DNA of 64,000 bases, taken from Rhizobium subbaraonis (GTDB lineage: Bacteria; Pseudomonadota; Alphaproteobacteria; Rhizobiales; Rhizobiaceae). The stretch covers positions 248,001 through 312,000 of the forward strand of contig NZ_OBQD01000002.1 of NCBI RefSeq assembly GCF_900220975.1. Reading direction: 5' to 3'. A model generated the notes under the pieces. That model ran no database searches. It saw only the letters and a list, made by a program, of their open reading frames with translations, and was not told the DNA's origin. Below, in pieces: positions 1-64,000 of this stretch (within the stretch, counting starts at the first letter, position 1; the number at the start of each line of letters is the position of its first letter). The position numbers were made by a program, and so were the translations under genes.

Positions 1-324
1 GGAAAGGGTGGTGTCGAACTGCACAAGGACAAGGGCACATTTGTCGAGACCGTGCGCGATGCGCTCGGCCTCAAGAAAATGCGCGTTGTGGAGACCGGCG
101 GCAACGACTACATGCGCGAACGCACCCAGTGGGACAGTGGCGCGAACCTCGTCTGCGCCTCGCCGGGCGTTGTCTATGCTTACGACCGCAACACCTACAC
201 CAACACGCTGCTGCGCAAGGAAGGCATCGAGGTGATTACGATCACCGGCGCCGAACTGGGCCGCGGACGCGGCGGCGGTCATTGCATGACCTGCCCGATC
301 ATCCGTGATGCGGTCGACTACTGA
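1..324 (+). CDS. arcA: arginine deiminase, C-terminal fragment
   Basis: The open frame enters from outside the window and ends with TGA at 322-324, leaving 107 residues. Arginine deiminase converts arginine to citrulline and ammonia in the cytoplasm. The fragment carries the family's C-terminal hallmark [14 protein letters not shown], where the first Cys is the catalytic nucleophile of the guanidine-modifying superfamily, preceded by a [17 protein letters not shown] segment that matches the usual active-site region. The 5' part, promoter and partners (carbamate kinase, ornithine carbamoyltransferase) are not visible. The following gene is an unrelated efflux adaptor after 65 nt that contain a GC-rich hairpin, so this is probably the last gene of its unit. 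Confidence 0.9.
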
Positions 325-341
325 CAACCTTCGAGAGAAAC

Positions 342-363
342 GCGCGCGGCCGCGGTCGCGCGC
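342..363 (+). terminator. GC-rich hairpin after the arginine deiminase gene
   Basis: GCGCGCG (342-348) pairs with CGCGCGC (357-363) around an 8-nt loop, 17 nt after the stop codon. There is no T-tract after the stem, so intrinsic termination is only possible, not shown. Confidence 0.3.
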
Positions 364-389
364 TGTCCCAGCCGCCACAAGAGGTTCTC

Positions 390-1490
390 ATGACGCCGAA
401 GCTCTTCCTCACACGACAGGTGGCCGTGCGCGGCATGTGGCTGGCCGCCGCACTGTTTCTCGTAACCGGTTGCCAGAACGAGGAGGAACAGACGGAGGTG
501 CCCCCGCGGCCGGTAAAGACCGTCACCGTATCCTTCAATCCGGACGACACCTTCGGCTCGCTCGTTGGCGAGGTGCAGCCGCGTTTCGAAACCAATTTCA
601 GCTTCCGACAGGGCGGCGAAGTGCGCGAGCGCGCCGTCGAGGTGGGCGATATTGTCAAGGCGGGCGACGTACTCGCAAGGCTTGATTCCGAAGACCAGCA
701 GGATGCCGTCCGCAAGGCCGAAGCCAACGTCTTTGCGGCCGTGGCTAACCTGCAGAACGCCGTCCAGAACCGAGACCGGACCCAGTCGCTCTATCCCCGC
801 ACGGCAACCCGGCAGGCGCTCGATGCCGCGATCGCCCAGGCTACCACGGCCCAGGCGAGCAAGGACGCGTCCGAAGCTGCGCTTCGCGTCGCCAACAACA
901 ACCTCGACAACCGCACCGTGAAGGCCAATACCGATGGCGTCGTCACGGCCGTCGGCGCCGAGGTTGGCCAGAATGTCGGCGGTGGCCAGATGGTGGTTCG
1001 CGTGGCGCGCCTGGAGGACAAGGACGCAGTGTTCCAGGTCCCCGAAAGCGCGATCCAGGCGGCCAGTCGCGACATGCGCATCGAGGTGCGGCTTCTGAGC
1101 AATCCGCAGAGCACGACCGGCGGCAGGGTCCGCGAGATCTCGCCGGTGGCCGACGCGATCACCCGCAACTTCACCGTCCGCGTCGCCCTGGACAATCCGC
1201 CGGAAGACTTCCGTTTCGGCAGTGCGGTGCGCGGCAGCGTCCGCCTCGCCGGCGATGCCGTCGCCCGTCTGCCGATGACGGCCCTGTTCAATAAGGGCAA
1301 CGACTCGGCGGTCTGGGTCGTCGATCCCGCGAGCAGCACGACAAAACTGGTGCCGGTGACCGTCCTGCGCTTCGAGACGGACGATTTCCTGGTGACGAAG
1401 GGCATCGCCGCCGGCGACAACGTGGTCGTCGCCGGCGCGCAGCAGCTGCGCCCGGGCATGGCTGTGCGCCTGCTGCAGGGAAACCGCTGA
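390..1490 (+). CDS. RND efflux periplasmic adaptor (membrane fusion lipoprotein)
   Basis: Adaptor of a tripartite RND pump, linking the inner-membrane transporter to an outer-membrane channel in the periplasm. 366 residues. A hydrophobic leader ends in the lipobox LVTGC with Cys28 as the lipidated residue, so the protein is probably an inner-membrane lipoprotein. The HlyD/biotinyl-lipoyl half (GEVRERAVEVGDIVKAGDVL), an Ala/Gln-rich helical hairpin (residues about 105-170) and the second lipoyl half (VKANTDGVVTAVGAEVGQNV) follow in the expected order. AGAGG lies 5 nt before the ATG. The stop overlaps the start of the pump gene by one base (TGATG), so translation is coupled. No outer-membrane factor is encoded nearby. 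Substrate unknown. Confidence 0.92.
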   Translation: MTPKLFLTRQVAVRGMWLAAALFLVTGCQNEEEQTEVPPRPVKTVTVSFNPDDTFGSLVGEVQPRFETNFSFRQGGEVRERAVEVGDIVKAGDVLARLDSEDQQDAVRKAEANVFAAVANLQNAVQNRDRTQSLYPRTATRQALDAAIAQATTAQASKDASEAALRVANNNLDNRTVKANTDGVVTAVGAEVGQNVGGGQMVVRVARLEDKDAVFQVPESAIQAASRDMRIEVRLLSNPQSTTGGRVREISPVADAITRNFTVRVALDNPPEDFRFGSAVRGSVRLAGDAVARLPMTALFNKGNDSAVWVVDPASSTTKLVPVTVLRFETDDFLVTKGIAAGDNVVVAGAQQLRPGMAVRLLQGNR

Positions 1491-4400
1491 TGAACGAAGG
1501 CTTCAACCTGTCCGAATGGGCGATCAAGCGCCAGGCCCTCATCATCTTTCTCGTTCTGCTCAGCGCCGCCGCGGGCATTTTCGCCTACGTCAATCTCGGC
1601 CGCGACGAGGATCCGGAGTTCACCTTCAAGACAATGGTCGTCTCCGCCGGCTGGCCGGGCGGCACGATCGAGCAGACCACCGACCAGATCACCGACAGGC
1701 TGGAACGGACGCTCGAAGAGGTGCCGCATCTCGACCATCTGCGCAGCCTGACGAGCGCCGGGCAGTCGGTCATCTATGTCATTCTTGATGATGCGACGCC
1801 GCCAGATGCGGTCGGGGAATCGTGGTACCAGGCCCGCAAGAAGGTCGGCGATATCGCCGCGACCCTGCCCGCCGGCGTCCGCGGGCCCTTCTTCAACGAC
1901 GATTTCGGCGACACGTTCGGCATCATCTACGGCTTTACGTCCGACGGCTTCAGCGACCGCGAAGTTCGAGACTGGGCCTATGAAGCGCGCAACCGCCTGC
2001 TGAAGCTCGACAATATCGGCAAGGTCCAGTTGATCGGCACGCAGGAAGAGACGATTTACATTGAGTTCTCCGTCGAACGGCTGGCGAGCCTCGGCCTCAG
2101 CACCGCGACCATCATCTCCACCATACAGGCGCAGAATGCGGTCCTTCCGTCTGGCCAGCTGACCACCGATCGAGATCGGACGGTCCTGCAAGTGTCGGGC
2201 AGCCTCGTGAACGAAAACGATGTGCGCGATCTGAATATTCCGACCAGCTCCGGCTTCGTCCGCCTCGGCGACATCGCCAGCGTCACGCGCGGCACGGTAG
2301 ACCCTCCGCAGCCACGGTTCAGGGTGAACGGCAAGCCTGCGATCGGACTGGCCGTCTCGATGGCCTCCGGCGGCGACATCCTGCAACTCGGCGCGAACAT
2401 CGACGCCGTCATGAACCGGTTCGAGCACGACCTGCCGATCGGCATCGACTTGTCGCGGGTCGCAAGCCAGCCGACGGTGGTGGACAACGCTATCCGCGGC
2501 TTCACGACGTCGCTCGGGCAGGCCGTCATCATCGTGCTCGGCGTCAGCTTCCTGGCGCTCGGGGTTCGCGCCGGTTTGGCCGTGGCAGTATCGATTCCCC
2601 TGGTGATGGCGCTGACGTTTCTTTTCATGAACATCACCGACATCGCCCTGCAGCGTGTCTCCCTCGGTGCCCTCATCATCGCGCTGACGCTGATGATCGA
2701 CGACACGATGGTCACCGTCGAGATCATGATGGCGAAGATCGAGGAAGGGATGGACCGCGTCAAGGCGGCTGCCTACGCCTATACCTCGACGGCCTTCCCG
2801 ATGCTCGCCGGCACCCTCGTTACCATCGCCGGGTTCATTCCGGTGGGCTTCGCCCAGAGCTCGTCCGGCGAATATGCGCGCTCTCTGTTCTTCGTCATCG
2901 GATTTGCGTTGATCGTATCCTGGCTGGTGGCCGTGCTGCTGACCCCGATCGTCGGCCTTGCTGTTCTGAAGCAAAGCACCAGCACGGGCGAGAGAGCGGA
3001 AGGTGCGCTCGTTCGCGGGTTCAAGAACATCCTGTTCGCCTGCATACGGATGCGCGTCCTCGTCATCCTGGCGACGGTTGCCCTGTTCGTCGTTTCGATC
3101 TTCGCATCGCAATACATGCGGCGGCAATTTTTTCCCGCCTCGGATCGGCCGGAACTCCTCCTGTCCCTGACCATGCCGCAAGACTCCTCGCAGGAGGCGA
3201 CCGGTGCCGAGGTGACGCGGATCGAAGAAATTCTGGCCGCCGACGAAAGCGTCGCGGACTGGAGCTTCTATGTCGGCTCGGATCCCGTTCGCTTCTATCT
3301 GTCGATGGATATCAACCCGCCGGCGCCGTTCCGCGCGCAGGCGGTCGTCATCGCCAAGAGTGTCGGCGAACGCGATGAATTGCAGGCGCGGCTGCAGCAA
3401 CAGCTCGACGACCAGTTCCCCAATGTCATCGTACGCGTTTCACCTTTGGAAATGGGACCGCCCGTCGGCTGGCCCGTCCAGTATCGCGTCAGCGGGCCGG
3501 ATATTGCCGGGGTCCGCGACCTCGCCTGGAAGGTCGCGGACGTGCTCCACGACGTTCCGGGAGCCGTCGAGCCGAACCTCGACTGGAACGAGCCGATCCG
3601 CAAGGTTGTCATCAATGTCGATCAGGACCGCGCCCGGCTGGTCGGGCTGAACTCCTCGGTCATTGCCCAGGCGCTGTTTGCGACGTCCTCCGGCCTGCCG
3701 ATCACGCAGGTGCGGGACTCGATCTATCTGGTCAATGTCGTTATCCGCGCGACCCCGGAGCAGCGCATCGACATCAACACGCTTCGGTCGCTGCAAATCC
3801 CGGTGGGCCCCAACCACACGGTGCCGCTCTCAAGCATAGCATCGGTGGAATACCAGACAACGCAGCCGCTGATCTGGCGCCGTGACGGATCCACGACGAT
3901 CACGGTCCAGGCCGATGCGGCAACGGGCGTGCTGGCGACCGACATCGTCGATGCGGCCGCGCCGAAGATTTCAGCGCTCGCGCAGGACAACCCGAACTAC
4001 CGGATCGAGGTCGGCGGCTCGGTCGAGGGAGCGGAGGACGGCCTTGCCGCCGTGACCGCCATGTTGCCGGTGATGGCCGTCATCATCCTGGTCATACTGA
4101 TGTTCCAGTTGCAGAGCGTGCAGCGGCTGTTCCTCGTCATCAGCGTCGTGCCCCTCGGATTGATCGGCGTCGTGCTGATCATGCTGATCACGCGCGTGCC
4201 CGTCGGCTTCATTGCGGTGCTCGGCATGATCGCCCTGATCGGCATGATCACACGCAACTCCGTCGTCCTGATCGATCAGATCGACAAGAAGATCGAGCAG
4301 CACGGGCGCTCCTGGCAGAGCGTGATCGATGCAACGGCGGACCGTGTCCGACCGATCTTCCTCACGGCCGGTTCGACCATTCTCGGCATGCTGCCGATCA

Positions 4401-4585
4401 TCCGCGATCCGTTCTGGAAGCCGCTGGCCTTTACGGTCATCGGCGGCCTGATCGTGGCGGCCGTGCTGACGCTGATCTTCCTGCCGGCTCTCTACGTGCT
4501 CTGGTTCCGTGTACCGCCGCAGGCGAAGGACGAGCCTGCGCCAACCGGCACCGAACAGCCGGAACTGGCACCGGCCGGCTCGTGA
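1490..4585 (+). CDS. RND multidrug/solute efflux pump, inner-membrane subunit
   Basis: Proton-driven exporter of the AcrB/HAE family, 1031 residues, the usual size. TM1 starts near residue 14 (QALIIFLVLLSAAAGIF); two large periplasmic loops precede the two helix bundles (about 335-550 and 855-1010). The proton-relay Asp pair of TM4 is present as MIDDTMVTVEIMM around residues 402-405. The protein is preceded by its adaptor and followed by a small membrane protein, each overlapping by 1-4 nt, so the three form an operon. Sequence alone does not show the substrate. The family member resembles pumps annotated as acriflavin resistance proteins. Confidence 0.93.
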   Translation: MNEGFNLSEWAIKRQALIIFLVLLSAAAGIFAYVNLGRDEDPEFTFKTMVVSAGWPGGTIEQTTDQITDRLERTLEEVPHLDHLRSLTSAGQSVIYVILDDATPPDAVGESWYQARKKVGDIAATLPAGVRGPFFNDDFGDTFGIIYGFTSDGFSDREVRDWAYEARNRLLKLDNIGKVQLIGTQEETIYIEFSVERLASLGLSTATIISTIQAQNAVLPSGQLTTDRDRTVLQVSGSLVNENDVRDLNIPTSSGFVRLGDIASVTRGTVDPPQPRFRVNGKPAIGLAVSMASGGDILQLGANIDAVMNRFEHDLPIGIDLSRVASQPTVVDNAIRGFTTSLGQAVIIVLGVSFLALGVRAGLAVAVSIPLVMALTFLFMNITDIALQRVSLGALIIALTLMIDDTMVTVEIMMAKIEEGMDRVKAAAYAYTSTAFPMLAGTLVTIAGFIPVGFAQSSSGEYARSLFFVIGFALIVSWLVAVLLTPIVGLAVLKQSTSTGERAEGALVRGFKNILFACIRMRVLVILATVALFVVSIFASQYMRRQFFPASDRPELLLSLTMPQDSSQEATGAEVTRIEEILAADESVADWSFYVGSDPVRFYLSMDINPPAPFRAQAVVIAKSVGERDELQARLQQQLDDQFPNVIVRVSPLEMGPPVGWPVQYRVSGPDIAGVRDLAWKVADVLHDVPGAVEPNLDWNEPIRKVVINVDQDRARLVGLNSSVIAQALFATSSGLPITQVRDSIYLVNVVIRATPEQRIDINTLRSLQIPVGPNHTVPLSSIASVEYQTTQPLIWRRDGSTTITVQADAATGVLATDIVDAAAPKISALAQDNPNYRIEVGGSVEGAEDGLAAVTAMLPVMAVIILVILMFQLQSVQRLFLVISVVPLGLIGVVLIMLITRVPVGFIAVLGMIALIGMITRNSVVLIDQIDKKIEQHGRSWQSVIDATADRVRPIFLTAGSTILGMLPIIRDPFWKPLAFTVIGGLIVAAVLTLIFLPALYVLWFRVPPQAKDEPAPTGTEQPELAPAGS

Positions 4586-5244
4586 GCGCCCCGATGGATG
4601 GCGCAACGCGGCCGGCGAACGACGTCGTGACATCGGGCAAGCCGGCGCCCGACGCGCTGCACCGCGGCGAGGAAACGATGAGCAATGGCGATGCGGTCAA
4701 TCGGATCGAAATCAAGCTGCGCGACCTGTCGCAGCTGTTCGAGACGCTGGATCCGCTACCCTTCCGTGCGCGCGATCTGGCCGCGCATGCCGAGGAATAC
4801 ATTGCCGACAGCGCCCGCGAAATGCCACGTGACAAGCCGTTTGAGCTCGTGGTCTATCTTCCCGAAGGGACGGGCGAGCAGGAAGTGGCGCGCGATCTGC
4901 GCGCCTCGATCGCCACCTTCTTCCGCCAGCGCGCGGCCGTTACGAACAGGGAGTTGCGCGAGCTGTTCAGCACCGGCCGCAGGACCCTCCTCATCGGCTG
5001 CCTGATCCTCGGCGCCTGTCTGATCCTGGCGCAGGCCTTCGCCGCCTTCATGCCGGAAAATGGCATCGTCGTTTTCGTCGAGGAAGGTCTCGTGATCGTT
5101 GGCTGGGTGGCGCTGTGGCGTCCGCTGGAGATCTTCCTGTACGAATGGTGGCCGATCGCAAAAGAACGCAAGCTGTTCGAACGCCTTGCCGCGGCAGACG
5201 TCCGTTTGCGTTTCTATGATCCCGCCGGCCACAACGGCGTCTGA
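4582..5244 (+). CDS. small two-helix membrane protein of the RND operon, unknown function
   Basis: 220 residues as drawn from the ATG that overlaps the pump stop by 4 nt. A second ATG at 4678 (residue 33) has the better ribosome-binding site (GAGGAAA, 3 nt upstream), so the true product may be 188 residues starting MSNGDAV. The N-terminal half is charged and soluble (helical, with an IEIKLRDLSQLFETLDPLPF segment). Two hydrophobic helices lie at about residues 134-155 and 160-180, and a short basic tail follows. I do not recognise a characterised family; proteins of this shape recur near transporters in rhizobia. Linkage to the pump suggests an accessory or modulatory role, which is inference. 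Confidence 0.75.
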   Translation: MSAPMDGATRPANDVVTSGKPAPDALHRGEETMSNGDAVNRIEIKLRDLSQLFETLDPLPFRARDLAAHAEEYIADSAREMPRDKPFELVVYLPEGTGEQEVARDLRASIATFFRQRAAVTNRELRELFSTGRRTLLIGCLILGACLILAQAFAAFMPENGIVVFVEEGLVIVGWVALWRPLEIFLYEWWPIAKERKLFERLAAADVRLRFYDPAGHNGV

Positions 5245-5367
5245 CGAGGTATAGGAACCTCAGCGAGCTCTGGGCCAATCAAGCGTGCTCCGCGGGAACA
5301 TTGCCGGCGGCGACCGGCGCCAATAGGGCAGTGAAATCCTCCACCCGCGGTCTTGGCGCCAGACCGT

Positions 5368-6528
5368 TCAGGCCGCCTTCCTGTCGTTCTGCAGGCGCCA
5401 TAGAAGGGCGCCCAGCCACTCCTCGGGGGGAAGGCTGGACATGCTTTCCGCCGCATAGCTCGGCCGCCCGATGCGCTCCCCGCGACGAACGTCGCTCGGG
5501 CTGTAACCGAACTCGCGCTTGAAAGCACGGCTGAACTCGGCACCGTCGAAGCCGCGCTGTTCGGCAATCTCCAGGATGCGCCTTTGCTCGTTGGGATCGG
5601 CGAGCGCGGAGTGGGCGTCCAGCAGCCGGCGGTGCTGGATGTAGCGGTTGACGCCGCCGGCCGGTTCGAAAAGCCGGTAGAGGCGCGTGCGTGAAATCGC
5701 CAACTCCCGCATCAGCATCTCCGGCCCGAGCTTCGGATTGTAGAGGTTCTTCTGAATAAACTGCCGCGCCTTTTCCAGACGGAGCGTCACGAGGGTGCCC
5801 TGCGCCTCGTCCAGCCGGTCGGCGTTGGGTGCCACGCAGGACAAAATCATTTCCCGCGCCGCCGACATCAACCTCGGCAATTCGTCCACACGCATGCACG
5901 TCACCTGATGGGCGAGGCCAATCATGAACGTCGTGAACATACGCCCCATCGCCGTGTCGAGCGTCGTGAACTCGGCCGCGTCGAGTACCCCGGCCATATC
6001 GCGACAGAAGTCGCGCGGCACCCACAGCATCAGCATTTCGCTGTCCGACATCGCGCCTTGGAATTTCCGGCCCAGCGTGTGGATCTGAACCACGCCAGGC
6101 CGCCCGACGAAGCTTGCGTTGGAAGTCGTCGTTGAAGAGTGGCCGCTGAGCAGCAGCGTCATCACCCAATGATCGAGCGGGTGGCTCTGCGCCTGCGGCG
6201 GCCTGCAGGAATAGCGCACCGCCCCCGTCTTGATCCGGGAGAAGGCGAGCCCGCCGAGATCCCAAAGATCCTGGCTTCCGTAAAAATCTCCGCGCGTCTC
6301 GCGAGAAAGATCGACCATCGGCGCAAAACTGCGGCACCAGGCGTCGAAGCGGTCAGCGACGCGGAGAGCATCCGTCGAGAATGCATAGGTTGGAACGAGG
6401 GGGGCGATCTCGGCCGGCTGTGTCGCTGCGCCACGTCCGCGTGCCGCCTGCCCGGCGACATGTGCTACCGCGGAATTGAAATTCAGGTCGGCTTCTCGTC
6501 CAGTCAGCATTCCAACGTTTGTGTTCAT
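5368..6528 (-). CDS. AraC-family transcriptional regulator
   Basis: 386 residues. The N-terminal two thirds resemble the AraC-binding-like domain found in regulators with a central ligand or oligomerisation domain; the C-terminal AraC double helix-turn-helix spans about residues 262-355 (LRLEKARQFIQKNLYNPKLG, then FDGAEFSRAFKREFGYSPSD, the conserved second-helix signature). GGGAG lies 7 nt upstream of the ATG. About 30 residues after the HTH form an extra tail. The gene is alone on its strand between the convergent RND operon and a 550-nt non-coding stretch, so its target cannot be read from context; autoregulation or control of the RND operon are possibilities. Confidence 0.88.
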   Translation of the reverse strand: MNTNVGMLTGREADLNFNSAVAHVAGQAARGRGAATQPAEIAPLVPTYAFSTDALRVADRFDAWCRSFAPMVDLSRETRGDFYGSQDLWDLGGLAFSRIKTGAVRYSCRPPQAQSHPLDHWVMTLLLSGHSSTTTSNASFVGRPGVVQIHTLGRKFQGAMSDSEMLMLWVPRDFCRDMAGVLDAAEFTTLDTAMGRMFTTFMIGLAHQVTCMRVDELPRLMSAAREMILSCVAPNADRLDEAQGTLVTLRLEKARQFIQKNLYNPKLGPEMLMRELAISRTRLYRLFEPAGGVNRYIQHRRLLDAHSALADPNEQRRILEIAEQRGFDGAEFSRAFKREFGYSPSDVRRGERIGRPSYAAESMSSLPPEEWLGALLWRLQNDRKAA

Positions 6529-7082
6529 AACGAAACTCCCAATGGCAATTCCGGTGACGCGGGATTCCTGAAGGGCCGGGACACCGAGGCCGACAGGACC
6601 GCCGGCCTGAACGCATCACGCGCTCGACCCGGTTTCTGCAGGAAAGGCACTTGCTTCCACGTCTGAGCGCGTTCGTATGGATCTGCACGGCGGCCGCCGC
6701 GAGATATACTTACGGCGACTGGCCGATCTTAGCCTATTTCGGGAAGTAGAAGGAGGTGGGAGAAATCGTGAGAAACGACCGAAGCATGAGACGGTGAAAC
6801 AATAGTGACGCTCCATGTATGGGAAACCTCCCGAGGCGGAAGATTCATGCAATGCACCGTAATTTCAACAGAAGGGGTCAAAACAAACAAACCCCCCAAG
6901 GAGAAGACGCGCCAAAAGCGTCCGCCCAATATGTATTTCGTGGGTCAAACCGGGCGACGCCGATCCTCAATTAGCAGATTTATGGCACAATACTTCCGAC
7001 TTGAACATACGGCAAATATTACAAATGCTTGACGATCGCCATTTTTCGAAACTATTCTGGGCCAAAAGCCCATGCCCTCGCG
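6529..7082. other. 554-nt intergenic region, no convincing gene
   Basis: Separates the AraC-type gene (start at 6528, minus) from the end of the phosphopantetheinyl transferase gene (7083, minus). It must hold the promoter of the AraC-type gene. The part from about 6840 to 7060 is clearly more AT-rich than the genes around it. A GTG-started 75-codon frame at 6805 has no ribosome-binding site and no family resemblance. Two short hairpins are visible (about 6907-6922 and 7058-7072). Nothing else was recognised; a small RNA could hide here. Confidence 0.6.
7058..7072 (-). terminator. short hairpin downstream of the PPTase gene
   Basis: TGGGC (7058-7062) and GCCCA (7068-7072) flank a 5-nt loop, 11 nt after the minus-strand stop at 7083. 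Read on the minus strand the stem is followed by AGAATAGTTTCGAAAAAT, which is only mildly U-rich. A weak terminator is possible. Confidence 0.35.
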
Positions 7083-7856
7083 TCAATAGGCGCCGCCGAA
7101 CCAGGCTTGCCGTGCCATTGTGAGGCGCTCCAGTTCGTCCGTGAGCTCGCTTGAGGTTCGGCACGCGACAAACGAGGCGCGCGCGGCATCCCGGGCCTCC
7201 GCAAGCAGGTGGTCGTCGTCCAGCAGATGCCACGTCCCGATAACGTGTCTGCCGGCAATGTCGGCGGAGAAGCCGCCGGCCTGAATAGCGACGGAAATGC
7301 TCTCTGGCGCGATGGAGAAGCCGGCGCCGCAAGCTTTCAGAGCCGCCTCCTTCGCCGTCCAGACCCGCAGATATCGCGACGTTCCCGCCGATGGCAGGTC
7401 CCGCATTTCCATGGGCGACAGGAAGGAAGCCGCTATCTCGCGCCAGAAGGCCTCGGGTCGATCTGCCTCGACATCGACACCGACAGCCCCCGACCTCGAC
7501 AGGCCGATGGCGACCCATCGGCCGCTATGCGTCAGGTTGAAGTCGAGCCCCATCGGCACCACGGTCGCAGGCTTGCCATTCGGGCCGGCCACAAAGGCAA
7601 GTGCAGAGGCCGGAATACCGCTCACGGCTGCAATCGCATGGCGAACGAGCGCATGGCCTGCCTGGTAGCGCTCCCGATCCTCAAGGTGAACAAATCCATC
7701 CGCCTGCCGGCGTTCGGCCGCATCCAGGACATCATGCGGCATTGCCGAAAGCACGGCACCGACGCGCGCGGCCAGGACGTGCACAGGCTCCACAACTGCT
7801 TGCAGGGTGCTCTGCGAGGGGTCGGGCATGTCGGCGACCGGCTCCATCACATCCAT
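7083..7856 (-). CDS. 4'-phosphopantetheinyl transferase, Sfp/EntD superfamily
   Basis: Transfers 4'-phosphopantetheine from CoA to a Ser of acyl or peptidyl carrier proteins. The two diagnostic motifs are present: GVDVEADRP (Mg-binding Asp and Glu) and WTAKEAALKACGAGF (W-x-x-K-E-A), in the right order and spacing. With the ATG at 7856 the protein has 257 residues, normal for the Sfp group; a further in-frame GTG at 7946 would add 30 unlikely residues, and an ATG at 7847 is also possible. No polyketide, peptide-synthetase or siderophore gene is in the window, so the carrier protein lies elsewhere. It sits 137 nt after the gene for a TPR membrane protein on the same strand. Confidence 0.88.
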   Translation of the reverse strand: MDVMEPVADMPDPSQSTLQAVVEPVHVLAARVGAVLSAMPHDVLDAAERRQADGFVHLEDRERYQAGHALVRHAIAAVSGIPASALAFVAGPNGKPATVVPMGLDFNLTHSGRWVAIGLSRSGAVGVDVEADRPEAFWREIAASFLSPMEMRDLPSAGTSRYLRVWTAKEAALKACGAGFSIAPESISVAIQAGGFSADIAGRHVIGTWHLLDDDHLLAEARDAARASFVACRTSSELTDELERLTMARQAWFGGAY

Positions 7857-7992
7857 TTCCAATGCAGGACAGCTCCGAAACGAGCCGGGCGACGAACATG
7901 GCTCGAACCGACGAAGGCGGAATCGGTCTGTTGCGGCACAGCGCACGCATCAACGGCGCGGCTATCGTCCGCCCCTATGTCGGCTCGGCCTG

Positions 7993-9777
7993 TCAACGGG
8001 TCACGCTTGCGGGTGAAGGCAAGGCCATGCCCGCCTTCTTCAAGCCATCGATGAAATGCGCCTGATCTTCGGGGCGATGGATCCGGGTGCGGACTTCCCG
8101 CGCGGGATCCTTGACGAATTCCGGAGCGTTGATTTCCAGCCAGCGCATCTGCTCCGCAGCCTCCTGCATCTCGCCACGTTGGCCGAGGATGGCGATCATG
8201 ATGATGCGGTAGATCGGATTGCTGGCAAGGTCCGACATGCGCGCCCATTTTTCCGCCGCGCCGTAGTCGCCCTTGACATAGGCGCATACGGCCAGGGCGG
8301 CTTCGAAATAGCCGAGCGGTCCGGGATTGGCACCGAGGGCATCGGAGACCATCGCGCACCCCCGATCCCATTCGCCCGCCAGCGCGAGCCGGAAGCCGTA
8401 CTCCGCCGCAAACTCCGTATCGTTCGGATTGATCGAAATGCCGCGCGCGCCGATTGAAAGCGCCGTCTCCACATTTCCCTGGAAGAAATAGGCGAGCATC
8501 TCCGCCTCCAGAGCGCGAAGATTTTCCGGATCGAGTTCGACCGCACGCTTCGCCGTCTCCGCGGCCCTGTCGATCGATGCGACCGCAGGTGAGCGCAGGT
8601 GATAGCGGAAGCGGTACTCATCGAGATAGGTGAGCGAAAGCAGTGCCCAGGCAGTCGCATAATCCGGATACTTTTCTGCAGCGCGCAACAGGCAGTTCTG
8701 AACGGCGGCATGTGATCTGCTGTCGAGATTTGCGCGATACCCATAGTAGGACAGCGTGCATGCATAGGCGTCCCAGTCGTCGGGCGGCGACTGCAGCAAC
8801 CTGGCTGCATCCGTCTGGAAAATCACACCGTAAGGCTGCGCCAAAGCTGTCACCACGGAGCGCGCAATGTCGGTCTCCATGGCCAATACGTCTGAGACCT
8901 GCAGTTGGCGGTCGTAGCTGTTCGACCAGATGACAGAGTTGTCGGCACGATCCAGCAAGCGCACGCTCAGACGGATCTTCTGCTCGTCGGTGCGCACGCT
9001 TCCCTCGAGCGCATAGAAAGGCAGTCCACCATGCGGCTGCGAGGTGTCCTCTTTACCGCCCGGATCCGCCTGCTTGGTCACAACGGTGATTTCGCGAAAG
9101 CGCGCCATCTGACCGATGACTTCGTCCGTGAGCCCTCTGGCCAGGGCAGACGAGTTTCTTGTGTCGGTCAGGTCCTTGAACGGCTCGATGAGCACCGTCG
9201 CAACGCCCGGTTTTCCTGGAATGGAATTTTGCCGCCTGGCAAGCTCTGTCGCAGGTCGCACCAGCGCCGTGTAGACGACGAGCGCCGCCACGACCACTGC
9301 GGCAGCACCGACAACCGCCCAGGCCAGTTGGCGCGGGAGCGCGGGCGGGGAGCCTACGCTCGTACGGCGTCCCTCATCGGACTGCGGTCTTGCTACCGCC
9401 CCCCCGAATCGGGTGAAGACCGGCACATACCCGCCCTTGGGCATGGTGATGATGATGGGATCGTTCTGCCCGGCCAGCAGGTAGTATCGCTCCAGCGAGC
9501 GACGAACGCGCCCGGCCTCGATGCGGACGACGGGATCGTTCTGGGCGTCGAAGGAAGCGTCGCGGCCGAACACCTCGACCGCGATGGAAAAGGCCTTGAT
9601 CCGGTCGGAGCGACCTTGCAGTGTTTCATCAACGACATAGGTAAGAAATCTACGCGCGCGTTCCGGCGCTTCGAAGGCTGAACTGCCCTGGATCTTCGCC
9701 AGTTGCGCCCTGACTTCGCGATCCGAGGGCGGCGTCTCCACCTCCGCCAGCAGTGTTCCCTGGTGTACGAGGCTCAT
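7993..9777 (-). CDS. membrane-anchored TolB-like/TPR protein
   Basis: 594 residues. N-terminal cytoplasmic segment of about 140 residues with a conserved block (RIKAFSIAVEVFGRDASFDA then DPVVRIEAGRVRRSLERYY) seen in many rhizobial TPR proteins annotated as adenylate-cyclase-like or winged-helix regulators. A single membrane helix lies at about residues 150-173 (LAWAVVGAAAVVVAALVVYT). The next 130 residues resemble the N-terminal domain of TolB (VATVLIEPFKDLTDTRNSSAL, LEGSVRTDEQKIRLSVRLLD). The C-terminal 260 residues are TPR-like helical repeats. No recognisable cyclase catalytic motif or HTH was seen. ATG 9777 has GGGGGAA upstream; an in-frame GTG at 9798 is the alternative. Possibly a sensor or scaffold; the function is unknown. 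Confidence 0.75.
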   Translation of the reverse strand: MSLVHQGTLLAEVETPPSDREVRAQLAKIQGSSAFEAPERARRFLTYVVDETLQGRSDRIKAFSIAVEVFGRDASFDAQNDPVVRIEAGRVRRSLERYYLLAGQNDPIIITMPKGGYVPVFTRFGGAVARPQSDEGRRTSVGSPPALPRQLAWAVVGAAAVVVAALVVYTALVRPATELARRQNSIPGKPGVATVLIEPFKDLTDTRNSSALARGLTDEVIGQMARFREITVVTKQADPGGKEDTSQPHGGLPFYALEGSVRTDEQKIRLSVRLLDRADNSVIWSNSYDRQLQVSDVLAMETDIARSVVTALAQPYGVIFQTDAARLLQSPPDDWDAYACTLSYYGYRANLDSRSHAAVQNCLLRAAEKYPDYATAWALLSLTYLDEYRFRYHLRSPAVASIDRAAETAKRAVELDPENLRALEAEMLAYFFQGNVETALSIGARGISINPNDTEFAAEYGFRLALAGEWDRGCAMVSDALGANPGPLGYFEAALAVCAYVKGDYGAAEKWARMSDLASNPIYRIIMIAILGQRGEMQEAAEQMRWLEINAPEFVKDPAREVRTRIHRPEDQAHFIDGLKKAGMALPSPASVTR

Positions 9778-9907
9778 AGCTTCCCCCAGCCGCAACACGC
9801 GAGGCCACAGGCGCCCACGCCTGTATACTCGGGTATCTTACGTCAACTCGACACGTTGTCCAATATCATCGCAAGAGATGCATCAACGCTCCTGACAGGG
9901 AGGACGC

Positions 9908-10213
9908 GTGGGCATGGCGACTGCCGATTTCAGCTTGAGCGAGGGCATGCCATCGGTCGTTCGTCGATTTCCGATGCAGGCCGAACGTATACGAGCGCTG
10001 ATCTGGCGCGACGACGACTTCCGCTCCATGTGCGATGATCTGGCAGCCGCCGAACGTGCGCTGGCCACCGTCGACAATCTGCCGCCGGAGTTGCGCGATC
10101 GGCGGCGCGCCGAGTTCATCGACCTGATCGAGGGCCTGTTTGCCGAAATCGAACATGCCCTCAGCGAATCAAACGTCGTCCGATTGAGCCGGATGGATCA
10201 CCGCCTGCGCTGA
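9908..10213 (+). CDS. small conserved-looking protein, unknown function
   Basis: 101 residues from GTG 9908, or 99 from ATG 9914; GGGAGG ends 4 and 10 nt upstream of these respectively. No signal peptide, membrane segment or cysteine is present. The sequence is acidic and helical (ERIRALIWRDDDFRSMCDDL, then a Leu/Glu-rich helix ending near IEGLFAEIEHAL), consistent with a small coiled-coil or four-helix protein. The codon bias matches its neighbours, with strong third-position GC, and it fits exactly between the divergent TPR gene and the convergent tetR gene. I do not recognise the family. Confidence 0.6.
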   Translation: MGMATADFSLSEGMPSVVRRFPMQAERIRALIWRDDDFRSMCDDLAAAERALATVDNLPPELRDRRRAEFIDLIEGLFAEIEHALSESNVVRLSRMDHRLR

Positions 10214-10229
10214 GCGCGATTGCTCGACA

Positions 10230-10871
10230 TCAGGTTGGCGAGACGCCGCGGACGAAAACCCGGATGCATCGCCGCAGATGAACGCGCCGGGCCTCCGGAC
10301 TGAGCCATCCGGGCCTCATCCCCCCGAAGATCATGTCCATCAGCATTCTCGCGCCGCTCTGGGGGTCATCCATGACAAGGCGGCCCGCTTCATCCTGCCG
10401 CTTCAGCCAGTCTGCGAGACTGTCGCGGGATCGCTCGATGCCCTCCTTCCGCAAGATCTCTGCAAGTTCCGGCACGCGCGCGGAATCCCGCATGACGACA
10501 TGGATGAACGCCTCCCGCTCGCGGTAGCTTCCTTCGTCCAGGTCGATCATGAAGATCTGCTCCAGCACGTCCTGCAGGCTCCCTTCCTCCTGCTCCGGCC
10601 TTGGCAGCGCCAGCATCATCTGCCGGTGCGAGGCGACGGCGGCGAGGAAGAGGGCCGTTTTCGTCGAAAAGAGCCGGTAGAGCGTCTGCTTCGAAATCCG
10701 ACAGTGCGTCGCCACGATATCCGTCGTCGTGCCGGCATAGCCGAGTTCGACGAAGGTGCGCCGGGCGATGTCAGCGATTAAGGCGCGGCGCTCGTCGTCG
10801 CTCTGCGTCCTCGGGCGTCCCCGCTTCCGGGCCGTTTGGGTTACGGGTCGTTTCTCTTCGCGGTTGGCCAT
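10230..10871 (-). CDS. TetR-family transcriptional regulator
   Basis: 213 residues from ATG 10871; ATG 10910 with GGGGG upstream would give 226. A basic N-terminal arm (RKRGRPR) leads into the TetR helix-turn-helix, with DIVATHCRISKQTLYRLF as the DNA-recognition part. The C-terminal half resembles the TetR_C group of AcrR-like repressors. The gene follows macB by 55 nt in the same direction, so it is probably the third gene of the macA-macB-tetR unit and a local repressor of it. The intergenic region ahead of macA holds an inverted repeat that could be its operator. Confidence 0.88.
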   Translation of the reverse strand: MANREEKRPVTQTARKRGRPRTQSDDERRALIADIARRTFVELGYAGTTTDIVATHCRISKQTLYRLFSTKTALFLAAVASHRQMMLALPRPEQEEGSLQDVLEQIFMIDLDEGSYREREAFIHVVMRDSARVPELAEILRKEGIERSRDSLADWLKRQDEAGRLVMDDPQSGARMLMDMIFGGMRPGWLSPEARRVHLRRCIRVFVRGVSPT

Positions 10872-10926
10872 TCCTGGTCTCGGGCTGCCCTTGCCTGTCG
10901 AGTGATACATTGCGCCCCCGCACGGG

Positions 10927-12879
10927 TCATGACAACGCCGCCACCGGATCGAGCCGGGAAGCGTTGCGGGCCGGGAGATAGCCGAAGACAATGCCGATGA
11001 AGCAGGAGCAGGCGAACGCCACGAGCATCGGCGTCATCGAGAAGACCAGCGTGAAGCTGGTGCCGGCCGCATTGAAGGCGAGTCCGAAGGCCAACGCCGC
11101 CGCTATTCCCACCACGCCGCCGATGAGGCAGACGAGCACCGCCTCGATCAGGAACTGCTGCAGGATATCGTGGCGTCTCGCGCCGACCGCCATGCGCACG
11201 CCGATCTCGCTGACCCGCTCCGAAACGGATACCAGCATGATGTTCATCACCCCGATCCCGCCGACGACGAGCGAGATGACGGCAATGGCACTCACAAGCA
11301 GCGTCAGCGCCTGCGTCGTGCTGGTGATAGTCTGGCGAATATCGTCCGTATTGAGAATGAAGAAGTCCTTCGTGCCATGGCGGCGGGTGAGGAACTCCGT
11401 CACGGCCCGTTCGGCCACGGCGGTATCGACCGTGTCGTCCACGCGGACCGTGACGCTCCGGAGCGACATGTCGCCGAGGAAGCGCGCCTGCACGCTGGTA
11501 TAGGGCAGGAAGATCGAGAGGTTGTCGCTGGAGCCGAACCCGCCCTGCTGCGACGAGATCACACCGACGACCCGGCAGGGAACGCTGCCGACCATGATGA
11601 CCTGACCGATCGGATCGCGCCCGCTGTCGCCGAAGAGCGCCTTTGCGGCGTTCTCATCGATTACGGCATCCTGTGCGATGGACGCAACGCTGTCCGCGTT
11701 GAAAAGCCGCCCGTTAACGAGCGTGGAGCCCTTTACGACGAAATACTCGCTGCCGACGCCGTTGACGAGCGCATTGGCCTCCACCGCACCGAAACGGACG
11801 GTCTCAGCCGTGGAGACGGTCGGCGTGACCGCATCTACATAGGAAAGCTGCGACAGCGCGTCTGCGTCGGACACGACCAGCGTCTTGACCCTTGCGGCAC
11901 GAACGTCACCGAAGCCGGTACCGGGAAATATCTCCAGGGTATTGGTGCCGAGACTGGATATGTTCGCCAGCACCTTCTGCTGGCTTCCGGTGCCGAGTGC
12001 CACGACCGAGATGACCGAGGCGATTCCGATGATGATGCCGAGCATCGTCAGGAAGCTGCGCATGCGGTGTGCACGCAGCGCCTTGATCGCCATGAAGAAG
12101 GCTTCGCGGAAGCGATCGACGCGCGCGCCGATCTTCGAAGGAGACGGTGCTTCGGGCGTCGCCGAAACAGCGGTCTCGACGCCGGCGGAATCCCTCTGCG
12201 AACGGCGGTCGGCGATGATGCGGCCGTCCGAAATCTCGATGATGCGTCCGGCGCGCGCGGCCACGCCGGGATCATGCGTGACGATGATGATGGTGCGCCC
12301 CTCGGCGTGCAACTCGTCCAGGATGCGTAGCACCTCGTCGCCACTCGCCTTGTCGAGCGCGCCGGTGGGCTCGTCTGCCAAGATGACCTCGGCGTCGTTC
12401 ATCAGCGCGCGGGCAATCGAAACGCGCTGCTGCTGGCCGCCCGAGAGCTGCCCCGGCAGGTGCCCGGTCCGCTCAGCCATTCCGAGACGCCCAAGCAGGG
12501 CGGCAGCGCGCTCGCGCCTTTGCGAGCGGGCCCGACCGGCATAGACTGCCGGTATCTCGACATTGCCGAGCGCCGACAGTTCGGACAGCAGATGGTAGCG
12601 CTGGAAGATGAAGCCGAAATGCTCCCGGCGCAAGGCCGAGCGCTCGTCGTTTTCGAGCGTGGAGGTTTCCTGACCGGAAATGCGATAGGTTCCCGATGTC
12701 GGCCGGTCGAGCAGGCCCAGGATGTTCATCAGCGTGGACTTGCCGGACCCTGAGGAACCGACGATCGCCACCATCTCGCCCTTTTCGATGGTCAGGTCTA
12801 TGTCCTTGAGGACGGCGATCGTGCCCTCGCCCGAAGCATACTCACGCCTCAGCTTTTCAACGGTTATCAGCGGCGTCAT
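10927..12879 (-). CDS. macB: MacB-type ABC exporter (ATPase-permease fusion)
   Basis: 650 residues, the normal MacB length. The N-terminal ATPase has Walker A GSSGSGKST, signature LSGGQQQR, and Walker B VILADEPTGALD followed by the H-loop (IIIVTHDPG). TM1 near residue 275 (MRSFLTMLGIIIGIASVISV) leads into a large periplasmic domain, then three C-terminal helices (about 525-640). MacB does not move substrate through the membrane but drives a periplasmic machine with MacA and a TolC-type channel, exporting macrolides, lipopeptides or heme precursors in other bacteria. macA ends 3 nt upstream, so the two are cotranscribed. Substrate unknown here. Confidence 0.92.
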   Translation of the reverse strand: MTPLITVEKLRREYASGEGTIAVLKDIDLTIEKGEMVAIVGSSGSGKSTLMNILGLLDRPTSGTYRISGQETSTLENDERSALRREHFGFIFQRYHLLSELSALGNVEIPAVYAGRARSQRRERAAALLGRLGMAERTGHLPGQLSGGQQQRVSIARALMNDAEVILADEPTGALDKASGDEVLRILDELHAEGRTIIIVTHDPGVAARAGRIIEISDGRIIADRRSQRDSAGVETAVSATPEAPSPSKIGARVDRFREAFFMAIKALRAHRMRSFLTMLGIIIGIASVISVVALGTGSQQKVLANISSLGTNTLEIFPGTGFGDVRAARVKTLVVSDADALSQLSYVDAVTPTVSTAETVRFGAVEANALVNGVGSEYFVVKGSTLVNGRLFNADSVASIAQDAVIDENAAKALFGDSGRDPIGQVIMVGSVPCRVVGVISSQQGGFGSSDNLSIFLPYTSVQARFLGDMSLRSVTVRVDDTVDTAVAERAVTEFLTRRHGTKDFFILNTDDIRQTITSTTQALTLLVSAIAVISLVVGGIGVMNIMLVSVSERVSEIGVRMAVGARRHDILQQFLIEAVLVCLIGGVVGIAAALAFGLAFNAAGTSFTLVFSMTPMLVAFACSCFIGIVFGYLPARNASRLDPVAALS

Positions 12880-12882
12880 CGG

Positions 12883-14103
12883 TCAGAGTCCCATCGGCGG
12901 CGGGCCACCGGCGCGACCGGTCCTTGCGGGAGAGGCGCTTGTGCTCGCCGAGCTGATGACGACGCGCTCGCCCTCTTCCAGCCCGGAGCGGACCTCGGCG
13001 GTGATCTTGTTGTTCAGGCCGATTTCGACGCTCCGCTCCGCCACCGTGCCATCGGCGGCCATGACCCGTACACGGTAGCGCCCCGGACCTTCTGCCGTTC
13101 CCAGCGCAGAAGAGGGTATCGTCAACGCGCCCTTGGCCGCGCCGAGCACGACGCTGACCTCCACGGACATGTAGGTGCGGAAGCGACCGTCGTCATTGGG
13201 AACGTCGAACACGCCGATATAGTAGATTGCGGACGAGGAGGACGAAGACGAAGTCTGCGACGTCGAGGTCGAGGTCTGGACGCTGCTGTCACTCGTAATC
13301 GATTCCGGCGCGGGTTCGATCGAAGCGAGGACCGCGTCGTAGGCCGTTGCCCGGTCGCCGATCAGGCTGAAGCGGACCGGCTGGCCTTCCTTGACGCGCG
13401 TAATGTCGGCCTCGGAGATTTCGGCCCGCACGGTCATCGTCGTGAGGTCGCCGAGGATGACGATCGTCGGCGCCGACTGGATCGCATTGACGGTACGGCC
13501 TTCCTGGTTGACGACCGCGAGGACGGTCCCGTCCATCGGCGCGGTGATGCGCGTGTAGCCGACGTCGGCCCTGGCGGTCTCCACGGCCACCTCGGCCTCC
13601 GCGATCTGGGCGTCCAGCGCTTCGATCTGTGCGGCAACCATCTTGACGTCCGCTTCGGCCGACTGGAGATCCGCTTCCGAACCGACGTGCTTGGAAAAGA
13701 TGGTCTGCTGCCGGCTAAGCGTCAGCCGCGCATTTTCGAGTTCGGCCACTTTTTCGCTGCGCTGTGCCTGAACGTTCGCAAGGGCTGCCTTCGACTTGCG
13801 CAGGGCGTTGTCCTGCGTGGTGGAATCGATCTCGGCGATGAGATCGCCCTCGCGCACGGTGTCGCCGAGCTTGACCTTCAGCGCGGTAATGCGGCCCGAC
13901 ACCTGCGAACCGACGGCGACCAGCCGCGACGGCTTGAGCGTGCCGCTCGCCAGTACGGTTTCCTCGATGTCGCCCCTCTCCACGTGTGCGGTGAGATAGC
14001 TGGCCGACTGTGCGGCTGACAGATCTTCCTTCAGGAAGAAGGCGGCAGCCGCGGCAAGCAGGCATAGTAGAATGATTGGATATCTGAGCTTCATGATCGA
14101 CAC
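12883..14103 (-). CDS. macA: MacA-type periplasmic adaptor
   Basis: 406 residues. One N-terminal membrane anchor (residues about 8-25) without a lipobox, then the adaptor domains: lipoyl half (VAVGSQVSGRITALKVKLGD), a coiled-coil hairpin of about 100 residues, second lipoyl half (ITAPMDGTVLAVVNQEGRTV), beta barrel and membrane-proximal domain. A Ser/Thr-only run near residues 270-290 (SSVQTSTSTSQTSSSSSSS) sits where MacA proteins have a variable loop; here it is unusually long and uniform. It forms an operon with macB. The start at 14103 lies next to AT-rich promoter-like DNA. Confidence 0.9.
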   Translation of the reverse strand: MSIMKLRYPIILLCLLAAAAAFFLKEDLSAAQSASYLTAHVERGDIEETVLASGTLKPSRLVAVGSQVSGRITALKVKLGDTVREGDLIAEIDSTTQDNALRKSKAALANVQAQRSEKVAELENARLTLSRQQTIFSKHVGSEADLQSAEADVKMVAAQIEALDAQIAEAEVAVETARADVGYTRITAPMDGTVLAVVNQEGRTVNAIQSAPTIVILGDLTTMTVRAEISEADITRVKEGQPVRFSLIGDRATAYDAVLASIEPAPESITSDSSVQTSTSTSQTSSSSSSSAIYYIGVFDVPNDDGRFRTYMSVEVSVVLGAAKGALTIPSSALGTAEGPGRYRVRVMAADGTVAERSVEIGLNNKITAEVRSGLEEGERVVISSASTSASPARTGRAGGPPPMGL

Positions 14104-14104
14104 T

Positions 14105-14132
14105 AATAACAGAACTACTTGGTACCGTTATT
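14105..14132. promoter_or_regulatory. inverted repeat ahead of macA, candidate TetR operator
   Basis: AATAAC (14105-14110) and GTTATT (14127-14132) form a perfect 6-bp inverted repeat with a 16-nt spacer that itself contains the palindrome GGTACC (14121-14126). It lies directly upstream of the macA start codon in an otherwise GC-rich region. Size and position suit a repressor such as the TetR protein encoded at the end of the operon, but this assignment is inference. Confidence 0.4.
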
Positions 14133-14191
14133 TAGTCGACCTGCGAACGTCAACGACTGCCCGCATTAAATCTTCGTAACCTTCAGGCAAG

Positions 14192-14225
14192 GGGAAGGCC
14201 GGCGGAAGATCCCGCCGGCCTTCCC
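14192..14225 (-). terminator. strong hairpin at the end of the sugar/CoA operon
   Basis: A perfect 14-bp stem: GGGAAGGCCGGCGG (14192-14205) pairs with CCGCCGGCCTTCCC (14212-14225) around a 6-nt loop. It starts 9 nt after the stop of the FAH-family gene. No T-run follows, but the stem stability and position make it the probable 3' end of the long minus-strand operon, protecting macA from read-through. Confidence 0.7.
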
Positions 14226-14234
14226 TGAGGTTCG

Positions 14235-15389
14235 TCAAAGTAGCTGGCGTGCCGCAAGGTTGCGCATCAGATGCGAGGCCCCGAAAGTCCAGGGCGCACA
14301 CTCGGTCGAGAGGCGGACGCGGTTCGTCAGCGCGCCGAGCCTGTCATTGGCGATCGTGACGATATCGCCGATCTTGTGGGTGAAGCCCTGCCCCGGCGCG
14401 TCCCGGTCTTCTGTCGGTGCGAACAAGGTTCCCATGAAGAGCATGAAGCCGTCCGGATACTGATGATGGCGGCCGATCGTCTGGCCGACAAGGTCGAGCG
14501 GGTCGCGGCTGATCTCCTTCATCGAACTGCGTCCGTCGAGAACGAAGCCGTCCTCGCCCTCGACGCGCAGCGTCAACTCGGCGTTTCGCACGTCGTCGAT
14601 CGTGTAGGTAGCATCGAACAGGCGAATGAAGGGGCCGATGGAGCAGGACGCATTGTTATCCTTCGCCTTGCCCAGCAGAAGCGCGGAGCGTCCTTCCACG
14701 TCGCGAAGATTGACGTCGTTGCCGAGTGCTGCCCCCTGGACGACGCCGCGGGAATTGACCGCGAGCACGATTTCCGGCTCCGGATTGTTCCACTTGGAAA
14801 TCGGATGCAGGCCGACATCGGCCGCGTGTCCAACGGACGAAAGCACCTGCGCCTTGGAGAAGACCTCCGCATCCGGGCCGATACCGACTTCAAGATACTG
14901 CGACCAGACGCCTTCCTCGATCAGCGCCTCCTTCACCTTCAAGGCCGCGGGTGAGCCGGCTTTCAGGTCGCGCAGGCTTTCGCCGATGACCGCGCTCACC
15001 TTCTCCCGGATCTTCTGGGCGGCATCGGGGTTTCCTGCCGCACGCTCTTCGATCACCCGTTCGATCATCGAGCGCGCGAAGGTGACGCCGCAGGCCTTCA
15101 CCGCCTGCAGGTCGTTCGGCGCGAGAAGATGGACGGAATTCGCCTCGGGCGTGCCGACACCCCGTGCAAGGAGACCCTCGAGATCTGCCAGCACCGGCCC
15201 CTCCGCGCTCGCCGCATAGGCCGCAGCGTCTTCGCGCTCCAGCAGGTCGCGCATCGTCGGCACCGTCTTCGAGGTGATGTCGATCACGTTTCCGTCCCGC
15301 ACGACCACCACGCTGGGCCCTGCCACTGCGGGGTTCCAGACCCTGCCGACAAAGACCCCGGTCGCAAATGCTTTCTGGTTCGTGCTCAC
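14235..15389 (-). CDS. fumarylacetoacetate hydrolase (FAH) family enzyme
   Basis: 384 residues from GTG 15389, chosen because AAGGAG lies 8 nt upstream and the frame above it overlaps the ATPase gene. The C-terminal FAH fold shows metal-binding blocks in order: the E-x-E type motif in WNNPEPEIVLAV, then GNDVNLRDVEG, with the Lys/Gly-rich LLLGKAKDNNASCSIGPFI. Long FAH proteins of this kind next to sugar importers include 2-keto-3-deoxy-sugar-acid dehydratases or hydrolases (AraD1-like); a role in splitting or dehydrating a ketodeoxy sugar acid is therefore the best guess. It is the last gene of the operon, 2 nt after the CUT2 ATPase gene and followed by a strong hairpin. Confidence 0.75.
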   Translation of the reverse strand: MSTNQKAFATGVFVGRVWNPAVAGPSVVVVRDGNVIDITSKTVPTMRDLLEREDAAAYAASAEGPVLADLEGLLARGVGTPEANSVHLLAPNDLQAVKACGVTFARSMIERVIEERAAGNPDAAQKIREKVSAVIGESLRDLKAGSPAALKVKEALIEEGVWSQYLEVGIGPDAEVFSKAQVLSSVGHAADVGLHPISKWNNPEPEIVLAVNSRGVVQGAALGNDVNLRDVEGRSALLLGKAKDNNASCSIGPFIRLFDATYTIDDVRNAELTLRVEGEDGFVLDGRSSMKEISRDPLDLVGQTIGRHHQYPDGFMLFMGTLFAPTEDRDAPGQGFTHKIGDIVTIANDRLGALTNRVRLSTECAPWTFGASHLMRNLAARQLL

Positions 15390-15391
15390 GT

Positions 15392-16924
15392 TCAGTGCTC
15401 CTTGAATGCCATGGTCAGAATTCGATCTTCGGTCATCTCGGCGCGTTCGAGAACCCCCGCAAGCCTTCCCTTGGAGAGGATCGCGACGCGATCGCAAAGC
15501 GCCAGGATTTCCGGGACCTCCGAGGAGGCGACAATGACCGTCAATCCCTTGTCCGCCTCCCGGGTCACGATCTCGTAGAGATCGGACTTGGCGCCGACAT
15601 CGACGCCGTGGGTCGGTTCATCCAGCAGAAGCAGGCGCGGATCGGCCATCAGGGCGCGTGCGAAGATGACCTTCTGCTGGTTTCCGCCCGAAAGCGTCGA
15701 GATCGCCTGCCGATCCGACGCCATGCGGATGCCGAGGCTGTGGCGGTGGCGCTCCACGCGACCGGCATCACCTGCGCGATCGGAAAACACGCCCCTGGCG
15801 AAGCGCCTGAGACTGCTGATCGCCGCATTGTCGCGCACGGAGTGCTGCGGCAGGATGCCCGCCGTCTTGCGTCCCTCGGGAACGAGTGCGATCCCCGCCC
15901 TCACCGCTTGGCTCGGATCGCGCAGCGACAGCTCTTTGCCGAACAGCGTCATCGTGCCGGCCTTATGGCGATGGACGCCGTGGATCAGGTCCAGCAGTTC
16001 CGTCCGCCCCGCGCCGACGAGCCCGAACATGCCGAAAATCTCGCCCTTGCGGATGTCGAGGTCGATACCCTCGAGCAGGCGATCGTCGGATACGCCGCGA
16101 AGCGACAGCGCGATCTCGCCGCCGCGCACGGACCGCGGCCTGTGCTCGTAGATCGCGGGCTTGCCGGTCATGTCGGCAATCAGTTGCTGCCTGTTCGTTT
16201 CGGCCGGCCGGCGCTCGCTGACGATCGCGCCGTTGCGCAGGACGACGACGCGGTCGCAGAGCGACATTGCTTCTTCGAGGCGATGGGTGATGAAGATGAT
16301 GGCGGCACCCGCCGCGCGCGCCTCGCGGACATAGGAGAAGAAGCCGCCGACCTCGTGCGGCGTCAGCGAGGACGTCGGTTCATCGAGGATCAGCAGGCGC
16401 GGCTTGCGGCCCGCAGCCTTGGCGATCTCGATCAGCTGCTGCTCGCCAGCACGAAGCAAACCTGCCTCCTGGCGCGGATCGATGTGGCCAGCCCCCACCC
16501 GTTCGAGAAGCGCACGCGACGCCTCCTGCATGAGCCGGAAGTCCACCAGGCCGGCGCCGGTCTTCGCCATTCGGCCAAGGTGAAGGTTCTCCGCCACGCT
16601 CAGCGCGCCGATAACGGAGAGTTCCTGGTGCACGAAACTGACGCCGGCCGCGATGCCCTCCGCGACGGAGCCGAAGCGGACGGGTTCACCCTCCATCTCG
16701 ATCGTGCCCATATCCGGCTGAAGGCCGCCCGACAGGATGTGCATCAGCGTCGACTTGCCCGCACCATTTTCGCCGAGGAGGCCAACAACCTCGCCCGCAT
16801 GCAGGTCGAGATCGACGGAATGGAGCACCGCGTTGCCTGAGAAACTCTTGGCGATGCCGCGCGCCCGGATGAGCGGCGGCTGCGCCGAAGCGGCGGCTGC
16901 GTCCGGCGCAGCCGCCTCGTTCAT
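15392..16924 (-). CDS. CUT2 sugar importer, double ATPase (RbsA/MglA type)
   Basis: About 510 residues from ATG 16924; ATG 16942, overlapping the binding-protein stop by 14 nt, would add six residues. Two ABC domains in tandem: the first has Walker A GENGAGKST and Walker B LLILDEPTSSL; the second has a degenerate P-loop (GLVGAGRTE) but intact signature LSGGNQQK and Walker B LLLLDEPTHGVD, as usual for this family. A short Ala-rich tail precedes the first domain. It powers uptake through the adjacent permease and binding protein. The substrate class is pentoses, hexoses or related polyols. Confidence 0.92.
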   Translation of the reverse strand: MNEAAAPDAAAASAQPPLIRARGIAKSFSGNAVLHSVDLDLHAGEVVGLLGENGAGKSTLMHILSGGLQPDMGTIEMEGEPVRFGSVAEGIAAGVSFVHQELSVIGALSVAENLHLGRMAKTGAGLVDFRLMQEASRALLERVGAGHIDPRQEAGLLRAGEQQLIEIAKAAGRKPRLLILDEPTSSLTPHEVGGFFSYVREARAAGAAIIFITHRLEEAMSLCDRVVVLRNGAIVSERRPAETNRQQLIADMTGKPAIYEHRPRSVRGGEIALSLRGVSDDRLLEGIDLDIRKGEIFGMFGLVGAGRTELLDLIHGVHRHKAGTMTLFGKELSLRDPSQAVRAGIALVPEGRKTAGILPQHSVRDNAAISSLRRFARGVFSDRAGDAGRVERHRHSLGIRMASDRQAISTLSGGNQQKVIFARALMADPRLLLLDEPTHGVDVGAKSDLYEIVTREADKGLTVIVASSEVPEILALCDRVAILSKGRLAGVLERAEMTEDRILTMAFKEH

Positions 16925-16928
16925 GCGG

Positions 16929-17903
16929 TCACTTTGCATCATCGGACGTCAGCAGCTTTCCGGTCACCGGAATGACTTTCGCAGGCGGTTCCTGGCCGGC
17001 GACGACGTAGTTATAAAGCATCACGCTGGAATCGAGCGCCTGCTGGTAGGGCGCCTGGTCGAGGAGCCCGACCATCTCGCCCGTCTTCAGGTACTGCATG
17101 TTGTCGGGCGTATGGTCGAACCCGACGACGCCGACCTTGCCGGTGAGGTTGAGATCCTTGACTGCCTTCGCCGCGCCAAATGGGCCGCCCGCCGTCACAT
17201 ACACCATCGAGAGGTCGGGATTGGCGGTCATCATGTCCTGCACGAGCGAATAGGCCGATTCGGCCTTGTCCTTGTTCTCGAACGGCCCGACGATCTGGAT
17301 GTCCGGGAAGGTGGCCTTGAGATAATCCAGCGCACCGTTCATGCGCTGGGTGTGCTGGGTGGCGCCGAAGTAGCCGGTGATGACGCCGAGCTTGCCCTTG
17401 CCGTCCATCTTCTCGGCAATGAACTCGCCGATCTGCCTGCCCGCCGAGGTCGCGTCCTGGCCGATGAAGGCAAGGCGCCTGGATTCCGTCGCCCCCTCGG
17501 CGACGATATTGAAGACCGGAACGCCCTCGTCGGTCGCCTCGTTGATGATGCGCGCCGTGCCGTCGAAGATCGGCACCACGACGATGCCGTCATATTTCTT
17601 GGCGAGCGCCCCCTCGATGCCGGCAACGACGGCTTCCGCAGAAAGCTCGTCGCCGAGATCGACGAAATCCACCGTCGCGTCGAACTTCGAAAGATAATCG
17701 TTGGCGGCCTTCGCCCCCTCCGTCACCGGCGTCCAGAACGGGTTGTTCTGGAACGACAGGAACGCGATCCGGACGGGCCCTTTGGTGTTTTCGACCGCGG
17801 CGACGCTGCCGCCCTGCGGCGCCTCGGCTGCAAGTGCGGGAAGCGACATGGTCGTGGCGGCAACCGCCGCAAGCGTCATAGTCCTGAGTTTGTTGAAAAG
17901 CAT
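16929..17903 (-). CDS. CUT2 sugar-binding periplasmic protein
   Basis: 324 residues from ATG 17903, supported by GGAGGAGA 5 nt upstream; an in-frame ATG at 17921 lacks such a site. A signal peptide with cleavage after ALA (SLPALAAEAP) precedes a type-1 periplasmic binding domain similar to RbsB and related proteins (IAFLSFQNNPFWTPVTEGAK; the hinge segment KVGVVGFDHTPDN). It delivers the sugar to the permease encoded upstream and the ATPase encoded downstream. The tight spacing (25 nt after the permease gene) marks one transcription unit. Confidence 0.92.
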   Translation of the reverse strand: MLFNKLRTMTLAAVAATTMSLPALAAEAPQGGSVAAVENTKGPVRIAFLSFQNNPFWTPVTEGAKAANDYLSKFDATVDFVDLGDELSAEAVVAGIEGALAKKYDGIVVVPIFDGTARIINEATDEGVPVFNIVAEGATESRRLAFIGQDATSAGRQIGEFIAEKMDGKGKLGVITGYFGATQHTQRMNGALDYLKATFPDIQIVGPFENKDKAESAYSLVQDMMTANPDLSMVYVTAGGPFGAAKAVKDLNLTGKVGVVGFDHTPDNMQYLKTGEMVGLLDQAPYQQALDSSVMLYNYVVAGQEPPAKVIPVTGKLLTSDDAK

Positions 17904-17928
17904 GTTCGTCTCCTCCATCAAATATCTA

Positions 17929-18894
17929 TCAGTCGTCGTCGCCGCCGCGCTGCAGCCCGTCCAGGCCGACGGCGAAGATGATCACCAGCCCCTTCGTCAC
18001 CACCTGCCAGTAGGCGGAAATGCCGAGCAGCACGAAAGCGTTGTTGAGAAGCGCCATCAGAAGCGCGCCGATGACCACCCCGAGAATCGAGCCGCGACCG
18101 CCACTGAGGGCGGTGCCGCCGAGGATGACGGCGGCGATGACGTCGAGTTCGTAGCCCATGCCGAGGTTCGGATCGGCACTGGCGAGATTGCCGGCAAGGA
18201 TCAGCCCGCCCAGGCCCGCGAGCAGACCGCAGAACGCAAAGACGAAGAGCCGGATGGCGCGCAGGTTCACGCCCGCGAGCCGCGACGCCTTCGGATTGTC
18301 GCCGATCGCGTAGATTTCGCGGCCGATGACGGTCCGGCTGGCGAACAGGTGCACGACCACGGCCAGCACGATCATTAGCAGGAAGGACACCGGAATATCA
18401 AAGATGCGCCCGGCGCCCACGAACTCCGCAAAGCCGCCGAACGGCACCGGAATGCCGCCGGTCATCAGAAGCGCGATGCCGCGCGCGATCGAAAGCGTAC
18501 CGAGCGTGGCGATGAACGGATTGATGCGAAAGCGGGTGTAGAGCACGCCATTGACGAGGCCGCAGGCAAGGCCTGTCAGCAGGCCCGCCGTGAGGCCAAT
18601 GGCCTCGCTGCCCGTATCCCGCATCAGTACTGCTGCCACCACCGCCGACAGGCCGATTACCGAGCCGACCGACAGGTCGATGCCGCGCGCGATGATCACG
18701 AGCGCCTGGCCGAGCGCGACGATGGCGACGACCGAGGCCTGGCGACCGACGTTCAGCAGGTTGCGCGGCTCGAGAAAATAATCGCTTGCGAAGGAGAGGT
18801 AGATAGCGACGGCGGCAAGCATCGCGAAGACCGAGGCCTCACGATGGCGGCCAAGGCCGCGCACGAATGTCAGTCCTGCCTGCATGGCGATCAC
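17929..18894 (-). CDS. CUT2 sugar importer permease (RbsC type)
   Basis: 321 residues with eight to ten hydrophobic helices and the family signature around GRQASVVAIVALGQALVIIA and GIDLSVGSVIGLSAVVAAVL. The EAA-like cytoplasmic loop (IGREIYAIGDNPKASRLAGV) that contacts the ATPase is present. Its ATG overlaps the stop of the crotonase gene by 4 nt, so the sugar transporter and the CoA enzymes are translationally coupled. Confidence 0.93.
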   Translation of the reverse strand: MIAMQAGLTFVRGLGRHREASVFAMLAAVAIYLSFASDYFLEPRNLLNVGRQASVVAIVALGQALVIIARGIDLSVGSVIGLSAVVAAVLMRDTGSEAIGLTAGLLTGLACGLVNGVLYTRFRINPFIATLGTLSIARGIALLMTGGIPVPFGGFAEFVGAGRIFDIPVSFLLMIVLAVVVHLFASRTVIGREIYAIGDNPKASRLAGVNLRAIRLFVFAFCGLLAGLGGLILAGNLASADPNLGMGYELDVIAAVILGGTALSGGRGSILGVVIGALLMALLNNAFVLLGISAYWQVVTKGLVIIFAVGLDGLQRGGDDD

Positions 18895-19661
18895 CGGCGC
18901 CTGAAGACAGGCGCGCGCTTTTCCTTGAAGGCGGCCCGTCCTTCGGCGGCGTCCTGCGTGGCAAAGCAGATCGTCTGCAGGTCACGCTCGTATTCGATCG
19001 CCTTGTCGATCGGCATCGAGACCGCGGCCTTCAGATTGGCCTTGGCCGTCTCGGCGGCGATCGGCGCCCGCGAGGCAATGACCTCCGCGATCGCGCGCGC
19101 CCGCGGCAGAAGTTCGTCCGGCGCGATGACTTCGCTGACGAGGCCCCAGGACAGCGCCTTTTCCGCCGGGATCGTGTCGCCCGTCATCAGCATCAGCGCG
19201 GCGTTGGAGGCGCCGATCGAATGCATGAGATGGGCGGCCATGCCGCCGCCACCGATCCAGCCGAGCTTGATCTCGGGGGCGGCGAACTGGGCATTGTCCG
19301 AGGCAATACGGATGTCACAGGACATCGCCGTTTCAAGACCGCCGCCGAGCGCATATCCATTAACGGCGCAGATCGTCGGCTTCAGCAGCGCGCGGAAGGC
19401 GTCGCAATAGTCGGGACGGTTGCGGAACTGCCATGGCGTCTCGTAGGTGTCGAGCTCGCGGATATCGGAGCCGGCGCAAAAGGCGCGTTCCCCCGCGCCC
19501 GTCAGGATGACGCACCGGATCGTGTCGCTGTCGTTACACTCTCCGACGGCGGCTACGATCGCATCGGCCATCTCCGGCGTCACCGCGTTGAGTTTCTGCG
19601 GACGGTTGAGCGTGATCGTGGCGATGGCACCGTCCACGGCAAAGAGGATGTCTTCGGTCAT
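18891..19661 (-). CDS. enoyl-CoA hydratase/isomerase (crotonase) family
   Basis: 256 residues from ATG 19661 (AGGA 8 nt upstream); the longer frame above it is a shadow of the preceding gene. Hydrates or isomerises an acyl-CoA. The oxyanion-hole segment GAGERAFCAGSDI, and both catalytic glutamates of true hydratases are visible: one in LGGGLETAMSCDIRIAS (position of rat Glu144) and one in AAPEIKLGWIGGGG (Glu164). The substrate could be a short enoyl-CoA or an aromatic side chain. It lies between a signal-less binding-protein homologue and the sugar permease, an unusual place for a crotonase. Confidence 0.9.
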   Translation of the reverse strand: MTEDILFAVDGAIATITLNRPQKLNAVTPEMADAIVAAVGECNDSDTIRCVILTGAGERAFCAGSDIRELDTYETPWQFRNRPDYCDAFRALLKPTICAVNGYALGGGLETAMSCDIRIASDNAQFAAPEIKLGWIGGGGMAAHLMHSIGASNAALMLMTGDTIPAEKALSWGLVSEVIAPDELLPRARAIAEVIASRAPIAAETAKANLKAAVSMPIDKAIEYERDLQTICFATQDAAEGRAAFKEKRAPVFRRR

Positions 19662-19668
19662 GTCATTC

Positions 19669-20817
19669 CTACCTTTCGCCGCCGGCTGAGCGGTGGCTTG
19701 CGTAAAGGGTCTGCAATCGATCGAGCGCGCCACCGGCCGGTGCCCCTTCCTCGAAGGCCTGCCGCAGCAGTGCCGACGCCTGTCCCTGGAAGGCGATGTA
19801 GCCGTCGTGGCGCGGGCGGACATAGGCCTGCTCCAGCGTATCGGCGGTGTTTTCGTAGAAGCTGCCCCACCGGGCATTCACCCCGCCGTCGTGCCAGGCC
19901 TCGCGGCGTGACGGCTGGCCGTCATGGTCGGGGATGAAGCCGACCTGCGCTTCCCGTCCCATCAGCCAGAGAAGGTGCTGCTTCAGGGCGGGGGTAACCT
20001 CGCATCGCTTGGAGATGCCGATGCCCGTCCCGCCCAGCGTCGAGCCCGGTCGTCCGCCGGCGACAGCCCGCGGTGCGTTATGGAAGGTGATCGCGTGGCC
20101 GCTGCCGGGGGCGGCATAGTTCACGTAGCCGTAGACCAGCGGGCAAAGGATTACGTCGTCGTTCTCAGCCATGTGGCCGAGGATTCCGATCGGGTTCTTG
20201 TCCCTGACAGACCGCGGACTGCGCGAGGCCAGATCGGACATCAGGTCGTAGACGCGCTTTCCGGTCTCGACGGAGACCAGAATGTCGGGGTCCCTTTCAG
20301 CCGGGGGCTCGCCAAAGGCGGCAGCGATCGACAGGAAGGAGAGCGCGGCGTGCGGGCCGGCAAGCGAAAGCGCCACCCTGCCCGTTTGCCGCGACAGGGA
20401 GACGACGTCTTCCCACAGGCCCGGCACGGCCGCGGGCAAGAGGTCTGTGCGGGCGGCCAGCACCTGCGTCGCCGCGTCGAGCGGCAGCGCCCAATGGGCG
20501 CCCGCGAACCGATAGCTGCGCAAGGACGGGCCGATGCTGTCCGCCTCGATCGCCCGCACCGTCTCCTCGCCGAACACCTCCCCCAGCGACTGGAGGCAAT
20601 CCCCGGCGAGGGCCTCGCCGACATGCGGATGATCGAGCACGACGAGGTCGTAGCGCGCGCAGAGATCGGCGATCGGATGGGACTCGAAGCCTTCGAGCGG
20701 CTGCTTTTCCCATTCAATTGCAAGGCCGCTTTCGGCAAGCTCCGGGCGTCTTGCTGCCGCAGCGAGGGCGTTGTAGCCGCGCGGGTGGTCCCACGTCAGC
20801 CCTTTCAGACGCTGCAT
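19669..20817 (-). CDS. binding-protein-like protein without a signal peptide
   Basis: 382 residues from ATG 20817 (GGAG 8 nt upstream). The overall pattern is that of a class II ABC solute-binding protein of the carbohydrate type (FAGAHWALPLDAATQVLAARTD; PGSTLGGTGIGISKRCEVTP), but the N-terminus MQRLKGLTWDHPRGYNALAA is polar and no secretion signal, Tat motif or lipobox exists. It would stay in the cytoplasm. Its stop lies 7 nt before the crotonase gene, and its start overlaps the tail of the CoA-transferase gene. Orthologues next to CaiB and crotonase genes are known in rhizobia by annotation, but I know no tested function; a cytosolic ligand-binding or chaperone role is a guess. Confidence 0.7.
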   Translation of the reverse strand: MQRLKGLTWDHPRGYNALAAAARRPELAESGLAIEWEKQPLEGFESHPIADLCARYDLVVLDHPHVGEALAGDCLQSLGEVFGEETVRAIEADSIGPSLRSYRFAGAHWALPLDAATQVLAARTDLLPAAVPGLWEDVVSLSRQTGRVALSLAGPHAALSFLSIAAAFGEPPAERDPDILVSVETGKRVYDLMSDLASRSPRSVRDKNPIGILGHMAENDDVILCPLVYGYVNYAAPGSGHAITFHNAPRAVAGGRPGSTLGGTGIGISKRCEVTPALKQHLLWLMGREAQVGFIPDHDGQPSRREAWHDGGVNARWGSFYENTADTLEQAYVRPRHDGYIAFQGQASALLRQAFEEGAPAGGALDRLQTLYASHRSAGGER

Positions 20818-20819
20818 GG

Positions 20820-22013
20820 TCAAAGCTCCCCGGAGGCCACGGCCCCCGCCTGCTCCAGCCCGGCGATACGGGCGTCGTCGTAGCCGGCCTCCTTGAGGAT
20901 CTCGCGCGTATGCTGGCCGACGATCGGCGCGCCGCGGTCGATGGTCGATGGCGTCTTGGAGAACTTGATCGGGAAGCCGGGCGTCTTCACCCGCCCCTCG
21001 GTCGGATGGTCATATTCGACGAAGGTGCCATTGTGCTTGATCTGCGCATCCTCGACGAGATCGGCATAGCCGTAGACCGGACCGCACCAGATGTCGGCGG
21101 CGCGCATCCGCTCCAGCCATTCTGCGGACGTTCGGGTCTTCAGTCGTTCGCGGGTCTTGGCGAAGATCTCGTCACGCTTGGTCCAGCTGTCGACTTCGTC
21201 CTCCATCGTCAGGAAGCTTTCCTCGCCGATCACCTCGCCCAGCGTCTTCAGCTTGGGGAAGGCGACGATGATGAACCCGTCGCTGGTGGCAAAGGCGCCA
21301 TAGGGTGCGCGGATATAGACATGCGCGTGCGGTTCGGCCGAGCGGGTCTGCGGTTTGTTGCCGATGGTGAAAACCGACAGCTCCTGCATCTGGATCGTCG
21401 CGATCGCGTCCAGCATGTTGACCTGCACGAGCTGCCCTTCCCCCGTCCGCTCCCTGTGGAAGAGGGCCGCGAGTGCGCCTTCGAAGGCGCTGTAGGCCGT
21501 GATCGCATCAACGAGATACTGGCCGGCCGCCGTCGGCGCCTCGTCGCCGCGTCCGGCCGAAAGCATGGCGCCGGACATGCCCTGCAGCACGAGATCCTGT
21601 CCGGGCCGGTTAATGTAGGGGCCATCCTCGCCATAGCCGGACATGGAGACATAGACGAGCCGCGGATTGATCTTCGACAGGGTTTCGTAGTCGACGCCGA
21701 GACGCTTCGCCACGCCCGGGCGATAGTTCTGCAGGAAGACGTCGGCCGTCTTCACGAGGTCGAGCAACACCTGCTTGCCCTCGGCCGACTTGAGGTCGAC
21801 GGCGAGCGACCGCTTGTTGCGGTTCAGCGACAGGAACGAGACGTTGATCTTGTTTCCGCCGGCCCCGCCCGCCGAGACATGCCGCTGCCATTCGCCGGTG
21901 ACCGGCTCCACCTTGATCACGTCGGCCCCGAGATCGCCGAGCCTTTGCGCGGCGAACGGCCCGGCCATGGCGATCGAGCAGTCGAGGACACGAAATCCGC
22001 TAAGAATTCCCAT
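20820..22013 (-). CDS. CaiB/BaiF family (class III) CoA-transferase
   Basis: 397 residues, the normal size. Moves CoA between a donor thioester and a carboxylic acid. N-terminal FRVLDCSIAMAGPFAAQRLG and DLGADVIKVEPVTGE are family landmarks, and the catalytic Asp is in RPGQDLVLQGMSG (about residue 140). It would activate an organic acid released by the pathway, making the substrate of the crotonase encoded two genes downstream. GAACTGAAAG precedes the ATG. It is followed by the signal-less binding-protein homologue with a 3-nt overlap at the start codons. Confidence 0.9.
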   Translation of the reverse strand: MGILSGFRVLDCSIAMAGPFAAQRLGDLGADVIKVEPVTGEWQRHVSAGGAGGNKINVSFLSLNRNKRSLAVDLKSAEGKQVLLDLVKTADVFLQNYRPGVAKRLGVDYETLSKINPRLVYVSMSGYGEDGPYINRPGQDLVLQGMSGAMLSAGRGDEAPTAAGQYLVDAITAYSAFEGALAALFHRERTGEGQLVQVNMLDAIATIQMQELSVFTIGNKPQTRSAEPHAHVYIRAPYGAFATSDGFIIVAFPKLKTLGEVIGEESFLTMEDEVDSWTKRDEIFAKTRERLKTRTSAEWLERMRAADIWCGPVYGYADLVEDAQIKHNGTFVEYDHPTEGRVKTPGFPIKFSKTPSTIDRGAPIVGQHTREILKEAGYDDARIAGLEQAGAVASGEL

Positions 22014-22043
22014 TTCTTTCAGTTCCTTGAGTGTGACAAAGGG

Positions 22044-22838
22044 TCAGTGCATCACCCAGCCGCCATCGACGTTCAGCGTCTGGCCGGTGATGAAACCTGC
22101 AGCATCGGAAATCAGGAACGTCAGGGCGGCGGCGATATCGGCAGGGCTGCCGCGCCGCTTGACCGCCTGATGCTCCAGCACGAACCGCGTGTAGCCTTCC
22201 GGATCCGGGTGGATCTTCTCCGCATCCGTCGGAAAGGCACCGGGCGCCACGGCATTGACGGTGATGCCGTAGGCGCCGAATTCGCGCGCCCAGGCCCGCG
22301 TCAGCCCGACGAGCGCGCCCTTGGACTGCACGTAGGGTGCAAGGTTCGCCCACCCGCCATAGACGGTGACGCTGGAAATGTTGACGATGCGCCCCCAACC
22401 CTGTTTGCGCATATGCGGCAGGGCCGCCTGGACGCAGACAATGCCTGCATCGACATTCACCCGTTGAACCGCCTGGAAATCTTCGATGCCGTATTCCTCG
22501 AAGGGCTTCGAGGGATAGATGGCGGCGTTGTTGATGACGACGTCGATGCCGCCGACCTCGCCGGTCAAGCGGTCGAGCTCCGCTCGCAGGCCTAGAAGGT
22601 CGGAGAGGTCGATCACCCGCACCGTGAGGCCCTTCAGGCCCTCTCTCGCCGCCGCATCAAGCAATGCTCGCGTCTTGCTCTCGTCATTGTCGATGGCGAC
22701 GACCCTGGCACCGCCACGCAGGAAACTCAGCGTCGTATCGGTGCCAAGGCCGCCGGCCGCCCCCGTGTAGAGTATGACCTTGCCTGAAATCGACATGGCG
22801 GAAAGCGTCTCCTTGGCTGGGGAAAGCTGGAGGTTCAT
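22044..22838 (-). CDS. short-chain dehydrogenase/reductase
   Basis: 264 residues from ATG 22838, which overlaps the upstream stop (ATGA) and has GGAGG 6 nt before it; an internal ATG at 22796 would remove 14 residues. NAD(P)-dependent Rossmann enzyme: cofactor loop TGAAGGLGTDT, NNAAIYPS, catalytic Ser in NISSVTVYGG and Tyr-x3-Lys in YVQSKGAL. An Asp following strand 2 (VVAIDNDESK) suggests NAD preference. Substrate probably a sugar-derived alcohol or ketone given the flanking genes, which is inference. Confidence 0.88.
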   Translation of the reverse strand: MNLQLSPAKETLSAMSISGKVILYTGAAGGLGTDTTLSFLRGGARVVAIDNDESKTRALLDAAAREGLKGLTVRVIDLSDLLGLRAELDRLTGEVGGIDVVINNAAIYPSKPFEEYGIEDFQAVQRVNVDAGIVCVQAALPHMRKQGWGRIVNISSVTVYGGWANLAPYVQSKGALVGLTRAWAREFGAYGITVNAVAPGAFPTDAEKIHPDPEGYTRFVLEHQAVKRRGSPADIAAALTFLISDAAGFITGQTLNVDGGWVMH

Positions 22839-24016
22839 CGCCGGCCTCCGATTTCCGCGTGGTTGCCGGTGGGTTCCGGGAACTCTTCGGCCGGCTGCCC
22901 CGAAAGCCCCCGGATTCTCCGCTCGCTCGCCGCAATAGCTTCGGCATCGGGCAGGATGCGGAAGGTGGTGTCGTAGCGGCGCTCCTCGCCATGTTCGAGC
23001 CAGATGAGTTCGCCGCGTTCGCGCGCTGCGGTGTGGCCGAGCACGTGGTTGGTCGACGGTTCGATGCCCAGCGCATATTGGCCCGACTGCAGGTTCTGCC
23101 ACTCGTACATGCAGGGGAACTGGTCCTTGCGGGTGACGACTTCGAAACCGATGCCGAGCGCGTCGTTGACGAGTGCCACCGGCACTTCGCCGTTGCCGTC
23201 GGCGATCATCTCGTGTTGCCAGACCTGCTCGTGGAAGTTCATCTGCGGCGCCGGCATGGTGCGGTAGCCGACTTCCTGCTTGCGATAGTCGGCCCCCGCA
23301 TGCGCCGCCCAGACCACCTCCTTGAGCGGCGCGAGATAGCGCGACTTTTCCGCCAAAACCGGGTGGCCCACATTGATGTGGTAGCAGTACATGTGCGGCG
23401 TGCGGTAGAAGCCACGGTTGACGACCCGGTCGGTCAGCCTGATGTCGTTGGTGCCGGCCTTGATCTCGATACGGCGGACGAGTTCCAGATGCTCGCCGAA
23501 CACCGTTCCCTGCGTCACCACGCCCTCGCACCAGAGGACGCAGTCGTCGCCCTCCCAGTCTTCGCCGTAACCGGTGAGCTTGCCCGGAATGGTGCCGATG
23601 CGGCCGTGCAGCGAATGGCTGATGGTCTTGCGCGGGCCGTAGACGTAGGTGTCGCCGGGCTCGTCGTTCATGAACAGGATGTGGTCGAGGCCGCAGGTGA
23701 CCATCAGACCCGAGAAGGAGCGCAGCCACGCCAGCCCGCCCTCGCCCTCATATTCGGCAAGGCCCGGATGCTTGAAGCCGGCCGGCGAGTTCCAGCCGAT
23801 CGCCATGCCGCGATATTCGCAGTCGGCAATGTCAAAGGCTCGGTCGATGAGAACGGTGAAGCGCAGCCCCGTACCGCTGCGAAACTCCAGCATGCGGATG
23901 CCGCGCTCGACACCGTCTCCGAGCGTCATCAGGCGCACGCCGGCAAATTGCGAAAAGGATCCGGCGCTGGCGGCAACGTCGCGGCGCGACATCGCCCTCC
24001 CGTAGAGTTCGACCAT
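22835..24016 (-). CDS. DUF4432 / aldose-1-epimerase-like protein
   Basis: 393 residues. Resembles the galactose-mutarotase-like fold family annotated DUF4432, whose members sit in sugar catabolic operons and are thought to act on sugar anomers or keto sugars. Visible landmarks: LRFTVLIDRAFDIADCEYRG, GLMVTCGLDHI, HSLHGRIGTIP and CYHINVGHPVL with conserved His residues that would lie in the active site. Stop overlaps the SDR start. The gene above ends 90 nt upstream, the largest gap in this part of the operon. Activity not predictable beyond epimerase or isomerase-like. Confidence 0.82.
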   Translation of the reverse strand: MVELYGRAMSRRDVAASAGSFSQFAGVRLMTLGDGVERGIRMLEFRSGTGLRFTVLIDRAFDIADCEYRGMAIGWNSPAGFKHPGLAEYEGEGGLAWLRSFSGLMVTCGLDHILFMNDEPGDTYVYGPRKTISHSLHGRIGTIPGKLTGYGEDWEGDDCVLWCEGVVTQGTVFGEHLELVRRIEIKAGTNDIRLTDRVVNRGFYRTPHMYCYHINVGHPVLAEKSRYLAPLKEVVWAAHAGADYRKQEVGYRTMPAPQMNFHEQVWQHEMIADGNGEVPVALVNDALGIGFEVVTRKDQFPCMYEWQNLQSGQYALGIEPSTNHVLGHTAARERGELIWLEHGEERRYDTTFRILPDAEAIAASERRIRGLSGQPAEEFPEPTGNHAEIGGRR

Positions 24017-24105
24017 GAGAGTATTCCTGTTGTGAGCCCGGTGTTGCGGACTGTCCTGTCTTCGGTTGAGGCGGCCGGACCAGGGCCCGGCTGCCGGATT
24101 GGCGT

Positions 24106-25020
24106 TTAGAGCCCGTTGGCGCGCAGCTTGCCGTCAAGGAACTTCTTGGCGCGCGGAACGTCGCTCTCATCGAGATGCTCGATGATGATCGGGATGTTCG
24201 GGTGCTTCTTGGAAAGCCGCTGGAGGTAGAGGTCGTAGTTCAGCGAACCCAGACCCGGTGCCGGCAGCTCGATCTCGCCGACCCCACGGAAGGTGTGGCT
24301 TTCGAGCGCCTCCGCATCGCCGATGTCGGCGTGTTTCTCCGTCTTGTCGTCGCCGGAACGCTTAACGTCCTTGGCGTGCGCGATCTTGATCTTGTCCGAC
24401 AGCGTGTCGAACACCTGGTTCAGGATCTCGTCCATGCGGTCGATGTTGTGGGATTCGAAGTAGTTGGTCGGGTCCATCAGCAGCCCGAGACCGGGATGGT
24501 CGACCTGGGCGAACATCTTCACCGTTTCCTCGACCGAGCCGACCACGTTGTTGACGTAGGTTTCCAGGAGGAAGACCGCGCCATGGTCATAGGCGTGCTG
24601 CGACAGGTCGGCGATGACCTTGCGGCATTCCTCGAAGCCTTCCTCGGTCTTGTTCTTCGGGTGATGCACCCAGTCGGATTCGGTGTTGAAGGTGCCGGTC
24701 TCGGAAATCACATAGGGCGTGCCGAGGTGCTGGGCGTAGCGGATGATTTCCTTCAGGTAGCCGACGCGGCGCTCGCGTTCGGCCTTGTCGGGATGGATGA
24801 TGTTCGTGTAGCCGGAGATGCAGCAGATCGGCAGGTTATGATCGCGGAACGTCTCGCGGATGCGAACGCACTTGTCCTTGGTGATCTGGCCGGCCGAAAG
24901 GTCGATATCCTTGAAGTGCATGTCGAGCTGGACGGTGTTGAAGCCGAGCGCCCTGATCTTCTGGGCCGTCTCCTCGAGCCCGTAGGGGAAATATCCGGAG
25001 AAAATGCCGGTTTGCATCAT
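24106..25020 (-). CDS. xylose-isomerase-like TIM-barrel sugar isomerase/epimerase
   Basis: 304 residues of the AP-endonuclease-2 superfamily. Metal ligands expected for the fold are visible in order: Glu in FLLETYVNN, Asp in LLMDPTNYF, His in KIAHAKDVKR and Glu in IIIEHLDE. Family members interconvert sugars or 3-keto sugars, and some perform beta-elimination from 3-keto glycosides together with a Gfo/Idh/MocA dehydrogenase, as in levoglucosan breakdown. That dehydrogenase is the gene 22 nt upstream here, so a paired reaction is likely. GGGAGG lies 9 nt before the ATG. Confidence 0.85.
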   Translation of the reverse strand: MMQTGIFSGYFPYGLEETAQKIRALGFNTVQLDMHFKDIDLSAGQITKDKCVRIRETFRDHNLPICCISGYTNIIHPDKAERERRVGYLKEIIRYAQHLGTPYVISETGTFNTESDWVHHPKNKTEEGFEECRKVIADLSQHAYDHGAVFLLETYVNNVVGSVEETVKMFAQVDHPGLGLLMDPTNYFESHNIDRMDEILNQVFDTLSDKIKIAHAKDVKRSGDDKTEKHADIGDAEALESHTFRGVGEIELPAPGLGSLNYDLYLQRLSKKHPNIPIIIEHLDESDVPRAKKFLDGKLRANGL

Positions 25021-25042
25021 GATGAAAATCCTCCCTTGGAAT

Positions 25043-26134
25043 TCAGTTGATTGCGATTTCTGAAAGCTTGACCGTTCGCCCCTCCTCGATGGAGCGGTAT
25101 CCCGCCTCCACGAGCGCGACGGTCTTGACGTTGTCGGCGACGGAGAGCGCCGGCGGCTCGCCGGACTTCACCGCATATTGCAGTTGCTCCATCACGCCGA
25201 CGAAGGCATGCGGGAACCACATGGTTGCCCATTCGGGCGAGACCCACTTGCCGCCGGTGGTCTTCTTCGAGGCGTAGGAAAGGGTGGACGGAGACCCGTC
25301 CGGCCAGCCGATGGTGCCCTGCGCCACACCGTCGGTCCCCTCGACGCGCCACTTGATATAGATGTCGCTGTCGAAACCCTCTTCGCGCGGCCCCGACCAG
25401 ACGTCCTCCATCGATACGGCAAGGACGCCGCTCGGGAACGTCAGGGTGGAAACGGTGATGCCGTCCTTGTGGGCGAATTTCGTGCGCGGGTCCGTGCGCG
25501 TCACCGTGGTGATCGCGTCGGGATCGCCGAACAGGAAGCGCAGCACATCAAGGTGGTGCACGCTCATGTTGGACAGCGTCAGCCGGTCGTAGTCCTCGAG
25601 GAAGGTCTGCCAGTGCGGGATGGCTCGCATCTCGATCGTCGCCATGACGGGGGTCCCGAGCTCGCCCCGGTCGAGGATCTGCTTCAGCACCCGCATCGAC
25701 TGGTCGTAGCGCATGTTCTGGTTGACCGAGAGGATCTTCCCGGCTCTCGCCGCCTCGTCGCGCAAAGCGCGGGCTTCGTCCAGCGTGAGCGCCAGCGGCT
25801 TCTGCGCCAGGATCGCCCTGATGTGCGGCTTGCCCAGCGCCTCGCGGATCAGTGCCGGCTGCTGGTCCGGCGGATAGGCGATGTCGAGGATCTCGACCTG
25901 CGGATCATCGATCAGCGCCGACGGCGTGTCATGCACCGTTGCAATGCCCCAGCGCTCGGCGACGGATTTCGCCTTGTCCGTCGTACGCGACGCGATGGCG
26001 ACGACTGGGAAGCCGGCCTCGTTGTAGGCAGCCAGGTGGCATTCGGCCATGATCATGCCGGCCCCGATGCAGCCGATCCTGTAATCCTTCACCCGCACCG
26101 GCGGATCAGGCACGAAGCCGTTCGAGTCGCTCAT
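25043..26134 (-). CDS. Gfo/Idh/MocA family NAD(P)-dependent dehydrogenase
   Basis: 363 residues from ATG 26134 (GGGAGG 5 nt upstream); ATG 26164 overlapping the ATPase stop is the alternative. N-terminal Rossmann motif GCIGAGMIMAECHLAAY; the usual EKP signature appears as LAQKPLAL, keeping the Lys but with Gln for Glu. The catalytic H-x-x-D region is in MSVHHLDVLRFLFG. The family oxidises a sugar or inositol hydroxyl. Placed between an importer and a TIM-barrel isomerase, it probably performs the first oxidation of the imported sugar. Confidence 0.88.
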   Translation of the reverse strand: MSDSNGFVPDPPVRVKDYRIGCIGAGMIMAECHLAAYNEAGFPVVAIASRTTDKAKSVAERWGIATVHDTPSALIDDPQVEILDIAYPPDQQPALIREALGKPHIRAILAQKPLALTLDEARALRDEAARAGKILSVNQNMRYDQSMRVLKQILDRGELGTPVMATIEMRAIPHWQTFLEDYDRLTLSNMSVHHLDVLRFLFGDPDAITTVTRTDPRTKFAHKDGITVSTLTFPSGVLAVSMEDVWSGPREEGFDSDIYIKWRVEGTDGVAQGTIGWPDGSPSTLSYASKKTTGGKWVSPEWATMWFPHAFVGVMEQLQYAVKSGEPPALSVADNVKTVALVEAGYRSIEEGRTVKLSEIAIN

Positions 26135-26160
26135 TCGTTCCTCCCATTTCATCTGTCTGT

Positions 26161-27222
26161 TCATGGACGCAGCGCCTCTCCCGCCGCGCCGAAGAAGTGT
26201 ATCCGCTCGGGGTTGCAGCTCAGCGCCACAGCACTTTCGATGCGAACGTCCGGCTGGCCGCGCATGAGCGCCCGCAGCTTCTGGCCGCCAGTGTCGAGCG
26301 TGACGACGGTGTAGCCGCCGAGGGGTTCGACCTCGTAGACGGTTGCCGGCCGCCCCGGATGGCTTTCGGCCCAGGGCTCGACCTTGAGGTCTTCCGGCCG
26401 GATGCCGACGCCTGCAACGTCCTGCGGCATCGCCTGGCCCGGCAGGATGATCGTGCCCTCGCCCGCCTCCAGCCCGGAAGCGTCGACCGCCATCAGGTTC
26501 ATCATGGGCGCGCCGAGAAGCTGGGCGACATAGCGGCTTGCGGGACGGTCGTAGATCTCGACCGGCGTGCCGATCTGTCGGATCTCGCCGTCCTCCATGA
26601 TCGCCATACGATCCGCCACCGACATCGCTTCTTCCTGATCGTGGGTCACGTAGATCAGCGTCTGGCCGAGCTCGCGCTGGATCCGCTTCAGCTCAACGCG
26701 TGTCTCTTCGCGCAGCCGGGCGTCGAGCGCCGAAATCGGATCGTCCATCAGGTAGGCGACGGGATCGCGCACCAGTGCCCGGGCGATGGCAACGCGCTGG
26801 CGTTCCCCGCCCGACAGCTGCGCCGGCGGCTTGTGCAGCAGGTGCGCGATGTGAAGCTTCGCCGCCACTTCATCGACGCGCGCCTTGATCGTCGCCTCCG
26901 GCACCTTCCGTTCCACCAGCGGGAAGCGAATGTTCTGCGCAGCCGTCATGTGCGGAAAGAGCGCCAGGTTCTGGAACACCATCGCAACATTGCGGCTCGC
27001 CGGCGCAACGTGATTGACTGGCTTGCCGCCAATCAGCACCTCACCCTCGTCGGGCGTCTCAAGTCCGAGTATCAGCTTGAGGATCGTGGACTTACCGGAA
27101 AGCGGCGGCCCGAAAAAGCAGAAGAACTCGCCCGACTGGATATCAAAGCTCGCATTCTTGACCGCAACAGTCTTGCCGTAGCGCTTGGTGACATTGCGGA
27201 AGGAGATACCGGCCATCGTCAC
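26161..27222 (-). CDS. CUT1 importer ATPase, second of a pair
   Basis: 353 residues. Walker A is GPPLSGKST, with Pro-Leu in place of the usual Ser-Gly, so the P-loop is atypical but keeps GKS. Signature LSGGERQR, Walker B VAYLMDDPISALD (Met-Asp-Asp-Pro in place of Leu-Leu-Asp-Glu-Pro), and H-loop YVTHDQEEA. A C-terminal TOBE domain follows from about residue 235. The catalytic Glu after the Walker B Asp is replaced by Asp. Together with its neighbour it would form a hetero-ATPase pair, as in the rhizobial glycerol importer GlpST. ATG overlaps the stop of the other ATPase gene. Confidence 0.9.
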   Translation of the reverse strand: MTMAGISFRNVTKRYGKTVAVKNASFDIQSGEFFCFFGPPLSGKSTILKLILGLETPDEGEVLIGGKPVNHVAPASRNVAMVFQNLALFPHMTAAQNIRFPLVERKVPEATIKARVDEVAAKLHIAHLLHKPPAQLSGGERQRVAIARALVRDPVAYLMDDPISALDARLREETRVELKRIQRELGQTLIYVTHDQEEAMSVADRMAIMEDGEIRQIGTPVEIYDRPASRYVAQLLGAPMMNLMAVDASGLEAGEGTIILPGQAMPQDVAGVGIRPEDLKVEPWAESHPGRPATVYEVEPLGGYTVVTLDTGGQKLRALMRGQPDVRIESAVALSCNPERIHFFGAAGEALRP

Positions 27223-28313
27223 GCCTCCCTGATGGCAATGCCCGTTGCGGCATCGAAGAGCCGGACGGACGCGGGTTCGACTGCGACGGAGACGGTGGTG
27301 CCGCTTTCGGCTGTGACATCGTTGTCGAAGACCGCCTTGACCCGCTGCGCGCCGGTGCCGAGATGGGCGATGGTGCGCGCGCCGATGCGCTCGACGAAGG
27401 TCACCGGCATGGGCACTCCCTCGCCCGTCACCGAGAGCGAGACCCGTTCCGGCCGAAAGCCGTAGACGACCTCGCGGCCGGCATGGGCGCGCGCCGCGGC
27501 TGCCACTTCCGGGGAGAGCGGCGCGGTCAGACCCAGTTCGCCGAGATCCACGACGAGACCGCGGTCGCTATCTGCAAGGCTTCCCCTCAGAAGGTTCATG
27601 CCCGGCGAACCGATGAAGCCGGCCACGAACAGGTTGACGGGGTTGTTGTAGACTTCCAGCGGCGTACCCACCTGCTGCAGGACGCCGTGATCCATCACTG
27701 CGATCCTGTCGGCCATGGTCATCGCTTCCAGCTGGTCGTGGGTCACATAGACCATGGTCTGGCGGAACTGGCGCTGAAGATGCTTGAGTTCGGTGCGCAT
27801 GACCGCACGGAAGGCGGCATCGACGTTCGACAGCGGTTCGTCGAGGAGGAAAATCGCCGGCTCGACGATCGCCGAGCGGCCAATCGCCAGACGCTGCAGG
27901 ATGTTCACCGACAACTTGGCGGACGGCTGCTTGAGCAGCGGCGTCAGCTGCAGGAAATCGGCAATCTTCTTTACCCGGCTGTCGATCTCGGCGTCCGGCA
28001 ACCCGCGGACCCGCAGGCCGTAGGCGAGGTTGTCGTAGACGTTCATGTGGGTGAAGATCGCATAGTTCTGGAACACGAAGCCGACGCCGCGGCGTCCCAT
28101 CGCCACGCCGTTCATGTCCCGTCCGTCGAACAGGATGCGGCCTTCCGACGGGCCCTCCATGCCGGCAATCATGTTCATTGTGGTCGACTTGCCGCAGCCG
28201 GAGGGGCCGAGCAGCGCCATGAACTCGCCGTCGCGGATCTCCAGATCCATCGTCTTCAGCGCCGTGAAGGCTCCGAACCGCTTGACCAGGTTTTCAAGGT
28301 GAATGGCGGTCAC
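27219..28313 (-). CDS. CUT1 importer ATPase, first of a pair
   Basis: 364 residues with canonical Walker A GPSGCGKST and Walker B IFLLDEPLSNVD. The signature motif is degenerate: KLSVNILQRLAIG stands where LSGGQ is expected. C-terminal TOBE domain from about residue 240. Since the partner ATPase has an intact signature but a changed Walker A and B, the two probably make an asymmetric dimer with one active composite site. It follows the permease gene after 3 nt. Confidence 0.9.
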   Translation of the reverse strand: MTAIHLENLVKRFGAFTALKTMDLEIRDGEFMALLGPSGCGKSTTMNMIAGMEGPSEGRILFDGRDMNGVAMGRRGVGFVFQNYAIFTHMNVYDNLAYGLRVRGLPDAEIDSRVKKIADFLQLTPLLKQPSAKLSVNILQRLAIGRSAIVEPAIFLLDEPLSNVDAAFRAVMRTELKHLQRQFRQTMVYVTHDQLEAMTMADRIAVMDHGVLQQVGTPLEVYNNPVNLFVAGFIGSPGMNLLRGSLADSDRGLVVDLGELGLTAPLSPEVAAAARAHAGREVVYGFRPERVSLSVTGEGVPMPVTFVERIGARTIAHLGTGAQRVKAVFDNDVTAESGTTVSVAVEPASVRLFDAATGIAIREA

Positions 28314-28316
28314 AGC

Positions 28317-29273
28317 TCAGGCTTCCTTCTTCTTGTTCATGCGGCTGATGGCCAGCGACACGAGAATGGAGAGGGAGATGAGGATGACGAGCGCGATCGC
28401 CGCCACATAGCCCCAGATCAGGTCCTGCTGCGTCACCTTGTAGATGTAAACGGAGATCGTTTCGGTCGCCACGCCCGGCCCGCCGCCGGTCATGATGTAT
28501 AGCGTGTCGAAGATCTTGAAGTTCTCGATGACGCGGATGGCGAGCGCGATGATGATGATGGTCTTCATCTTCGGCAGTACGATCGTGCGGAAGCGCTGCC
28601 ACCAGGAAGCCCCCAGCAGGGTCGCGGCGCGGACCTGATCTTCCGGCACGCCGACGAGGCCGGCAAGCAGGATCAGGAACATCAGCGGCGTCCACTGCCA
28701 GATGTCGGCGATCATCACCGCAATCAGCGCAGTCGTCGGATCAGAGAGCCAGGCGATCGAGACGTTCATCCCCGTGACGCCGGACAGGATGTCGTTCACC
28801 GGGCCGCCGGACTGGAACAGCATGAAGAACATGTAGCCGGCGACCGCGGGCACCACCATCATCGGGACCAGCATGATCGAGTAGAACACGCGCTTGCCGA
28901 CGAAGTCGTCCATGAACAGGATCGCAAGGCCAAGGCCGAGCAGGAATTCGGCCGGCACGCAGATCAGCATGACGAGCGCAGTCCGGCCGAGCGCGCTCCA
29001 GAAACGCGTATCCGCCATCAGGTCGGTATAGTTGGCAAAGCCGTTCCACAGTTCATAGGCCTGCCACCAGCCGATGCCGTCCAGAGGCGACCAGTCCGTC
29101 AGGCTGATATAGAGCTGCATGAGCAGCGGGAAGACGGCGATGAACAGCACCAGCACCTGGGCCGGCATCGTCAGTGCGAAGCCGAGGCGACGACCGTCGT
29201 CCGCAGCCGCGGCGCCGTCTTTCAGAGCCGCATCCGCCATGGGCATTTTCTCCGGGGTTGCGAGGCTGGTCAT
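28317..29273 (-). CDS. CUT1 importer permease (MalF/UgpA type)
   Basis: 318 residues from ATG 29273, which overlaps the upstream stop (ATGA). The longer upstream frame is a shadow. Six hydrophobic helices with a long first periplasmic loop ([20 protein letters not shown]) typical of the MalF-like partner; the EAA loop reads [20 protein letters not shown]. It forms the channel with the next permease and lets the sugar through on ATP hydrolysis by the twin ATPases. Confidence 0.92.
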
Positions 29274-30133
29274 TGCTTCAGCGCTCCGAAGGTCAGGCCG
29301 CGTACGAGATGACGCTGGATGGCGATGCCCATGACGACGGGAGGAACGGCGGCGATCAGCCCGAGCGCTGCTTTCGCGCCATAGAGCTGGCCGGTCATCG
29401 AGGACGACAGCGAGGCCATGTAGACCGGGATTGTCACCCATTCGCGCGTCGTCAGAAGCAGCGCGATCAGATAATCGGACCAGTTGAGGATGAAGACGAA
29501 GAGAGCAGAGCTTGCGAGTGCCGGGCGCATCATCGGCAGCGTGATCTTCATGAACACGCGGGTGCGCGAGCAGCCTTCGACAAGTGCGGCGTCCTCGATC
29601 TCGCGTGGCATGTCGTCGAAAAAGGTCTTCATCAGCCAGAAGGCGAAGGGCAGCGTGACGATGCCGTAGATCAGCGCCAGCCCCCACCAGCTGTCGACCA
29701 GGCCGAGAAAGGCCCACATGATCATGACCGGGATCATCACGGCCATCGGCGGGAAGAGCCTGAGCTGGATCAGCGCCAGCGGCAGGTTCTGACCCGAGCC
29801 GAAGCGCGACAGGCCGTATGCCGCGGCTGTGCCGCAGCTCATGGCGATCAGCGTGCCGAAGACCGCCGAGAGCAGCGACGACAGGATCGGCTTGCCGGCG
29901 GTGCGGTCGAGCGCGACGATCAGGTCGCTGGTCGAGGTACCGAAGATGAAGCGGAAATTGTCGAGCGTCGGGTTCTTCGGCCACCACGTCAGATCGGCGC
30001 CGGCGGCAGACCATTCGGCGATCGGCTTGAAGGCCATCGAGGCCATCCAGAGCGTCGGCACCAGCGTGATCGCCAGCGCCAGAAGGATCGTCGCATAGCG
30101 GAAGATTTCAAAGGGGACGGAGCGGTTCATCAT
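29270..30133 (-). CDS. CUT1 importer permease (MalG/UgpE type)
   Basis: 287 residues from ATG 30133 (ATG 30130 equally possible; no strong Shine-Dalgarno). Six helices, with the EAA loop as [20 protein letters not shown] and the conserved Gly 10-12 residues later. It is the MalG-type partner of the following permease gene. The binding-protein gene ends about 80 nt upstream, a common spacing for differential expression of the binding protein. Confidence 0.92.
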
Positions 30134-30212
30134 ATCACTGCAGCATCTGTGCACGCATGCGGAACGGAGACGGGATCGCTCCCGCTCCGGTTCCGTCGAG
30201 TGGACCGGCTTA

Positions 30213-31829
30213 TCAGCCGGTCACCGGATCGAGCACGGTCGGCCACGCCTCCTTGTTGGATTTGATGGCAGCCACAAGCTTGTCCTCGCCGATGCGGCGG
30301 GCGATGCGGTTCCACTGGCGCTCGGTATCGGCCATCGCCTCTTCCGGGGTCTTGGTCTTCGTCAGCGCTGCAACGAGGTTCTCATCGAGCGCGTTGTGGA
30401 AGGCCGTGGCACCGGGATAGTTGATGGTCGGCACGGTGCGCGCCACCGTCTCGCGGACGATATCCATGTGGTAGTCGTGATAGGTCTGGCGCACCAGCGG
30501 ATCGGCGAAGTTCGACAGCTGGAAAGGATCGAAATAGCCGCCGGGATTGGCCGTCATCCAGGAATAGATGCGACTGGAGCCGAGCCACTGTAGAAGCAGG
30601 TAGCAGGCCTCGGGGTGCTTGCTCTGCGAGGACACCGAGGCCGAGAGGTTGAGCCATAGCACCGAGCGCCGGACAAGCTGGCCGTCGACCTCGCGGCCGG
30701 GCGGCAGCATGGAGCCTACCTTGCCGGTGACCTTGGAGCCCTGGTTGCCGGGATTGTCGAGAAACTTCGGCAGGTTCGAGAAGGCGCAGGTCATCGCCGC
30801 CCCGCCGCTGGCGAAGTTGCCGTACTGTTCCGGCCAGCCCCAGGAGATCGCGTCCGGCGAGTGGTAGGACAGCGAGTCGACATATTCCCTGGTTGCCTGG
30901 AACCCGGCCTCGCCGTTGATCAGCGGGTTGCCGTCGTCGTCAAACAGGAACTGGTTGGGCGAGGCCATCGAGACGAAACGCTGGTACCAGTTGGTGTAAC
31001 CCCAACCCTGGTTGCGCAGGTCGGTACAGCCGAACTGCCCCTTGTCAGGGCGATGGAAGAAGGCGGCGACCTCGTCGAGCTGCTTCCAGGTCGTCGGCGG
31101 TGCCAGCTCGTAACCGTGCCTGTCGGAGAAGGCCTTCTTTTCAGCTTCGTCGTTGAAGAGGTCGGTGCGGAAGTTCCAGGTCTGAAAGTCGCCATCCAGC
31201 GAGACGCCGTAGGTCGAGCCGCGATATTGGTTCAGCAGCGAGACGCCCCTCTGCCCGTTCACATAGCCGCGCTCGGGATCGTCCCATTCCGGCTTGTGCT
31301 GGGCGACATAGTCGTCGAGGGCCACGATGCCGCCGGTTTCGGCGAGATCGCCCAGACGGTTCCATTCGACGGCGTAGATGTCGAACGCCCCACCCTTGGT
31401 GGAAATGTCCTGCATCGTCTTGGTGAACTCCTGGCCGTTCGGCACGCCGACGATGTCGAGCGTGATTCCCGTCTCCTTTTCCCAGAGCTCCTTGATGGAC
31501 GGCGCACCAGCCGGGAACGGCTGCGTCAACTGGCCGATCGACCCATCTGACAGGCCGAGCACGATGCGATCCGGCGCCTTGCCGGCGCCCTTCAGCGACT
31601 TGACTGCCTCAATCGCCCGCCCCTCGGGCGTGTCGGGTCCATACTGGTAGCGCTCGGCGCCGTCGAAACCCGTCGGACCTCCGACCATACCCGGCGCGAG
31701 CGCGTCGGCTGCAAAAGCACGGCCCGGACGAATGAACTGCGGCGCGATGCCGGCCACAGCGGTCAGCGCGACCACCTTCCCACTACCGGCAAGAAGCCGG
31801 CGCCGCGACATGCGGAAAATATCTGACAT
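30213..31829 (-). CDS. CUT1 periplasmic solute-binding protein, Tat-exported
   Basis: 538 residues from ATG 31829 (GGGAGG 6 nt upstream; ATG 31844 is the less likely alternative). A twin-arginine-type signal ([20 protein letters not shown]) ends near GRAFAADAL. The large size, about 100 residues over MalE, is typical of binding proteins served by twin ATPases such as GlpV of rhizobia. First gene of the operon, divergent from the LacI-type regulator, so the likely substrate signal and substrate uptake are linked. Probably binds a sugar, polyol or glycoside. Confidence 0.9.
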
Positions 31830-32127
31830 GACGTTCCTCCCCATCGGCAGACTTATTCCTCCGCTACCGAATTGCCGGGATACTGACCTTGAGCACCATC
31901 ATTGTCAACATCATAAATAATCATTTTACATCATTCATTTCCGCGTCTGCGATGCGGCAAATCCCATCTATAACGTCATTTTTCTGATTTGATTTGCGAT
32001 TTTTGCACCTGGCCCAAGAAAGTGGCGCGCAAAATCACTGGATTCCGCGGAAAAACGCGACGGAGGGCTTGCATCTTTGCTGCATCGATTTACATCAAAT
32101 TACATCATTCAACAAAAAGGATTCGCA
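31830..32127. promoter_or_regulatory. divergent promoter region of the sugar/CoA operon and its LacI-type regulator
   Basis: 298 nt, AT-rich. Toward the operon (minus strand) a perfect -35 hexamer TTGACA (31903-31908) is followed after 17 nt by a weak -10 (CAGTAT, 31880-31885). The -35 is flanked on both sides by the same hexamer: plus strand CATCAT-TGTCAA-CATCAT at 31897-31914, with a third CATCAT at 31929-31934. A 12-nt direct repeat TTACATCATTCA occurs at 31926-31937 and again at 32100-32111, just before the regulator's start codon. Position suggests operators for the LacI-type protein and autoregulation. Confidence 0.65.
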
Positions 32128-33144
32128 GTGCGATCGACTCTGATTGACATCGCCCGGGAAGCAGGCGTTTCCAGCGCCACGGTCGATCGCGTCCTGAACA
32201 ATCGCACCGGCGTCAAGGAACGCACCCGGGAAGTGGTGATGGATGCGGCACGCCGGCTGGGCTATGTCAGCGCCGGTTCCCCGGCCGGTTTCGTCGACAG
32301 CCGCGTCCGGCTCGATTTCGTCCTGCCCGCCGGGACAAACACCTTCATTGCCAACCTGTTGCAGCAACTGGAGAGCCAGGCTGCCACCCGGCCAGACCTC
32401 GATGTGCGCATCCATTCCATCGAGGGCTTCAATCCGGACACGCTGGCGCGCACGCTGCACGACCTGCACGGACAGACCATGGGGGTGGGCGTCATCGCGC
32501 TCGACCATCCGACCGTGCGCGAGGCGATGCGCTCGCTTTCCGCCGCCGGCGTTCCGATCGTCACCCTCGTCTCAGACATTCTGCACGTGCCGCGCATCGG
32601 CTACATCGGCATCGACAACCGGGCGGCAGGACGGCTCGGCGGCTATCTGCTGGGGCGTTTCCTCGGGCATGGCGTCAAGCGCAAGGTCGCGCTGTTTGCC
32701 GGTTCGCTGTCGTATCGGGGACACGAGGAGCGCGAAATGGGCTTTCGCCACATCATCGCCGATGAATTTCCCGATCTCGAGGTGGTGGAGCTGCGCGAAA
32801 TCCGCGACGACCGCGATCGCGCCTTCGAGGAGGCGACCGCCCTCTTCCGCCGTCATCCCGACCTCGCCGGCATCTACAACATCGGCGCCGGCAATTCCGG
32901 CATAGGCCGGGCCCTGGTCGAATCCGGCCTCGCCAAGGATGTGATTTTCGTCGGCCACGAACTGACCGAGCATACCAAGATGCTGCTTCTGAGCGGGGTG
33001 ATGGATGCGGTGATCGACCAGAACCCGCGGGTCGAGGCGCGCGAGGCGTTGTCGATGCTGAGCCTGACGGCGAAAGGGCGTCCGATCGACTACCATCCGC
33101 CGCGCCTGCAGGTCATATTCCGCGAGAACATTCCTGAGACCTGA
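32128..33144 (+). CDS. LacI-family transcriptional regulator
   Basis: 338 residues from GTG 32128, chosen because AAAAGG lies 7 nt upstream and the LacI helix-turn-helix must start at once (STLIDIAREAGVSSATVDRVLNNRTG without its last residues matches the family). A TTG at 32077 would add 17 implausible residues. The C-terminal ligand domain is of the sugar-binding type (IGIDNRAAGRLGGYLLGRFL; VIFVGHELTEHT). The variant TVDRVLN instead of TVSRVLN is typical of regulators with non-lactose effectors. It is divergent from the sugar/CoA operon and most likely represses it until the imported compound or a product binds. Confidence 0.92.
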   Translation: MRSTLIDIAREAGVSSATVDRVLNNRTGVKERTREVVMDAARRLGYVSAGSPAGFVDSRVRLDFVLPAGTNTFIANLLQQLESQAATRPDLDVRIHSIEGFNPDTLARTLHDLHGQTMGVGVIALDHPTVREAMRSLSAAGVPIVTLVSDILHVPRIGYIGIDNRAAGRLGGYLLGRFLGHGVKRKVALFAGSLSYRGHEEREMGFRHIIADEFPDLEVVELREIRDDRDRAFEEATALFRRHPDLAGIYNIGAGNSGIGRALVESGLAKDVIFVGHELTEHTKMLLLSGVMDAVIDQNPRVEAREALSMLSLTAKGRPIDYHPPRLQVIFRENIPET

Positions 33145-33157
33145 GTTCCCCGCCGAA

Positions 33158-33172
33158 GGCGCGGTTTGCGCC
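33158..33172. terminator. short hairpin between convergent genes
   Basis: GGCGC (33158-33162) and GCGCC (33168-33172) flank GGTTT, in the 39 nt between the ends of the regulator gene and the convergent L,D-transpeptidase gene. Short and without a T-run; a bidirectional terminator is possible. Confidence 0.3.
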
Positions 33173-33183
33173 GCCGCCTGCAA

Positions 33184-33894
33184 TCAGACGACGGGTCTCG
33201 GACCGAGCAAGTTCGTGACGACAATTGGTGTGCCGTTGGGCACTCGGTCGTAGAGATCGACCACATCCTGATTGATCATCCGCACGCAGCCCGACGACAC
33301 CGATTTTCCGATCGTCCACCATTCCGGCGAGCCGTGGATGCGGTAGAGCGTGTCCTCGCCATTCTGGAAGATGTACAGAGCCCGGGCGCCCAGCGGATTG
33401 TTCAGCCCCGGCTCCATCCCGCCATTGGCGATGCTGTAGGGATCGAGCTCCGGCTGGCGGGCAACCATCTCATCCGGCGGCGTCCAGCGCGGCCACTGCC
33501 GCTTGTACTGGATCTGGCCCCGACCCTCCCATTCGAAGCCGGCGCGGCCGAGGCCGACGCCATATCGCATCGCCTGGCCGCCGTCATAGGTGAGGTAGAG
33601 AAAGTGGTTGGCGGTATCGACCACGAGAATGCCCGGCCGCTCGCCGGTCGGGTCGGGTACCATCTGCCGGCGGAACTGCGGTTCGATCCTCTCATAGGGG
33701 ATGGCCGGCAGCGGATAGAGTTCGTCCGGCTTCTCGCCGTACATGCTGGCGAAGATCGAGGTTTCCACCGGCTGCGGGGCGACTGCAAGCGTGGGGCGCG
33801 GAGCCGTCGAACAACCGGCGAGCACCCCGCTCGCCATCCCTGCGCCACCGAGAAGGAAGGACCGCCGGGTCGTTCTCGCGTGCACAAGGCTCAT
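33184..33894 (-). CDS. L,D-transpeptidase, YkuD (ErfK/YbiS) type, lipoprotein
   Basis: 236 residues from ATG 33894 (AGAGG 9 nt upstream; ATGs at 33900 and 33903 are alternatives). Forms or edits 3-3 peptidoglycan cross-links or attaches proteins to peptidoglycan in the periplasm. The leader combines a twin-arginine-like start (RTTRRSFLLGG) with a lipobox LAGC. The YkuD catalytic motif is intact: YRIHGSPEWWTIGKSVSSGC with nucleophile Cys followed by VRM. It lies 12 nt after a second, different L,D-transpeptidase-like gene on the same strand. Confidence 0.9.
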   Translation of the reverse strand: MSLVHARTTRRSFLLGGAGMASGVLAGCSTAPRPTLAVAPQPVETSIFASMYGEKPDELYPLPAIPYERIEPQFRRQMVPDPTGERPGILVVDTANHFLYLTYDGGQAMRYGVGLGRAGFEWEGRGQIQYKRQWPRWTPPDEMVARQPELDPYSIANGGMEPGLNNPLGARALYIFQNGEDTLYRIHGSPEWWTIGKSVSSGCVRMINQDVVDLYDRVPNGTPIVVTNLLGPRPVV

Positions 33895-33906
33895 GCTCAT
33901 CATCCT

Positions 33907-34962
33907 CTACCTGCTGCTGGCGTATGGGTCAGCCAACGCTGCCTCTGGACGGCTGACCGGATATTTTGTTCCCGAGACCTTGGCCGCCATCCTCTTCGGG
34001 CCCTGCTGCTTGAGCAGCGCACGGAAGCTTGGATGCATGCCACCGTCCACATAAGCAGAGATAGGCGAGGAAGTGGCGTCGGCAATAGCCGCATCGATCT
34101 TAAGCCGCTCCGTCTGCATCCGCGCCGTCAGTTCCGTCGCCGGCGGGCCGGCAACCGGCGGGCATTGGGCGAGCGGGTCTGTTGGCTCTTCACCTTCGAA
34201 TTCGGTGTTGAAGACGTATCGCCCGCCGCACATCGATACCTTCGGCTGCTTCTTCGTGAAGGCAAATGTGTCGTAACCCTCCTTGAGCGTCCGCCAGAAC
34301 GACATGTTCTGATCGTCGCGATGCAACGCCATGTTCTGCGCCGACATGCGGAACGGATAAGCCTGAACCTGGAACCGCTCCTGGCCGCCCTTCAGCGCTG
34401 CCCTGACGATGGCGTATATCTCGCCGACGCCCTGGTCGGTCATGGCGTAGCATCCGGCGGAGGAACAGGCGCCGTGCACCATCAGCGCCTCGCCGGTATA
34501 GCCAAGCGCCGATTCCAGGCGATTGGGATAGCCGAGGTTGAACGACACGTAGTACTGGGAGTTCGGGTTCAGCATGCCGGCCGAGACGTGATAGAAGCCT
34601 TCCGGCGCCTGCCGGTCGCCGCTCTTGGTTTTCGGCCCGAGTTTTCCGGACCAGCGGCACATCGGATAGGTCTTGAACAGCGCATAGTTTCCGCTCTTGT
34701 CGACCTTCCAGACCTCCAACTCGCTCTCCTGCTTGAAGATGCGGACCAGGACGGGACTCTCCGGCTTCATCCCCTTGCGCGACATTTCGGCGGCGACCTT
34801 CGAAGACAGCTTCGGCTCGACCTTCGAAAGGGACTCGTAGTCCATCGCGAGACAGCCGGACAACAGCGCCCCGGCAAGCGCCACGGCCGCCAGGCGAGAC
34901 GTCAGAGCAGACGGCGATACAGTCGTGCCGCGAAGGCGGCGAAAAAGAAAATCGATCATCAT
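33907..34962 (-). CDS. YafK-type L,D-transpeptidase family lipoprotein
   Basis: 351 residues from ATG 34962. N-terminal membrane leader ends in lipobox LLSGC. The catalytic region is VHGACSSAGCYAMTD, the His and Cys arrangement of the YafK/DpaA group, in which E. coli DpaA detaches Braun lipoprotein from peptidoglycan. Further support: WSGKLGPKTKSGDRQAPEGF, the usual substrate-side segment. The C-terminal 120 residues beyond the catalytic domain (CGGRYVFNTEFEGEEPTDPL onward) are an extension of unknown role. Likely cotranscribed with the YkuD-type gene 12 nt downstream. Confidence 0.85.
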   Translation of the reverse strand: MMIDFLFRRLRGTTVSPSALTSRLAAVALAGALLSGCLAMDYESLSKVEPKLSSKVAAEMSRKGMKPESPVLVRIFKQESELEVWKVDKSGNYALFKTYPMCRWSGKLGPKTKSGDRQAPEGFYHVSAGMLNPNSQYYVSFNLGYPNRLESALGYTGEALMVHGACSSAGCYAMTDQGVGEIYAIVRAALKGGQERFQVQAYPFRMSAQNMALHRDDQNMSFWRTLKEGYDTFAFTKKQPKVSMCGGRYVFNTEFEGEEPTDPLAQCPPVAGPPATELTARMQTERLKIDAAIADATSSPISAYVDGGMHPSFRALLKQQGPKRMAAKVSGTKYPVSRPEAALADPYASSR

Positions 34963-35138
34963 GCGGATCAGTCGGTGCAATTCCTGATGTGTCGTTTGCG
35001 AGAATCGGCGCAATATCACCACGAGGTTCAGACCGATTGCTTAGAACTTCGTTAATCTTATGGTCGCCGGCGAATTTGCCGCAGCCATCCCCCACCTTCG
35101 CATGACAGGCTGGATCGCGGCTGGCGACCCGGTTCGGT

Positions 35139-35570
35139 TCATTGGCGCCCGCGAACGAACCTGTCATGAGCCGCCATGCCCGCGAGCATCGCCAGCACAA
35201 ACAGGACCGGCTCGAGCCTGCCAAGCGACAGGGATGCGATCGCCGGTCCGGGGCAGAAGCCGCCAAGCCCCCATCCGGCACCGAAGATCGCCGACCCGAT
35301 GATCAACCGCGGATCGATCCTGCCCTTTGGCGGCAGATGGAACGACGCGTCGAAAGCGGGATGTGCAAGGCGCTTCATGAGCTGCACGGCGGCAAAGGCA
35401 ACGCAAACCGCACCACCCAGGACAAAGGCGAGGCTGGGATCCCAGTTGCCGAAGACGTCGAGGAACCCCTGAACACGGGCCGGGTTCAGCATCCCCGACA
35501 ACGAGAGGCCGAAGCCGAAAAGGCTGCCCGATGCCAGCGCGGTGGCGACTTGCGCGAGATGTCTCTTCAT
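35139..35570 (-). CDS. YeeE/YedE-family membrane protein, subunit 2
   Basis: 143 residues with four hydrophobic helices. The half-transporter carries GFGLSLSGMLNPARVQGFLD and GWGLGGFCPGPA, the second including the conserved Cys thought to relay sulfur species in YeeE-type thiosulfate/sulfur importers or exporters. Its ATG overlaps the stop of the other half (ATGA at 35567-35570), so the two halves are translated together. Part of the sulfide operon; last gene of it. Confidence 0.9.
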   Translation of the reverse strand: MKRHLAQVATALASGSLFGFGLSLSGMLNPARVQGFLDVFGNWDPSLAFVLGGAVCVAFAAVQLMKRLAHPAFDASFHLPPKGRIDPRLIIGSAIFGAGWGLGGFCPGPAIASLSLGRLEPVLFVLAMLAGMAAHDRFVRGRQ

Positions 35571-35977
35571 GGGGTAAAACTCTCAAGCAGGGCAACGGCC
35601 AGAACGCCGGTCGCAAGGAAGGTGGCCACCGCCGCCATCGAGCGCACGGAGAGCCGCGCAAGCCCCAGCACGCCATGGCCGCTGGTGCAGCCGGAGCCCA
35701 TGCGCGAACCGAAGCCGACCAGCAGCCCGGCCAGCATCAACAGCGGCCATCCCGCCGTGATCGACACCAAAGGCCACGCCGAAAAGGCGGCACGGTAGAA
35801 AAGCGGCCCGCTGACGAGGCCGAGCACGAAGGCCAGATTGGTGGCACGGTCGATCCCGAGCGCCAGCCTTCCGACGATGCCGCTGACCCCGGCGATGCGC
35901 CCGTTGAGCAAGAGCAGCAACGCCGCCGCCAGCCCGATCATCATTCCGCCCAGCAGAGAAGTCAGGTATACCGTCAT
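35567..35977 (-). CDS. YeeE/YedE-family membrane protein, subunit 1
   Basis: 136 residues, four helices, with the family motif GFGSRMGSGCTSGHG containing the conserved Cys. Pairs with the next gene to make a full-size YeeE-like transporter split into two polypeptides. In related BigR operons this transporter is thought to move sulfur compounds such as sulfite or thiosulfate out of the cell; direction is not shown by sequence. Start overlaps the bigR stop. Confidence 0.9.
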   Translation of the reverse strand: MTVYLTSLLGGMMIGLAAALLLLLNGRIAGVSGIVGRLALGIDRATNLAFVLGLVSGPLFYRAAFSAWPLVSITAGWPLLMLAGLLVGFGSRMGSGCTSGHGVLGLARLSVRSMAAVATFLATGVLAVALLESFTP

Positions 35978-36321
35978 TGCATGGCCTCCGCGCAGAAAAT
36001 CGCGTGCAGCGCCCCGATCAGTCGGGCGGCCTTCGCCTCGGCAAGGCTGTAGAAGATCTGCTTGCCGTCGCGCCTTGTCGCAACGACACCCGCCGCTCTC
36101 AACACGGTCAACTGCTGCGAGAGGTGCGGCTGGTGCAGGTCGAGCCTCTCTTCCAGTTCGCCAACGGAATGCTCACCCTCGACAAGCGTGCAGACCAGCA
36201 TCAGACGGGCCGGATGGGCCAGTGTCTTGAGCAGTGCGGCAACCTCTTCCGCTCGCGCGCCCATTGCGGCGGGCGATGTTCCGGTCTTTGCCGCCTGTGT
36301 GATCGGCGTGTCCATCACCAT
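35974..36321 (-). CDS. bigR: BigR-like ArsR-family sulfide-responsive repressor
   Basis: 115 residues, winged-helix ArsR fold (HSVGELEERLDLHQPHLSQQ as the recognition region). Two cysteines at the positions of the redox switch of BigR/SqrR are present: one in LMLVCTLVEGEH and one near the C-terminus in HAIFCAEAMQ. In that family, persulfides link these Cys residues and release DNA. The gene follows blh with a 7-nt overlap (start 36321; ATG 36315 is an alternative) and precedes the YeeE pair, the operon order expected for rhizobial sulfide detoxification. Confidence 0.9.
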   Translation of the reverse strand: MVMDTPITQAAKTGTSPAAMGARAEEVAALLKTLAHPARLMLVCTLVEGEHSVGELEERLDLHQPHLSQQLTVLRAAGVVATRRDGKQIFYSLAEAKAARLIGALHAIFCAEAMQ

Positions 36322-37610
36322 GCCGCCCCGCCCAGTGCGTTGAGGGGAAACTTCAGATAACGCTTGCCGTTCGCCTCCGGCTCCGGCAGCCGCCCGCCGC
36401 GAATGTTGACCTGCAGGGCGTGCAGGATGAGCTTGGGCATCGGCAGGGTTCGGTCGCGAGCGGTTCGCAGCGCGATGAATTCCTGTTCCGAAATACCGGC
36501 GGCATGCGGATTGGCGCGCTTCTGTTCGGCAACCGTGCTTTCCCAGCGCGGTGCGCGGCCACCCGGCTGGTAGTCGTGGCCGGTGAACAGCCGGGTTTCG
36601 TCGGGCAGGGCCAGGATCTGCGTGATCGAATTCCAGAGGACACGGGGATCGGCGCCCGGGAAATCCGCCCGTGCCGAGCCGCTGTCCGGCATGAACAACG
36701 TGTCGTGGACAAAGGCGGCATCGCCGACGAGATAGGTGATCGAAGCGAGCGTATGGCCCGGCGAGAAGATCACGCGGGCCTCAATTTGGCCGACCTTGAA
36801 GGTGTCGCCATCGGCGAACAACCGATCCCACTGCGACCCGTCGGCGGGAAACTCCGGCCAGTTGTAGATGACCTTCCAGAGCCGCTGCACGTCCACGACA
36901 CGCACCCCAATCGCGGTGGGCGCACCGGTCTTTTCCTGCAGATAGGAGGCCGCGGAGAAATGGTCGGCATGCGGGTGGGTATCGAGGATCCACTCGACGC
37001 TGAGCCCCCGCTCCTTGACATAGGCGAGGATCGCATCGGCACTGGCCGTTGCCGTCGAGCCGGATTTCTCGTCGAAATCCAGCACAGGGTCGATGATGGC
37101 GCATTTGCCCGTCTCGGGGTCGGAAACCACGTACTGCACGCTATAGGTGCGGGGATCAAAAAAGCCCCGTACCTGCGGTCGCCGGGACGACTCCCGGTTT
37201 AGCCACGCTTCGGCCGCCGCCAGATCGAAGCCCAGCCTTTTGCCGTAAGCCACGACCTCGTCTGCCTTCATGCGGCCGTCGAGAACCTCTCCGATCGCGT
37301 GCAGCGACAGCGCACGCGCACCGGATTTGCAATGAGCCACGACCGGAGCTCCGGCCGCATTCACGGCCTTCTGGAAGGCGCGCACATCAGCCTCGGAAAT
37401 GGTCGCCATCGTTACGGGTATGAACGCATAGGCCATGCCGTTGCGTCTGGCCGCCTCGGCTTCCGCATCGTTGCCGGGCTGATCCTGCGCTTCACGATCC
37501 GGCCGAAGGTTGATGACGGCACCGAATCCGCTTGCCTTCAAATCAGCAAAGTCGGAAATTTCCGGCTGGGACGCGACCGAGAGCGTATCGCTGACCGCTA
37601 CGATCTTCAT
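36315..37610 (-). CDS. blh: Blh: bifunctional sulfurtransferase / persulfide dioxygenase
   Basis: 431 residues from ATG 37610 (GGGGGAA upstream). The N-terminal DUF442 phosphatase-like domain holds the sulfurtransferase loop VVAHCKSGARA with the active Cys. The C-terminal half is an ETHE1-type metallo-beta-lactamase fold: LDTHPHADHFSAA, FSPGHTLAS, AFVHDTLFMPD and FTGHDYQ supply the iron-binding His/Asp. The protein oxidises glutathione persulfide to sulfite, removing sulfide during low oxygen. First gene of the BigR-regulated operon. Confidence 0.92.
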   Translation of the reverse strand: MKIVAVSDTLSVASQPEISDFADLKASGFGAVINLRPDREAQDQPGNDAEAEAARRNGMAYAFIPVTMATISEADVRAFQKAVNAAGAPVVAHCKSGARALSLHAIGEVLDGRMKADEVVAYGKRLGFDLAAAEAWLNRESSRRPQVRGFFDPRTYSVQYVVSDPETGKCAIIDPVLDFDEKSGSTATASADAILAYVKERGLSVEWILDTHPHADHFSAASYLQEKTGAPTAIGVRVVDVQRLWKVIYNWPEFPADGSQWDRLFADGDTFKVGQIEARVIFSPGHTLASITYLVGDAAFVHDTLFMPDSGSARADFPGADPRVLWNSITQILALPDETRLFTGHDYQPGGRAPRWESTVAEQKRANPHAAGISEQEFIALRTARDRTLPMPKLILHALQVNIRGGRLPEPEANGKRYLKFPLNALGGAAW

Positions 37611-37633
37611 TGGCTTCCCCCTTGCTGAAGTCG

Positions 37634-37665
37634 ATATACAATTAAACATAATATATATTGTCTAT
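37634..37665 (-). promoter_or_regulatory. AT-rich inverted repeat ahead of blh, candidate BigR operator
   Basis: ATATACAAT (37634-37642) and ATTGTCTAT (37657-37665) are imperfect inverted arms (8 of 9 match) around a 14-nt AT-only-like centre including ATATATAT. It starts 24 nt upstream of the blh ATG. BigR is known to bind an AT-rich palindrome over the promoter of its own operon, which fits the position and composition. Assignment is inference. Confidence 0.6.
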
Positions 37666-37841
37666 GTGTCAATCATGCGACGATCCTTGCCATCCACAAG
37701 CCGAGGATGTCCTCACGAGTCTGCAGGTTCCGACACGCACGACACAGCGCCGTGCGGCCGCTTCTGCGTCTGCGCGCCGCCTCATGTCCGATATCGCGCT
37801 ACCGGATCAGATCAAATTCATGCCGTGCGAGCGGGTGGCGA

Positions 37842-38765
37842 TTACGCCGGCAGAGCCTGCGCGACGGCGAGCCGTGCCATCTCCAGCACCGCGTCGCGAG
37901 TCTTTGCCGCCGCGATAAAGCGACCGTTGTGGCAGAAGGTTGCCTCAGCTACCCCGCAGACCGCCGCGAGATCTGCGCCGGTCAAACCTGCCCAGGCCAA
38001 CGGCAAATCGGCGCGAAGCTCAAATCCTTCGCCGGACCTTCGGATTCCGGTCAGGCACCAGTCATTCTCGCGGGGGTGCACGACAAACAGCAGATGATCG
38101 GCGCCCGCCTTCACGATCGCGGGACGGAAGGGCATACCCATCGGAAGCTCCAGCACGTGACCGTCTCCCGTCTCCGCAATCGCCTCCATCACGATCGTTT
38201 CGGCCCGCAGTTTCGCAGCACCTTGCCTTATGCTTGCCTCCACGAAACTGCGAGCGATCGACAGCGCGCCGTGGAATGCGCGGTCGCCGGCATCCGGCTC
38301 CTCGTCGTCGAAGACGGGCTTGAGCGTCTCGAGCAGGACAGGCAGCGTGAGCTTGCCCATCACACCGGCGCCCGATGGGCTCACGGCGCCGTTGTCCATC
38401 AGGTCGACGGGAAGGACGAAATCCAGGTCGAAGCGCGCATGGAGTGCTTCGATGTCTGCGGCGGGCACGCCGTGGGCCTCCAGGTAGCCCCGCCCGAACT
38501 GGCGCCAGATCAGGCCAAAGGAACTGAATGGCTGGCTGTCTTCGCGCAGCGGCGCTCCGCGCTGGTGGTGATCGAAAATTCCGGCACCGGGATCGTAGGC
38601 GCCGCCGACATCGTAGATGATCCTGTCACTGCCCGGCGTAACCCACTCAGGCGCGCGGCTGCGTACGATTTGAGCAGCAGGAAAAAGGCGGGTGAGAATG
38701 ACGCTGGACAGCAGCTCATCCGCATGGAAGCCGCCGGAATGCGTTACGAGAAAGTCTGGGGCCAT
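37842..38765 (-). CDS. MYG1 family (UPF0160) metal-dependent protein
   Basis: 307 residues from ATG 38765; a TTG nine nt upstream is the only longer start. MYG1 proteins have a DHH-like phosphoesterase or exonuclease fold; the eukaryotic member is an RNA exonuclease. Metal-binding signatures are present: THSGGFHADELLS at the N-terminus, IIYDVGGAYDPGAGIFDHHQ and PVDLMDNGAVS. The gene is monocistronic, between the sulfide operon and the diguanylate cyclase gene. Bacterial function is not established. Confidence 0.85.
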   Translation of the reverse strand: MAPDFLVTHSGGFHADELLSSVILTRLFPAAQIVRSRAPEWVTPGSDRIIYDVGGAYDPGAGIFDHHQRGAPLREDSQPFSSFGLIWRQFGRGYLEAHGVPAADIEALHARFDLDFVLPVDLMDNGAVSPSGAGVMGKLTLPVLLETLKPVFDDEEPDAGDRAFHGALSIARSFVEASIRQGAAKLRAETIVMEAIAETGDGHVLELPMGMPFRPAIVKAGADHLLFVVHPRENDWCLTGIRRSGEGFELRADLPLAWAGLTGADLAAVCGVAEATFCHNGRFIAAAKTRDAVLEMARLAVAQALPA

Positions 38766-38872
38766 GCTGCTCAACCTATCAATAGCTTTACGTGTCCGAT
38801 CATGCGCGTCGGATATCGGTTGGATGGCGGCAGTTCAAGGCTTGTACGATTGCCGGAGATCCAGGCTGGTGA

Positions 38873-40342
38873 TCAGGCGCGCCGCGCCGACCGACCCTTC
38901 GCAAGCTCGCCGGCGCCATCGGCCTCGTAGTACTCCCTCTTGCGCTCGTACATTTGCATGTCCGCTCGCTTTATGACGTTCTCGATTGCTTCACCAGGCT
39001 CGCTGGTCGCCGCACCATAGGACATGCGCAAGGGAGCGCTGGAGTAGAACTGGTTGTTGATCTTGAGCAGTTCGTTGATGGTTTCGGTCATTGTCGCCAC
39101 CCCCTTCGCATCCGCACCGGGCATAAGGACAGCGAACTCGTCGCCGCCGATGCGGCAGGCATAGTCGGGATGGGACACGGCGCCATTCAGGATCTCGCCA
39201 AACCGGCGCAGCAATGCGTCGCCCGCATCGTGGCCCAGCCGGTCGTTGGCCTCCTTCAGACCGTTGAGGTCGAATATGATCACCGAGACGGGGCGAAGCA
39301 GCTTCCGTTCAAGGCGATTGATCTCCTCGGCATAGAAGGCTCGGTTATAGAGCTTGGTCAGGACATCGTGCTTGCCGAGATATTCGAGATAGGCCTCCGC
39401 CTTCTTGCGCGCCGTAATGTCGGTGAGCGCCACCTGTACGCGCGTCCAGTCGCGTTCGTGACCTGGAAACACGGAGAAATGCAGCAGGATGTGCCGCACG
39501 GTGCCATCAAGCGCATAGTTCACCACTTCGCGATGATGGTGGAGGTTTCCGTTCCACAGCTCCATGAGCTGCTCCCGGAATGGCTTCTCCATATCGTCGC
39601 GGAAGACCTCGCGCAGACGTTGCAGCAGCTCGTTGCGCTCGGTGGCGCAAAACAGCTCAAGCGTTGCGCGATTGACGTCGATGACGCGAATCTCGCTCAT
39701 GCATTGGCGCACGAACTCGGGATGAACGTCCATGAAGGTGCGAAAATCAACGATGCCGCGGGCTCGAATGTCTTCGAGCAGCGCCCTGATCCGGCTGAAA
39801 TCCTCGATCCACAAGGAGACCGGCGAGTGTTCGAAAATGCCCTCCGCATGCCGCCGCTGCTCGGCCTCCGCCCGACGCGCATCCTCGCGCGCCGTGATGT
39901 CCTCGGTGGTCAGGAGCAGTTTGCCAAGCGAAGCCTCGTAGCCGGGCAGAACGGCCCCGCGAAGCTGGATGTCGAGGCGGCGGCCGGAGATCGTGTAGTT
40001 CGACGTGGTGCTCTCGAAGACGCGTTCGCCATCGAAAAGCTTGGCCAGCTCGATCACATGCGTCTTGAGCATGTCGTCGCGAAAAATGGTCGACAGGTTG
40101 GCACGCAGATGGTCGATGTCATCGGCCTCGAAGAGTTCCAACGTCTTTCTGTTCACGTCCAGCACCCTGATGCGCCGGGAACACTCCGCGACGCGGCTCT
40201 GGTCCTCCCCCAGAAATGCCCTGATGTCCGTCACGCCCTGCGAGCGCCATATGTCGAAGAGGGCCTGGACCTCGCTGAAATCCTCTATCCACATCGCCGT
40301 CGGGGCAAGATTGAAGATATCGGAATCGAAAGTCTCTGACAT
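38873..40342 (-). CDS. diguanylate cyclase with two tandem PAS domains
   Basis: 489 residues. Makes cyclic di-GMP from two GTP. Two PAS-type sensor units repeat about 155 residues apart and share a start pattern (MWIEDFSEVQALF and LWIEDFSRIRALL) and an inner VNRxTLELF block, so they arose by duplication. Each ends with a PAC-like motif (TTEDITAREDARR and ALTDITARKKAEA). The C-terminal GGDEF domain has an intact active site RIGGDEFAVLMPG. The residues five upstream read SHPD, so the RxxD inhibition site is absent and product feedback may be missing. No membrane helix; cytoplasmic sensor. Confidence 0.93.
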   Translation of the reverse strand: MSETFDSDIFNLAPTAMWIEDFSEVQALFDIWRSQGVTDIRAFLGEDQSRVAECSRRIRVLDVNRKTLELFEADDIDHLRANLSTIFRDDMLKTHVIELAKLFDGERVFESTTSNYTISGRRLDIQLRGAVLPGYEASLGKLLLTTEDITAREDARRAEAEQRRHAEGIFEHSPVSLWIEDFSRIRALLEDIRARGIVDFRTFMDVHPEFVRQCMSEIRVIDVNRATLELFCATERNELLQRLREVFRDDMEKPFREQLMELWNGNLHHHREVVNYALDGTVRHILLHFSVFPGHERDWTRVQVALTDITARKKAEAYLEYLGKHDVLTKLYNRAFYAEEINRLERKLLRPVSVIIFDLNGLKEANDRLGHDAGDALLRRFGEILNGAVSHPDYACRIGGDEFAVLMPGADAKGVATMTETINELLKINNQFYSSAPLRMSYGAATSEPGEAIENVIKRADMQMYERKREYYEADGAGELAKGRSARRA

Positions 40343-40539
40343 GGGACACCCGGGTTTGGGGAAGTGCTACGCCATCTATGGCGGTGTCCCTTCTTATCCT
40401 CAATAGGTAAATCGAGGTTGAAGCGTCGTCATGAGTGGCGATTGAGCATCGACAAGCCGAGAAGGGAGAATGCGGCGGCGGCGCAGAGGACCGTTCCTAC
40501 CCGGCTTCCAATCACGACAGGCAAACCGGCATCTCGCCG

Positions 40540-41835
40540 TCAGGCGCGCCCGGGATCGATCGCATCGAAAAAACGCGAAAGCATGTCATCGCCTGCGACG
40601 GGCTCGCTACCGGCCATCACCGCCATCGACAGGCCGATGGCCGAGGACACCGGATTGTGGTGGGTGGTGGCCGACGCACGAAGGTTCATCACCAGCGTCG
40701 GGCAGAGAAACAGACCGAGCCGGATCACGCGCCGCCAGTCGGCCGGCAACATGCCGCGGCGCGCCAGTTCCCCAAGCAGGGGCCGCCACATGGCCTGCGC
40801 CTTGACGTCCAGCAGTTGCCGGCGGACCGGGCTTGGCTCCCACGAGCTCGACACGCGAAGAACGCCGTCGGCATATGCCGCGCTCGCCTCGTACCGCTCG
40901 GCGGCCAGCGCCGGGTCGTAAAGCCATAGCGGGTGGGCGAGGATGTTGTGGAAGGTCGTCTTCACCTCGGCCAGCAGGGTGGGAATGTGTTCGCCGGCGA
41001 AGGCTGGGTCGAAGAAGGAAAGCGTCGCCTCGCCGCCCCGTTCCCGATACCAGACATTGGCGTTGTGCGCGTCGCCATGCGCCGTGACGCCACCCGCATC
41101 GGCAAGCCGTGAAGGCTGCAGGCGCTCGAAAGCCTCGTCGAACAACTGGCCGACGGTATCGCGATACTCCACCCCGTTGACGACGAAGCGGCTGGTGGAA
41201 AGCGCCTCCCAGTCCAGCGTGGCGCCGGGAAAGGCAAAGTCCTTTCCGACATAGAAGCTTGCAAGCCGGCCGCCCGGATAGCTTCCTGCCGGCGGGTCGA
41301 TCAGCCGCTCGAAGAACAGCCGGTGGACGGGCTCGGCGGAAACCTCCTGCGGGGTCACTGGATGCAGCGTCTTCAGGTAGACGTCGAGCACCGCTTCGTT
41401 GAGCTTTCGCTCGGCGGCGACGGCGCGCGCCGCCTTCTGCGCGTCATGCTCCAGATCGAGCGCCCGCAGCACATCGGAGAACCGCGGATCGGTGCGCCGC
41501 TTGTAGACAAGGATCTGTTCGCCCGGCAGGACGGACATCAGCACCGGCTGGTCCACCGGCAGACCGGCGCGCGCCAGGATGTCGGCACGATAGTATTCGC
41601 CGGTCATCGCCTCCTCGCCCTCTTCCTGATGGAACTTGAAGAAGAACTGGCCGTCGACGGTGTCGAAAAATCCGTTCAGCGAATTCAAGCTGTACTGGTC
41701 GTGGTTGATGGCGAGGTTGAACGGCTCGATCGCAAACAGATCGCGCAGCAGGTCGGCAAGCATTGCCTCTGCAGCGCCATCGGCGTCCTTCGCGTGCATC
41801 CTTATCTCGGCGGTACGGCTGGCGGGCTTGGTCAT
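40540..41835 (-). CDS. APH-fold small-molecule kinase, substrate unknown
   Basis: 431 residues. The aminoglycoside-phosphotransferase/choline-kinase fold is indicated by the Brenner-type catalytic loop VTAHGDAHNANVWY and the metal-binding FFDPAFAGE, with an ATP-binding Lys probably in GQFFFKFHQEE. The fold phosphorylates hydroxyls of small molecules. Divergence from known antibiotic kinases and its place 41 nt after the zinc dehydrogenase gene, as last member of the ABC/HisD operon, argue for a metabolic kinase in that pathway rather than resistance. Substrate cannot be read from the sequence. Confidence 0.75.
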   Translation of the reverse strand: MTKPASRTAEIRMHAKDADGAAEAMLADLLRDLFAIEPFNLAINHDQYSLNSLNGFFDTVDGQFFFKFHQEEGEEAMTGEYYRADILARAGLPVDQPVLMSVLPGEQILVYKRRTDPRFSDVLRALDLEHDAQKAARAVAAERKLNEAVLDVYLKTLHPVTPQEVSAEPVHRLFFERLIDPPAGSYPGGRLASFYVGKDFAFPGATLDWEALSTSRFVVNGVEYRDTVGQLFDEAFERLQPSRLADAGGVTAHGDAHNANVWYRERGGEATLSFFDPAFAGEHIPTLLAEVKTTFHNILAHPLWLYDPALAAERYEASAAYADGVLRVSSSWEPSPVRRQLLDVKAQAMWRPLLGELARRGMLPADWRRVIRLGLFLCPTLVMNLRASATTHHNPVSSAIGLSMAVMAGSEPVAGDDMLSRFFDAIDPGRA

Positions 41836-41876
41836 GCTGGGAGCTCCAGTCCTGGTATTGGGGGCATGCGGCCGCG

Positions 41877-42890
41877 TCAGTCCGATATCTCGACGATGGT
41901 CTTCAGCCTTGAACCACCGCCCTTGAGGAGACGTTCATAGGCGTCCGGCACCGCATCGAGCGTATCCAGCACCTCGGAGAAGCGCGTGAGCGAAGGTTCG
42001 AGGCCCGGCAGCATCGCAACGGCTTCGGGCAACTCGTCGACGAACGCGTGGCATCCGACCAGCGAAATCTCGCGCTCGACCAGAATGTTTGGATCGAAAT
42101 CGAGCTTCCCGTGGCTGATGCCGACCAGTGCCAGCGCGCCGCCGCCGGAGAGGAGGTCGATCGCCTTGGCGATGGCAGGCACGCTTCCCGTGGCATCGAG
42201 CGCAAAACGTAGTCTTTTTCCATCAAGCGCAGCGTCGATTGCAGTGGCATCGAGTGCCACCGGCACGCCACCGGTCACGTCGGCCACCATCTCGACGCGC
42301 TCGGCGTTGAGATCGGCGAGCAGCAAGGGCCCATTGCGCAGTTGCGACAGCAGAAGCGCGCCGAGCCCGCCGATGGTACCGCATCCGACAACCAGCACCG
42401 GCTCGCCTTCGGGCGGATTGAGCCGCCGGATGGCGTGGAGCGCGACGGCGAGCGGCTCCGCCATGGCAGCGACCCGTGGCGAAAGACCGGCGTCGTGGCG
42501 AACGAGCAGCCGGGCCGGCAGCTGGACCTCCTCGGCAAAGCCGCCGTCGCAGACCTCGCCAATGAAACCCAGCTTTTCGCAGACATTGCTGCGGCCACTG
42601 CGACAGGCGGCACATTCACCGCACCACATCCGCGAATCGGCTGCGACCACGTCGCCGATCGCAAGGTGGCTGACCCCTTCGCCGATCGCGGTGACGCGAC
42701 CGCAAAGTTCGTGCCCCGCCGTCGACGGGCGCCGACTGATCCACTGGCCGGTGCGATAATTATGAAGGTCGGAGCCGCAGATGCCGGCCGCCCGCACCCG
42801 GAGATTGACATGGCCCGGCGGCGGGGACGACGGAGCGTCCACCGTCTCCACCCGCAGGTCCAGCGCATCATGCAGCCGCACGGCCTTCAT
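41877..42890 (-). CDS. zinc-dependent medium-chain alcohol/polyol dehydrogenase
   Basis: 337 residues. Catalytic zinc ligands are visible in GICGSDLHNY (Cys) and STAGHELCG (His-Glu); the structural zinc site is complete as CGECAACRSGRSNVC. Rossmann loop VVGCGTIGGLGALLLSQ, followed by an Asp at the end of strand 2 (LLLADLNAERV), suggests NAD. Closest in style to L-idonate or threonine dehydrogenases. It starts 3 nt after the HisD-like gene stop and so shares its message; it probably oxidises an alcohol intermediate of the same pathway. Confidence 0.9.
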   Translation of the reverse strand: MKAVRLHDALDLRVETVDAPSSPPPGHVNLRVRAAGICGSDLHNYRTGQWISRRPSTAGHELCGRVTAIGEGVSHLAIGDVVAADSRMWCGECAACRSGRSNVCEKLGFIGEVCDGGFAEEVQLPARLLVRHDAGLSPRVAAMAEPLAVALHAIRRLNPPEGEPVLVVGCGTIGGLGALLLSQLRNGPLLLADLNAERVEMVADVTGGVPVALDATAIDAALDGKRLRFALDATGSVPAIAKAIDLLSGGGALALVGISHGKLDFDPNILVEREISLVGCHAFVDELPEAVAMLPGLEPSLTRFSEVLDTLDAVPDAYERLLKGGGSRLKTIVEISD

Positions 42891-42893
42891 CGG

Positions 42894-44222
42894 TCACGCG
42901 CCTTTCTTCAGATAGGCGTCGCGCACAGGCGAAACCGCCAGCGCGTGTGAGGAGAAGCCCTCGTAGAGTGCGAGATTGTGGGAGTGCTTCGCGAATTCCG
43001 GATAGGCCGGAGCGGTGACGTATCCGATCGAGCTGCGCTTGACGAAATCGGTGACCGAAAGCGGCCCGAAGGTCCGCGCCCAGCGGCTCGTCGGCAGCAC
43101 GGCATTCGGTCCAAGCGAGAAGTTGGCGATGCTGACCGGCGTATGCGTTCCCATCAGGATCTCGGAAGCTTCGGTGATATGACCGAGATGGATGAAGGGT
43201 TCGGTCGAGAGTAGTTCAAGATGCTCGGGCGCATAGGCGTTGACGAACTCATAGCTCTCCTGGATCGACGAGGTCAGCACCACACCACCCGTCTTTCCGG
43301 TCAGAACGGCCTTGGAGAAGCCGACGCGCTGCTCTGTCATCTTGCTCCAGTGCTCGGGAAGCGCGGCGATTGCCTCTTCGGCAACGCGGCGGCTGTGCGT
43401 CACGAGGTAGGCCGAGGAATCCGGGCCGTGTTCGGCCTCGATCAGGAGATCGAGCGCGGCGAGCCCCCCATGCACCGTATCGTCTGCAAGGATCATCACT
43501 TCCGAGGGGCCGGCAGGCAGGCCGGTATCGATGACGCCCGAGAGCGAGCGCTTGGCAGCGACGACCCAGGGGCTGCCGGGGCCCACGATCTTCAGCGCCG
43601 GCTTGACGGTCTCCGTGCCGTAGGCGACTGCCGCGACCGCCTGTGCGCCGCCGACCTTGTAAACGGTCTCGACGCCGGCGAGACGGGCTGCGACCAGCGT
43701 TGCCGCGTCGACCGAGCCATCCGGCGCAGGCGGCGTGACGATCGCAAGGTTTGGCACGCCGGCAACGACGGCCGGCACGGACGTCATCATCGTCACCGAA
43801 GGGAAGGAACCCTTGCCGCGCGGCACATAAAGCGCCACCGACTGAATGGGGGTGAAACGGTCGCCTGCGAACGCACCCGGGCGGATCTCCTTCAGCCACA
43901 TGGCCTCCGGTTTCTGCTCCTCGTGGAAATGGCGGATGTTGTCGATCCCGAACTTGATGGACTCGACAACGCTGTCGTCGACGAGCTTGAACGCTGCATC
44001 GAACTCAGCCTCCGTCACCTTCAGGTTCGCTTCGGTGACATCTGCCTTGTCGAGCTCACGGCCGAAACGGGCCAGCGCCTTGTCGCCCTCTGTCCGCACC
44101 GCCTCGAGAATGGGCGCCACCTTTTCGATGAAGCTGGAAATATCCGTCTCCGAGCGGCGCAGCAGCGCCGCCTTCTCATCGGCGGTCAGCTTGGAATATT
44201 CGTAGAAAGAGACGTCAGTCAT
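42894..44222 (-). CDS. divergent histidinol-dehydrogenase paralogue
   Basis: 442 residues from ATG 44222 (AAGGA 7 nt upstream). HisD oxidises histidinol to histidine in two NAD steps. The fold and catalytic Glu-His (NAYAPEHLEL) are conserved, as is AEHGPDS. But the metal site differs: E. coli zinc ligand Gln259 is Glu here (LIEAEHG), the Asp360 block (usually GDYxxGxNHVLPT) is ANFSLGPNAVLPT, changing Asp to Asn and the following His to Ala, while the C-terminal His is kept (EGFSSHALAV). So it is not the biosynthetic HisD; it probably acts on a related amino alcohol or another alcohol. Located after a polyamine-type importer. HpsN (sulfopropanediol dehydrogenase) is a relative to be considered. 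Confidence 0.85.
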   Translation of the reverse strand: MTDVSFYEYSKLTADEKAALLRRSETDISSFIEKVAPILEAVRTEGDKALARFGRELDKADVTEANLKVTEAEFDAAFKLVDDSVVESIKFGIDNIRHFHEEQKPEAMWLKEIRPGAFAGDRFTPIQSVALYVPRGKGSFPSVTMMTSVPAVVAGVPNLAIVTPPAPDGSVDAATLVAARLAGVETVYKVGGAQAVAAVAYGTETVKPALKIVGPGSPWVVAAKRSLSGVIDTGLPAGPSEVMILADDTVHGGLAALDLLIEAEHGPDSSAYLVTHSRRVAEEAIAALPEHWSKMTEQRVGFSKAVLTGKTGGVVLTSSIQESYEFVNAYAPEHLELLSTEPFIHLGHITEASEILMGTHTPVSIANFSLGPNAVLPTSRWARTFGPLSVTDFVKRSSIGYVTAPAYPEFAKHSHNLALYEGFSSHALAVSPVRDAYLKKGA

Positions 44223-44253
44223 CGTCGTGTCCTTGATGAGCGGCCCCAAGGGG

Positions 44254-45054
44254 TCATTTCGATTTGAGGAAAATGTCGAGACCGACAAGGCGGTCCAGAA
44301 GCGCGATCGCAACGCCTGCGCAGGCGATGAAGACCACGGAGATGGCGGCGAGGTCCGGCGTGATGATGGAGCGGATCGAATTGTAGATCTGCACCGGCAG
44401 GGTGACGCTGCGCGCATCCACCAGAAGCAGGCTGACCAGGAACTCGTTGAGGGCCAGGATGAACATCAACAGCGAGCCGGTGATGATGCCAGGCAGAACA
44501 GCCGGGAGGGTGATGTAGAGAAACCGCTGCAGCGGCGGGGCGCCGCAGTTGGCGGCCGCCAGTTCCAGGTCGGGGCTGAGGTTGGAGGCGCTGGCCGTGA
44601 CGGCCCAGATCATGAAGGGCAGGTTGATCACGCAGGTCGCAATCCCGACGGGCCAAAGCTTACCGAGCGCGCCCATCTCACCGAACACCAGCATCATGCC
44701 GATACCCGATCCGATCAACGGAATGGTGAACGGCAACAGCAGGTAGATCTGGATGGTACGGGCGAAGCGGACGCGGTACTTCGAAAGTGCGATGCCGGCC
44801 AGCGTTCCGACAGGGATCGCGATCAGCGTGCAGATCGTCGCAACGATCAGCGACCGGACGAAGGCCTGCCGAAGGTCGCTCGCCTGCGCGATGGCGCCGT
44901 ACCACTTCAGCGACAGCCCTTCCGGCGGAAAGGTGATGATGTTTCCGGCAGTGAAAGACGCCCCCAGCACGACGACGGTGGGTGCGGACAGCATGACGAG
45001 AGCCGTTATGACGAACGCCCAGATGACGATGGACTTGCTGCGGCTCCCGGTCAT
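44254..45054 (-). CDS. polyamine-type ABC importer permease (PotC type)
   Basis: 266 residues, six helices, with the EAA loop as LELAAANCGAPPLQRFLYIT. Second permease of the first importer. The start overlaps the stop of the preceding permease by 4 nt (ATGA). The HisD-like gene begins 32 nt downstream. The PotBC class carries polyamines, opines, amino-acid derivatives, and other small cationic or polar compounds. Confidence 0.92.
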   Translation of the reverse strand: MTGSRSKSIVIWAFVITALVMLSAPTVVVLGASFTAGNIITFPPEGLSLKWYGAIAQASDLRQAFVRSLIVATICTLIAIPVGTLAGIALSKYRVRFARTIQIYLLLPFTIPLIGSGIGMMLVFGEMGALGKLWPVGIATCVINLPFMIWAVTASASNLSPDLELAAANCGAPPLQRFLYITLPAVLPGIITGSLLMFILALNEFLVSLLLVDARSVTLPVQIYNSIRSIITPDLAAISVVFIACAGVAIALLDRLVGLDIFLKSK

Positions 45055-45995
45055 TTGCGTTCGTCTCCCATGGCAAGCGTGCCGGCGCCGAACAGCATGA
45101 AGACGACGCCGACCAGGATGGAGCCGACGGCGACCAGCAGCAGTGACAACGTGGCACCGAGCCCCTGGTCCGAGGTGCGGAAGAACTGGTCGTAGATGGC
45201 GTTGGCGATGAAGTCCTGCGAGCCGCCACCCAGGATCGCCGGAATGGCGAAATCGGTCAGCGACAGCGTAACGACAACGAGGCCGGCGCCGACGAGGCCG
45301 GGACGGGCAAGCGGCAGCACGACGTGGCGGAAGGTGCGGACCCAGCCGGCACCCAGCGAACTTGCCGCCGATTCCAGCTCAGCCGGAATAGCAGTCAAAG
45401 CAGGTGCCAGCATCAGAACCGCAAAGGGAAGCATGTACTGTACGAGGCCGAACAGCACGGCGGGGTAATTGTAGAGAAGGCGCATCGGCGGCACGCCAAC
45501 GAGGCCGAGCGCCTCGTTCACCATTCCCTGGTTGCCGAGAATGATCAACCAGCCATAGGCGCGCACCACCTGGCCGATAAAGAAGGGAAGGAAGAGCGCC
45601 ACGAGCAGGAACTTGCGCAGGGCCGAGGACGGTGTGCGCACCATCAGATACGCGTAGGGAAAGGCGAAGATCAGCGTGACGACAGTGACGATCACCGCCC
45701 CCACGAGGCTGCGTCCGGCAACAGTGGCGAAGAACTTCTCGCTGAGCGCGCGCTGATAGTTCGCGAGTGTGTAGTTCTCCGACATCATGAAGGTGCTGGT
45801 GTCCAGCGTTCTAAGGCTGGAGTCGCCGATCTGGATCAGCCCGAGGACCAGAAGCCCCACGAGCACGACCGCCGGCAGCAGCATGAGATAGGGAAGGCCT
45901 CGCTGGAAACTTGACGGCCATACGGCGGCCGCAAGGCGCTCCAGCACATCCATGACGCGCCACGTCAGCGGATATGCGGCACGGGAATGGCGCAT
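45051..45995 (-). CDS. polyamine-type ABC importer permease (PotB type)
   Basis: 314 residues from ATG 45995 (GAGG 10 nt upstream; ATG 45953 is an alternative). The longer frame above is a shadow of the binding-protein gene. Six helices, first one at about residues 33-55 (LPYLMLLPAVVLVGLLVLGL), and EAA loop LESAASSLGAGWVRTFRHVV. Starts 69 nt after the binding-protein gene. Confidence 0.9.
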   Translation of the reverse strand: MRHSRAAYPLTWRVMDVLERLAAAVWPSSFQRGLPYLMLLPAVVLVGLLVLGLIQIGDSSLRTLDTSTFMMSENYTLANYQRALSEKFFATVAGRSLVGAVIVTVVTLIFAFPYAYLMVRTPSSALRKFLLVALFLPFFIGQVVRAYGWLIILGNQGMVNEALGLVGVPPMRLLYNYPAVLFGLVQYMLPFAVLMLAPALTAIPAELESAASSLGAGWVRTFRHVVLPLARPGLVGAGLVVVTLSLTDFAIPAILGGGSQDFIANAIYDQFFRTSDQGLGATLSLLLVAVGSILVGVVFMLFGAGTLAMGDERK

Positions 45996-46063
45996 GGGTA
46001 CCGATCCTCGCAATGCAAACAGAAGGCCCGCCGCCAGAGGGGAAGCGACGGGCGGGCGGGGCC

Positions 46064-47182
46064 TCAGCCCTGCATGATTTCCTTGAACTTGGCGAACCAC
46101 TGGCTCTCGTTCTCGACCTGCACCTTCGAAGAGATGCGGATGAGATGCTTGAAGTCCTCTTCGGTGGTCGGGTAGGACGGATCGCCAACGAGATCGGCCG
46201 GCGGCGTCAGGCCCGGGACCACGCCCGGCAGACCGAGACCGTCGAGCCAGACCTGCTGGGCTTCCTTGGTCAGCGCGTGATTGATGTACTGCTTGGCCCA
46301 GTAAAGCTCGTTCTCCGGCAGGCCCTTGGGAATCCAGAGGCCATCCGTATCGAACTTGGCGCCTTCCTCCGGCACAACCCATGCAAGCTCGATGCCGTTC
46401 TTCCTGGCTTCGCGCGCATTGGTGGAGATGGTGCAGGCGGCGTCGATCTCGCCCTTCTGGAACCAGGTGGTGAAATCCGGATCTTCGCCGAGCAGCGGCT
46501 GCTGTTCTTTGATTTTCGCGATAAAGTCCCATGCCGGCTGCATGTTGCCAGGAATGTCCTCCAGCTTGCCGCCGCCGGCAACCTGTGCGGGGAAATGGAA
46601 GCCGATGCCGTCGTTATAGAGCGCGATGCGGCCCTTCAGCTTGGGATCGAGCAGGTCCTTCCAGGACTTCGGCGCGCCGTTGGGGAAAGCCGACGGGCGA
46701 TAGGCGAGAACGTAAACGTAGCCGTAGGTGTTGACGATCGGATAGCCGTCGAGGCCGACCGGCTTGGCGAGATCGGTGGTGTTCTTCAGGTTCGGCAGGT
46801 CGGAGAGATCTTCGGTCACGCCGCGCAGCGCCGACTTGGTCGCGTTCGTCGTCGTGTCCCAGTTGATGTGGATCGGCGGCACGCGGCCCTGTGCGACAGC
46901 GGCCCAGACCTTCGGCTGGATCTCGTTGTCCTCGGTCAGGTCGTGGCGAACAGCGATGCCGGTCATCTTGGTGAAGCTGTCGGAAACGCCGGCCTTCAGG
47001 CTATCGACCCAGCTGCCGCCCCAGGCGCGCACGATGATTTCGGAAGGCTTCTCAGGCTCCTGCGCAAAAGCCTTGCTGACGCCGAGCGTCGACAGGCCGG
47101 CAGACGCTCCGACGGCGGCCATGGAGCCGAGCAGCGTGCGGCGGCGGATTTGAGCGGACAGGATCTTATCATTCGGCATCAT
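46064..47182 (-). CDS. polyamine-type ABC importer periplasmic binding protein
   Basis: 372 residues; AGGAG lies 5 nt before ATG 47182. Tat-type signal (QIRRRTLLGSMAAVGASAG) with cleavage near SKAFAQEP. Class II binding fold of the PotD/PotF family (WGGSWVDSLKAGVSDSFTK; YWAKQYINHALTKEAQQVW). Polyamine-binding aromatic/acidic residues cannot be confirmed by eye. It follows the ATPase gene after 30 nt. The ligand may be an imidazole amine or amino alcohol, judged only from the operator and the enzymes in the operon. Confidence 0.9.
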   Translation of the reverse strand: MMPNDKILSAQIRRRTLLGSMAAVGASAGLSTLGVSKAFAQEPEKPSEIIVRAWGGSWVDSLKAGVSDSFTKMTGIAVRHDLTEDNEIQPKVWAAVAQGRVPPIHINWDTTTNATKSALRGVTEDLSDLPNLKNTTDLAKPVGLDGYPIVNTYGYVYVLAYRPSAFPNGAPKSWKDLLDPKLKGRIALYNDGIGFHFPAQVAGGGKLEDIPGNMQPAWDFIAKIKEQQPLLGEDPDFTTWFQKGEIDAACTISTNAREARKNGIELAWVVPEEGAKFDTDGLWIPKGLPENELYWAKQYINHALTKEAQQVWLDGLGLPGVVPGLTPPADLVGDPSYPTTEEDFKHLIRISSKVQVENESQWFAKFKEIMQG

Positions 47183-47212
47183 ATGTTCTCCTCTGAATGG
47201 ACCGTGCAGCGG

Positions 47213-48343
47213 TCACTTCTTGAATACATGCATGTCTTTCGCATTCCACCCGAGCCGGACATTCTCGCCCGGACCGAACTGCAGGTGCGATACCGGATCG
47301 TGGTCGAACACGCGAAGGATGGCGCCACCGAGCGCCGGCACCGTCACCTCGTAGACCATCCGCTCGCCTTCGAAAATGGAATCGGTGACCTGTCCCTCGA
47401 CAATCGTTTCCAGACCTTCGAGCGCGGTACGCGCAGAAGCGATGCGGATCTGCTCGGCGCGGACGGCACCGGAACAGGCGGAACCGTCGACGAGCGGAGC
47501 GCCATCAGCGGCAACGACACCCGCCAGAACCTGACCATTCGATTCGACACTCACCGTCGAGCCGGAAATCGCCGACACCTTGCCGTCGATGAAATTCGTG
47601 ACGCCGATGAAATTGGCGACGAAGGCGTTGGCCGGCGAGCGGTAGGCATGCACGGGCTGGGCCTTCTGCTGGATCTCGCCGCCATCCATGACGATGACTT
47701 CATCCGACACCACCAGCGCCTCGCGCTGGTCGTGCGTGACATTGATCGTGGTGACCCCGAGCTCCCTCTGGATGCGCCGGAATTCTAGCTGCATCTCTTC
47801 GCGCAGCTTGCGGTCGAGTGCGGCCAGCGGCTCGTCGAGGAGGAGCAGATCCGGCTCGAACACGAGGGCGCGAGCGATCGCGACGCGCTGCTGCTGACCA
47901 CCCGACAACTCGTTGATCCGCCGGCCACCATAGCCGCCGAGGCGGACGAGTTCCAGGTAGCGCTCCACCTTCTCGCCGATCGTGCGGGCATCGTGACGGC
48001 GCATCTTCAGCGGAAAGGCGACGTTTTCGGCGGCCGTCATATGGGGGAAAAGCGCCAGCTTCTGGAACACCATGCCAATCGCACGCTTGTGCGGCGGCAC
48101 CGCGCTGACCGGCTGGCCGTTGATGAAAATCTCGCCGCTGGTCGGCTTGTCGAAACCGGCGATCATGCGCAGAAGGGTGGTCTTGCCGGAACCGGAAGGC
48201 CCGAGGATCGTCAGGAATTTTCCCTTCGGCAGATCGAAAGACGCGCTTCTGACGGCATGGACATTCCCGAAGACCATTCCGACATCCTTGACGGAGACGG
48301 CAATCGCGCCGGCCTTGTGGAGATCGGTGGAAACAATGCCCAT
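47213..48343 (-). CDS. polyamine-type ABC importer ATPase (PotA type)
   Basis: 376 residues from ATG 48343 (GGGGAA upstream); the longer frame to 48394 runs through promoter DNA. Walker A GPSGSGKTT, signature LSGGQQQR, Walker B LLLLDEPLAALD, H-loop NVTHDQREA, then a TOBE_2 domain. First gene of an operon that continues with binding protein, two permeases, HisD-like, zinc dehydrogenase and kinase. Its promoter contains a HutC-type palindrome over the -10 box. Confidence 0.92.
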   Translation of the reverse strand: MGIVSTDLHKAGAIAVSVKDVGMVFGNVHAVRSASFDLPKGKFLTILGPSGSGKTTLLRMIAGFDKPTSGEIFINGQPVSAVPPHKRAIGMVFQKLALFPHMTAAENVAFPLKMRRHDARTIGEKVERYLELVRLGGYGGRRINELSGGQQQRVAIARALVFEPDLLLLDEPLAALDRKLREEMQLEFRRIQRELGVTTINVTHDQREALVVSDEVIVMDGGEIQQKAQPVHAYRSPANAFVANFIGVTNFIDGKVSAISGSTVSVESNGQVLAGVVAADGAPLVDGSACSGAVRAEQIRIASARTALEGLETIVEGQVTDSIFEGERMVYEVTVPALGGAILRVFDHDPVSHLQFGPGENVRLGWNAKDMHVFKK

Positions 48344-48446
48344 GTCATTCCCCTGCTCTTCCCTCACCTGCGGCGCATGGCGCCACCAGGTCAAGGGCTC
48401 GTTTCATCCGACCGGCAGACACTCCCATCCGCCAGCGGGATGGATG

Positions 48447-48458
48447 ATGTATATACAT
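48447..48458. promoter_or_regulatory. HutC-type operator over the ABC/HisD-like promoter
   Basis: ATGTATATACAT, a perfect 12-bp palindrome containing TGTATATACA, which fits the published HutC form TGTA-N2-TACA. It overlaps the -10 box and lies 104 nt upstream of the ATPase start codon. The identical 12-mer recurs between hutF and hutI. hutC itself is 2.2 kb away. Confidence 0.75.
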
Positions 48459-48492
48459 ATTGAGCCGGCCACCGTCAACGACAATTGCGTAA

Positions 48493-48540
48493 ATTTTGCA
48501 CTTGCACAAAAGACGCACACAATTTGTGCAGATGCAAAAT
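48493..48540. repeat. nested inverted repeat upstream of the ABC/HisD-like promoter
   Basis: ATTTTGCACTTGCACAAA (48493-48510) and TTTGTGCAGATGCAAAAT (48523-48540) are inverted arms matching at 16 of 18 positions around a 12-nt spacer. A smaller dyad GCACA-CAATT-TGTGC (515-529 of the same kilobase) is nested inside. Placement just upstream of the -35 suggests a site for a second regulator, possibly an activator; which protein binds is unknown. Confidence 0.65.
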
Positions 48541-48656
48541 ACGCCATCAATCCAGGTTCTGTCTTTGCCGCAGCAAGCGAAAAAGGCAAGCGCGTTGGAA
48601 GGGTGAAGGCGCAGTCTTCCGCAACTGTGCTGTCGAATAGCGCGATCGTGATGACT

Positions 48657-49424
48657 TCAGATCGAGGAGAGGTAGCCGCCGTCGACGGGTATGCAGTGCC
48701 CCGTCACATAGGCCGCCGCCTCGCTGCAGAGGAACACGGCGACACCGCCTATGTCCCCCTCCCCGCCGAAGCGGCCCTGCGGAATCCGCGACAGCATTCG
48801 GGACTGCCAGTCCTCGTCCTGATAGAATACCTCCGTCATCGCGGTACGGAAGTACCCGGGCGCGATCGCATTGACGCGAATGCCGTGCGGAGCCCATTCC
48901 GTCGCAAGCGCCCGCGTCATGCCGAGGAGACCGGACTTGGAGGCACCGTAGGGCACAGCCGTCGGCACGCCCACATAGGACGTCAACGAGCAAAGGTTGA
49001 CCATCGCGCCGCCGCCACGCTTTGCCATGATGCGGCCAGCCGCCTGCGCACAGAAGAAGGAACCCTTCAGGTTGATCGAGAGGATCGTGTCCCAGATCGC
49101 TTCGTCGAGGTCCAGCGACGGCTGCACGTTCTCAAAACCGGCATTGTTGACGAGGATATCCAGCCCACCCAACTGATCGGCGGCTGCGGCCGTCACCGCC
49201 CGGCACGATTCCACGTTGCTCACGTCCTGGGCGAGCGCGATGCATCTGCGCCCCGCCTTCTCGACCAGCGCCACCGTTTCAGCAAGATTTTCGACCTTGC
49301 GCGCCGTCACGGCGACATCCGCGCCGGCCTCGGCCAGGGCAACGGCAATCGACTGGCCGATGCCGCGGCTGGCGCCGGTGACAAGGGCGAGGCGTCCGGT
49401 CAGATCGAAGTTGGGGCGGGTCAT
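48657..49424 (-). CDS. short-chain dehydrogenase/reductase of the HutC-linked cluster
   Basis: 255 residues from ATG 49424, with AAGGAG 5 nt upstream. NAD(P) loop TGASRGIGQSIA, NNAGFENVQ, catalytic Ser in LCSLTSYVGV and Tyr-x3-Lys in YGASKSGLL. An Arg/Lys after strand 2 (VAVTARKVENL) hints at NADP. Faces the HisC-like gene across a short divergent promoter and lies upstream of the ABC/HisD-like operon on the same strand, so read-through is possible. Probably reduces or oxidises a pathway intermediate. Confidence 0.88.
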   Translation of the reverse strand: MTRPNFDLTGRLALVTGASRGIGQSIAVALAEAGADVAVTARKVENLAETVALVEKAGRRCIALAQDVSNVESCRAVTAAAADQLGGLDILVNNAGFENVQPSLDLDEAIWDTILSINLKGSFFCAQAAGRIMAKRGGGAMVNLCSLTSYVGVPTAVPYGASKSGLLGMTRALATEWAPHGIRVNAIAPGYFRTAMTEVFYQDEDWQSRMLSRIPQGRFGGEGDIGGVAVFLCSEAAAYVTGHCIPVDGGYLSSI

Positions 49425-49474
49425 GGCTGCTCCTTTATAATCCACCGTGGGATGACAACACTTTCCCGAAATAA

Positions 49475-49492
49475 TGTCTATACATATATACA
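49475..49492. promoter_or_regulatory. degenerate HutC-type site in the SDR/HisC divergent promoter
   Basis: TGTCTATACATATATACA contains TGTCTATACA (49475-49484), one mismatch from TGTA-N2-TACA, overlapping a second half-matching TATATACA. It is 51 nt upstream of the SDR start and 58 nt upstream of the aminotransferase start. Weaker than the other two sites; operator function is inferred from position and similarity. Confidence 0.55.
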
Positions 49493-49549
49493 GGAGTCGA
49501 TTCCTGCCCTATGACTTGGAGCAAAATCGCTTCCCATGGAGTATGCAAT

Positions 49550-50662
49550 ATGGCCGACGTTTCGAGCACCATCCGCGCGGAAGTCCGTTCGCTCGCACCA
49601 TACAATGCCGGGCTGACGCTGGAAGAGGTCCGCACACGTTATCAAGTGGATCGTATCGCCAAACTCGGCTCCAACGAGAACCCCCTCGGCCCCTCGCCCC
49701 GGTTGCGGAAGCTCTTTGCCGACATCGGCGATCTCGCGCGACTCTATCCCGATCCGCAGGGTCGCGCCCTCTGCGCAGAGATTGCCGGACACTTCGGCGT
49801 CGGCACCGGGCAGGTCATTCTAGGAAATGGCTCTGAGGATCTGATTGCGGTCGTTTGCCGCTCGGTCGTGCGTCCCGGCGACACGGTTGCAACGCTCTAT
49901 CCGTCCTTTCCGCTGCACGAGGACTATGCGACACTGATGGGCGGCATCGTCGAGCGCGTGACCGTGCGCGACGATCTGGAAATCAATCTCGACGCACTTG
50001 TCGCCGCCGCACGCCGCAAGCCGCGCATCCTGATGTTCTCGAACCCGATGAACCCCGTCGGAAGCTGGCTGTCCCCGGCGGGGCTCAAGACGGTTATCGA
50101 GGCCCTGGACGACGAAACGCTTCTCGTCGTCGACGAAGCCTATGCGGAATATGCCGCAGGCGAGGATTACCCCTCCGCGGTCGACCTGCTGGGCGAAACG
50201 GGCGCAAACTGGGTCGTGCTGCGCACCTTCTCGAAGGCCTATGGCCTTGCCGGCCTGCGCATCGGCTACGGGATCGCCAGCGGCGCAGATCTTTGCTCGT
50301 TCTTCGATCGTGCGCGAACGCCATTCAACACGAACGCTATCGCACAGGCTTCGGCGATTGTCGCCCTGGCAGACGAGGGCCATCTGCGCCTTTCGGTCGA
50401 ACACGCGATTGGCGAGCGCGAACGGGTCCGAGAAACCCTGGAATCGTCCGGCTATCGCGTCGCGCCGTCGAAATGCAACTTCCTCTTCTTCGATGCGCGC
50501 GGGAACTCGACCGCCGTTGCGGAGGAGCTGTTGAAGCGTGGCGTTATCGTCAAGCCCTGGAAGCAGCCTGGCTTCGACGCTTTTATTCGCGCCAGCATCG
50601 GCTCGGCGGAAGAAAACGACCACTTCCTGGCCGCGCTCGAAGCCATCCGCGCCGGCCGGTAG
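49550..50662 (+). CDS. HisC-like (histidinol-phosphate) aminotransferase
   Basis: 370 residues from ATG 49550 (GGAG 8 nt upstream; ATG 49511 is less supported). PLP fold type I: ASNENPLGPSP-like start (LGSNENPLGPSPRLRKLF), Asn-Pro in MFSNPMNPVGSWLS, Asp/Tyr in VVDEAYAEYA, the PLP Lys in RTFSKAYGLAGLRIGYG and Arg in FIRASIGS. HisC swaps the amino group between histidinol phosphate and 2-oxoglutarate; paralogues act on aromatic or imidazole amino acids. Its placement with a HisD paralogue, hutC and hut genes suggests imidazole metabolism rather than biosynthesis. Ends 29 nt from the convergent hutC gene. Confidence 0.88.
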   Translation: MADVSSTIRAEVRSLAPYNAGLTLEEVRTRYQVDRIAKLGSNENPLGPSPRLRKLFADIGDLARLYPDPQGRALCAEIAGHFGVGTGQVILGNGSEDLIAVVCRSVVRPGDTVATLYPSFPLHEDYATLMGGIVERVTVRDDLEINLDALVAAARRKPRILMFSNPMNPVGSWLSPAGLKTVIEALDDETLLVVDEAYAEYAAGEDYPSAVDLLGETGANWVVLRTFSKAYGLAGLRIGYGIASGADLCSFFDRARTPFNTNAIAQASAIVALADEGHLRLSVEHAIGERERVRETLESSGYRVAPSKCNFLFFDARGNSTAVAEELLKRGVIVKPWKQPGFDAFIRASIGSAEENDHFLAALEAIRAGR

Positions 50663-50691
50663 TCCACCCCTCTTACTCTTACCTGAGGGTC

Positions 50692-51420
50692 CTACTGCGA
50701 GGCCGGAGTAAACCTGGCAACGAGCGCATGTTTGTCGCCCGGATAGGTGAAGCGGACCTGGGTGATGGGGCCGAGGCCGCTCCAGGTGCGACGTTCGACG
50801 ACAAGGCAGGCCGCACCGCGCGCAACACCCAGAAGCGCAGCCATTTCGGCGGAGGCGGCGACCGCCTGGATGCGGTGCTCGGCCGTGCTCCACGGAACCT
50901 GGCTCAAAAGCCAGCGACCGGGCGAAACCTCCTTGAAGTCGGCTTCGCCCGCCTCGGGCACGTTCTCCAGGTTGATCAGGCGTTCCTCGACGCAGAATTG
51001 ACGGGGCCCGGCAAAATGCGTGCAGACGATATCAAGCAGCTTCGCGCCTCCTTGCACCTCTAAGCGGCGCACATCTTCCGCCGAAGCCGTTCGCATGGAG
51101 CGCCGCGTGACCTGGAACGTATAGGGCAGGTTCAGCGACTTCACCTCTGCCTCGATATCGTGGATCTCGAGGACCGCCGATTGCGCCTGGGGCTGCTTGA
51201 CGAAGGTGCCGGATTTCTTGCGTCGCTCGATCAGCCCAGCCTTGGCAAGCTGGGTCATTACCTTGTTTACGGTCATACGCGAGCAGTCATACTGGTCAGC
51301 GAGATCGACCTCGAACGGCAGGCGGTGGCCCGGCGGCCATTCGCCGGAAACGATCTTGCCCTCGATGTCGCTCAAGATGCGCTGATGCAAGGTCGCGTCC
51401 TTGCCATTCCTGTCCGTCAC
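50692..51420 (-). CDS. hutC: HutC, histidine-utilisation repressor (GntR/UTRA)
   Basis: 242 residues from GTG 51420; a TTG at 51495 gives a longer unlikely start. N-terminal GntR winged helix (LPFEVDLADQYDCSRMTVNK) and UTRA ligand domain with HutC-typical segments: FCVEERLINLENVPEA, PGRWLLSQVPWSTAEHRI and LVVERRTW, ending RFTYPGDKHALVARF. HutC represses hut genes and is released by urocanate. It is 9 kb from hutI but 2-3 kb from the ABC/HisD-like operators, which suggests it controls both. Confidence 0.9.
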   Translation of the reverse strand: MTDRNGKDATLHQRILSDIEGKIVSGEWPPGHRLPFEVDLADQYDCSRMTVNKVMTQLAKAGLIERRKKSGTFVKQPQAQSAVLEIHDIEAEVKSLNLPYTFQVTRRSMRTASAEDVRRLEVQGGAKLLDIVCTHFAGPRQFCVEERLINLENVPEAGEADFKEVSPGRWLLSQVPWSTAEHRIQAVAASAEMAALLGVARGAACLVVERRTWSGLGPITQVRFTYPGDKHALVARFTPASQ

Positions 51421-51560
51421 GTTTGGTCCGCCCTCTCTCTCGCTTTCCGGCTGATGTAGCGTAGCGCCTTCCAGAACCGAAACGAATTGTTGCAACCGAT
51501 AGTCTGGCCGAGGCCGGATCCGGCAGCATGGTCATGATCAATCGAACCGGCCCTTAGAAT

Positions 51561-52403
51561 CTACAGACCCGAGGACATTTGCTGGATAAACAGTCCGAAA
51601 AGTTCCGCCTGACTGGAAATGTTCAACTTCTGATGGATGTTCTTGCGATGGATCTTGACGGTGCCGGGCGCGATTTTCAGCGTTTCCGCAATCGAGGCGT
51701 TCGAATGTCCCCGCAGGATCAGCGAGGTGATCTCGACCTCGCGCGGCGTCAGTATTCCATTGGTCATCCGGCTCAAGGTCTCGTTGATCGGGTCGTGTGC
51801 AGCGGACGGCCGCGCCGTCACCGGCGCGTGGTCCGCCGAGCCCCAGTGCCCTTCACCAAGCGCGCGCAGCAAAGGCTCGGCATCCCGTATCGAGGCTAGG
51901 TCCTTGCGGCCGAAGGCGGGGGAGGTATTTGGGCGCGTAAAGCTGAAGACGACCCCCGCCCAGTTCGCTGGGCGGCACAGAATTCCGATCTCGTCGCGGA
52001 TGCCGGTCAGGACATAGTGCCGCCGATAATATTCGGAGCTGAAGAAATGGTCGGGCGCCATGTCCTTCAGCCGCAGAATGCCGCCCCCCTTGCGATCCAT
52101 CGCAGCGCTGTAGAAGGGGTCGAGCAGATAGGGCCCGGAGATGTAGGCGTCGATGACGGTGCGGGCGCGCAGCGTATCGATGTTGTGGTAACAGCAGACC
52201 GGTTTGTCGGCGCCGCTGTAGCCGAATACCATCAGGATGTCGAAATCCACGATGGTGGCGAGCGCGGCCTCCAGCCGTTTGCCGAAGGCGTTGGTGCCGA
52301 CCGCTTCCATGGCCGTGGCGACCGCGCTGTTCCACGCCGCAAACCCTTTGTCCAAGAAATGCCCCTTCGCGTCCCCGATAGCCTTCGGGCGCAGACCACG
52401 CAT
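51561..52403 (-). CDS. LuxR-family transcriptional regulator
   Basis: 280 residues. The C-terminal LuxR-type HTH is complete (ILTPREVEITSLILRGHSNA, then IAPGTVKIHRKNIHQKLNIS). The N-terminal 200 residues lack the typical acyl-homoserine-lactone pocket pattern and resemble regulators found beside amine-catabolic glutamine-synthetase genes. Divergent from the GS-like gene across 77 nt holding a perfect palindrome. GGGGA lies 9 nt before ATG 52403. It probably responds to the amine handled by that gene cluster. Confidence 0.88.
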   Translation of the reverse strand: MRGLRPKAIGDAKGHFLDKGFAAWNSAVATAMEAVGTNAFGKRLEAALATIVDFDILMVFGYSGADKPVCCYHNIDTLRARTVIDAYISGPYLLDPFYSAAMDRKGGGILRLKDMAPDHFFSSEYYRRHYVLTGIRDEIGILCRPANWAGVVFSFTRPNTSPAFGRKDLASIRDAEPLLRALGEGHWGSADHAPVTARPSAAHDPINETLSRMTNGILTPREVEITSLILRGHSNASIAETLKIAPGTVKIHRKNIHQKLNISSQAELFGLFIQQMSSGL

Positions 52404-52410
52404 GCCCTTC

Positions 52411-52426
52411 TATCCCCAAGGGGATA
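52411..52426. promoter_or_regulatory. 16-bp palindrome, candidate LuxR-type operator
   Basis: TATCCCCAAGGGGATA: 7-bp arms with an AA centre, in the 77-nt divergent region between the LuxR-type gene (8 nt from its start codon) and the GS-like gene (54 nt from its start). The size suits a LuxR-family dimer. The proximity to the regulator's start codon suggests strong autoregulation or a later true start. Confidence 0.65.
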
Positions 52427-52480
52427 TTTTCATGCCACAGGGCTCAACTCTAGGCTACCCCACACGTCGGGAAACAAGCC

Positions 52481-53821
52481 ATGTCCAAGTCAAGAACTCC
52501 GTCCACCTTCGAAACCAGACTTCAGGAAATCGGTGCACGCGCCGTTCACATCGGCATGGTCGACCCGGCAGGTGAATTCCGCGACAAGCTGGTTTCGGCC
52601 GACAAGGCCGTCAAGCTTGCCGAGCAGGGCTATCCCTTCTGCGAAGTCCTCTATTTCTGGGATATCGCGGAGAACACCTATCGCGACGGCTCCTTCGTCG
52701 ATCGCCCGGCAAAGCTGTTCGACGATACGATCCGGACTTATCCGTTCGCGGCCAACACCGCGCTCTGCCTTGCGGACTTCGATGGCGAATTCGGCCGGCG
52801 CACCCCGCGAAACGTTTGTCTGGCGCAATTGGAGCGCGCCGCCGAACTCGGTTTCGACGTCCTCGCCGCGTTCGAATTTGAGTTTTTCGTTTTCGACGAA
52901 ACGCCCGAGAGCATGCGGGCCAAGCAATACCGCGATCTGACCCATTTCGCGCAGGGCAACCGCACCTATTCGCTGCAGACCTCCGCGCTCCATGGCGATC
53001 TCCTTTCGGGGCTGGAACAGGCGATGGCGACCATGGGTGTGGCGATCGACGCCATGCATACCGAGCTTGGCCCCGGCTGCTTCGAAGCGCCGCTGACCTA
53101 TGCCAAGGGCATCAAGGCGGCCGACGACGCGATGCTGTTCAAGAACTTCGCCCGCGCCTATTTCGCCCGCAACAACAAGACGGTCAGCTTCATGTCGAAG
53201 CTGTCGCCAAAGCTGTCCGGCCAGTCCGGCCACCTACATCTTTCGCTGCGCGACCAGGACGGCAATCCAGTCTTTGCCGATCCGTCCGCGCCGGACGGAA
53301 TCAGCGTCACGGCACGGCACTTCCTCGGCGGCCTGTTGAAGCTCATGCCGGAACTGCTGGCAATGTGTTCGTCGACGGTGAACGCCTACAAGCGGCTGGT
53401 GCCCGGCGCATGGGCGCCGACGGCAGCGAACTGGGGCGTACAGAACCGCACGGCTGCCGTGCGCGTCATCAACGACCAGCCGGCCAGCACCCGTATCGAA
53501 TTCCGCGTTCCGTCCGCCGATACCAATCCTTATCTGGCGCTCTCCATGCTGCTCGGCGCCGGCCTGGCCGGCATTCGCGACGGCATCGAGCCACCGCCCG
53601 GCAGCGCGGAGGATTTCTACGCAGCAAGGCCCGCGCCGGAAGCGGTCTTCCCGCGCGACCTTCACGAGGCCTCGGCCCGTCTGCGGGCCAGCAAGACCGC
53701 CCGCGCGCTGTTCGGCGACGACTTCGTCGACAGTTTCACTGAGAACTGCGACGTCGAATTTGCCGAATATCAGCGGCAGGTGAGCGAATGGGAAGTCAGA
53801 CGCTATCTGGGAGTGGTCTGA
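52481..53821 (+). CDS. glutamine-synthetase-like gamma-glutamyl-amine ligase
   Basis: 446 residues. Ligates glutamate and an amine with ATP. GS landmarks in order: AAFEFEFFVF (metal Glu), GPGCFEAPL (metal Glu), SGHLHLSL (metal His), NAYKRLVPGAW (glutamate-binding region), TAANWGVQNRTAAVRV and RIEFRVPSADTNPYLA (Arg/Glu of the active site). Genuine GlnA-type regulatory adenylylation loop was not recognised. The gene is first in a unit with a polyamine-type importer and an iron alcohol dehydrogenase, so a role in gamma-glutamylation of an imported amine, as PuuA does for putrescine, is likely. Confidence 0.88.
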   Translation: MSKSRTPSTFETRLQEIGARAVHIGMVDPAGEFRDKLVSADKAVKLAEQGYPFCEVLYFWDIAENTYRDGSFVDRPAKLFDDTIRTYPFAANTALCLADFDGEFGRRTPRNVCLAQLERAAELGFDVLAAFEFEFFVFDETPESMRAKQYRDLTHFAQGNRTYSLQTSALHGDLLSGLEQAMATMGVAIDAMHTELGPGCFEAPLTYAKGIKAADDAMLFKNFARAYFARNNKTVSFMSKLSPKLSGQSGHLHLSLRDQDGNPVFADPSAPDGISVTARHFLGGLLKLMPELLAMCSSTVNAYKRLVPGAWAPTAANWGVQNRTAAVRVINDQPASTRIEFRVPSADTNPYLALSMLLGAGLAGIRDGIEPPPGSAEDFYAARPAPEAVFPRDLHEASARLRASKTARALFGDDFVDSFTENCDVEFAEYQRQVSEWEVRRYLGVV

Positions 53822-53858
53822 GCGCCGTCACAACGATCGAAGAAGGAAGGGAAAGATA

Positions 53859-55010
53859 ATGAAAAAGGGAACAGCAGAAACCATGACAGGCACGGCCAGC
53901 CGTCGCTCGGTGCTCAAGGGCATGGGCGGCCTCGGCCTTGGCATCGCAGCAGCAAGCAGCGGCTTCCTCGCATCGCGCGGCAGCGCATCGGCGGCCGAGA
54001 GCCTCAACTACATGTGCTGGGAAGGCTACAACGCCCCCAGCATCCTCGATCCTTTCCAGAAGAAGAACGACGTATCGATCGCAATCGATCTGATCACCGA
54101 CTCGGCCGGTGGCTTCGCCAAGCTCGCGGCCGGCGCGTCTCGCGATTTCGACCTCGTTTCCTCCGACAGCCCATGGATCCAGCGCATGGGACCGGCCGGC
54201 TTCTGCCGCTTCATCGACGACAAGGATTTCGCCGCGCAGTACGAGGATTTCTACCCGCAGTTCCGCGCCCCGTTCGAACCGCTGCAGTTCGAAGGCAAGG
54301 CAACGGGCCTTCCGACGCGCTGGGGCTGGGTCGGCCCGACCGTCAACACCAAGTTCGACAAGCTGGAGACCTGGTCCAGCTATGCGCCGGTCTTCGACCC
54401 GGCTTTCCGGGACAAGATCTGCCTGCTCGACTGGGGTGACTGGCCGATCATGCCGCTCGCGCTCTATGCCGGCGTCAACCCCTACGAGGAACTCGATCAG
54501 GCCGCGCTCGATGAAGTGCGCAAGGTTCTGCGCGCGGCCTTCAAGAATACCCGCGCCATCGTTGCCGACCTTGCCGTCGCGCAGAAGGGCCTCCTCGACG
54601 GCTCCTTCCGCGCCCTGATCGGCGGCGGCACGTACTGCACTTCATCGCTGCGCATCAAGGGCCATGACTACATCCAGTCCATCGTCCCCGAACCGAAGGA
54701 CGGCCTGAAGCAGGGCATCATCTGGATGGAAGCGACCGGCCTGATCGACAACGGCAAGAACACCCAGGTCGCAGCCGATTTCCTGAAATACATCGTTTCG
54801 CCGGACGTGGCCAAGCAGCTCGCTATCACCGACGCAACCTGCAACCTGGTACCCAACAGCAAGGCCGAAGCGCTGTTCTCGGAAGAAGAGAAGAAGGCGT
54901 TGCAGATGGACTATATGTGGACGGCCTGGGACAACAGCCAGTTCCACACGGTCGCGCCGAACATCGACGACATGCTGGCGATCTGGCAGGAAGAACTCGC
55001 CGCCCGCTGA
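53859..55010 (+). CDS. second polyamine-type importer, periplasmic binding protein
   Basis: 383 residues with a Tat-type leader (ASRRSVLKGMGGLGLGIAAA) and likely cleavage near GSASAAESL. PotD/PotF fold (NYMCWEGYNAPSILDPFQKK; LPTRWGWVGPTVNTKFDKL). GGAAGGGAAAG precedes the start. It follows the GS-like gene after 37 nt and probably captures the amine that is then glutamylated. The ligand cannot be read by eye. Confidence 0.92.
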   Translation: MKKGTAETMTGTASRRSVLKGMGGLGLGIAAASSGFLASRGSASAAESLNYMCWEGYNAPSILDPFQKKNDVSIAIDLITDSAGGFAKLAAGASRDFDLVSSDSPWIQRMGPAGFCRFIDDKDFAAQYEDFYPQFRAPFEPLQFEGKATGLPTRWGWVGPTVNTKFDKLETWSSYAPVFDPAFRDKICLLDWGDWPIMPLALYAGVNPYEELDQAALDEVRKVLRAAFKNTRAIVADLAVAQKGLLDGSFRALIGGGTYCTSSLRIKGHDYIQSIVPEPKDGLKQGIIWMEATGLIDNGKNTQVAADFLKYIVSPDVAKQLAITDATCNLVPNSKAEALFSEEEKKALQMDYMWTAWDNSQFHTVAPNIDDMLAIWQEELAAR

Positions 55011-55091
55011 ACCTGAGCGTATCGAACCCGACAGGCCTGCCCTCCTTGGCCGGCCTGTCCATACCCGTTGCAGATATCAAGGACATCGAGC

Positions 55092-56186
55092 TTGGTCAGC
55101 CCCATCATCGACGCCGCCAGGATTGTGAAGGACTACGGTTCGGCGCGCGCGCTTCACGGCGTCTCGCTGCAGGTCGGCGCCGGCGAATTCGTAGCACTCG
55201 TCGGCCCTTCCGGTTGCGGAAAGACGACGCTTCTAAAGATTCTTGCCGGATTCGAGGAACCGACCGACGGCCGCCTGGAAATCGAAGGAAAAGACATGCG
55301 CGGCGTCCCGGCGGCAAGCCGTCCGACGCGCATGGTCTTCCAGAAGCTCGCCCTCTTCCCGCACAAGACCGTGGCAGAGAACATCGGCTTTCCGCTGAAG
55401 CTGCAGAAGGTGCCGGTGGCGGAGACGAAAGACCGCGTGCGCGGGATGCTCGACCTAATGCATCTCAGGCCGGACTATCTCCAGCGCTATCCGGCCCAGC
55501 TTTCCGGGGGAGAGCAACAGCGCGTGGCGCTGGCCCGCGCGCTGGTGTCCCGGCCCGGCGTGCTCCTGCTCGACGAGCCGATGAGTGCGCTCGACGCCAA
55601 GCTGAAGAAATCCCTCCAGGCCGAGCTGAAGAAGCTGCATCGCGAGCTCGGCACCAGTTTCGTGCTCGTCACGCACGACCTGGAAGAGGCGATGATGCTT
55701 GCCGACCGAATCTGCGTCATGCGCGGCGGCCATGTGGTCCAGGTCGGCACCCCGGCCGACATCTACTATCGTCCGGCCAACATGTTCGTCGCCGGCTTCA
55801 TCGGCGAGACCAATTTCTTGCCCGTCGCCGCCGTCCTAACGGCTAGCGGGGTGCAGGTCACCTCCCCCCTGACCCCCGGCGCCAGCGCTGAAATCGCAAC
55901 GGAACATGTCGCACCGTCCCTGTCCGAAAAGGGAACCGCGCTGCTCGTCCGGCCCGAGAGCATCCGCATCGTCCGCAACGATGCCAAAGCCGGCGAATGG
56001 ACGCTGGAGGGCGTGGTTGAGGAGTATTTCATCAAGGGCTCCTCGACACAGTACCGCATTCGCGTGCCCGGCCTCGAGGCGGCCGTGATCGTCGATCTCG
56101 CCGGCTCGATCGTGCTGCCGGCCCGCGTCGGCGAGACGGTCCGCATCGGCTTTGATCCAACCCAGGCCTTCCTTCTGTCGGAGTGA
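55092..56186 (+). CDS. second polyamine-type importer, ATPase
   Basis: 364 residues from TTG 55092, chosen because AAGGA lies 8 nt upstream; a TTG at 55068 lacks any such site. Walker A GPSGCGKTT, signature LSGGEQQR, Walker B VLLLDEPMSALD, H-loop LVTHDLEEA, then a TOBE domain of about 130 residues. Coupled with the two permeases downstream; its stop overlaps the next gene's upstream region. Confidence 0.92.
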   Translation: MVSPIIDAARIVKDYGSARALHGVSLQVGAGEFVALVGPSGCGKTTLLKILAGFEEPTDGRLEIEGKDMRGVPAASRPTRMVFQKLALFPHKTVAENIGFPLKLQKVPVAETKDRVRGMLDLMHLRPDYLQRYPAQLSGGEQQRVALARALVSRPGVLLLDEPMSALDAKLKKSLQAELKKLHRELGTSFVLVTHDLEEAMMLADRICVMRGGHVVQVGTPADIYYRPANMFVAGFIGETNFLPVAAVLTASGVQVTSPLTPGASAEIATEHVAPSLSEKGTALLVRPESIRIVRNDAKAGEWTLEGVVEEYFIKGSSTQYRIRVPGLEAAVIVDLAGSIVLPARVGETVRIGFDPTQAFLLSE

Positions 56187-56188
56187 GC

Positions 56189-57064
56189 ATGAAGATCGAA
56201 GACAAATACTGGAGGGATCCGGTCCTGCTCGCTGCCGTGGCGCCGCTTGCGGTCGTCATGATCGCCTTTTTCCTCGTGCCGCTCGTGATGACTGCGGTGC
56301 TGACCTTCCAGACCACGCAGTACTACCGCCTCTCCTGGAGCTGGGACCTCAAGATCTGGACGGAGGTCTTCTCCAAACCGCACTACTGGACGATCATGGT
56401 GCGCACGGTCGTCATGGCGCTGGTGTGCGTGGCAATCTGCATTGCCATCGCCTTCCCGGCCGCCTATGCGCTGGCTACCCGGCTGAAAACCTTCAAGACA
56501 CAGATCCAGATCCTCATCATCTTCGCCTTCCTGACCGATGCGGTCCTCAAGACCTTTGGCTGGATTCTCATCCTCGACAAGAACGGTGTGGCGAACTGGC
56601 TGCTGATGCACATCGGCTTTCCGGCTGACGCGCTGAACCTCCTGTTTACGCCGGCCGGAACGATGATCGGCATGGTCTACAACCTCGTGGCCTACCCGAT
56701 GTTCACCATCTACCTGTCTCTGGTGCGCATCGATCGCGATCTTGTGCTTGCGGCCTATGATGCCGGGGCTTCCCGTCTGCGGACCTTCTTCGAAGTGACG
56801 CTGCCACTGTCGCGTCCTGGGCTCTATTCCGGTGCGGTGCTGGTCTTCGTGCTCAGCCTCGGCGCCTTCCTGGAACCGAAGGTTCTGGGTGGCGGCACGG
56901 CGCCGCTTGCCTCCGAACTCATCCGCCAGAGCTTCGAAACGCGTGTGAACTGGCCGCTGGGTGCCGCACTCACCATGGTGCTCATCGTCATCGGCGCGCT
57001 GATGCTGGCGCTCTCGTCCGCTTTCGCGCTGCGACGCCGTTCTGCTCCCGGGAGGCCTGCATGA
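56189..57064 (+). CDS. second polyamine-type importer, permease (PotB type)
   Basis: 291 residues from ATG 56189 (GGAG 5 nt upstream; GTG 56183 overlapping the stop is less likely). Six helices, first at about residues 12-35, EAA loop LAAYDAGASRLRTFFEVTLP. Forms the channel with the PotC-type gene that overlaps its end by 4 nt. Confidence 0.92.
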   Translation: MKIEDKYWRDPVLLAAVAPLAVVMIAFFLVPLVMTAVLTFQTTQYYRLSWSWDLKIWTEVFSKPHYWTIMVRTVVMALVCVAICIAIAFPAAYALATRLKTFKTQIQILIIFAFLTDAVLKTFGWILILDKNGVANWLLMHIGFPADALNLLFTPAGTMIGMVYNLVAYPMFTIYLSLVRIDRDLVLAAYDAGASRLRTFFEVTLPLSRPGLYSGAVLVFVLSLGAFLEPKVLGGGTAPLASELIRQSFETRVNWPLGAALTMVLIVIGALMLALSSAFALRRRSAPGRPA

Positions 57065-57897
57065 ACGCCCAGCGCCTTCGCAACGCACTCGTCGATACGC
57101 TGCTTGTCGGAACGGTGGTCCTGTTGCTGCTGTTCTTCTATGCTCCCATCGCCACGCTGGTCGCGTTCTCCTTTACCTCGAGCCGCGTGCTGACGCTGCC
57201 CATCGAGAGCTTCTCGCTCGCCTGGTACGGCGAACTGTTCAGCAAGCCGGATTTCCTCCCGGCAGTCCGCAACTCGGCGGTGGTCGCAGCGGTCTCGACG
57301 CTCTTCGCCACCGTGCTGGGCACCGCCGGAGCCGTCGCCTGGATTCGCTACCGGTTCCGCATGCAGGCCGCGTTCCGCGCGCTCACCTTCGCGCCGCTGC
57401 TGTTCCCTCAGTTGCTGCTTGGCGTCGTCATGCTCCTGTGGTTCTCGGTGCTCGGCAGCTGGCTCGGCTTTTCGAACGGCCTCTTCACCGTCATCATCGG
57501 GCACGTCGTCTACATCACGCCGTTTGCGCTGGTCGTCGTGGCCGTGCAGGTCTACGGCTTCGACGAGACGCTGGAGGATGCGGCGCGCGATGCCGGGGCG
57601 AACGGCTGGCAGGTCTTCCGCGAGGTTACGTTCCCGCTTTTGTGGCCGGGCATCTTCTCGGCCGCCATCTTCGCCTTCCTTCTCTCCTGGGGAAATTTCT
57701 ACATTTCCTATTCGCTCGCCGGAACCGCCCGCACGCTGCCGATTTTCGTCTACAGCGGAATCGCTGTCGGCTCATCGCCGATCTATCCGGCGCTGGCGAC
57801 CCTCAATCTCGTGCCGGCCCTGCTGCTTGTCGTCACCGCCGAATTCCTTCGCCGGCGTGCGCTGAAGCGTCAGTCCTCCGGCAATCTTGCTTCCTGA
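57061..57897 (+). CDS. second polyamine-type importer, permease (PotC type)
   Basis: 278 residues; GGGAGG lies 5 nt before the ATG, which overlaps the previous stop. Six helices; EAA loop LEDAARDAGANGWQVFREVT. The last importer gene; the iron alcohol dehydrogenase follows within 16 nt, indicating one operon. Confidence 0.92.
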   Translation: MNAQRLRNALVDTLLVGTVVLLLLFFYAPIATLVAFSFTSSRVLTLPIESFSLAWYGELFSKPDFLPAVRNSAVVAAVSTLFATVLGTAGAVAWIRYRFRMQAAFRALTFAPLLFPQLLLGVVMLLWFSVLGSWLGFSNGLFTVIIGHVVYITPFALVVVAVQVYGFDETLEDAARDAGANGWQVFREVTFPLLWPGIFSAAIFAFLLSWGNFYISYSLAGTARTLPIFVYSGIAVGSSPIYPALATLNLVPALLLVVTAEFLRRRALKRQSSGNLAS

Positions 57898-57913
57898 AAA
57901 CAAGGTTCCTGCC

Positions 57914-59077
57914 ATGCCCCTCGATACGCCCGCGACAACCACCAACTGGAGTTTCCCGACCGCCGTACGCTTCGGCAACGGCCGTATTGCCGGCCTCGGC
58001 GAAATGGTTCGCGAACTCGGCGGCAGCCGGCCGCTCGTCGTCACCGATGCCGGCCTGAAGGATCTCTATCCGGTTCAGCGCGCCGTCGAAGCGTTGAAAT
58101 CCGCGGGCCTGCCGGTCGCGCTCTATTCCGGCGTCAAGCCCAACCCGACGGGCGGCAATGTCGCTGACGGCGTTGCGGCTTTCCGCGGCGGAAATCACGA
58201 TCTGGTGGTCGCGATCGGCGGCGGCAGCGCGCTCGATGCGGCAAAGGCCATCGCCTTCATGGCGCGGCAGACGGTACCGATCTGGGATCTGGAGGATATC
58301 GGCGACAACTGGAAGCGCGCCGAGACGAAAAACCTCGTTCCCGTGATCGCGATCCCGACGACCGCCGGGACGGGTTCGGAGCTCGGCCGCTCCTCAGTGA
58401 TCACGCATGAGACAGAAAAACGCAAGGTTATCGTCTTCCATCCGCGCATGATGCCCGACGTCGTCGTGATGGACCCGGAATTGACCGTCGGCCTGCCGTC
58501 ACACATCACCGCCGCCACCGGCATGGACGCGCTCTCGCATGCGCTGGAAGCATTCAGCGCGCCCTCCTTCCACCCGATGGCCGAAGGTATCGCGCTCAAT
58601 GCGCTACGTCTCATCCGCAAATGGCTTCCGGTCGCCGTTCATCATGGTGACGACCTCGAGGCGCGCGGACAGATGCTGATCGCGTCGGGCATGGGCTGCG
58701 TCGCCCTGCAGAAGGGCCTCGGCGCCATCCACGCGCTCGCCCACCCGCTCGGCGCGCTCCACGACGCCCACCACGGCCTGCTGAATGCCGTGCTGATGCC
58801 CTATGTGGTCGAATTCAACACACCTGCAATCGCAGACAAGCTGGAATTGCTCGCCCGTTTCCTCGACCTGCCGCGCAAGGATGCGACAGGTGTGGTCGAC
58901 TGGATCGTCGAACTGCGCGGTGACCTCTCCATTCCTGAGAAGCTGTCGGGCATGAGCCTGACGGAAATCGACGTGGACAAGGTTGCGACCATGGGCGTCG
59001 CCGATCCGTGCGCCGGCGGCAATCCCGTGCCGCTCGACGTCAACGGGCTGAAGAAGATCCTGACTGGTGCCGCATAG
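57914..59077 (+). CDS. iron-containing (group III) alcohol dehydrogenase
   Basis: 387 residues from ATG 57914 (AAGG 8 nt upstream; TTG 57887 overlaps the permease gene). NAD-binding GGGSALDAAK; metal ligands Asp and His in GMDALSHALEAF and two His in AIHALAHPLGALHDAHHGLL. It oxidises a primary or secondary alcohol to aldehyde or ketone. Downstream of the GS-like gene and importer, it fits oxidation of an (amino) alcohol, before or after gamma-glutamylation. No aldehyde dehydrogenase is in the cluster. Confidence 0.9.
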   Translation: MPLDTPATTTNWSFPTAVRFGNGRIAGLGEMVRELGGSRPLVVTDAGLKDLYPVQRAVEALKSAGLPVALYSGVKPNPTGGNVADGVAAFRGGNHDLVVAIGGGSALDAAKAIAFMARQTVPIWDLEDIGDNWKRAETKNLVPVIAIPTTAGTGSELGRSSVITHETEKRKVIVFHPRMMPDVVVMDPELTVGLPSHITAATGMDALSHALEAFSAPSFHPMAEGIALNALRLIRKWLPVAVHHGDDLEARGQMLIASGMGCVALQKGLGAIHALAHPLGALHDAHHGLLNAVLMPYVVEFNTPAIADKLELLARFLDLPRKDATGVVDWIVELRGDLSIPEKLSGMSLTEIDVDKVATMGVADPCAGGNPVPLDVNGLKKILTGAA

Positions 59078-59123
59078 GAACTGCGAAGCGGGTGGCAAAG
59101 TTGCGCGACCCTGATGGCAGGCG

Positions 59124-60485
59124 TCAGCCAGCCATCAGCGCCCGCATCGCGCCGACGAAGCGCTTGCGGATTTCGCCGCGAGCGATGTGCCTGCCGCCAA
59201 CGACCTGCCGCTTTCCGCGGGCCCAGACCGTATCGACGGCGACGTCGCCGCCGAAGATCCAGTTGTCGATCAGCTCGTCTCCCGCGAGATAGGGCGCCCC
59301 CGACGCATCGAGCGCGACGATGTCTGCCGGCGCGCCCACCGCAAGCCCCGTCCTCGACGCCAGTGCCGCGCCTGCGCCGGCTACGGCCGCCTCGAAGAGG
59401 CGCCGGCCAGTCGAACCGTTCGGCGCGGCGATGACGTTGCGGGCCCGTAGCGAGAGGCGTTGCGAATATTCGAGCTGCCGCAGCTCTGCAGGCAGCGAGA
59501 TCAACACGTTGGAATCCGATCCAATCCCGAAGCGGCCGCCGCTGGACAGGAAATCGGGTGCCGCGAAGGTGCCGTCGCCGAGATTGGCCTCGGTGATCGG
59601 ACAAAGTCCCGCCACCGCCCCGCTCGCCGCCATATCGGCTGTTTCCTTCTTCGTCAGGTGCGTGGCATGGATCAGGCACCAGCGTTCATCGACCGGCGCA
59701 TTCGAAAGCAGCCATTCCACGGGGCGGGCGCCGGACCAGGCAATGCAGTCTTCCACTTCCTTCGTCTGCTCGGCAACATGGATATGGACCGGCCCGCCGG
59801 CGGCCAGCGGCAGGACGGCCGTCAGTTCCTCGGCCGTGACGGCCCGCAGGCTGTGCGGAGCAATGCCGAGTTGCATTCCGGCGAGACCTGGCTGCATTTT
59901 GCGGCAGGCCTCCATCAGACGGCTGTAGCTTTCAAGCGAGTTGATGAAGCGGCGCTGGCCGTCGATCGGTGCGGCGCCGCCGAAGCCGGAGTGCGCGTAG
60001 AAGACCGGCAGAAGGGTGAGGCCGATTCCCGTATCCGCGCTTGCCGCGGCAACACGCTCCGCGAGCTCGGCGATGTTGGCGTAGGGCTTGCCGTCCTGAT
60101 CGTGGTGCAGGTAGTGGAACTCGCCGACGCGGCAGAAGCCGGCCTCGAGCATTTCCATGTAGAGTTCGGCGGCGACCGCCTCGACCTGCTCCGGCGTCAT
60201 CTTCAACGCAAAGCGGTACATGACGTTGCGCCAGCTCCAGAAGCTGTCTTCGGCCGGACCGCGCAGCTCCGTCAGACCGGACATCGCGCGCTGGAAGGCA
60301 TGGCTGTGCAGATTGCCCATGGCCGGAACGAGAACCGCGTGGCGCTGATCGAAAGCCCCAGCCTCGACGCCGATCTCGATGGCGGAAACGGCATCCTCAT
60401 CCATCGTCAGGCGCACGTCGGAAGCCCAGCCTTCCGGCAAGAGCGCCGATGCCGCGTGAAGCGTCGTGGCAGCTGATTTCGTCAT
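59124..60485 (-). CDS. hutF: formimidoylglutamate deiminase
   Basis: 453 residues of the amidohydrolase superfamily. It converts N-formimidoylglutamate to N-formylglutamate and ammonia in the five-step histidine pathway. Metal-binding motif [28 protein letters not shown], the His in [23 protein letters not shown] and the final Asp in [11 protein letters not shown] are in the right order. It faces hutI across a divergent promoter whose HutC palindrome overlaps the predicted hutF promoter (TTGCGT 60583-60588, 17 nt, TATTAA 60560-60565). Confidence 0.93.
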
Positions 60486-60564
60486 CGTCGTGCGATCTCC
60501 CCTTGCGGCAATCCATTCCCGGACGGAACATGACGCCGAAAATTGCTCTTGTCAGGCGCTTAAT

Positions 60565-60576
60565 ATGTATATACAT
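60565..60576. promoter_or_regulatory. HutC operator in the hutF-hutI divergent promoter
   Basis: ATGTATATACAT, the same 12-bp palindrome as ahead of the ABC/HisD-like operon. It lies 27 nt before the hutI start codon and 79 nt before the hutF start codon, inside the spacer of the predicted hutF promoter. Position on the promoter of classical hut genes supports HutC as the binding protein. Confidence 0.8.
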
Positions 60577-60603
60577 GTTTTGACGCAAGGAAAGGCGCAA
60601 TCG

Positions 60604-61872
60604 ATGTGCGGGAGCGAAAACTTGGCCGACATCTCCTCTGATACTTCCAACAGCCATCCCGGCGTCACCCTCTGGACCAACGCTCGCCTTGCGACGTTCG
60701 CAGAAGGCTCCGAAGGAATGGGAATCGTCGAGCAGGGCGCGCTCGCCGCAAAGGACGGCGTGATCGTCTTCGCCGGTGCTGCGTCCGATCTTCCCAAGGA
60801 TTTGAAGGCGGAGTTAGCGATCGTCGATTGCGGCGGTCGGTGGATCACGCCGGCGCTGATCGACTGCCATACGCACCTCGTCTTCGGCGGCGACCGAGCG
60901 ATGGAGTTCGAGATGCGCCTTGCCGGCGCCACCTATGAAGAGGTGGCGCGCGCGGGCGGCGGCATCGTCTCCTCCGTCAAGGCGACCAATGAGCTCTCCG
61001 TAGACGGCCTCGTCGCGGCGACCCTGCCAAGGCTGGACACCCTGCTTGCCGAAGGCGTCTCGACCGTCGAGATCAAATCCGGATACGGGCTTTCCATCGA
61101 AGGCGAGCTCAACATGCTGCGCGCCGCACGCACCCTGGAAAAGCTCCGGCCGGTCCGCGTCGTCACGTCGTATCTCGCAGCGCATGCGACACCGGTCGAA
61201 TACAAGGGTCGCAATGGCGACTACATCACCAGTGTTGTGCTGCCCGGCATGGAGAAGGCACAGGCGGAGGGTCTCGTTGATGCGGTGGACGGCTTTTGCG
61301 AGGGAATCGCTTTTTCCGTGGATGAGATGCGTGTCGTCTTCGACAAGGCAAAGGCGCTCGGCATTCCGGTGAAACTGCATGCCGAGCAGCTCTCCAATCT
61401 CGGCGGGGCGAAAATGGCAGCCTCCTATGGCGCGCTATCAGCCGACCACGTCGAATATCTGGATGCGGAGGGCGCAGAGGCGATGGCACGGGCCGGTACC
61501 GTCGCCGTGCTGCTTCCCGGCGCCTTTTACGCCATCAACGAAACGCAAAAGCCGCCGGTGCAATTGCTCCGCGACGCCGGCACGTCGATCGCGATCGCGA
61601 CTGATTGCAATCCCGGCACGTCTCCGCTGACCTCGATGCTCCTCGCCATGAACATGGCCGCGACGCTGTTCCGCCTGACGGTGGACGAGTGCCTTGCCGG
61701 TGCGACCCGCGAGGCGGCCCGCGCCCTTGGGCTTCTCGGCGAGATCGGCACGCTGGAGGTCGGAAAGTCGGCCGATTTCGCGATCTGGAACATCGAGCGG
61801 CCGGCGGAGCTCGTCTACCGCATCGGCTTCAATCCTCTCCATTCCCGCATCTTCCGAGGGCAACAGGTATAA
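60604..61872 (+). CDS. hutI: imidazolonepropionase
   Basis: 422 residues from ATG 60604 (AAAGG 8 nt upstream). Hydrolyses imidazolone-propanoate to N-formimidoylglutamate. Amidohydrolase metal motif [19 protein letters not shown], with KLHAEQLSN and the Asp in [11 protein letters not shown]; the Gly-rich [15 protein letters not shown] is typical of HutI. Its stop ends 1 nt before the hutH ATG, so they are cotranscribed. Confidence 0.95.
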
Positions 61873-61873
61873 G

Positions 61874-63409
61874 ATGACGATCACCCTTCATCCCGGTCGG
61901 GTCACACTCGCCGAACTCGCCGACATCTACTGGAACAACGGCTCGGCCAGGCTGGACCCGTCCTTCGACGCCGCCGTGCTGAAGGGTGCGGCGCGGATCG
62001 CCGAGATCGCCTCCGGCAATGCGCCGGTCTACGGTATTAACACCGGATTCGGTAAGCTCGCCTCGATCAAGATCGACAGCGCCGATCTCGCCGCCCTGCA
62101 ACGCAACCTGATCCTGTCGCATTGCTGCGGGCTAGGTGCGCCGCTGCCGGAAAACGTCGTGCGCCTGATCATGGCGCTGAAGCTCATTTCTCTCGGCCGC
62201 GGCGCTTCCGGCGTCCGCATAGATCTTATCCGGCTCATCGAGGGGATGCTCGAGAGGGGCGTCATCCCTGTCATCCCGGAAAAGGGATCGGTCGGCGCTT
62301 CGGGCGACCTTGCGCCACTGGCGCATATGTCGGCGACGATGATGGGCGAAGGCGAGGCCTTCTTCGATGGCGAGCGTATGGCCTCCCGCCAGGCCCTGGA
62401 CCAGGCCGGGTTGGTGCCGGTGGTGCTGGCAGCCAAGGAAGGGCTCGCACTGATCAACGGCACGCAAACCTCGACGGCGCTGGCGCTCGCCGGCCTGTTC
62501 CGCGCCCATCGCGCAGCCCAGACGGCGCTGGTCACCGGTGCTCTGTCCACCGATGCGGCCATGGGTTCGTCTGCGCCCTTCCATCCCGACATTCATGCCC
62601 TGCGCGGCCACCGGGGCCAAATCGACGCTGGCGCAGCCCTGCGCCGGTTGCTCGAAGGCTCTGAGATCCGCGAAAGCCATATCGAGGGCGACGAACGGGT
62701 ACAGGACCCCTATTGCATCCGGTGCCAGCCGCAAGTCGACGGCGCCTGCCTCGATCTTCTGCGCTCGGTCGCCCGGACACTGGAAATCGAAGCCAATGCG
62801 GTTACTGACAATCCGCTCGTGCTCTCCGACAATGAGGTCGTTTCGGGCGGCAATTTCCATGCGGAGCCAGTGGCGTTCGCCGCCGACCAGATGGCGCTCG
62901 CCATATGCGAGATCGGCGCAATCGCGCAGCGGCGTATCGCCCTTCTCGTCGATCCCGCCCTTTCCTATGGCCTGCCGGCATTTCTGTCGAAGAAGCCGGG
63001 CCTGAACTCGGGTCTGATGATCGCCGAAGTCACCTCGGCAGCCCTGATGAGCGAAAACAAGCAGATGTCGCATCCGGCCTCGGTCGATTCGACGCCGACC
63101 TCCGCCAATCAGGAAGACCACGTGTCGATGGCCTGCCACGGTGCGCGCCGCATTCTGGCCATGACGGAAAACCTGTTCGGTATTCTCGGCATCGAGGCGC
63201 TGGCGGCCGTGCAGGGCGTCGAGCTGCGCGGGCCGCTCAAGACCAGCCCGGAGCTGGAGAAGGCCGTCGCGGTGATGCGTTCGGCGGTCCCCACGCTCGA
63301 AGGGGACCGCTATATGGCGCCGGACCTGGCCGCCGCGACCAATCTCGTTGCATCCGGCGCGCTCGCCGCCTCCATTTCCGACGGCATCCTGCCGGTACTG
63401 GAGGGTTGA
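61874..63409 (+). CDS. hutH: histidine ammonia-lyase
   Basis: 511 residues, standard length. Removes ammonia from histidine to give urocanate. The methylidene-imidazolone cofactor arises from the Ala-Ser-Gly of [15 protein letters not shown], fully conserved; [12 protein letters not shown] carries the catalytic Tyr, and SNQEDHVSM-like region reads [15 protein letters not shown]. Start ATG 61874; a longer frame from 61694 is a shadow inside hutI. Confidence 0.96.
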
Positions 63410-63413
63410 GGGA

Positions 63414-64000
63414 ATGGAGAGCTTCGAGGTCAAACAGGGCACGTCACCGGTCATTCTCGGACTGCCGCATACCGGAACGCAGGTCCCGCCGGACATCTGG
63501 GAGCGCCTGAACGACAACGGGCGGGTACTGGCCGATACCGACTGGCATATTCACGAGCTTTACGACGGCCTGCTTGCCGACGTGACAACGGTTCGGGCGA
63601 CGTTTCATCGCTACGTCATCGATGCGAACCGGGACCCGTCGGGCGCCAGTCTCTACCCGGGCCAGAACACGACCGGCCTTGTGCCGGAGACGGATTTCGA
63701 CGGCAAGCCGATCTGGAGGGATGGCGCCGAGCCTACGATGGAGGATATCGCCGCACGGACCGCGGCCTTCCACGCCCCCTATCACACAGCGCTCGCGGCG
63801 GAGATCGAACGGGTCAGGGCGATCCACGGCATAGCCATTCTCTACGACTGCCATTCCATCCGCTCGCACATACCCTTCCTCTTCGAGGGCAGGCTTGCCG
63901 ATTTCAATATCGGCACCGACAAGGGCGCAACCTGTGATCCGGCGATCGAGCGCGCCGCCGTCGAGGTCACGGCGGCTGCAAGCGGCTACACGAGCGTTCT
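63414..64000 (+). CDS. hutG: N-formylglutamate deformylase, 5' part
   Basis: The first 195 residues, continuing past the window end. Removes formate from N-formylglutamate to give glutamate; this matches HutF as the preceding step. N-formylglutamate amidohydrolase landmarks: VILGLPHTGTQVP, DTDWHIHELYD, FHRYVIDANRDP and YDCHSIRSHIPFLFEG. It starts 4 nt after hutH. hutU (urocanase) is not in the window and may lie downstream. Confidence 0.93.
   Translation, partial: MESFEVKQGTSPVILGLPHTGTQVPPDIWERLNDNGRVLADTDWHIHELYDGLLADVTTVRATFHRYVIDANRDPSGASLYPGQNTTGLVPETDFDGKPIWRDGAEPTMEDIAARTAAFHAPYHTALAAEIERVRAIHGIAILYDCHSIRSHIPFLFEGRLADFNIGTDKGATCDPAIERAAVEVTAAASGYTSV

Follow-up and report, generated by a model that had tools for sequence, protein, structure and literature searches.

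Does HutC, the repressor of histidine utilization, also control genes outside the hut pathway? The question is raised by a 64,000-nucleotide stretch of DNA (the window) from the soil bacterium Rhizobium subbaraonis, in which one palindrome is found both between hut genes and at the promoter of an ABC importer operon encoding a HisD-like dehydrogenase.

A palindrome recurs at three promoters

Exact copies of the 12-mer ATGTATATACAT are positioned at 48447-48458 and 60565-60576, and a copy with one mismatch is positioned at 49474-49485 (n = 3, with 0.00 expected from 100 dinucleotide shuffles). The earlier note had placed the exact copies there, the first of them over the -10 box of the importer operon, and a one-mismatch form between the SDR and HisC-like genes; both observations hold. 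The TGTA-N2-TACA operator form is present exactly at two promoters and with a mismatch at the third:

48447..48458, unstranded, perfect palindrome, candidate operator of the ABC/HisD-like operon, overlapping the -10 box
49474..49485, unstranded, one-mismatch palindrome TGTCTATACA between the divergent SDR and HisC-like genes
60565..60576, unstranded, perfect palindrome between the divergent hutF and hutI

A minus-strand TTGACG-17 nt-TATATA places the first site over the -10 box. Across the loci examined, 43 ABC sites match within one mismatch; TTGA is found at the equal -35 distance in 22 of them, and eight others have TAGACC at this position. A simple promoter scanner called no promoter at its own cut-off. 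On its flank facing away from the SDR gene, the TGTCTATACA site has an additional TGTA, at spacing 8.

A genome-wide scan for rarity, as the earlier note had proposed, revealed exact TGTATATACA only twice in 6,576,489 bp (85 contigs), both times inside the window. Allowing one mismatch, we identified 11 places, three of them in the window stretch, and 27 for the reversed pattern; the motif is therefore not common genome-wide. The probability of at least three of the 11 landing in a given 12.13-kb interval is 1e-6, for a stretch picked after the sites were known. We inspected the open reading frames at the other eight one-mismatch sites by eye and recognised no hut gene. The loose TGTA-N2-TACA form, one mismatch allowed, is no rarer in the window than chance predicts (four, with 2.06 expected). 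The signal is the specific sequence rather than the loose form.

Genes of the importer operon and the hut cluster

40540..41835, minus strand, APH-fold small-molecule kinase-like protein, no Pfam family over cut-off
41877..42890, minus strand, zinc alcohol dehydrogenase (PF08240/PF00107)
42894..44231, minus strand, HisD-like dehydrogenase with altered zinc site
44254..45054, minus strand, PotC-like permease
45051..46007, minus strand, PotB-like permease
46064..47182, minus strand, periplasmic solute-binding protein (SBP_bac_8)
47213..48352, minus strand, PotA-like ABC ATPase
48657..49424, minus strand, SDR dehydrogenase (PF13561)
49553..50662, plus strand, HisC-like aminotransferase (PRK05166, 595.6 bits, cut-off 540)
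50692..51420, minus strand, HutC repressor (TIGR02018, 293.5 bits, cut-off 220)
59124..60485, minus strand, hutF, formimidoylglutamate deiminase
60604..61872, plus strand, hutI, imidazolonepropionase
61877..63409, plus strand, hutH, histidine ammonia-lyase
63414..64000, plus strand, hutG, N-formylglutamate deformylase, running past the window end

Together with hutU, which follows hutG outside the window (G000:C59:312257), these hut genes give the genome the full pathway; hutG, cut by the window end, still scores 284.5 bits (cut-off 278.75). Five enzymes not part of the textbook pathway had been counted, correctly: the kinase-like, zinc alcohol dehydrogenase, HisD-like, SDR and HisC-like proteins.

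The kinase-like protein scores 17 bits on Pfam APH, below the cut-off of 23.2, and a profile search against PDB sequences returned nothing meaningful. Its fold matches are methylthioribose kinase and APH (E 1e-4, TM about 0.4), and H253 G254 D255, H257 and N260 are invariant in the 26 sequences of A1. It thus combines a kinase fold with HGDxHxxN, which we take to be the catalytic motif of APH-fold kinases.

The HisD-like enzyme belongs to the family of biosynthetic HisD (TIGR00069, 418 bits, cut-off 243.8) and retains its catalytic Glu-His and two zinc-site His, but differs from it at the metal and substrate site (Gln to Glu, Asp to Asn, Tyr to Phe, His to Ala). Glu and Asn stand in place of the zinc ligands Gln and Asp in 72 of 72 comparable sequences, the window included (one further row is gapped). 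This exchange disfavours an ordinary histidinol dehydrogenase. The genome encodes a separate HisD (559 bits).

An SDR of PF13561 and a zinc alcohol dehydrogenase of PF08240/PF00107 lie near the HisD-like gene, and the same three families make up HpsN, HpsO and HpsP, clustered in the DHPS module, according to the accessible part of PMC11382572. This likeness, with the distant kinship of the binding protein to polyamine and agropine binders, makes it conceivable, if doubtful, that the operon serves DHPS (a sulfonate) or another non-imidazole alcohol and has borrowed a HutC-type switch, which is compatible with control by HutC. The HpsN motif GRY[A/S]H is, however, absent from the HisD-like protein, which has RGKGSF at that place, besides its altered zinc ligands, and the protein is closer to HisD than to HpsN structures (264.9 versus 178.9 bits). 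The window has an ABC importer where HpsN/O/P of C. pinatubonensis has an MFS transporter, and adds a HisC-like aminotransferase and HutC-type control. A DHPS pathway also leaves the linkage to hut genes and to the HutC family unexplained.

Across relatives, hutU is found in all 11 that have the solute-binding protein and in 24 of 50 that lack it (p 0.001).

The orthologous operon of Sinorhizobium meliloti is SMa0387-SMa0402 (hisC3, SMa0391-0396, hisD2, GntR), whose solute-binding protein is 94% identical. In the part of PMC2912261 available to us, hisC3, hisD2, SMa0391-0396 and SMa0402 are down 8- to 24-fold in a tolC mutant, and hutU, hutG and hutH are down 8- to 12-fold in the same array. 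We found no literature assigning HutC control or a function to the operon in a partial search that left most subscription journals outside. The names hisD2 and hisC3 are probably misleading.

HutC and a second repressor, HutC2

The gene at 50692-51420, already read as hutC lying between the sites, encodes the only protein of the genome over the HutC cut-off; another GntR protein (C84:289835) reaches 114 bits. On a second HutC model, PRK14999 (cut-off 424), both the window HutC (134 bits) and HutC2 of S. meliloti (222 bits) fall under the cut-off. As in the Pseudomonas hut regulon, described in the accessible part of PMC12977541 (Phut, TGTA-N2-TACA), a HutC-family repressor is accompanied by the same palindrome over the promoter of a hut target; unlike there, the operator also covers a HisC-like gene and an operon for a transporter and dehydrogenases. 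The palindrome alone cannot name the regulator, because every part of the HutC subfamily of GntR regulators shares the consensus GTMTAKAC (PMC4494728, as far as accessible). P. aeruginosa HutC is able to bind sites that depart from the consensus (accessible parts of PMC12977541 and PMC12772324) and, by the title of the latter, senses PCA; sequence alone thus makes neither the site nor the inducer certain.

Among 84 sequences of the operon in relatives, 56 contain a second repressor gene, HutC2, within it (22 do not, 6 are unclear), as does S. meliloti RCAM1115, unlike the window; the S. meliloti HutC2 scores 259.5 bits on TIGR02018. The operon site by itself therefore does not imply HutC control. 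The earlier note, which named HutC as regulator, had not foreseen HutC2; its choice stands in that HutC is the only over-cut-off protein here. A HutC profile search detected no HutC2 in the window's genome, and none is found in the operon of G048, a genome of the same genus with the same layout.

The ABC operators differ with HutC2. A TGTA half-site, spaced 10 bp upstream in every case, accompanies 32 of 35 ABC sites with HutC2 versus 1 of 7 without (p 1e-4), and 16 of 19 versus 0 of 5 by genus label (p 0.001), the locus p-values ignoring relatedness; the sole HutC2-less locus with the half-site is a mirrored contig (L014). The perfect palindrome shows the opposite pattern at ABC (1/35 with HutC2 versus 4/7 without) and no change at SDR sites (3/44 with, 1/15 without). 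All 11 hutI promoters, from loci fetched by the binding protein and not by the motif, carry the site (no more than one mismatch) but not the half-site. A single Pleomorphomonas-like lineage accounts for six of these promoters, and there the site was counted as the SDR site too. In most examined relatives, HutC2 probably holds the operon at the longer operator.

The operon sites of the window could be relics of HutC2, or be used by another GntR protein such as the 114-bit one, with HutC controlling hutF and hutI only. Apart from the frequency of HutC2, the window's SDR/HisC site agrees with this, as it retains a TGTA neighbour commoner in HutC2 loci (28/44 versus 3/15). We regard this as unlikely: both operators persist without HutC2 in the window's genome and G048, the ABC one in the perfect hut form in both, and HutC adjoins the operon in L030, L032 and L089, three further loci that have an ABC site but no HutC2. 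Because the genome lacks HutC2 and the half-site, and has at ABC an operator identical to that of hut, HutC is, from these sequence comparisons, probably the regulator of the operon in this genome, an estimate that covers HutC control and not the substrate.

Conservation of the operator in relatives

With at most one mismatch, the site is found upstream of SDR in 60 of 75 usable regions and upstream of ABC in 40 of 76, while the next best of 20 same-composition palindromes occurs in 8 and 5. The rest of the loci (1,611,533 bases) contains 12 further matches: judged by position, eight at hut promoters (seven hutI-hutF, one before hutC in L032), three at ABC genes without a paired SDR region, and one elsewhere. 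No such site is present in 15 SDR and 36 ABC regions; in L020 and L021, which keep the operon, the ABC site has two mismatches and an SDR site is missing. The proposal that one palindrome ties the operon to hut is supported to the extent that both have one operator type in common, kept across the examined loci. Chance overlap of AT-rich palindromes with -10 boxes, which the resemblance of the TATATA core to a -10 box and a loose consensus not rare in the window might suggest, is ruled out by this comparison, in which the specific 10-mer, unlike the 19 other palindromes, returns at these three promoter types from locus to locus and hardly ever turns up outside them.

Proposed regulation and function

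We propose a HutC regulon reaching beyond hut to three promoters, those of hutF/hutI, SDR/HisC-like and the ABC-HisD-ADH-kinase operon. Bound HutC would block RNA polymerase until an inducer, most likely urocanate, frees the promoters, and the importer and five enzymes would come on along with histidine breakdown. The importer may take up a side-chain alcohol; SDR and zinc alcohol dehydrogenase would isomerise it at C2, the HisD-like enzyme would oxidise the terminal alcohol to the acid, as HpsN/O/P do for DHPS, and the HisC-like enzyme would transaminate the product, perhaps to histidine for the hut pathway. That the substrate is an imidazole alcohol oxidised towards histidine is our guess.

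More tentatively, Rhizobiales may have in this operon an undescribed side-entry into the breakdown of histidine. An HpsNOP-like module, controlled by its own HutC paralogue and including the HisD with exchanged zinc ligands, would convert an imidazole alcohol, once imported, to histidine. The window's lineage would have lost the paralogue and rewired the operon to HutC, with the ABC operator changing from TGTA-N6-TGTATAGACA to perfect TGTATATACA. Such a lineage would amount to an experiment of nature: of two paralogous repressors one is gone, and the operator has come to match the one used by the remaining repressor. The pairing of these genes with a HutC-type switch, kept in many relatives, points to a new nutrient route beside histidine breakdown, and an operon found in many rhizobial relatives gains a candidate function and a testable signal.

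A shared candidate operator at the operon and hut promoters

A HutC-type palindrome recurs in a region that carries the following genes.

40540-49424, minus strand: genes for a kinase-like protein, a zinc alcohol dehydrogenase (Zn-ADH), a HisD-like enzyme, two permeases, a binding protein, an ABC ATPase and an SDR
ending at 50662, divergent from the SDR side: HisC-like gene, with hutC next
51561-59077: LuxR-type regulator, glutamine-synthetase-like ligase, Pot-type ABC importer, Fe-ADH
59124-64000: hutF, hutI, hutH, hutG
just past the window end: hutU

The earlier note had placed an exact 12-mer at the ABC promoter (48447-48458) and in the hutF/hutI gap (60565-60576), and it is present at both. 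Our genome-wide motif scan recovered TGTATATACA at these two places only across the 6.58 Mb of the genome. The proposed third site, between the SDR and HisC-like genes, is a copy with one mismatch. As claimed, the palindrome sits on the −10 box of the ABC promoter (TTGACG-17-TATATA). Across 84 sequences minus L014, 43 ABC sites match the palindrome with one mismatch or none; 22 of them have TTGA at the identical distance, and eight others have TAGACC in its place.

Conservation among relatives

A binding-protein scan (best 80 of 294 related stretches) gave 79 loci of 82-95% identity; together with the window, the same-genus genome G048 and three loci from other relatives (L169-L171) these make up the 84 sequences, and the conservation counts thus concern closer relatives. 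One locus, L014, is a MAG contig on which the operon is mirrored about the contig middle, probably an assembly chimera; with this mirrored gene order, it was left out of the site-conservation and TTGA-distance counts. Among these closer relatives, the palindrome, with one mismatch allowed, precedes the SDR in 60/75 upstream regions and the ABC genes in 40/76; among 20 palindromes of the same composition, the runner-up reached 8 and 5. Beyond these regions, 1,611,533 bases held 12 such matches. Sorted by position, seven of these fall in the hutI/hutF gap and one precedes hutC (L032); three more sit at ABC promoters for which no SDR region is paired (L018, L019, L034), and the last is elsewhere (L170).

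Relatives, too, have the exact palindrome at hut promoters. TGTATATACA retrieved 29 further loci, one per genome, of which 14 match no query used and 15 lie beside hutI, the latter being selected through the motif itself. Among loci retrieved through the binding protein instead, 11/11 hutI promoters have the site with no more than one mismatch, six of them from one lineage. PMC2912261 describes a S. meliloti tolC mutant in which orthologues of the operon drop along with hutU, hutG and hutH; as its authors attribute reduced transport of nitrogen-rich compounds probably to NtrC, this drop is only consistent with HutC co-control, not proof of it.

Enzymes and possible operon function

The HisD-like enzyme retains the catalytic Glu-His. 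At positions numbered after E. coli HisD, 72 alignment rows including the window's have Gln to Glu and Asp to Asn at the zinc site, one further row being gapped there; the same 72 rows have Tyr to Phe, and His to Ala (71) or Cys (1). The zinc ligand identities are backed by PMC11382572. The operon has the identical trio by which clusters for DHPS oxidation (hps) were picked (HisD family, PF13561 and PF08240/PF00107); the HpsN motif was not found in the HisD-like enzyme. The kinase-like family (40540-41835) is conserved together with the operon and scores above cut-off with neither Pfam nor NCBIfam models; structural modeling (pLDDT 89) predicts an APH-fold small-molecule kinase. In S. meliloti and Shinella, the kinase gene is followed by one for an FMN alpha-hydroxy-acid oxidase. 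Relatives of this oxidase occur in 18/84 sequences (closer relatives, best 80 of 294 stretches); 40 sequences have a kinase and enough sequence beyond it, and in 11 of these the oxidase gene comes immediately next. No such relative was found in the stretches examined of the window and G048. We infer that the operon's chain would run from an alcohol through a hydroxy acid and a keto acid to an amino acid.

Elsewhere, the genome carries an ergothioneine-use cluster (L188, G000:C84:181000-200500) with thiourocanate hydratase (1036.9 bits, cut-off 930), thiohydantoin desulfurase, ErtD amidohydrolase and a HutH-like lyase; the HutC motif was not found in L188. Counted by hutU score, with the type assigned for the window genome's own copy only, second urocanases of similar score (677-694 bits) occur in 7/11 relatives with the HisD-like operon and 2/50 without.

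A second HutC and a proposed change of operator

Most of the relatives examined carry a second HutC, HutC2, a GntR gene between Zn-ADH and kinase that is about 30% identical to HutC (present in 56/84, absent in 22, ambiguous in 6; closer relatives, best 80 of 294 stretches). It is annotated as hutC in S. meliloti and Shinella, and the S. meliloti protein (259.5 bits) is itself over the HutC cut-off and scores 115.9 bits against the P. syringae HutC sensor domain, versus 75.8 for the window's HutC.

A TGTA half-site upstream of the ABC site, at spacing 10, accompanies 32/35 sites with HutC2 and 1/7 without (L014; p 2e-5 excluding it). Locus counts treat loci as independent, kinship being addressed only in a check by genus label (16/19 versus 0/5). 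For the HutC subfamily, PMC4494728 describes extra half-sites at a distance of 7-12 nt from the centre of the site. Conversely, the ABC palindrome is perfect in 1/35 loci with HutC2 versus 4/7 without, among them the close kin window and G048; counting these two once and dropping L014 leaves 3/5 (p 0.004). From these two contrasts, we read the operon as having been handed over from HutC2 to HutC. The change to the perfect form was not found at SDR sites of the same locus set, and the window's SDR site retains its TGTA neighbour. P. aeruginosa HutC can also bind sites unlike the consensus, according to PMC12977541 and PMC12772324.

Probable gain of the cluster as a unit

There are relatives in which hutF and hutC adjoin, whereas in the window they are separated by the block at 51561-59077, which is shared with G048, missing in L015, L017 and L028, and possibly an amine pathway. 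Since this block parts hutC from the hutF promoter, and the stretch before the gene (51421-51560) contains no operator-like site even with two mismatches allowed, the window's hutC may have lost self-control.

In the HutC tree, whose bootstrap had not settled, the window's HutC groups with that of G048 (support 100/96). Its grouping with hut-linked HutCs from loci L015, L017, L028 and L032, and with L128, has weaker support (82/93). Among same-genus genomes, the HutC of G044 falls inside this wider group, and those of G045, G046, G047 and G049 are separate. G045, G047 and G049 keep HutC2 and have operon and hut genes on different contigs. Judged by the tree grouping and this arrangement, the hut-operon supercluster was probably acquired as a unit.
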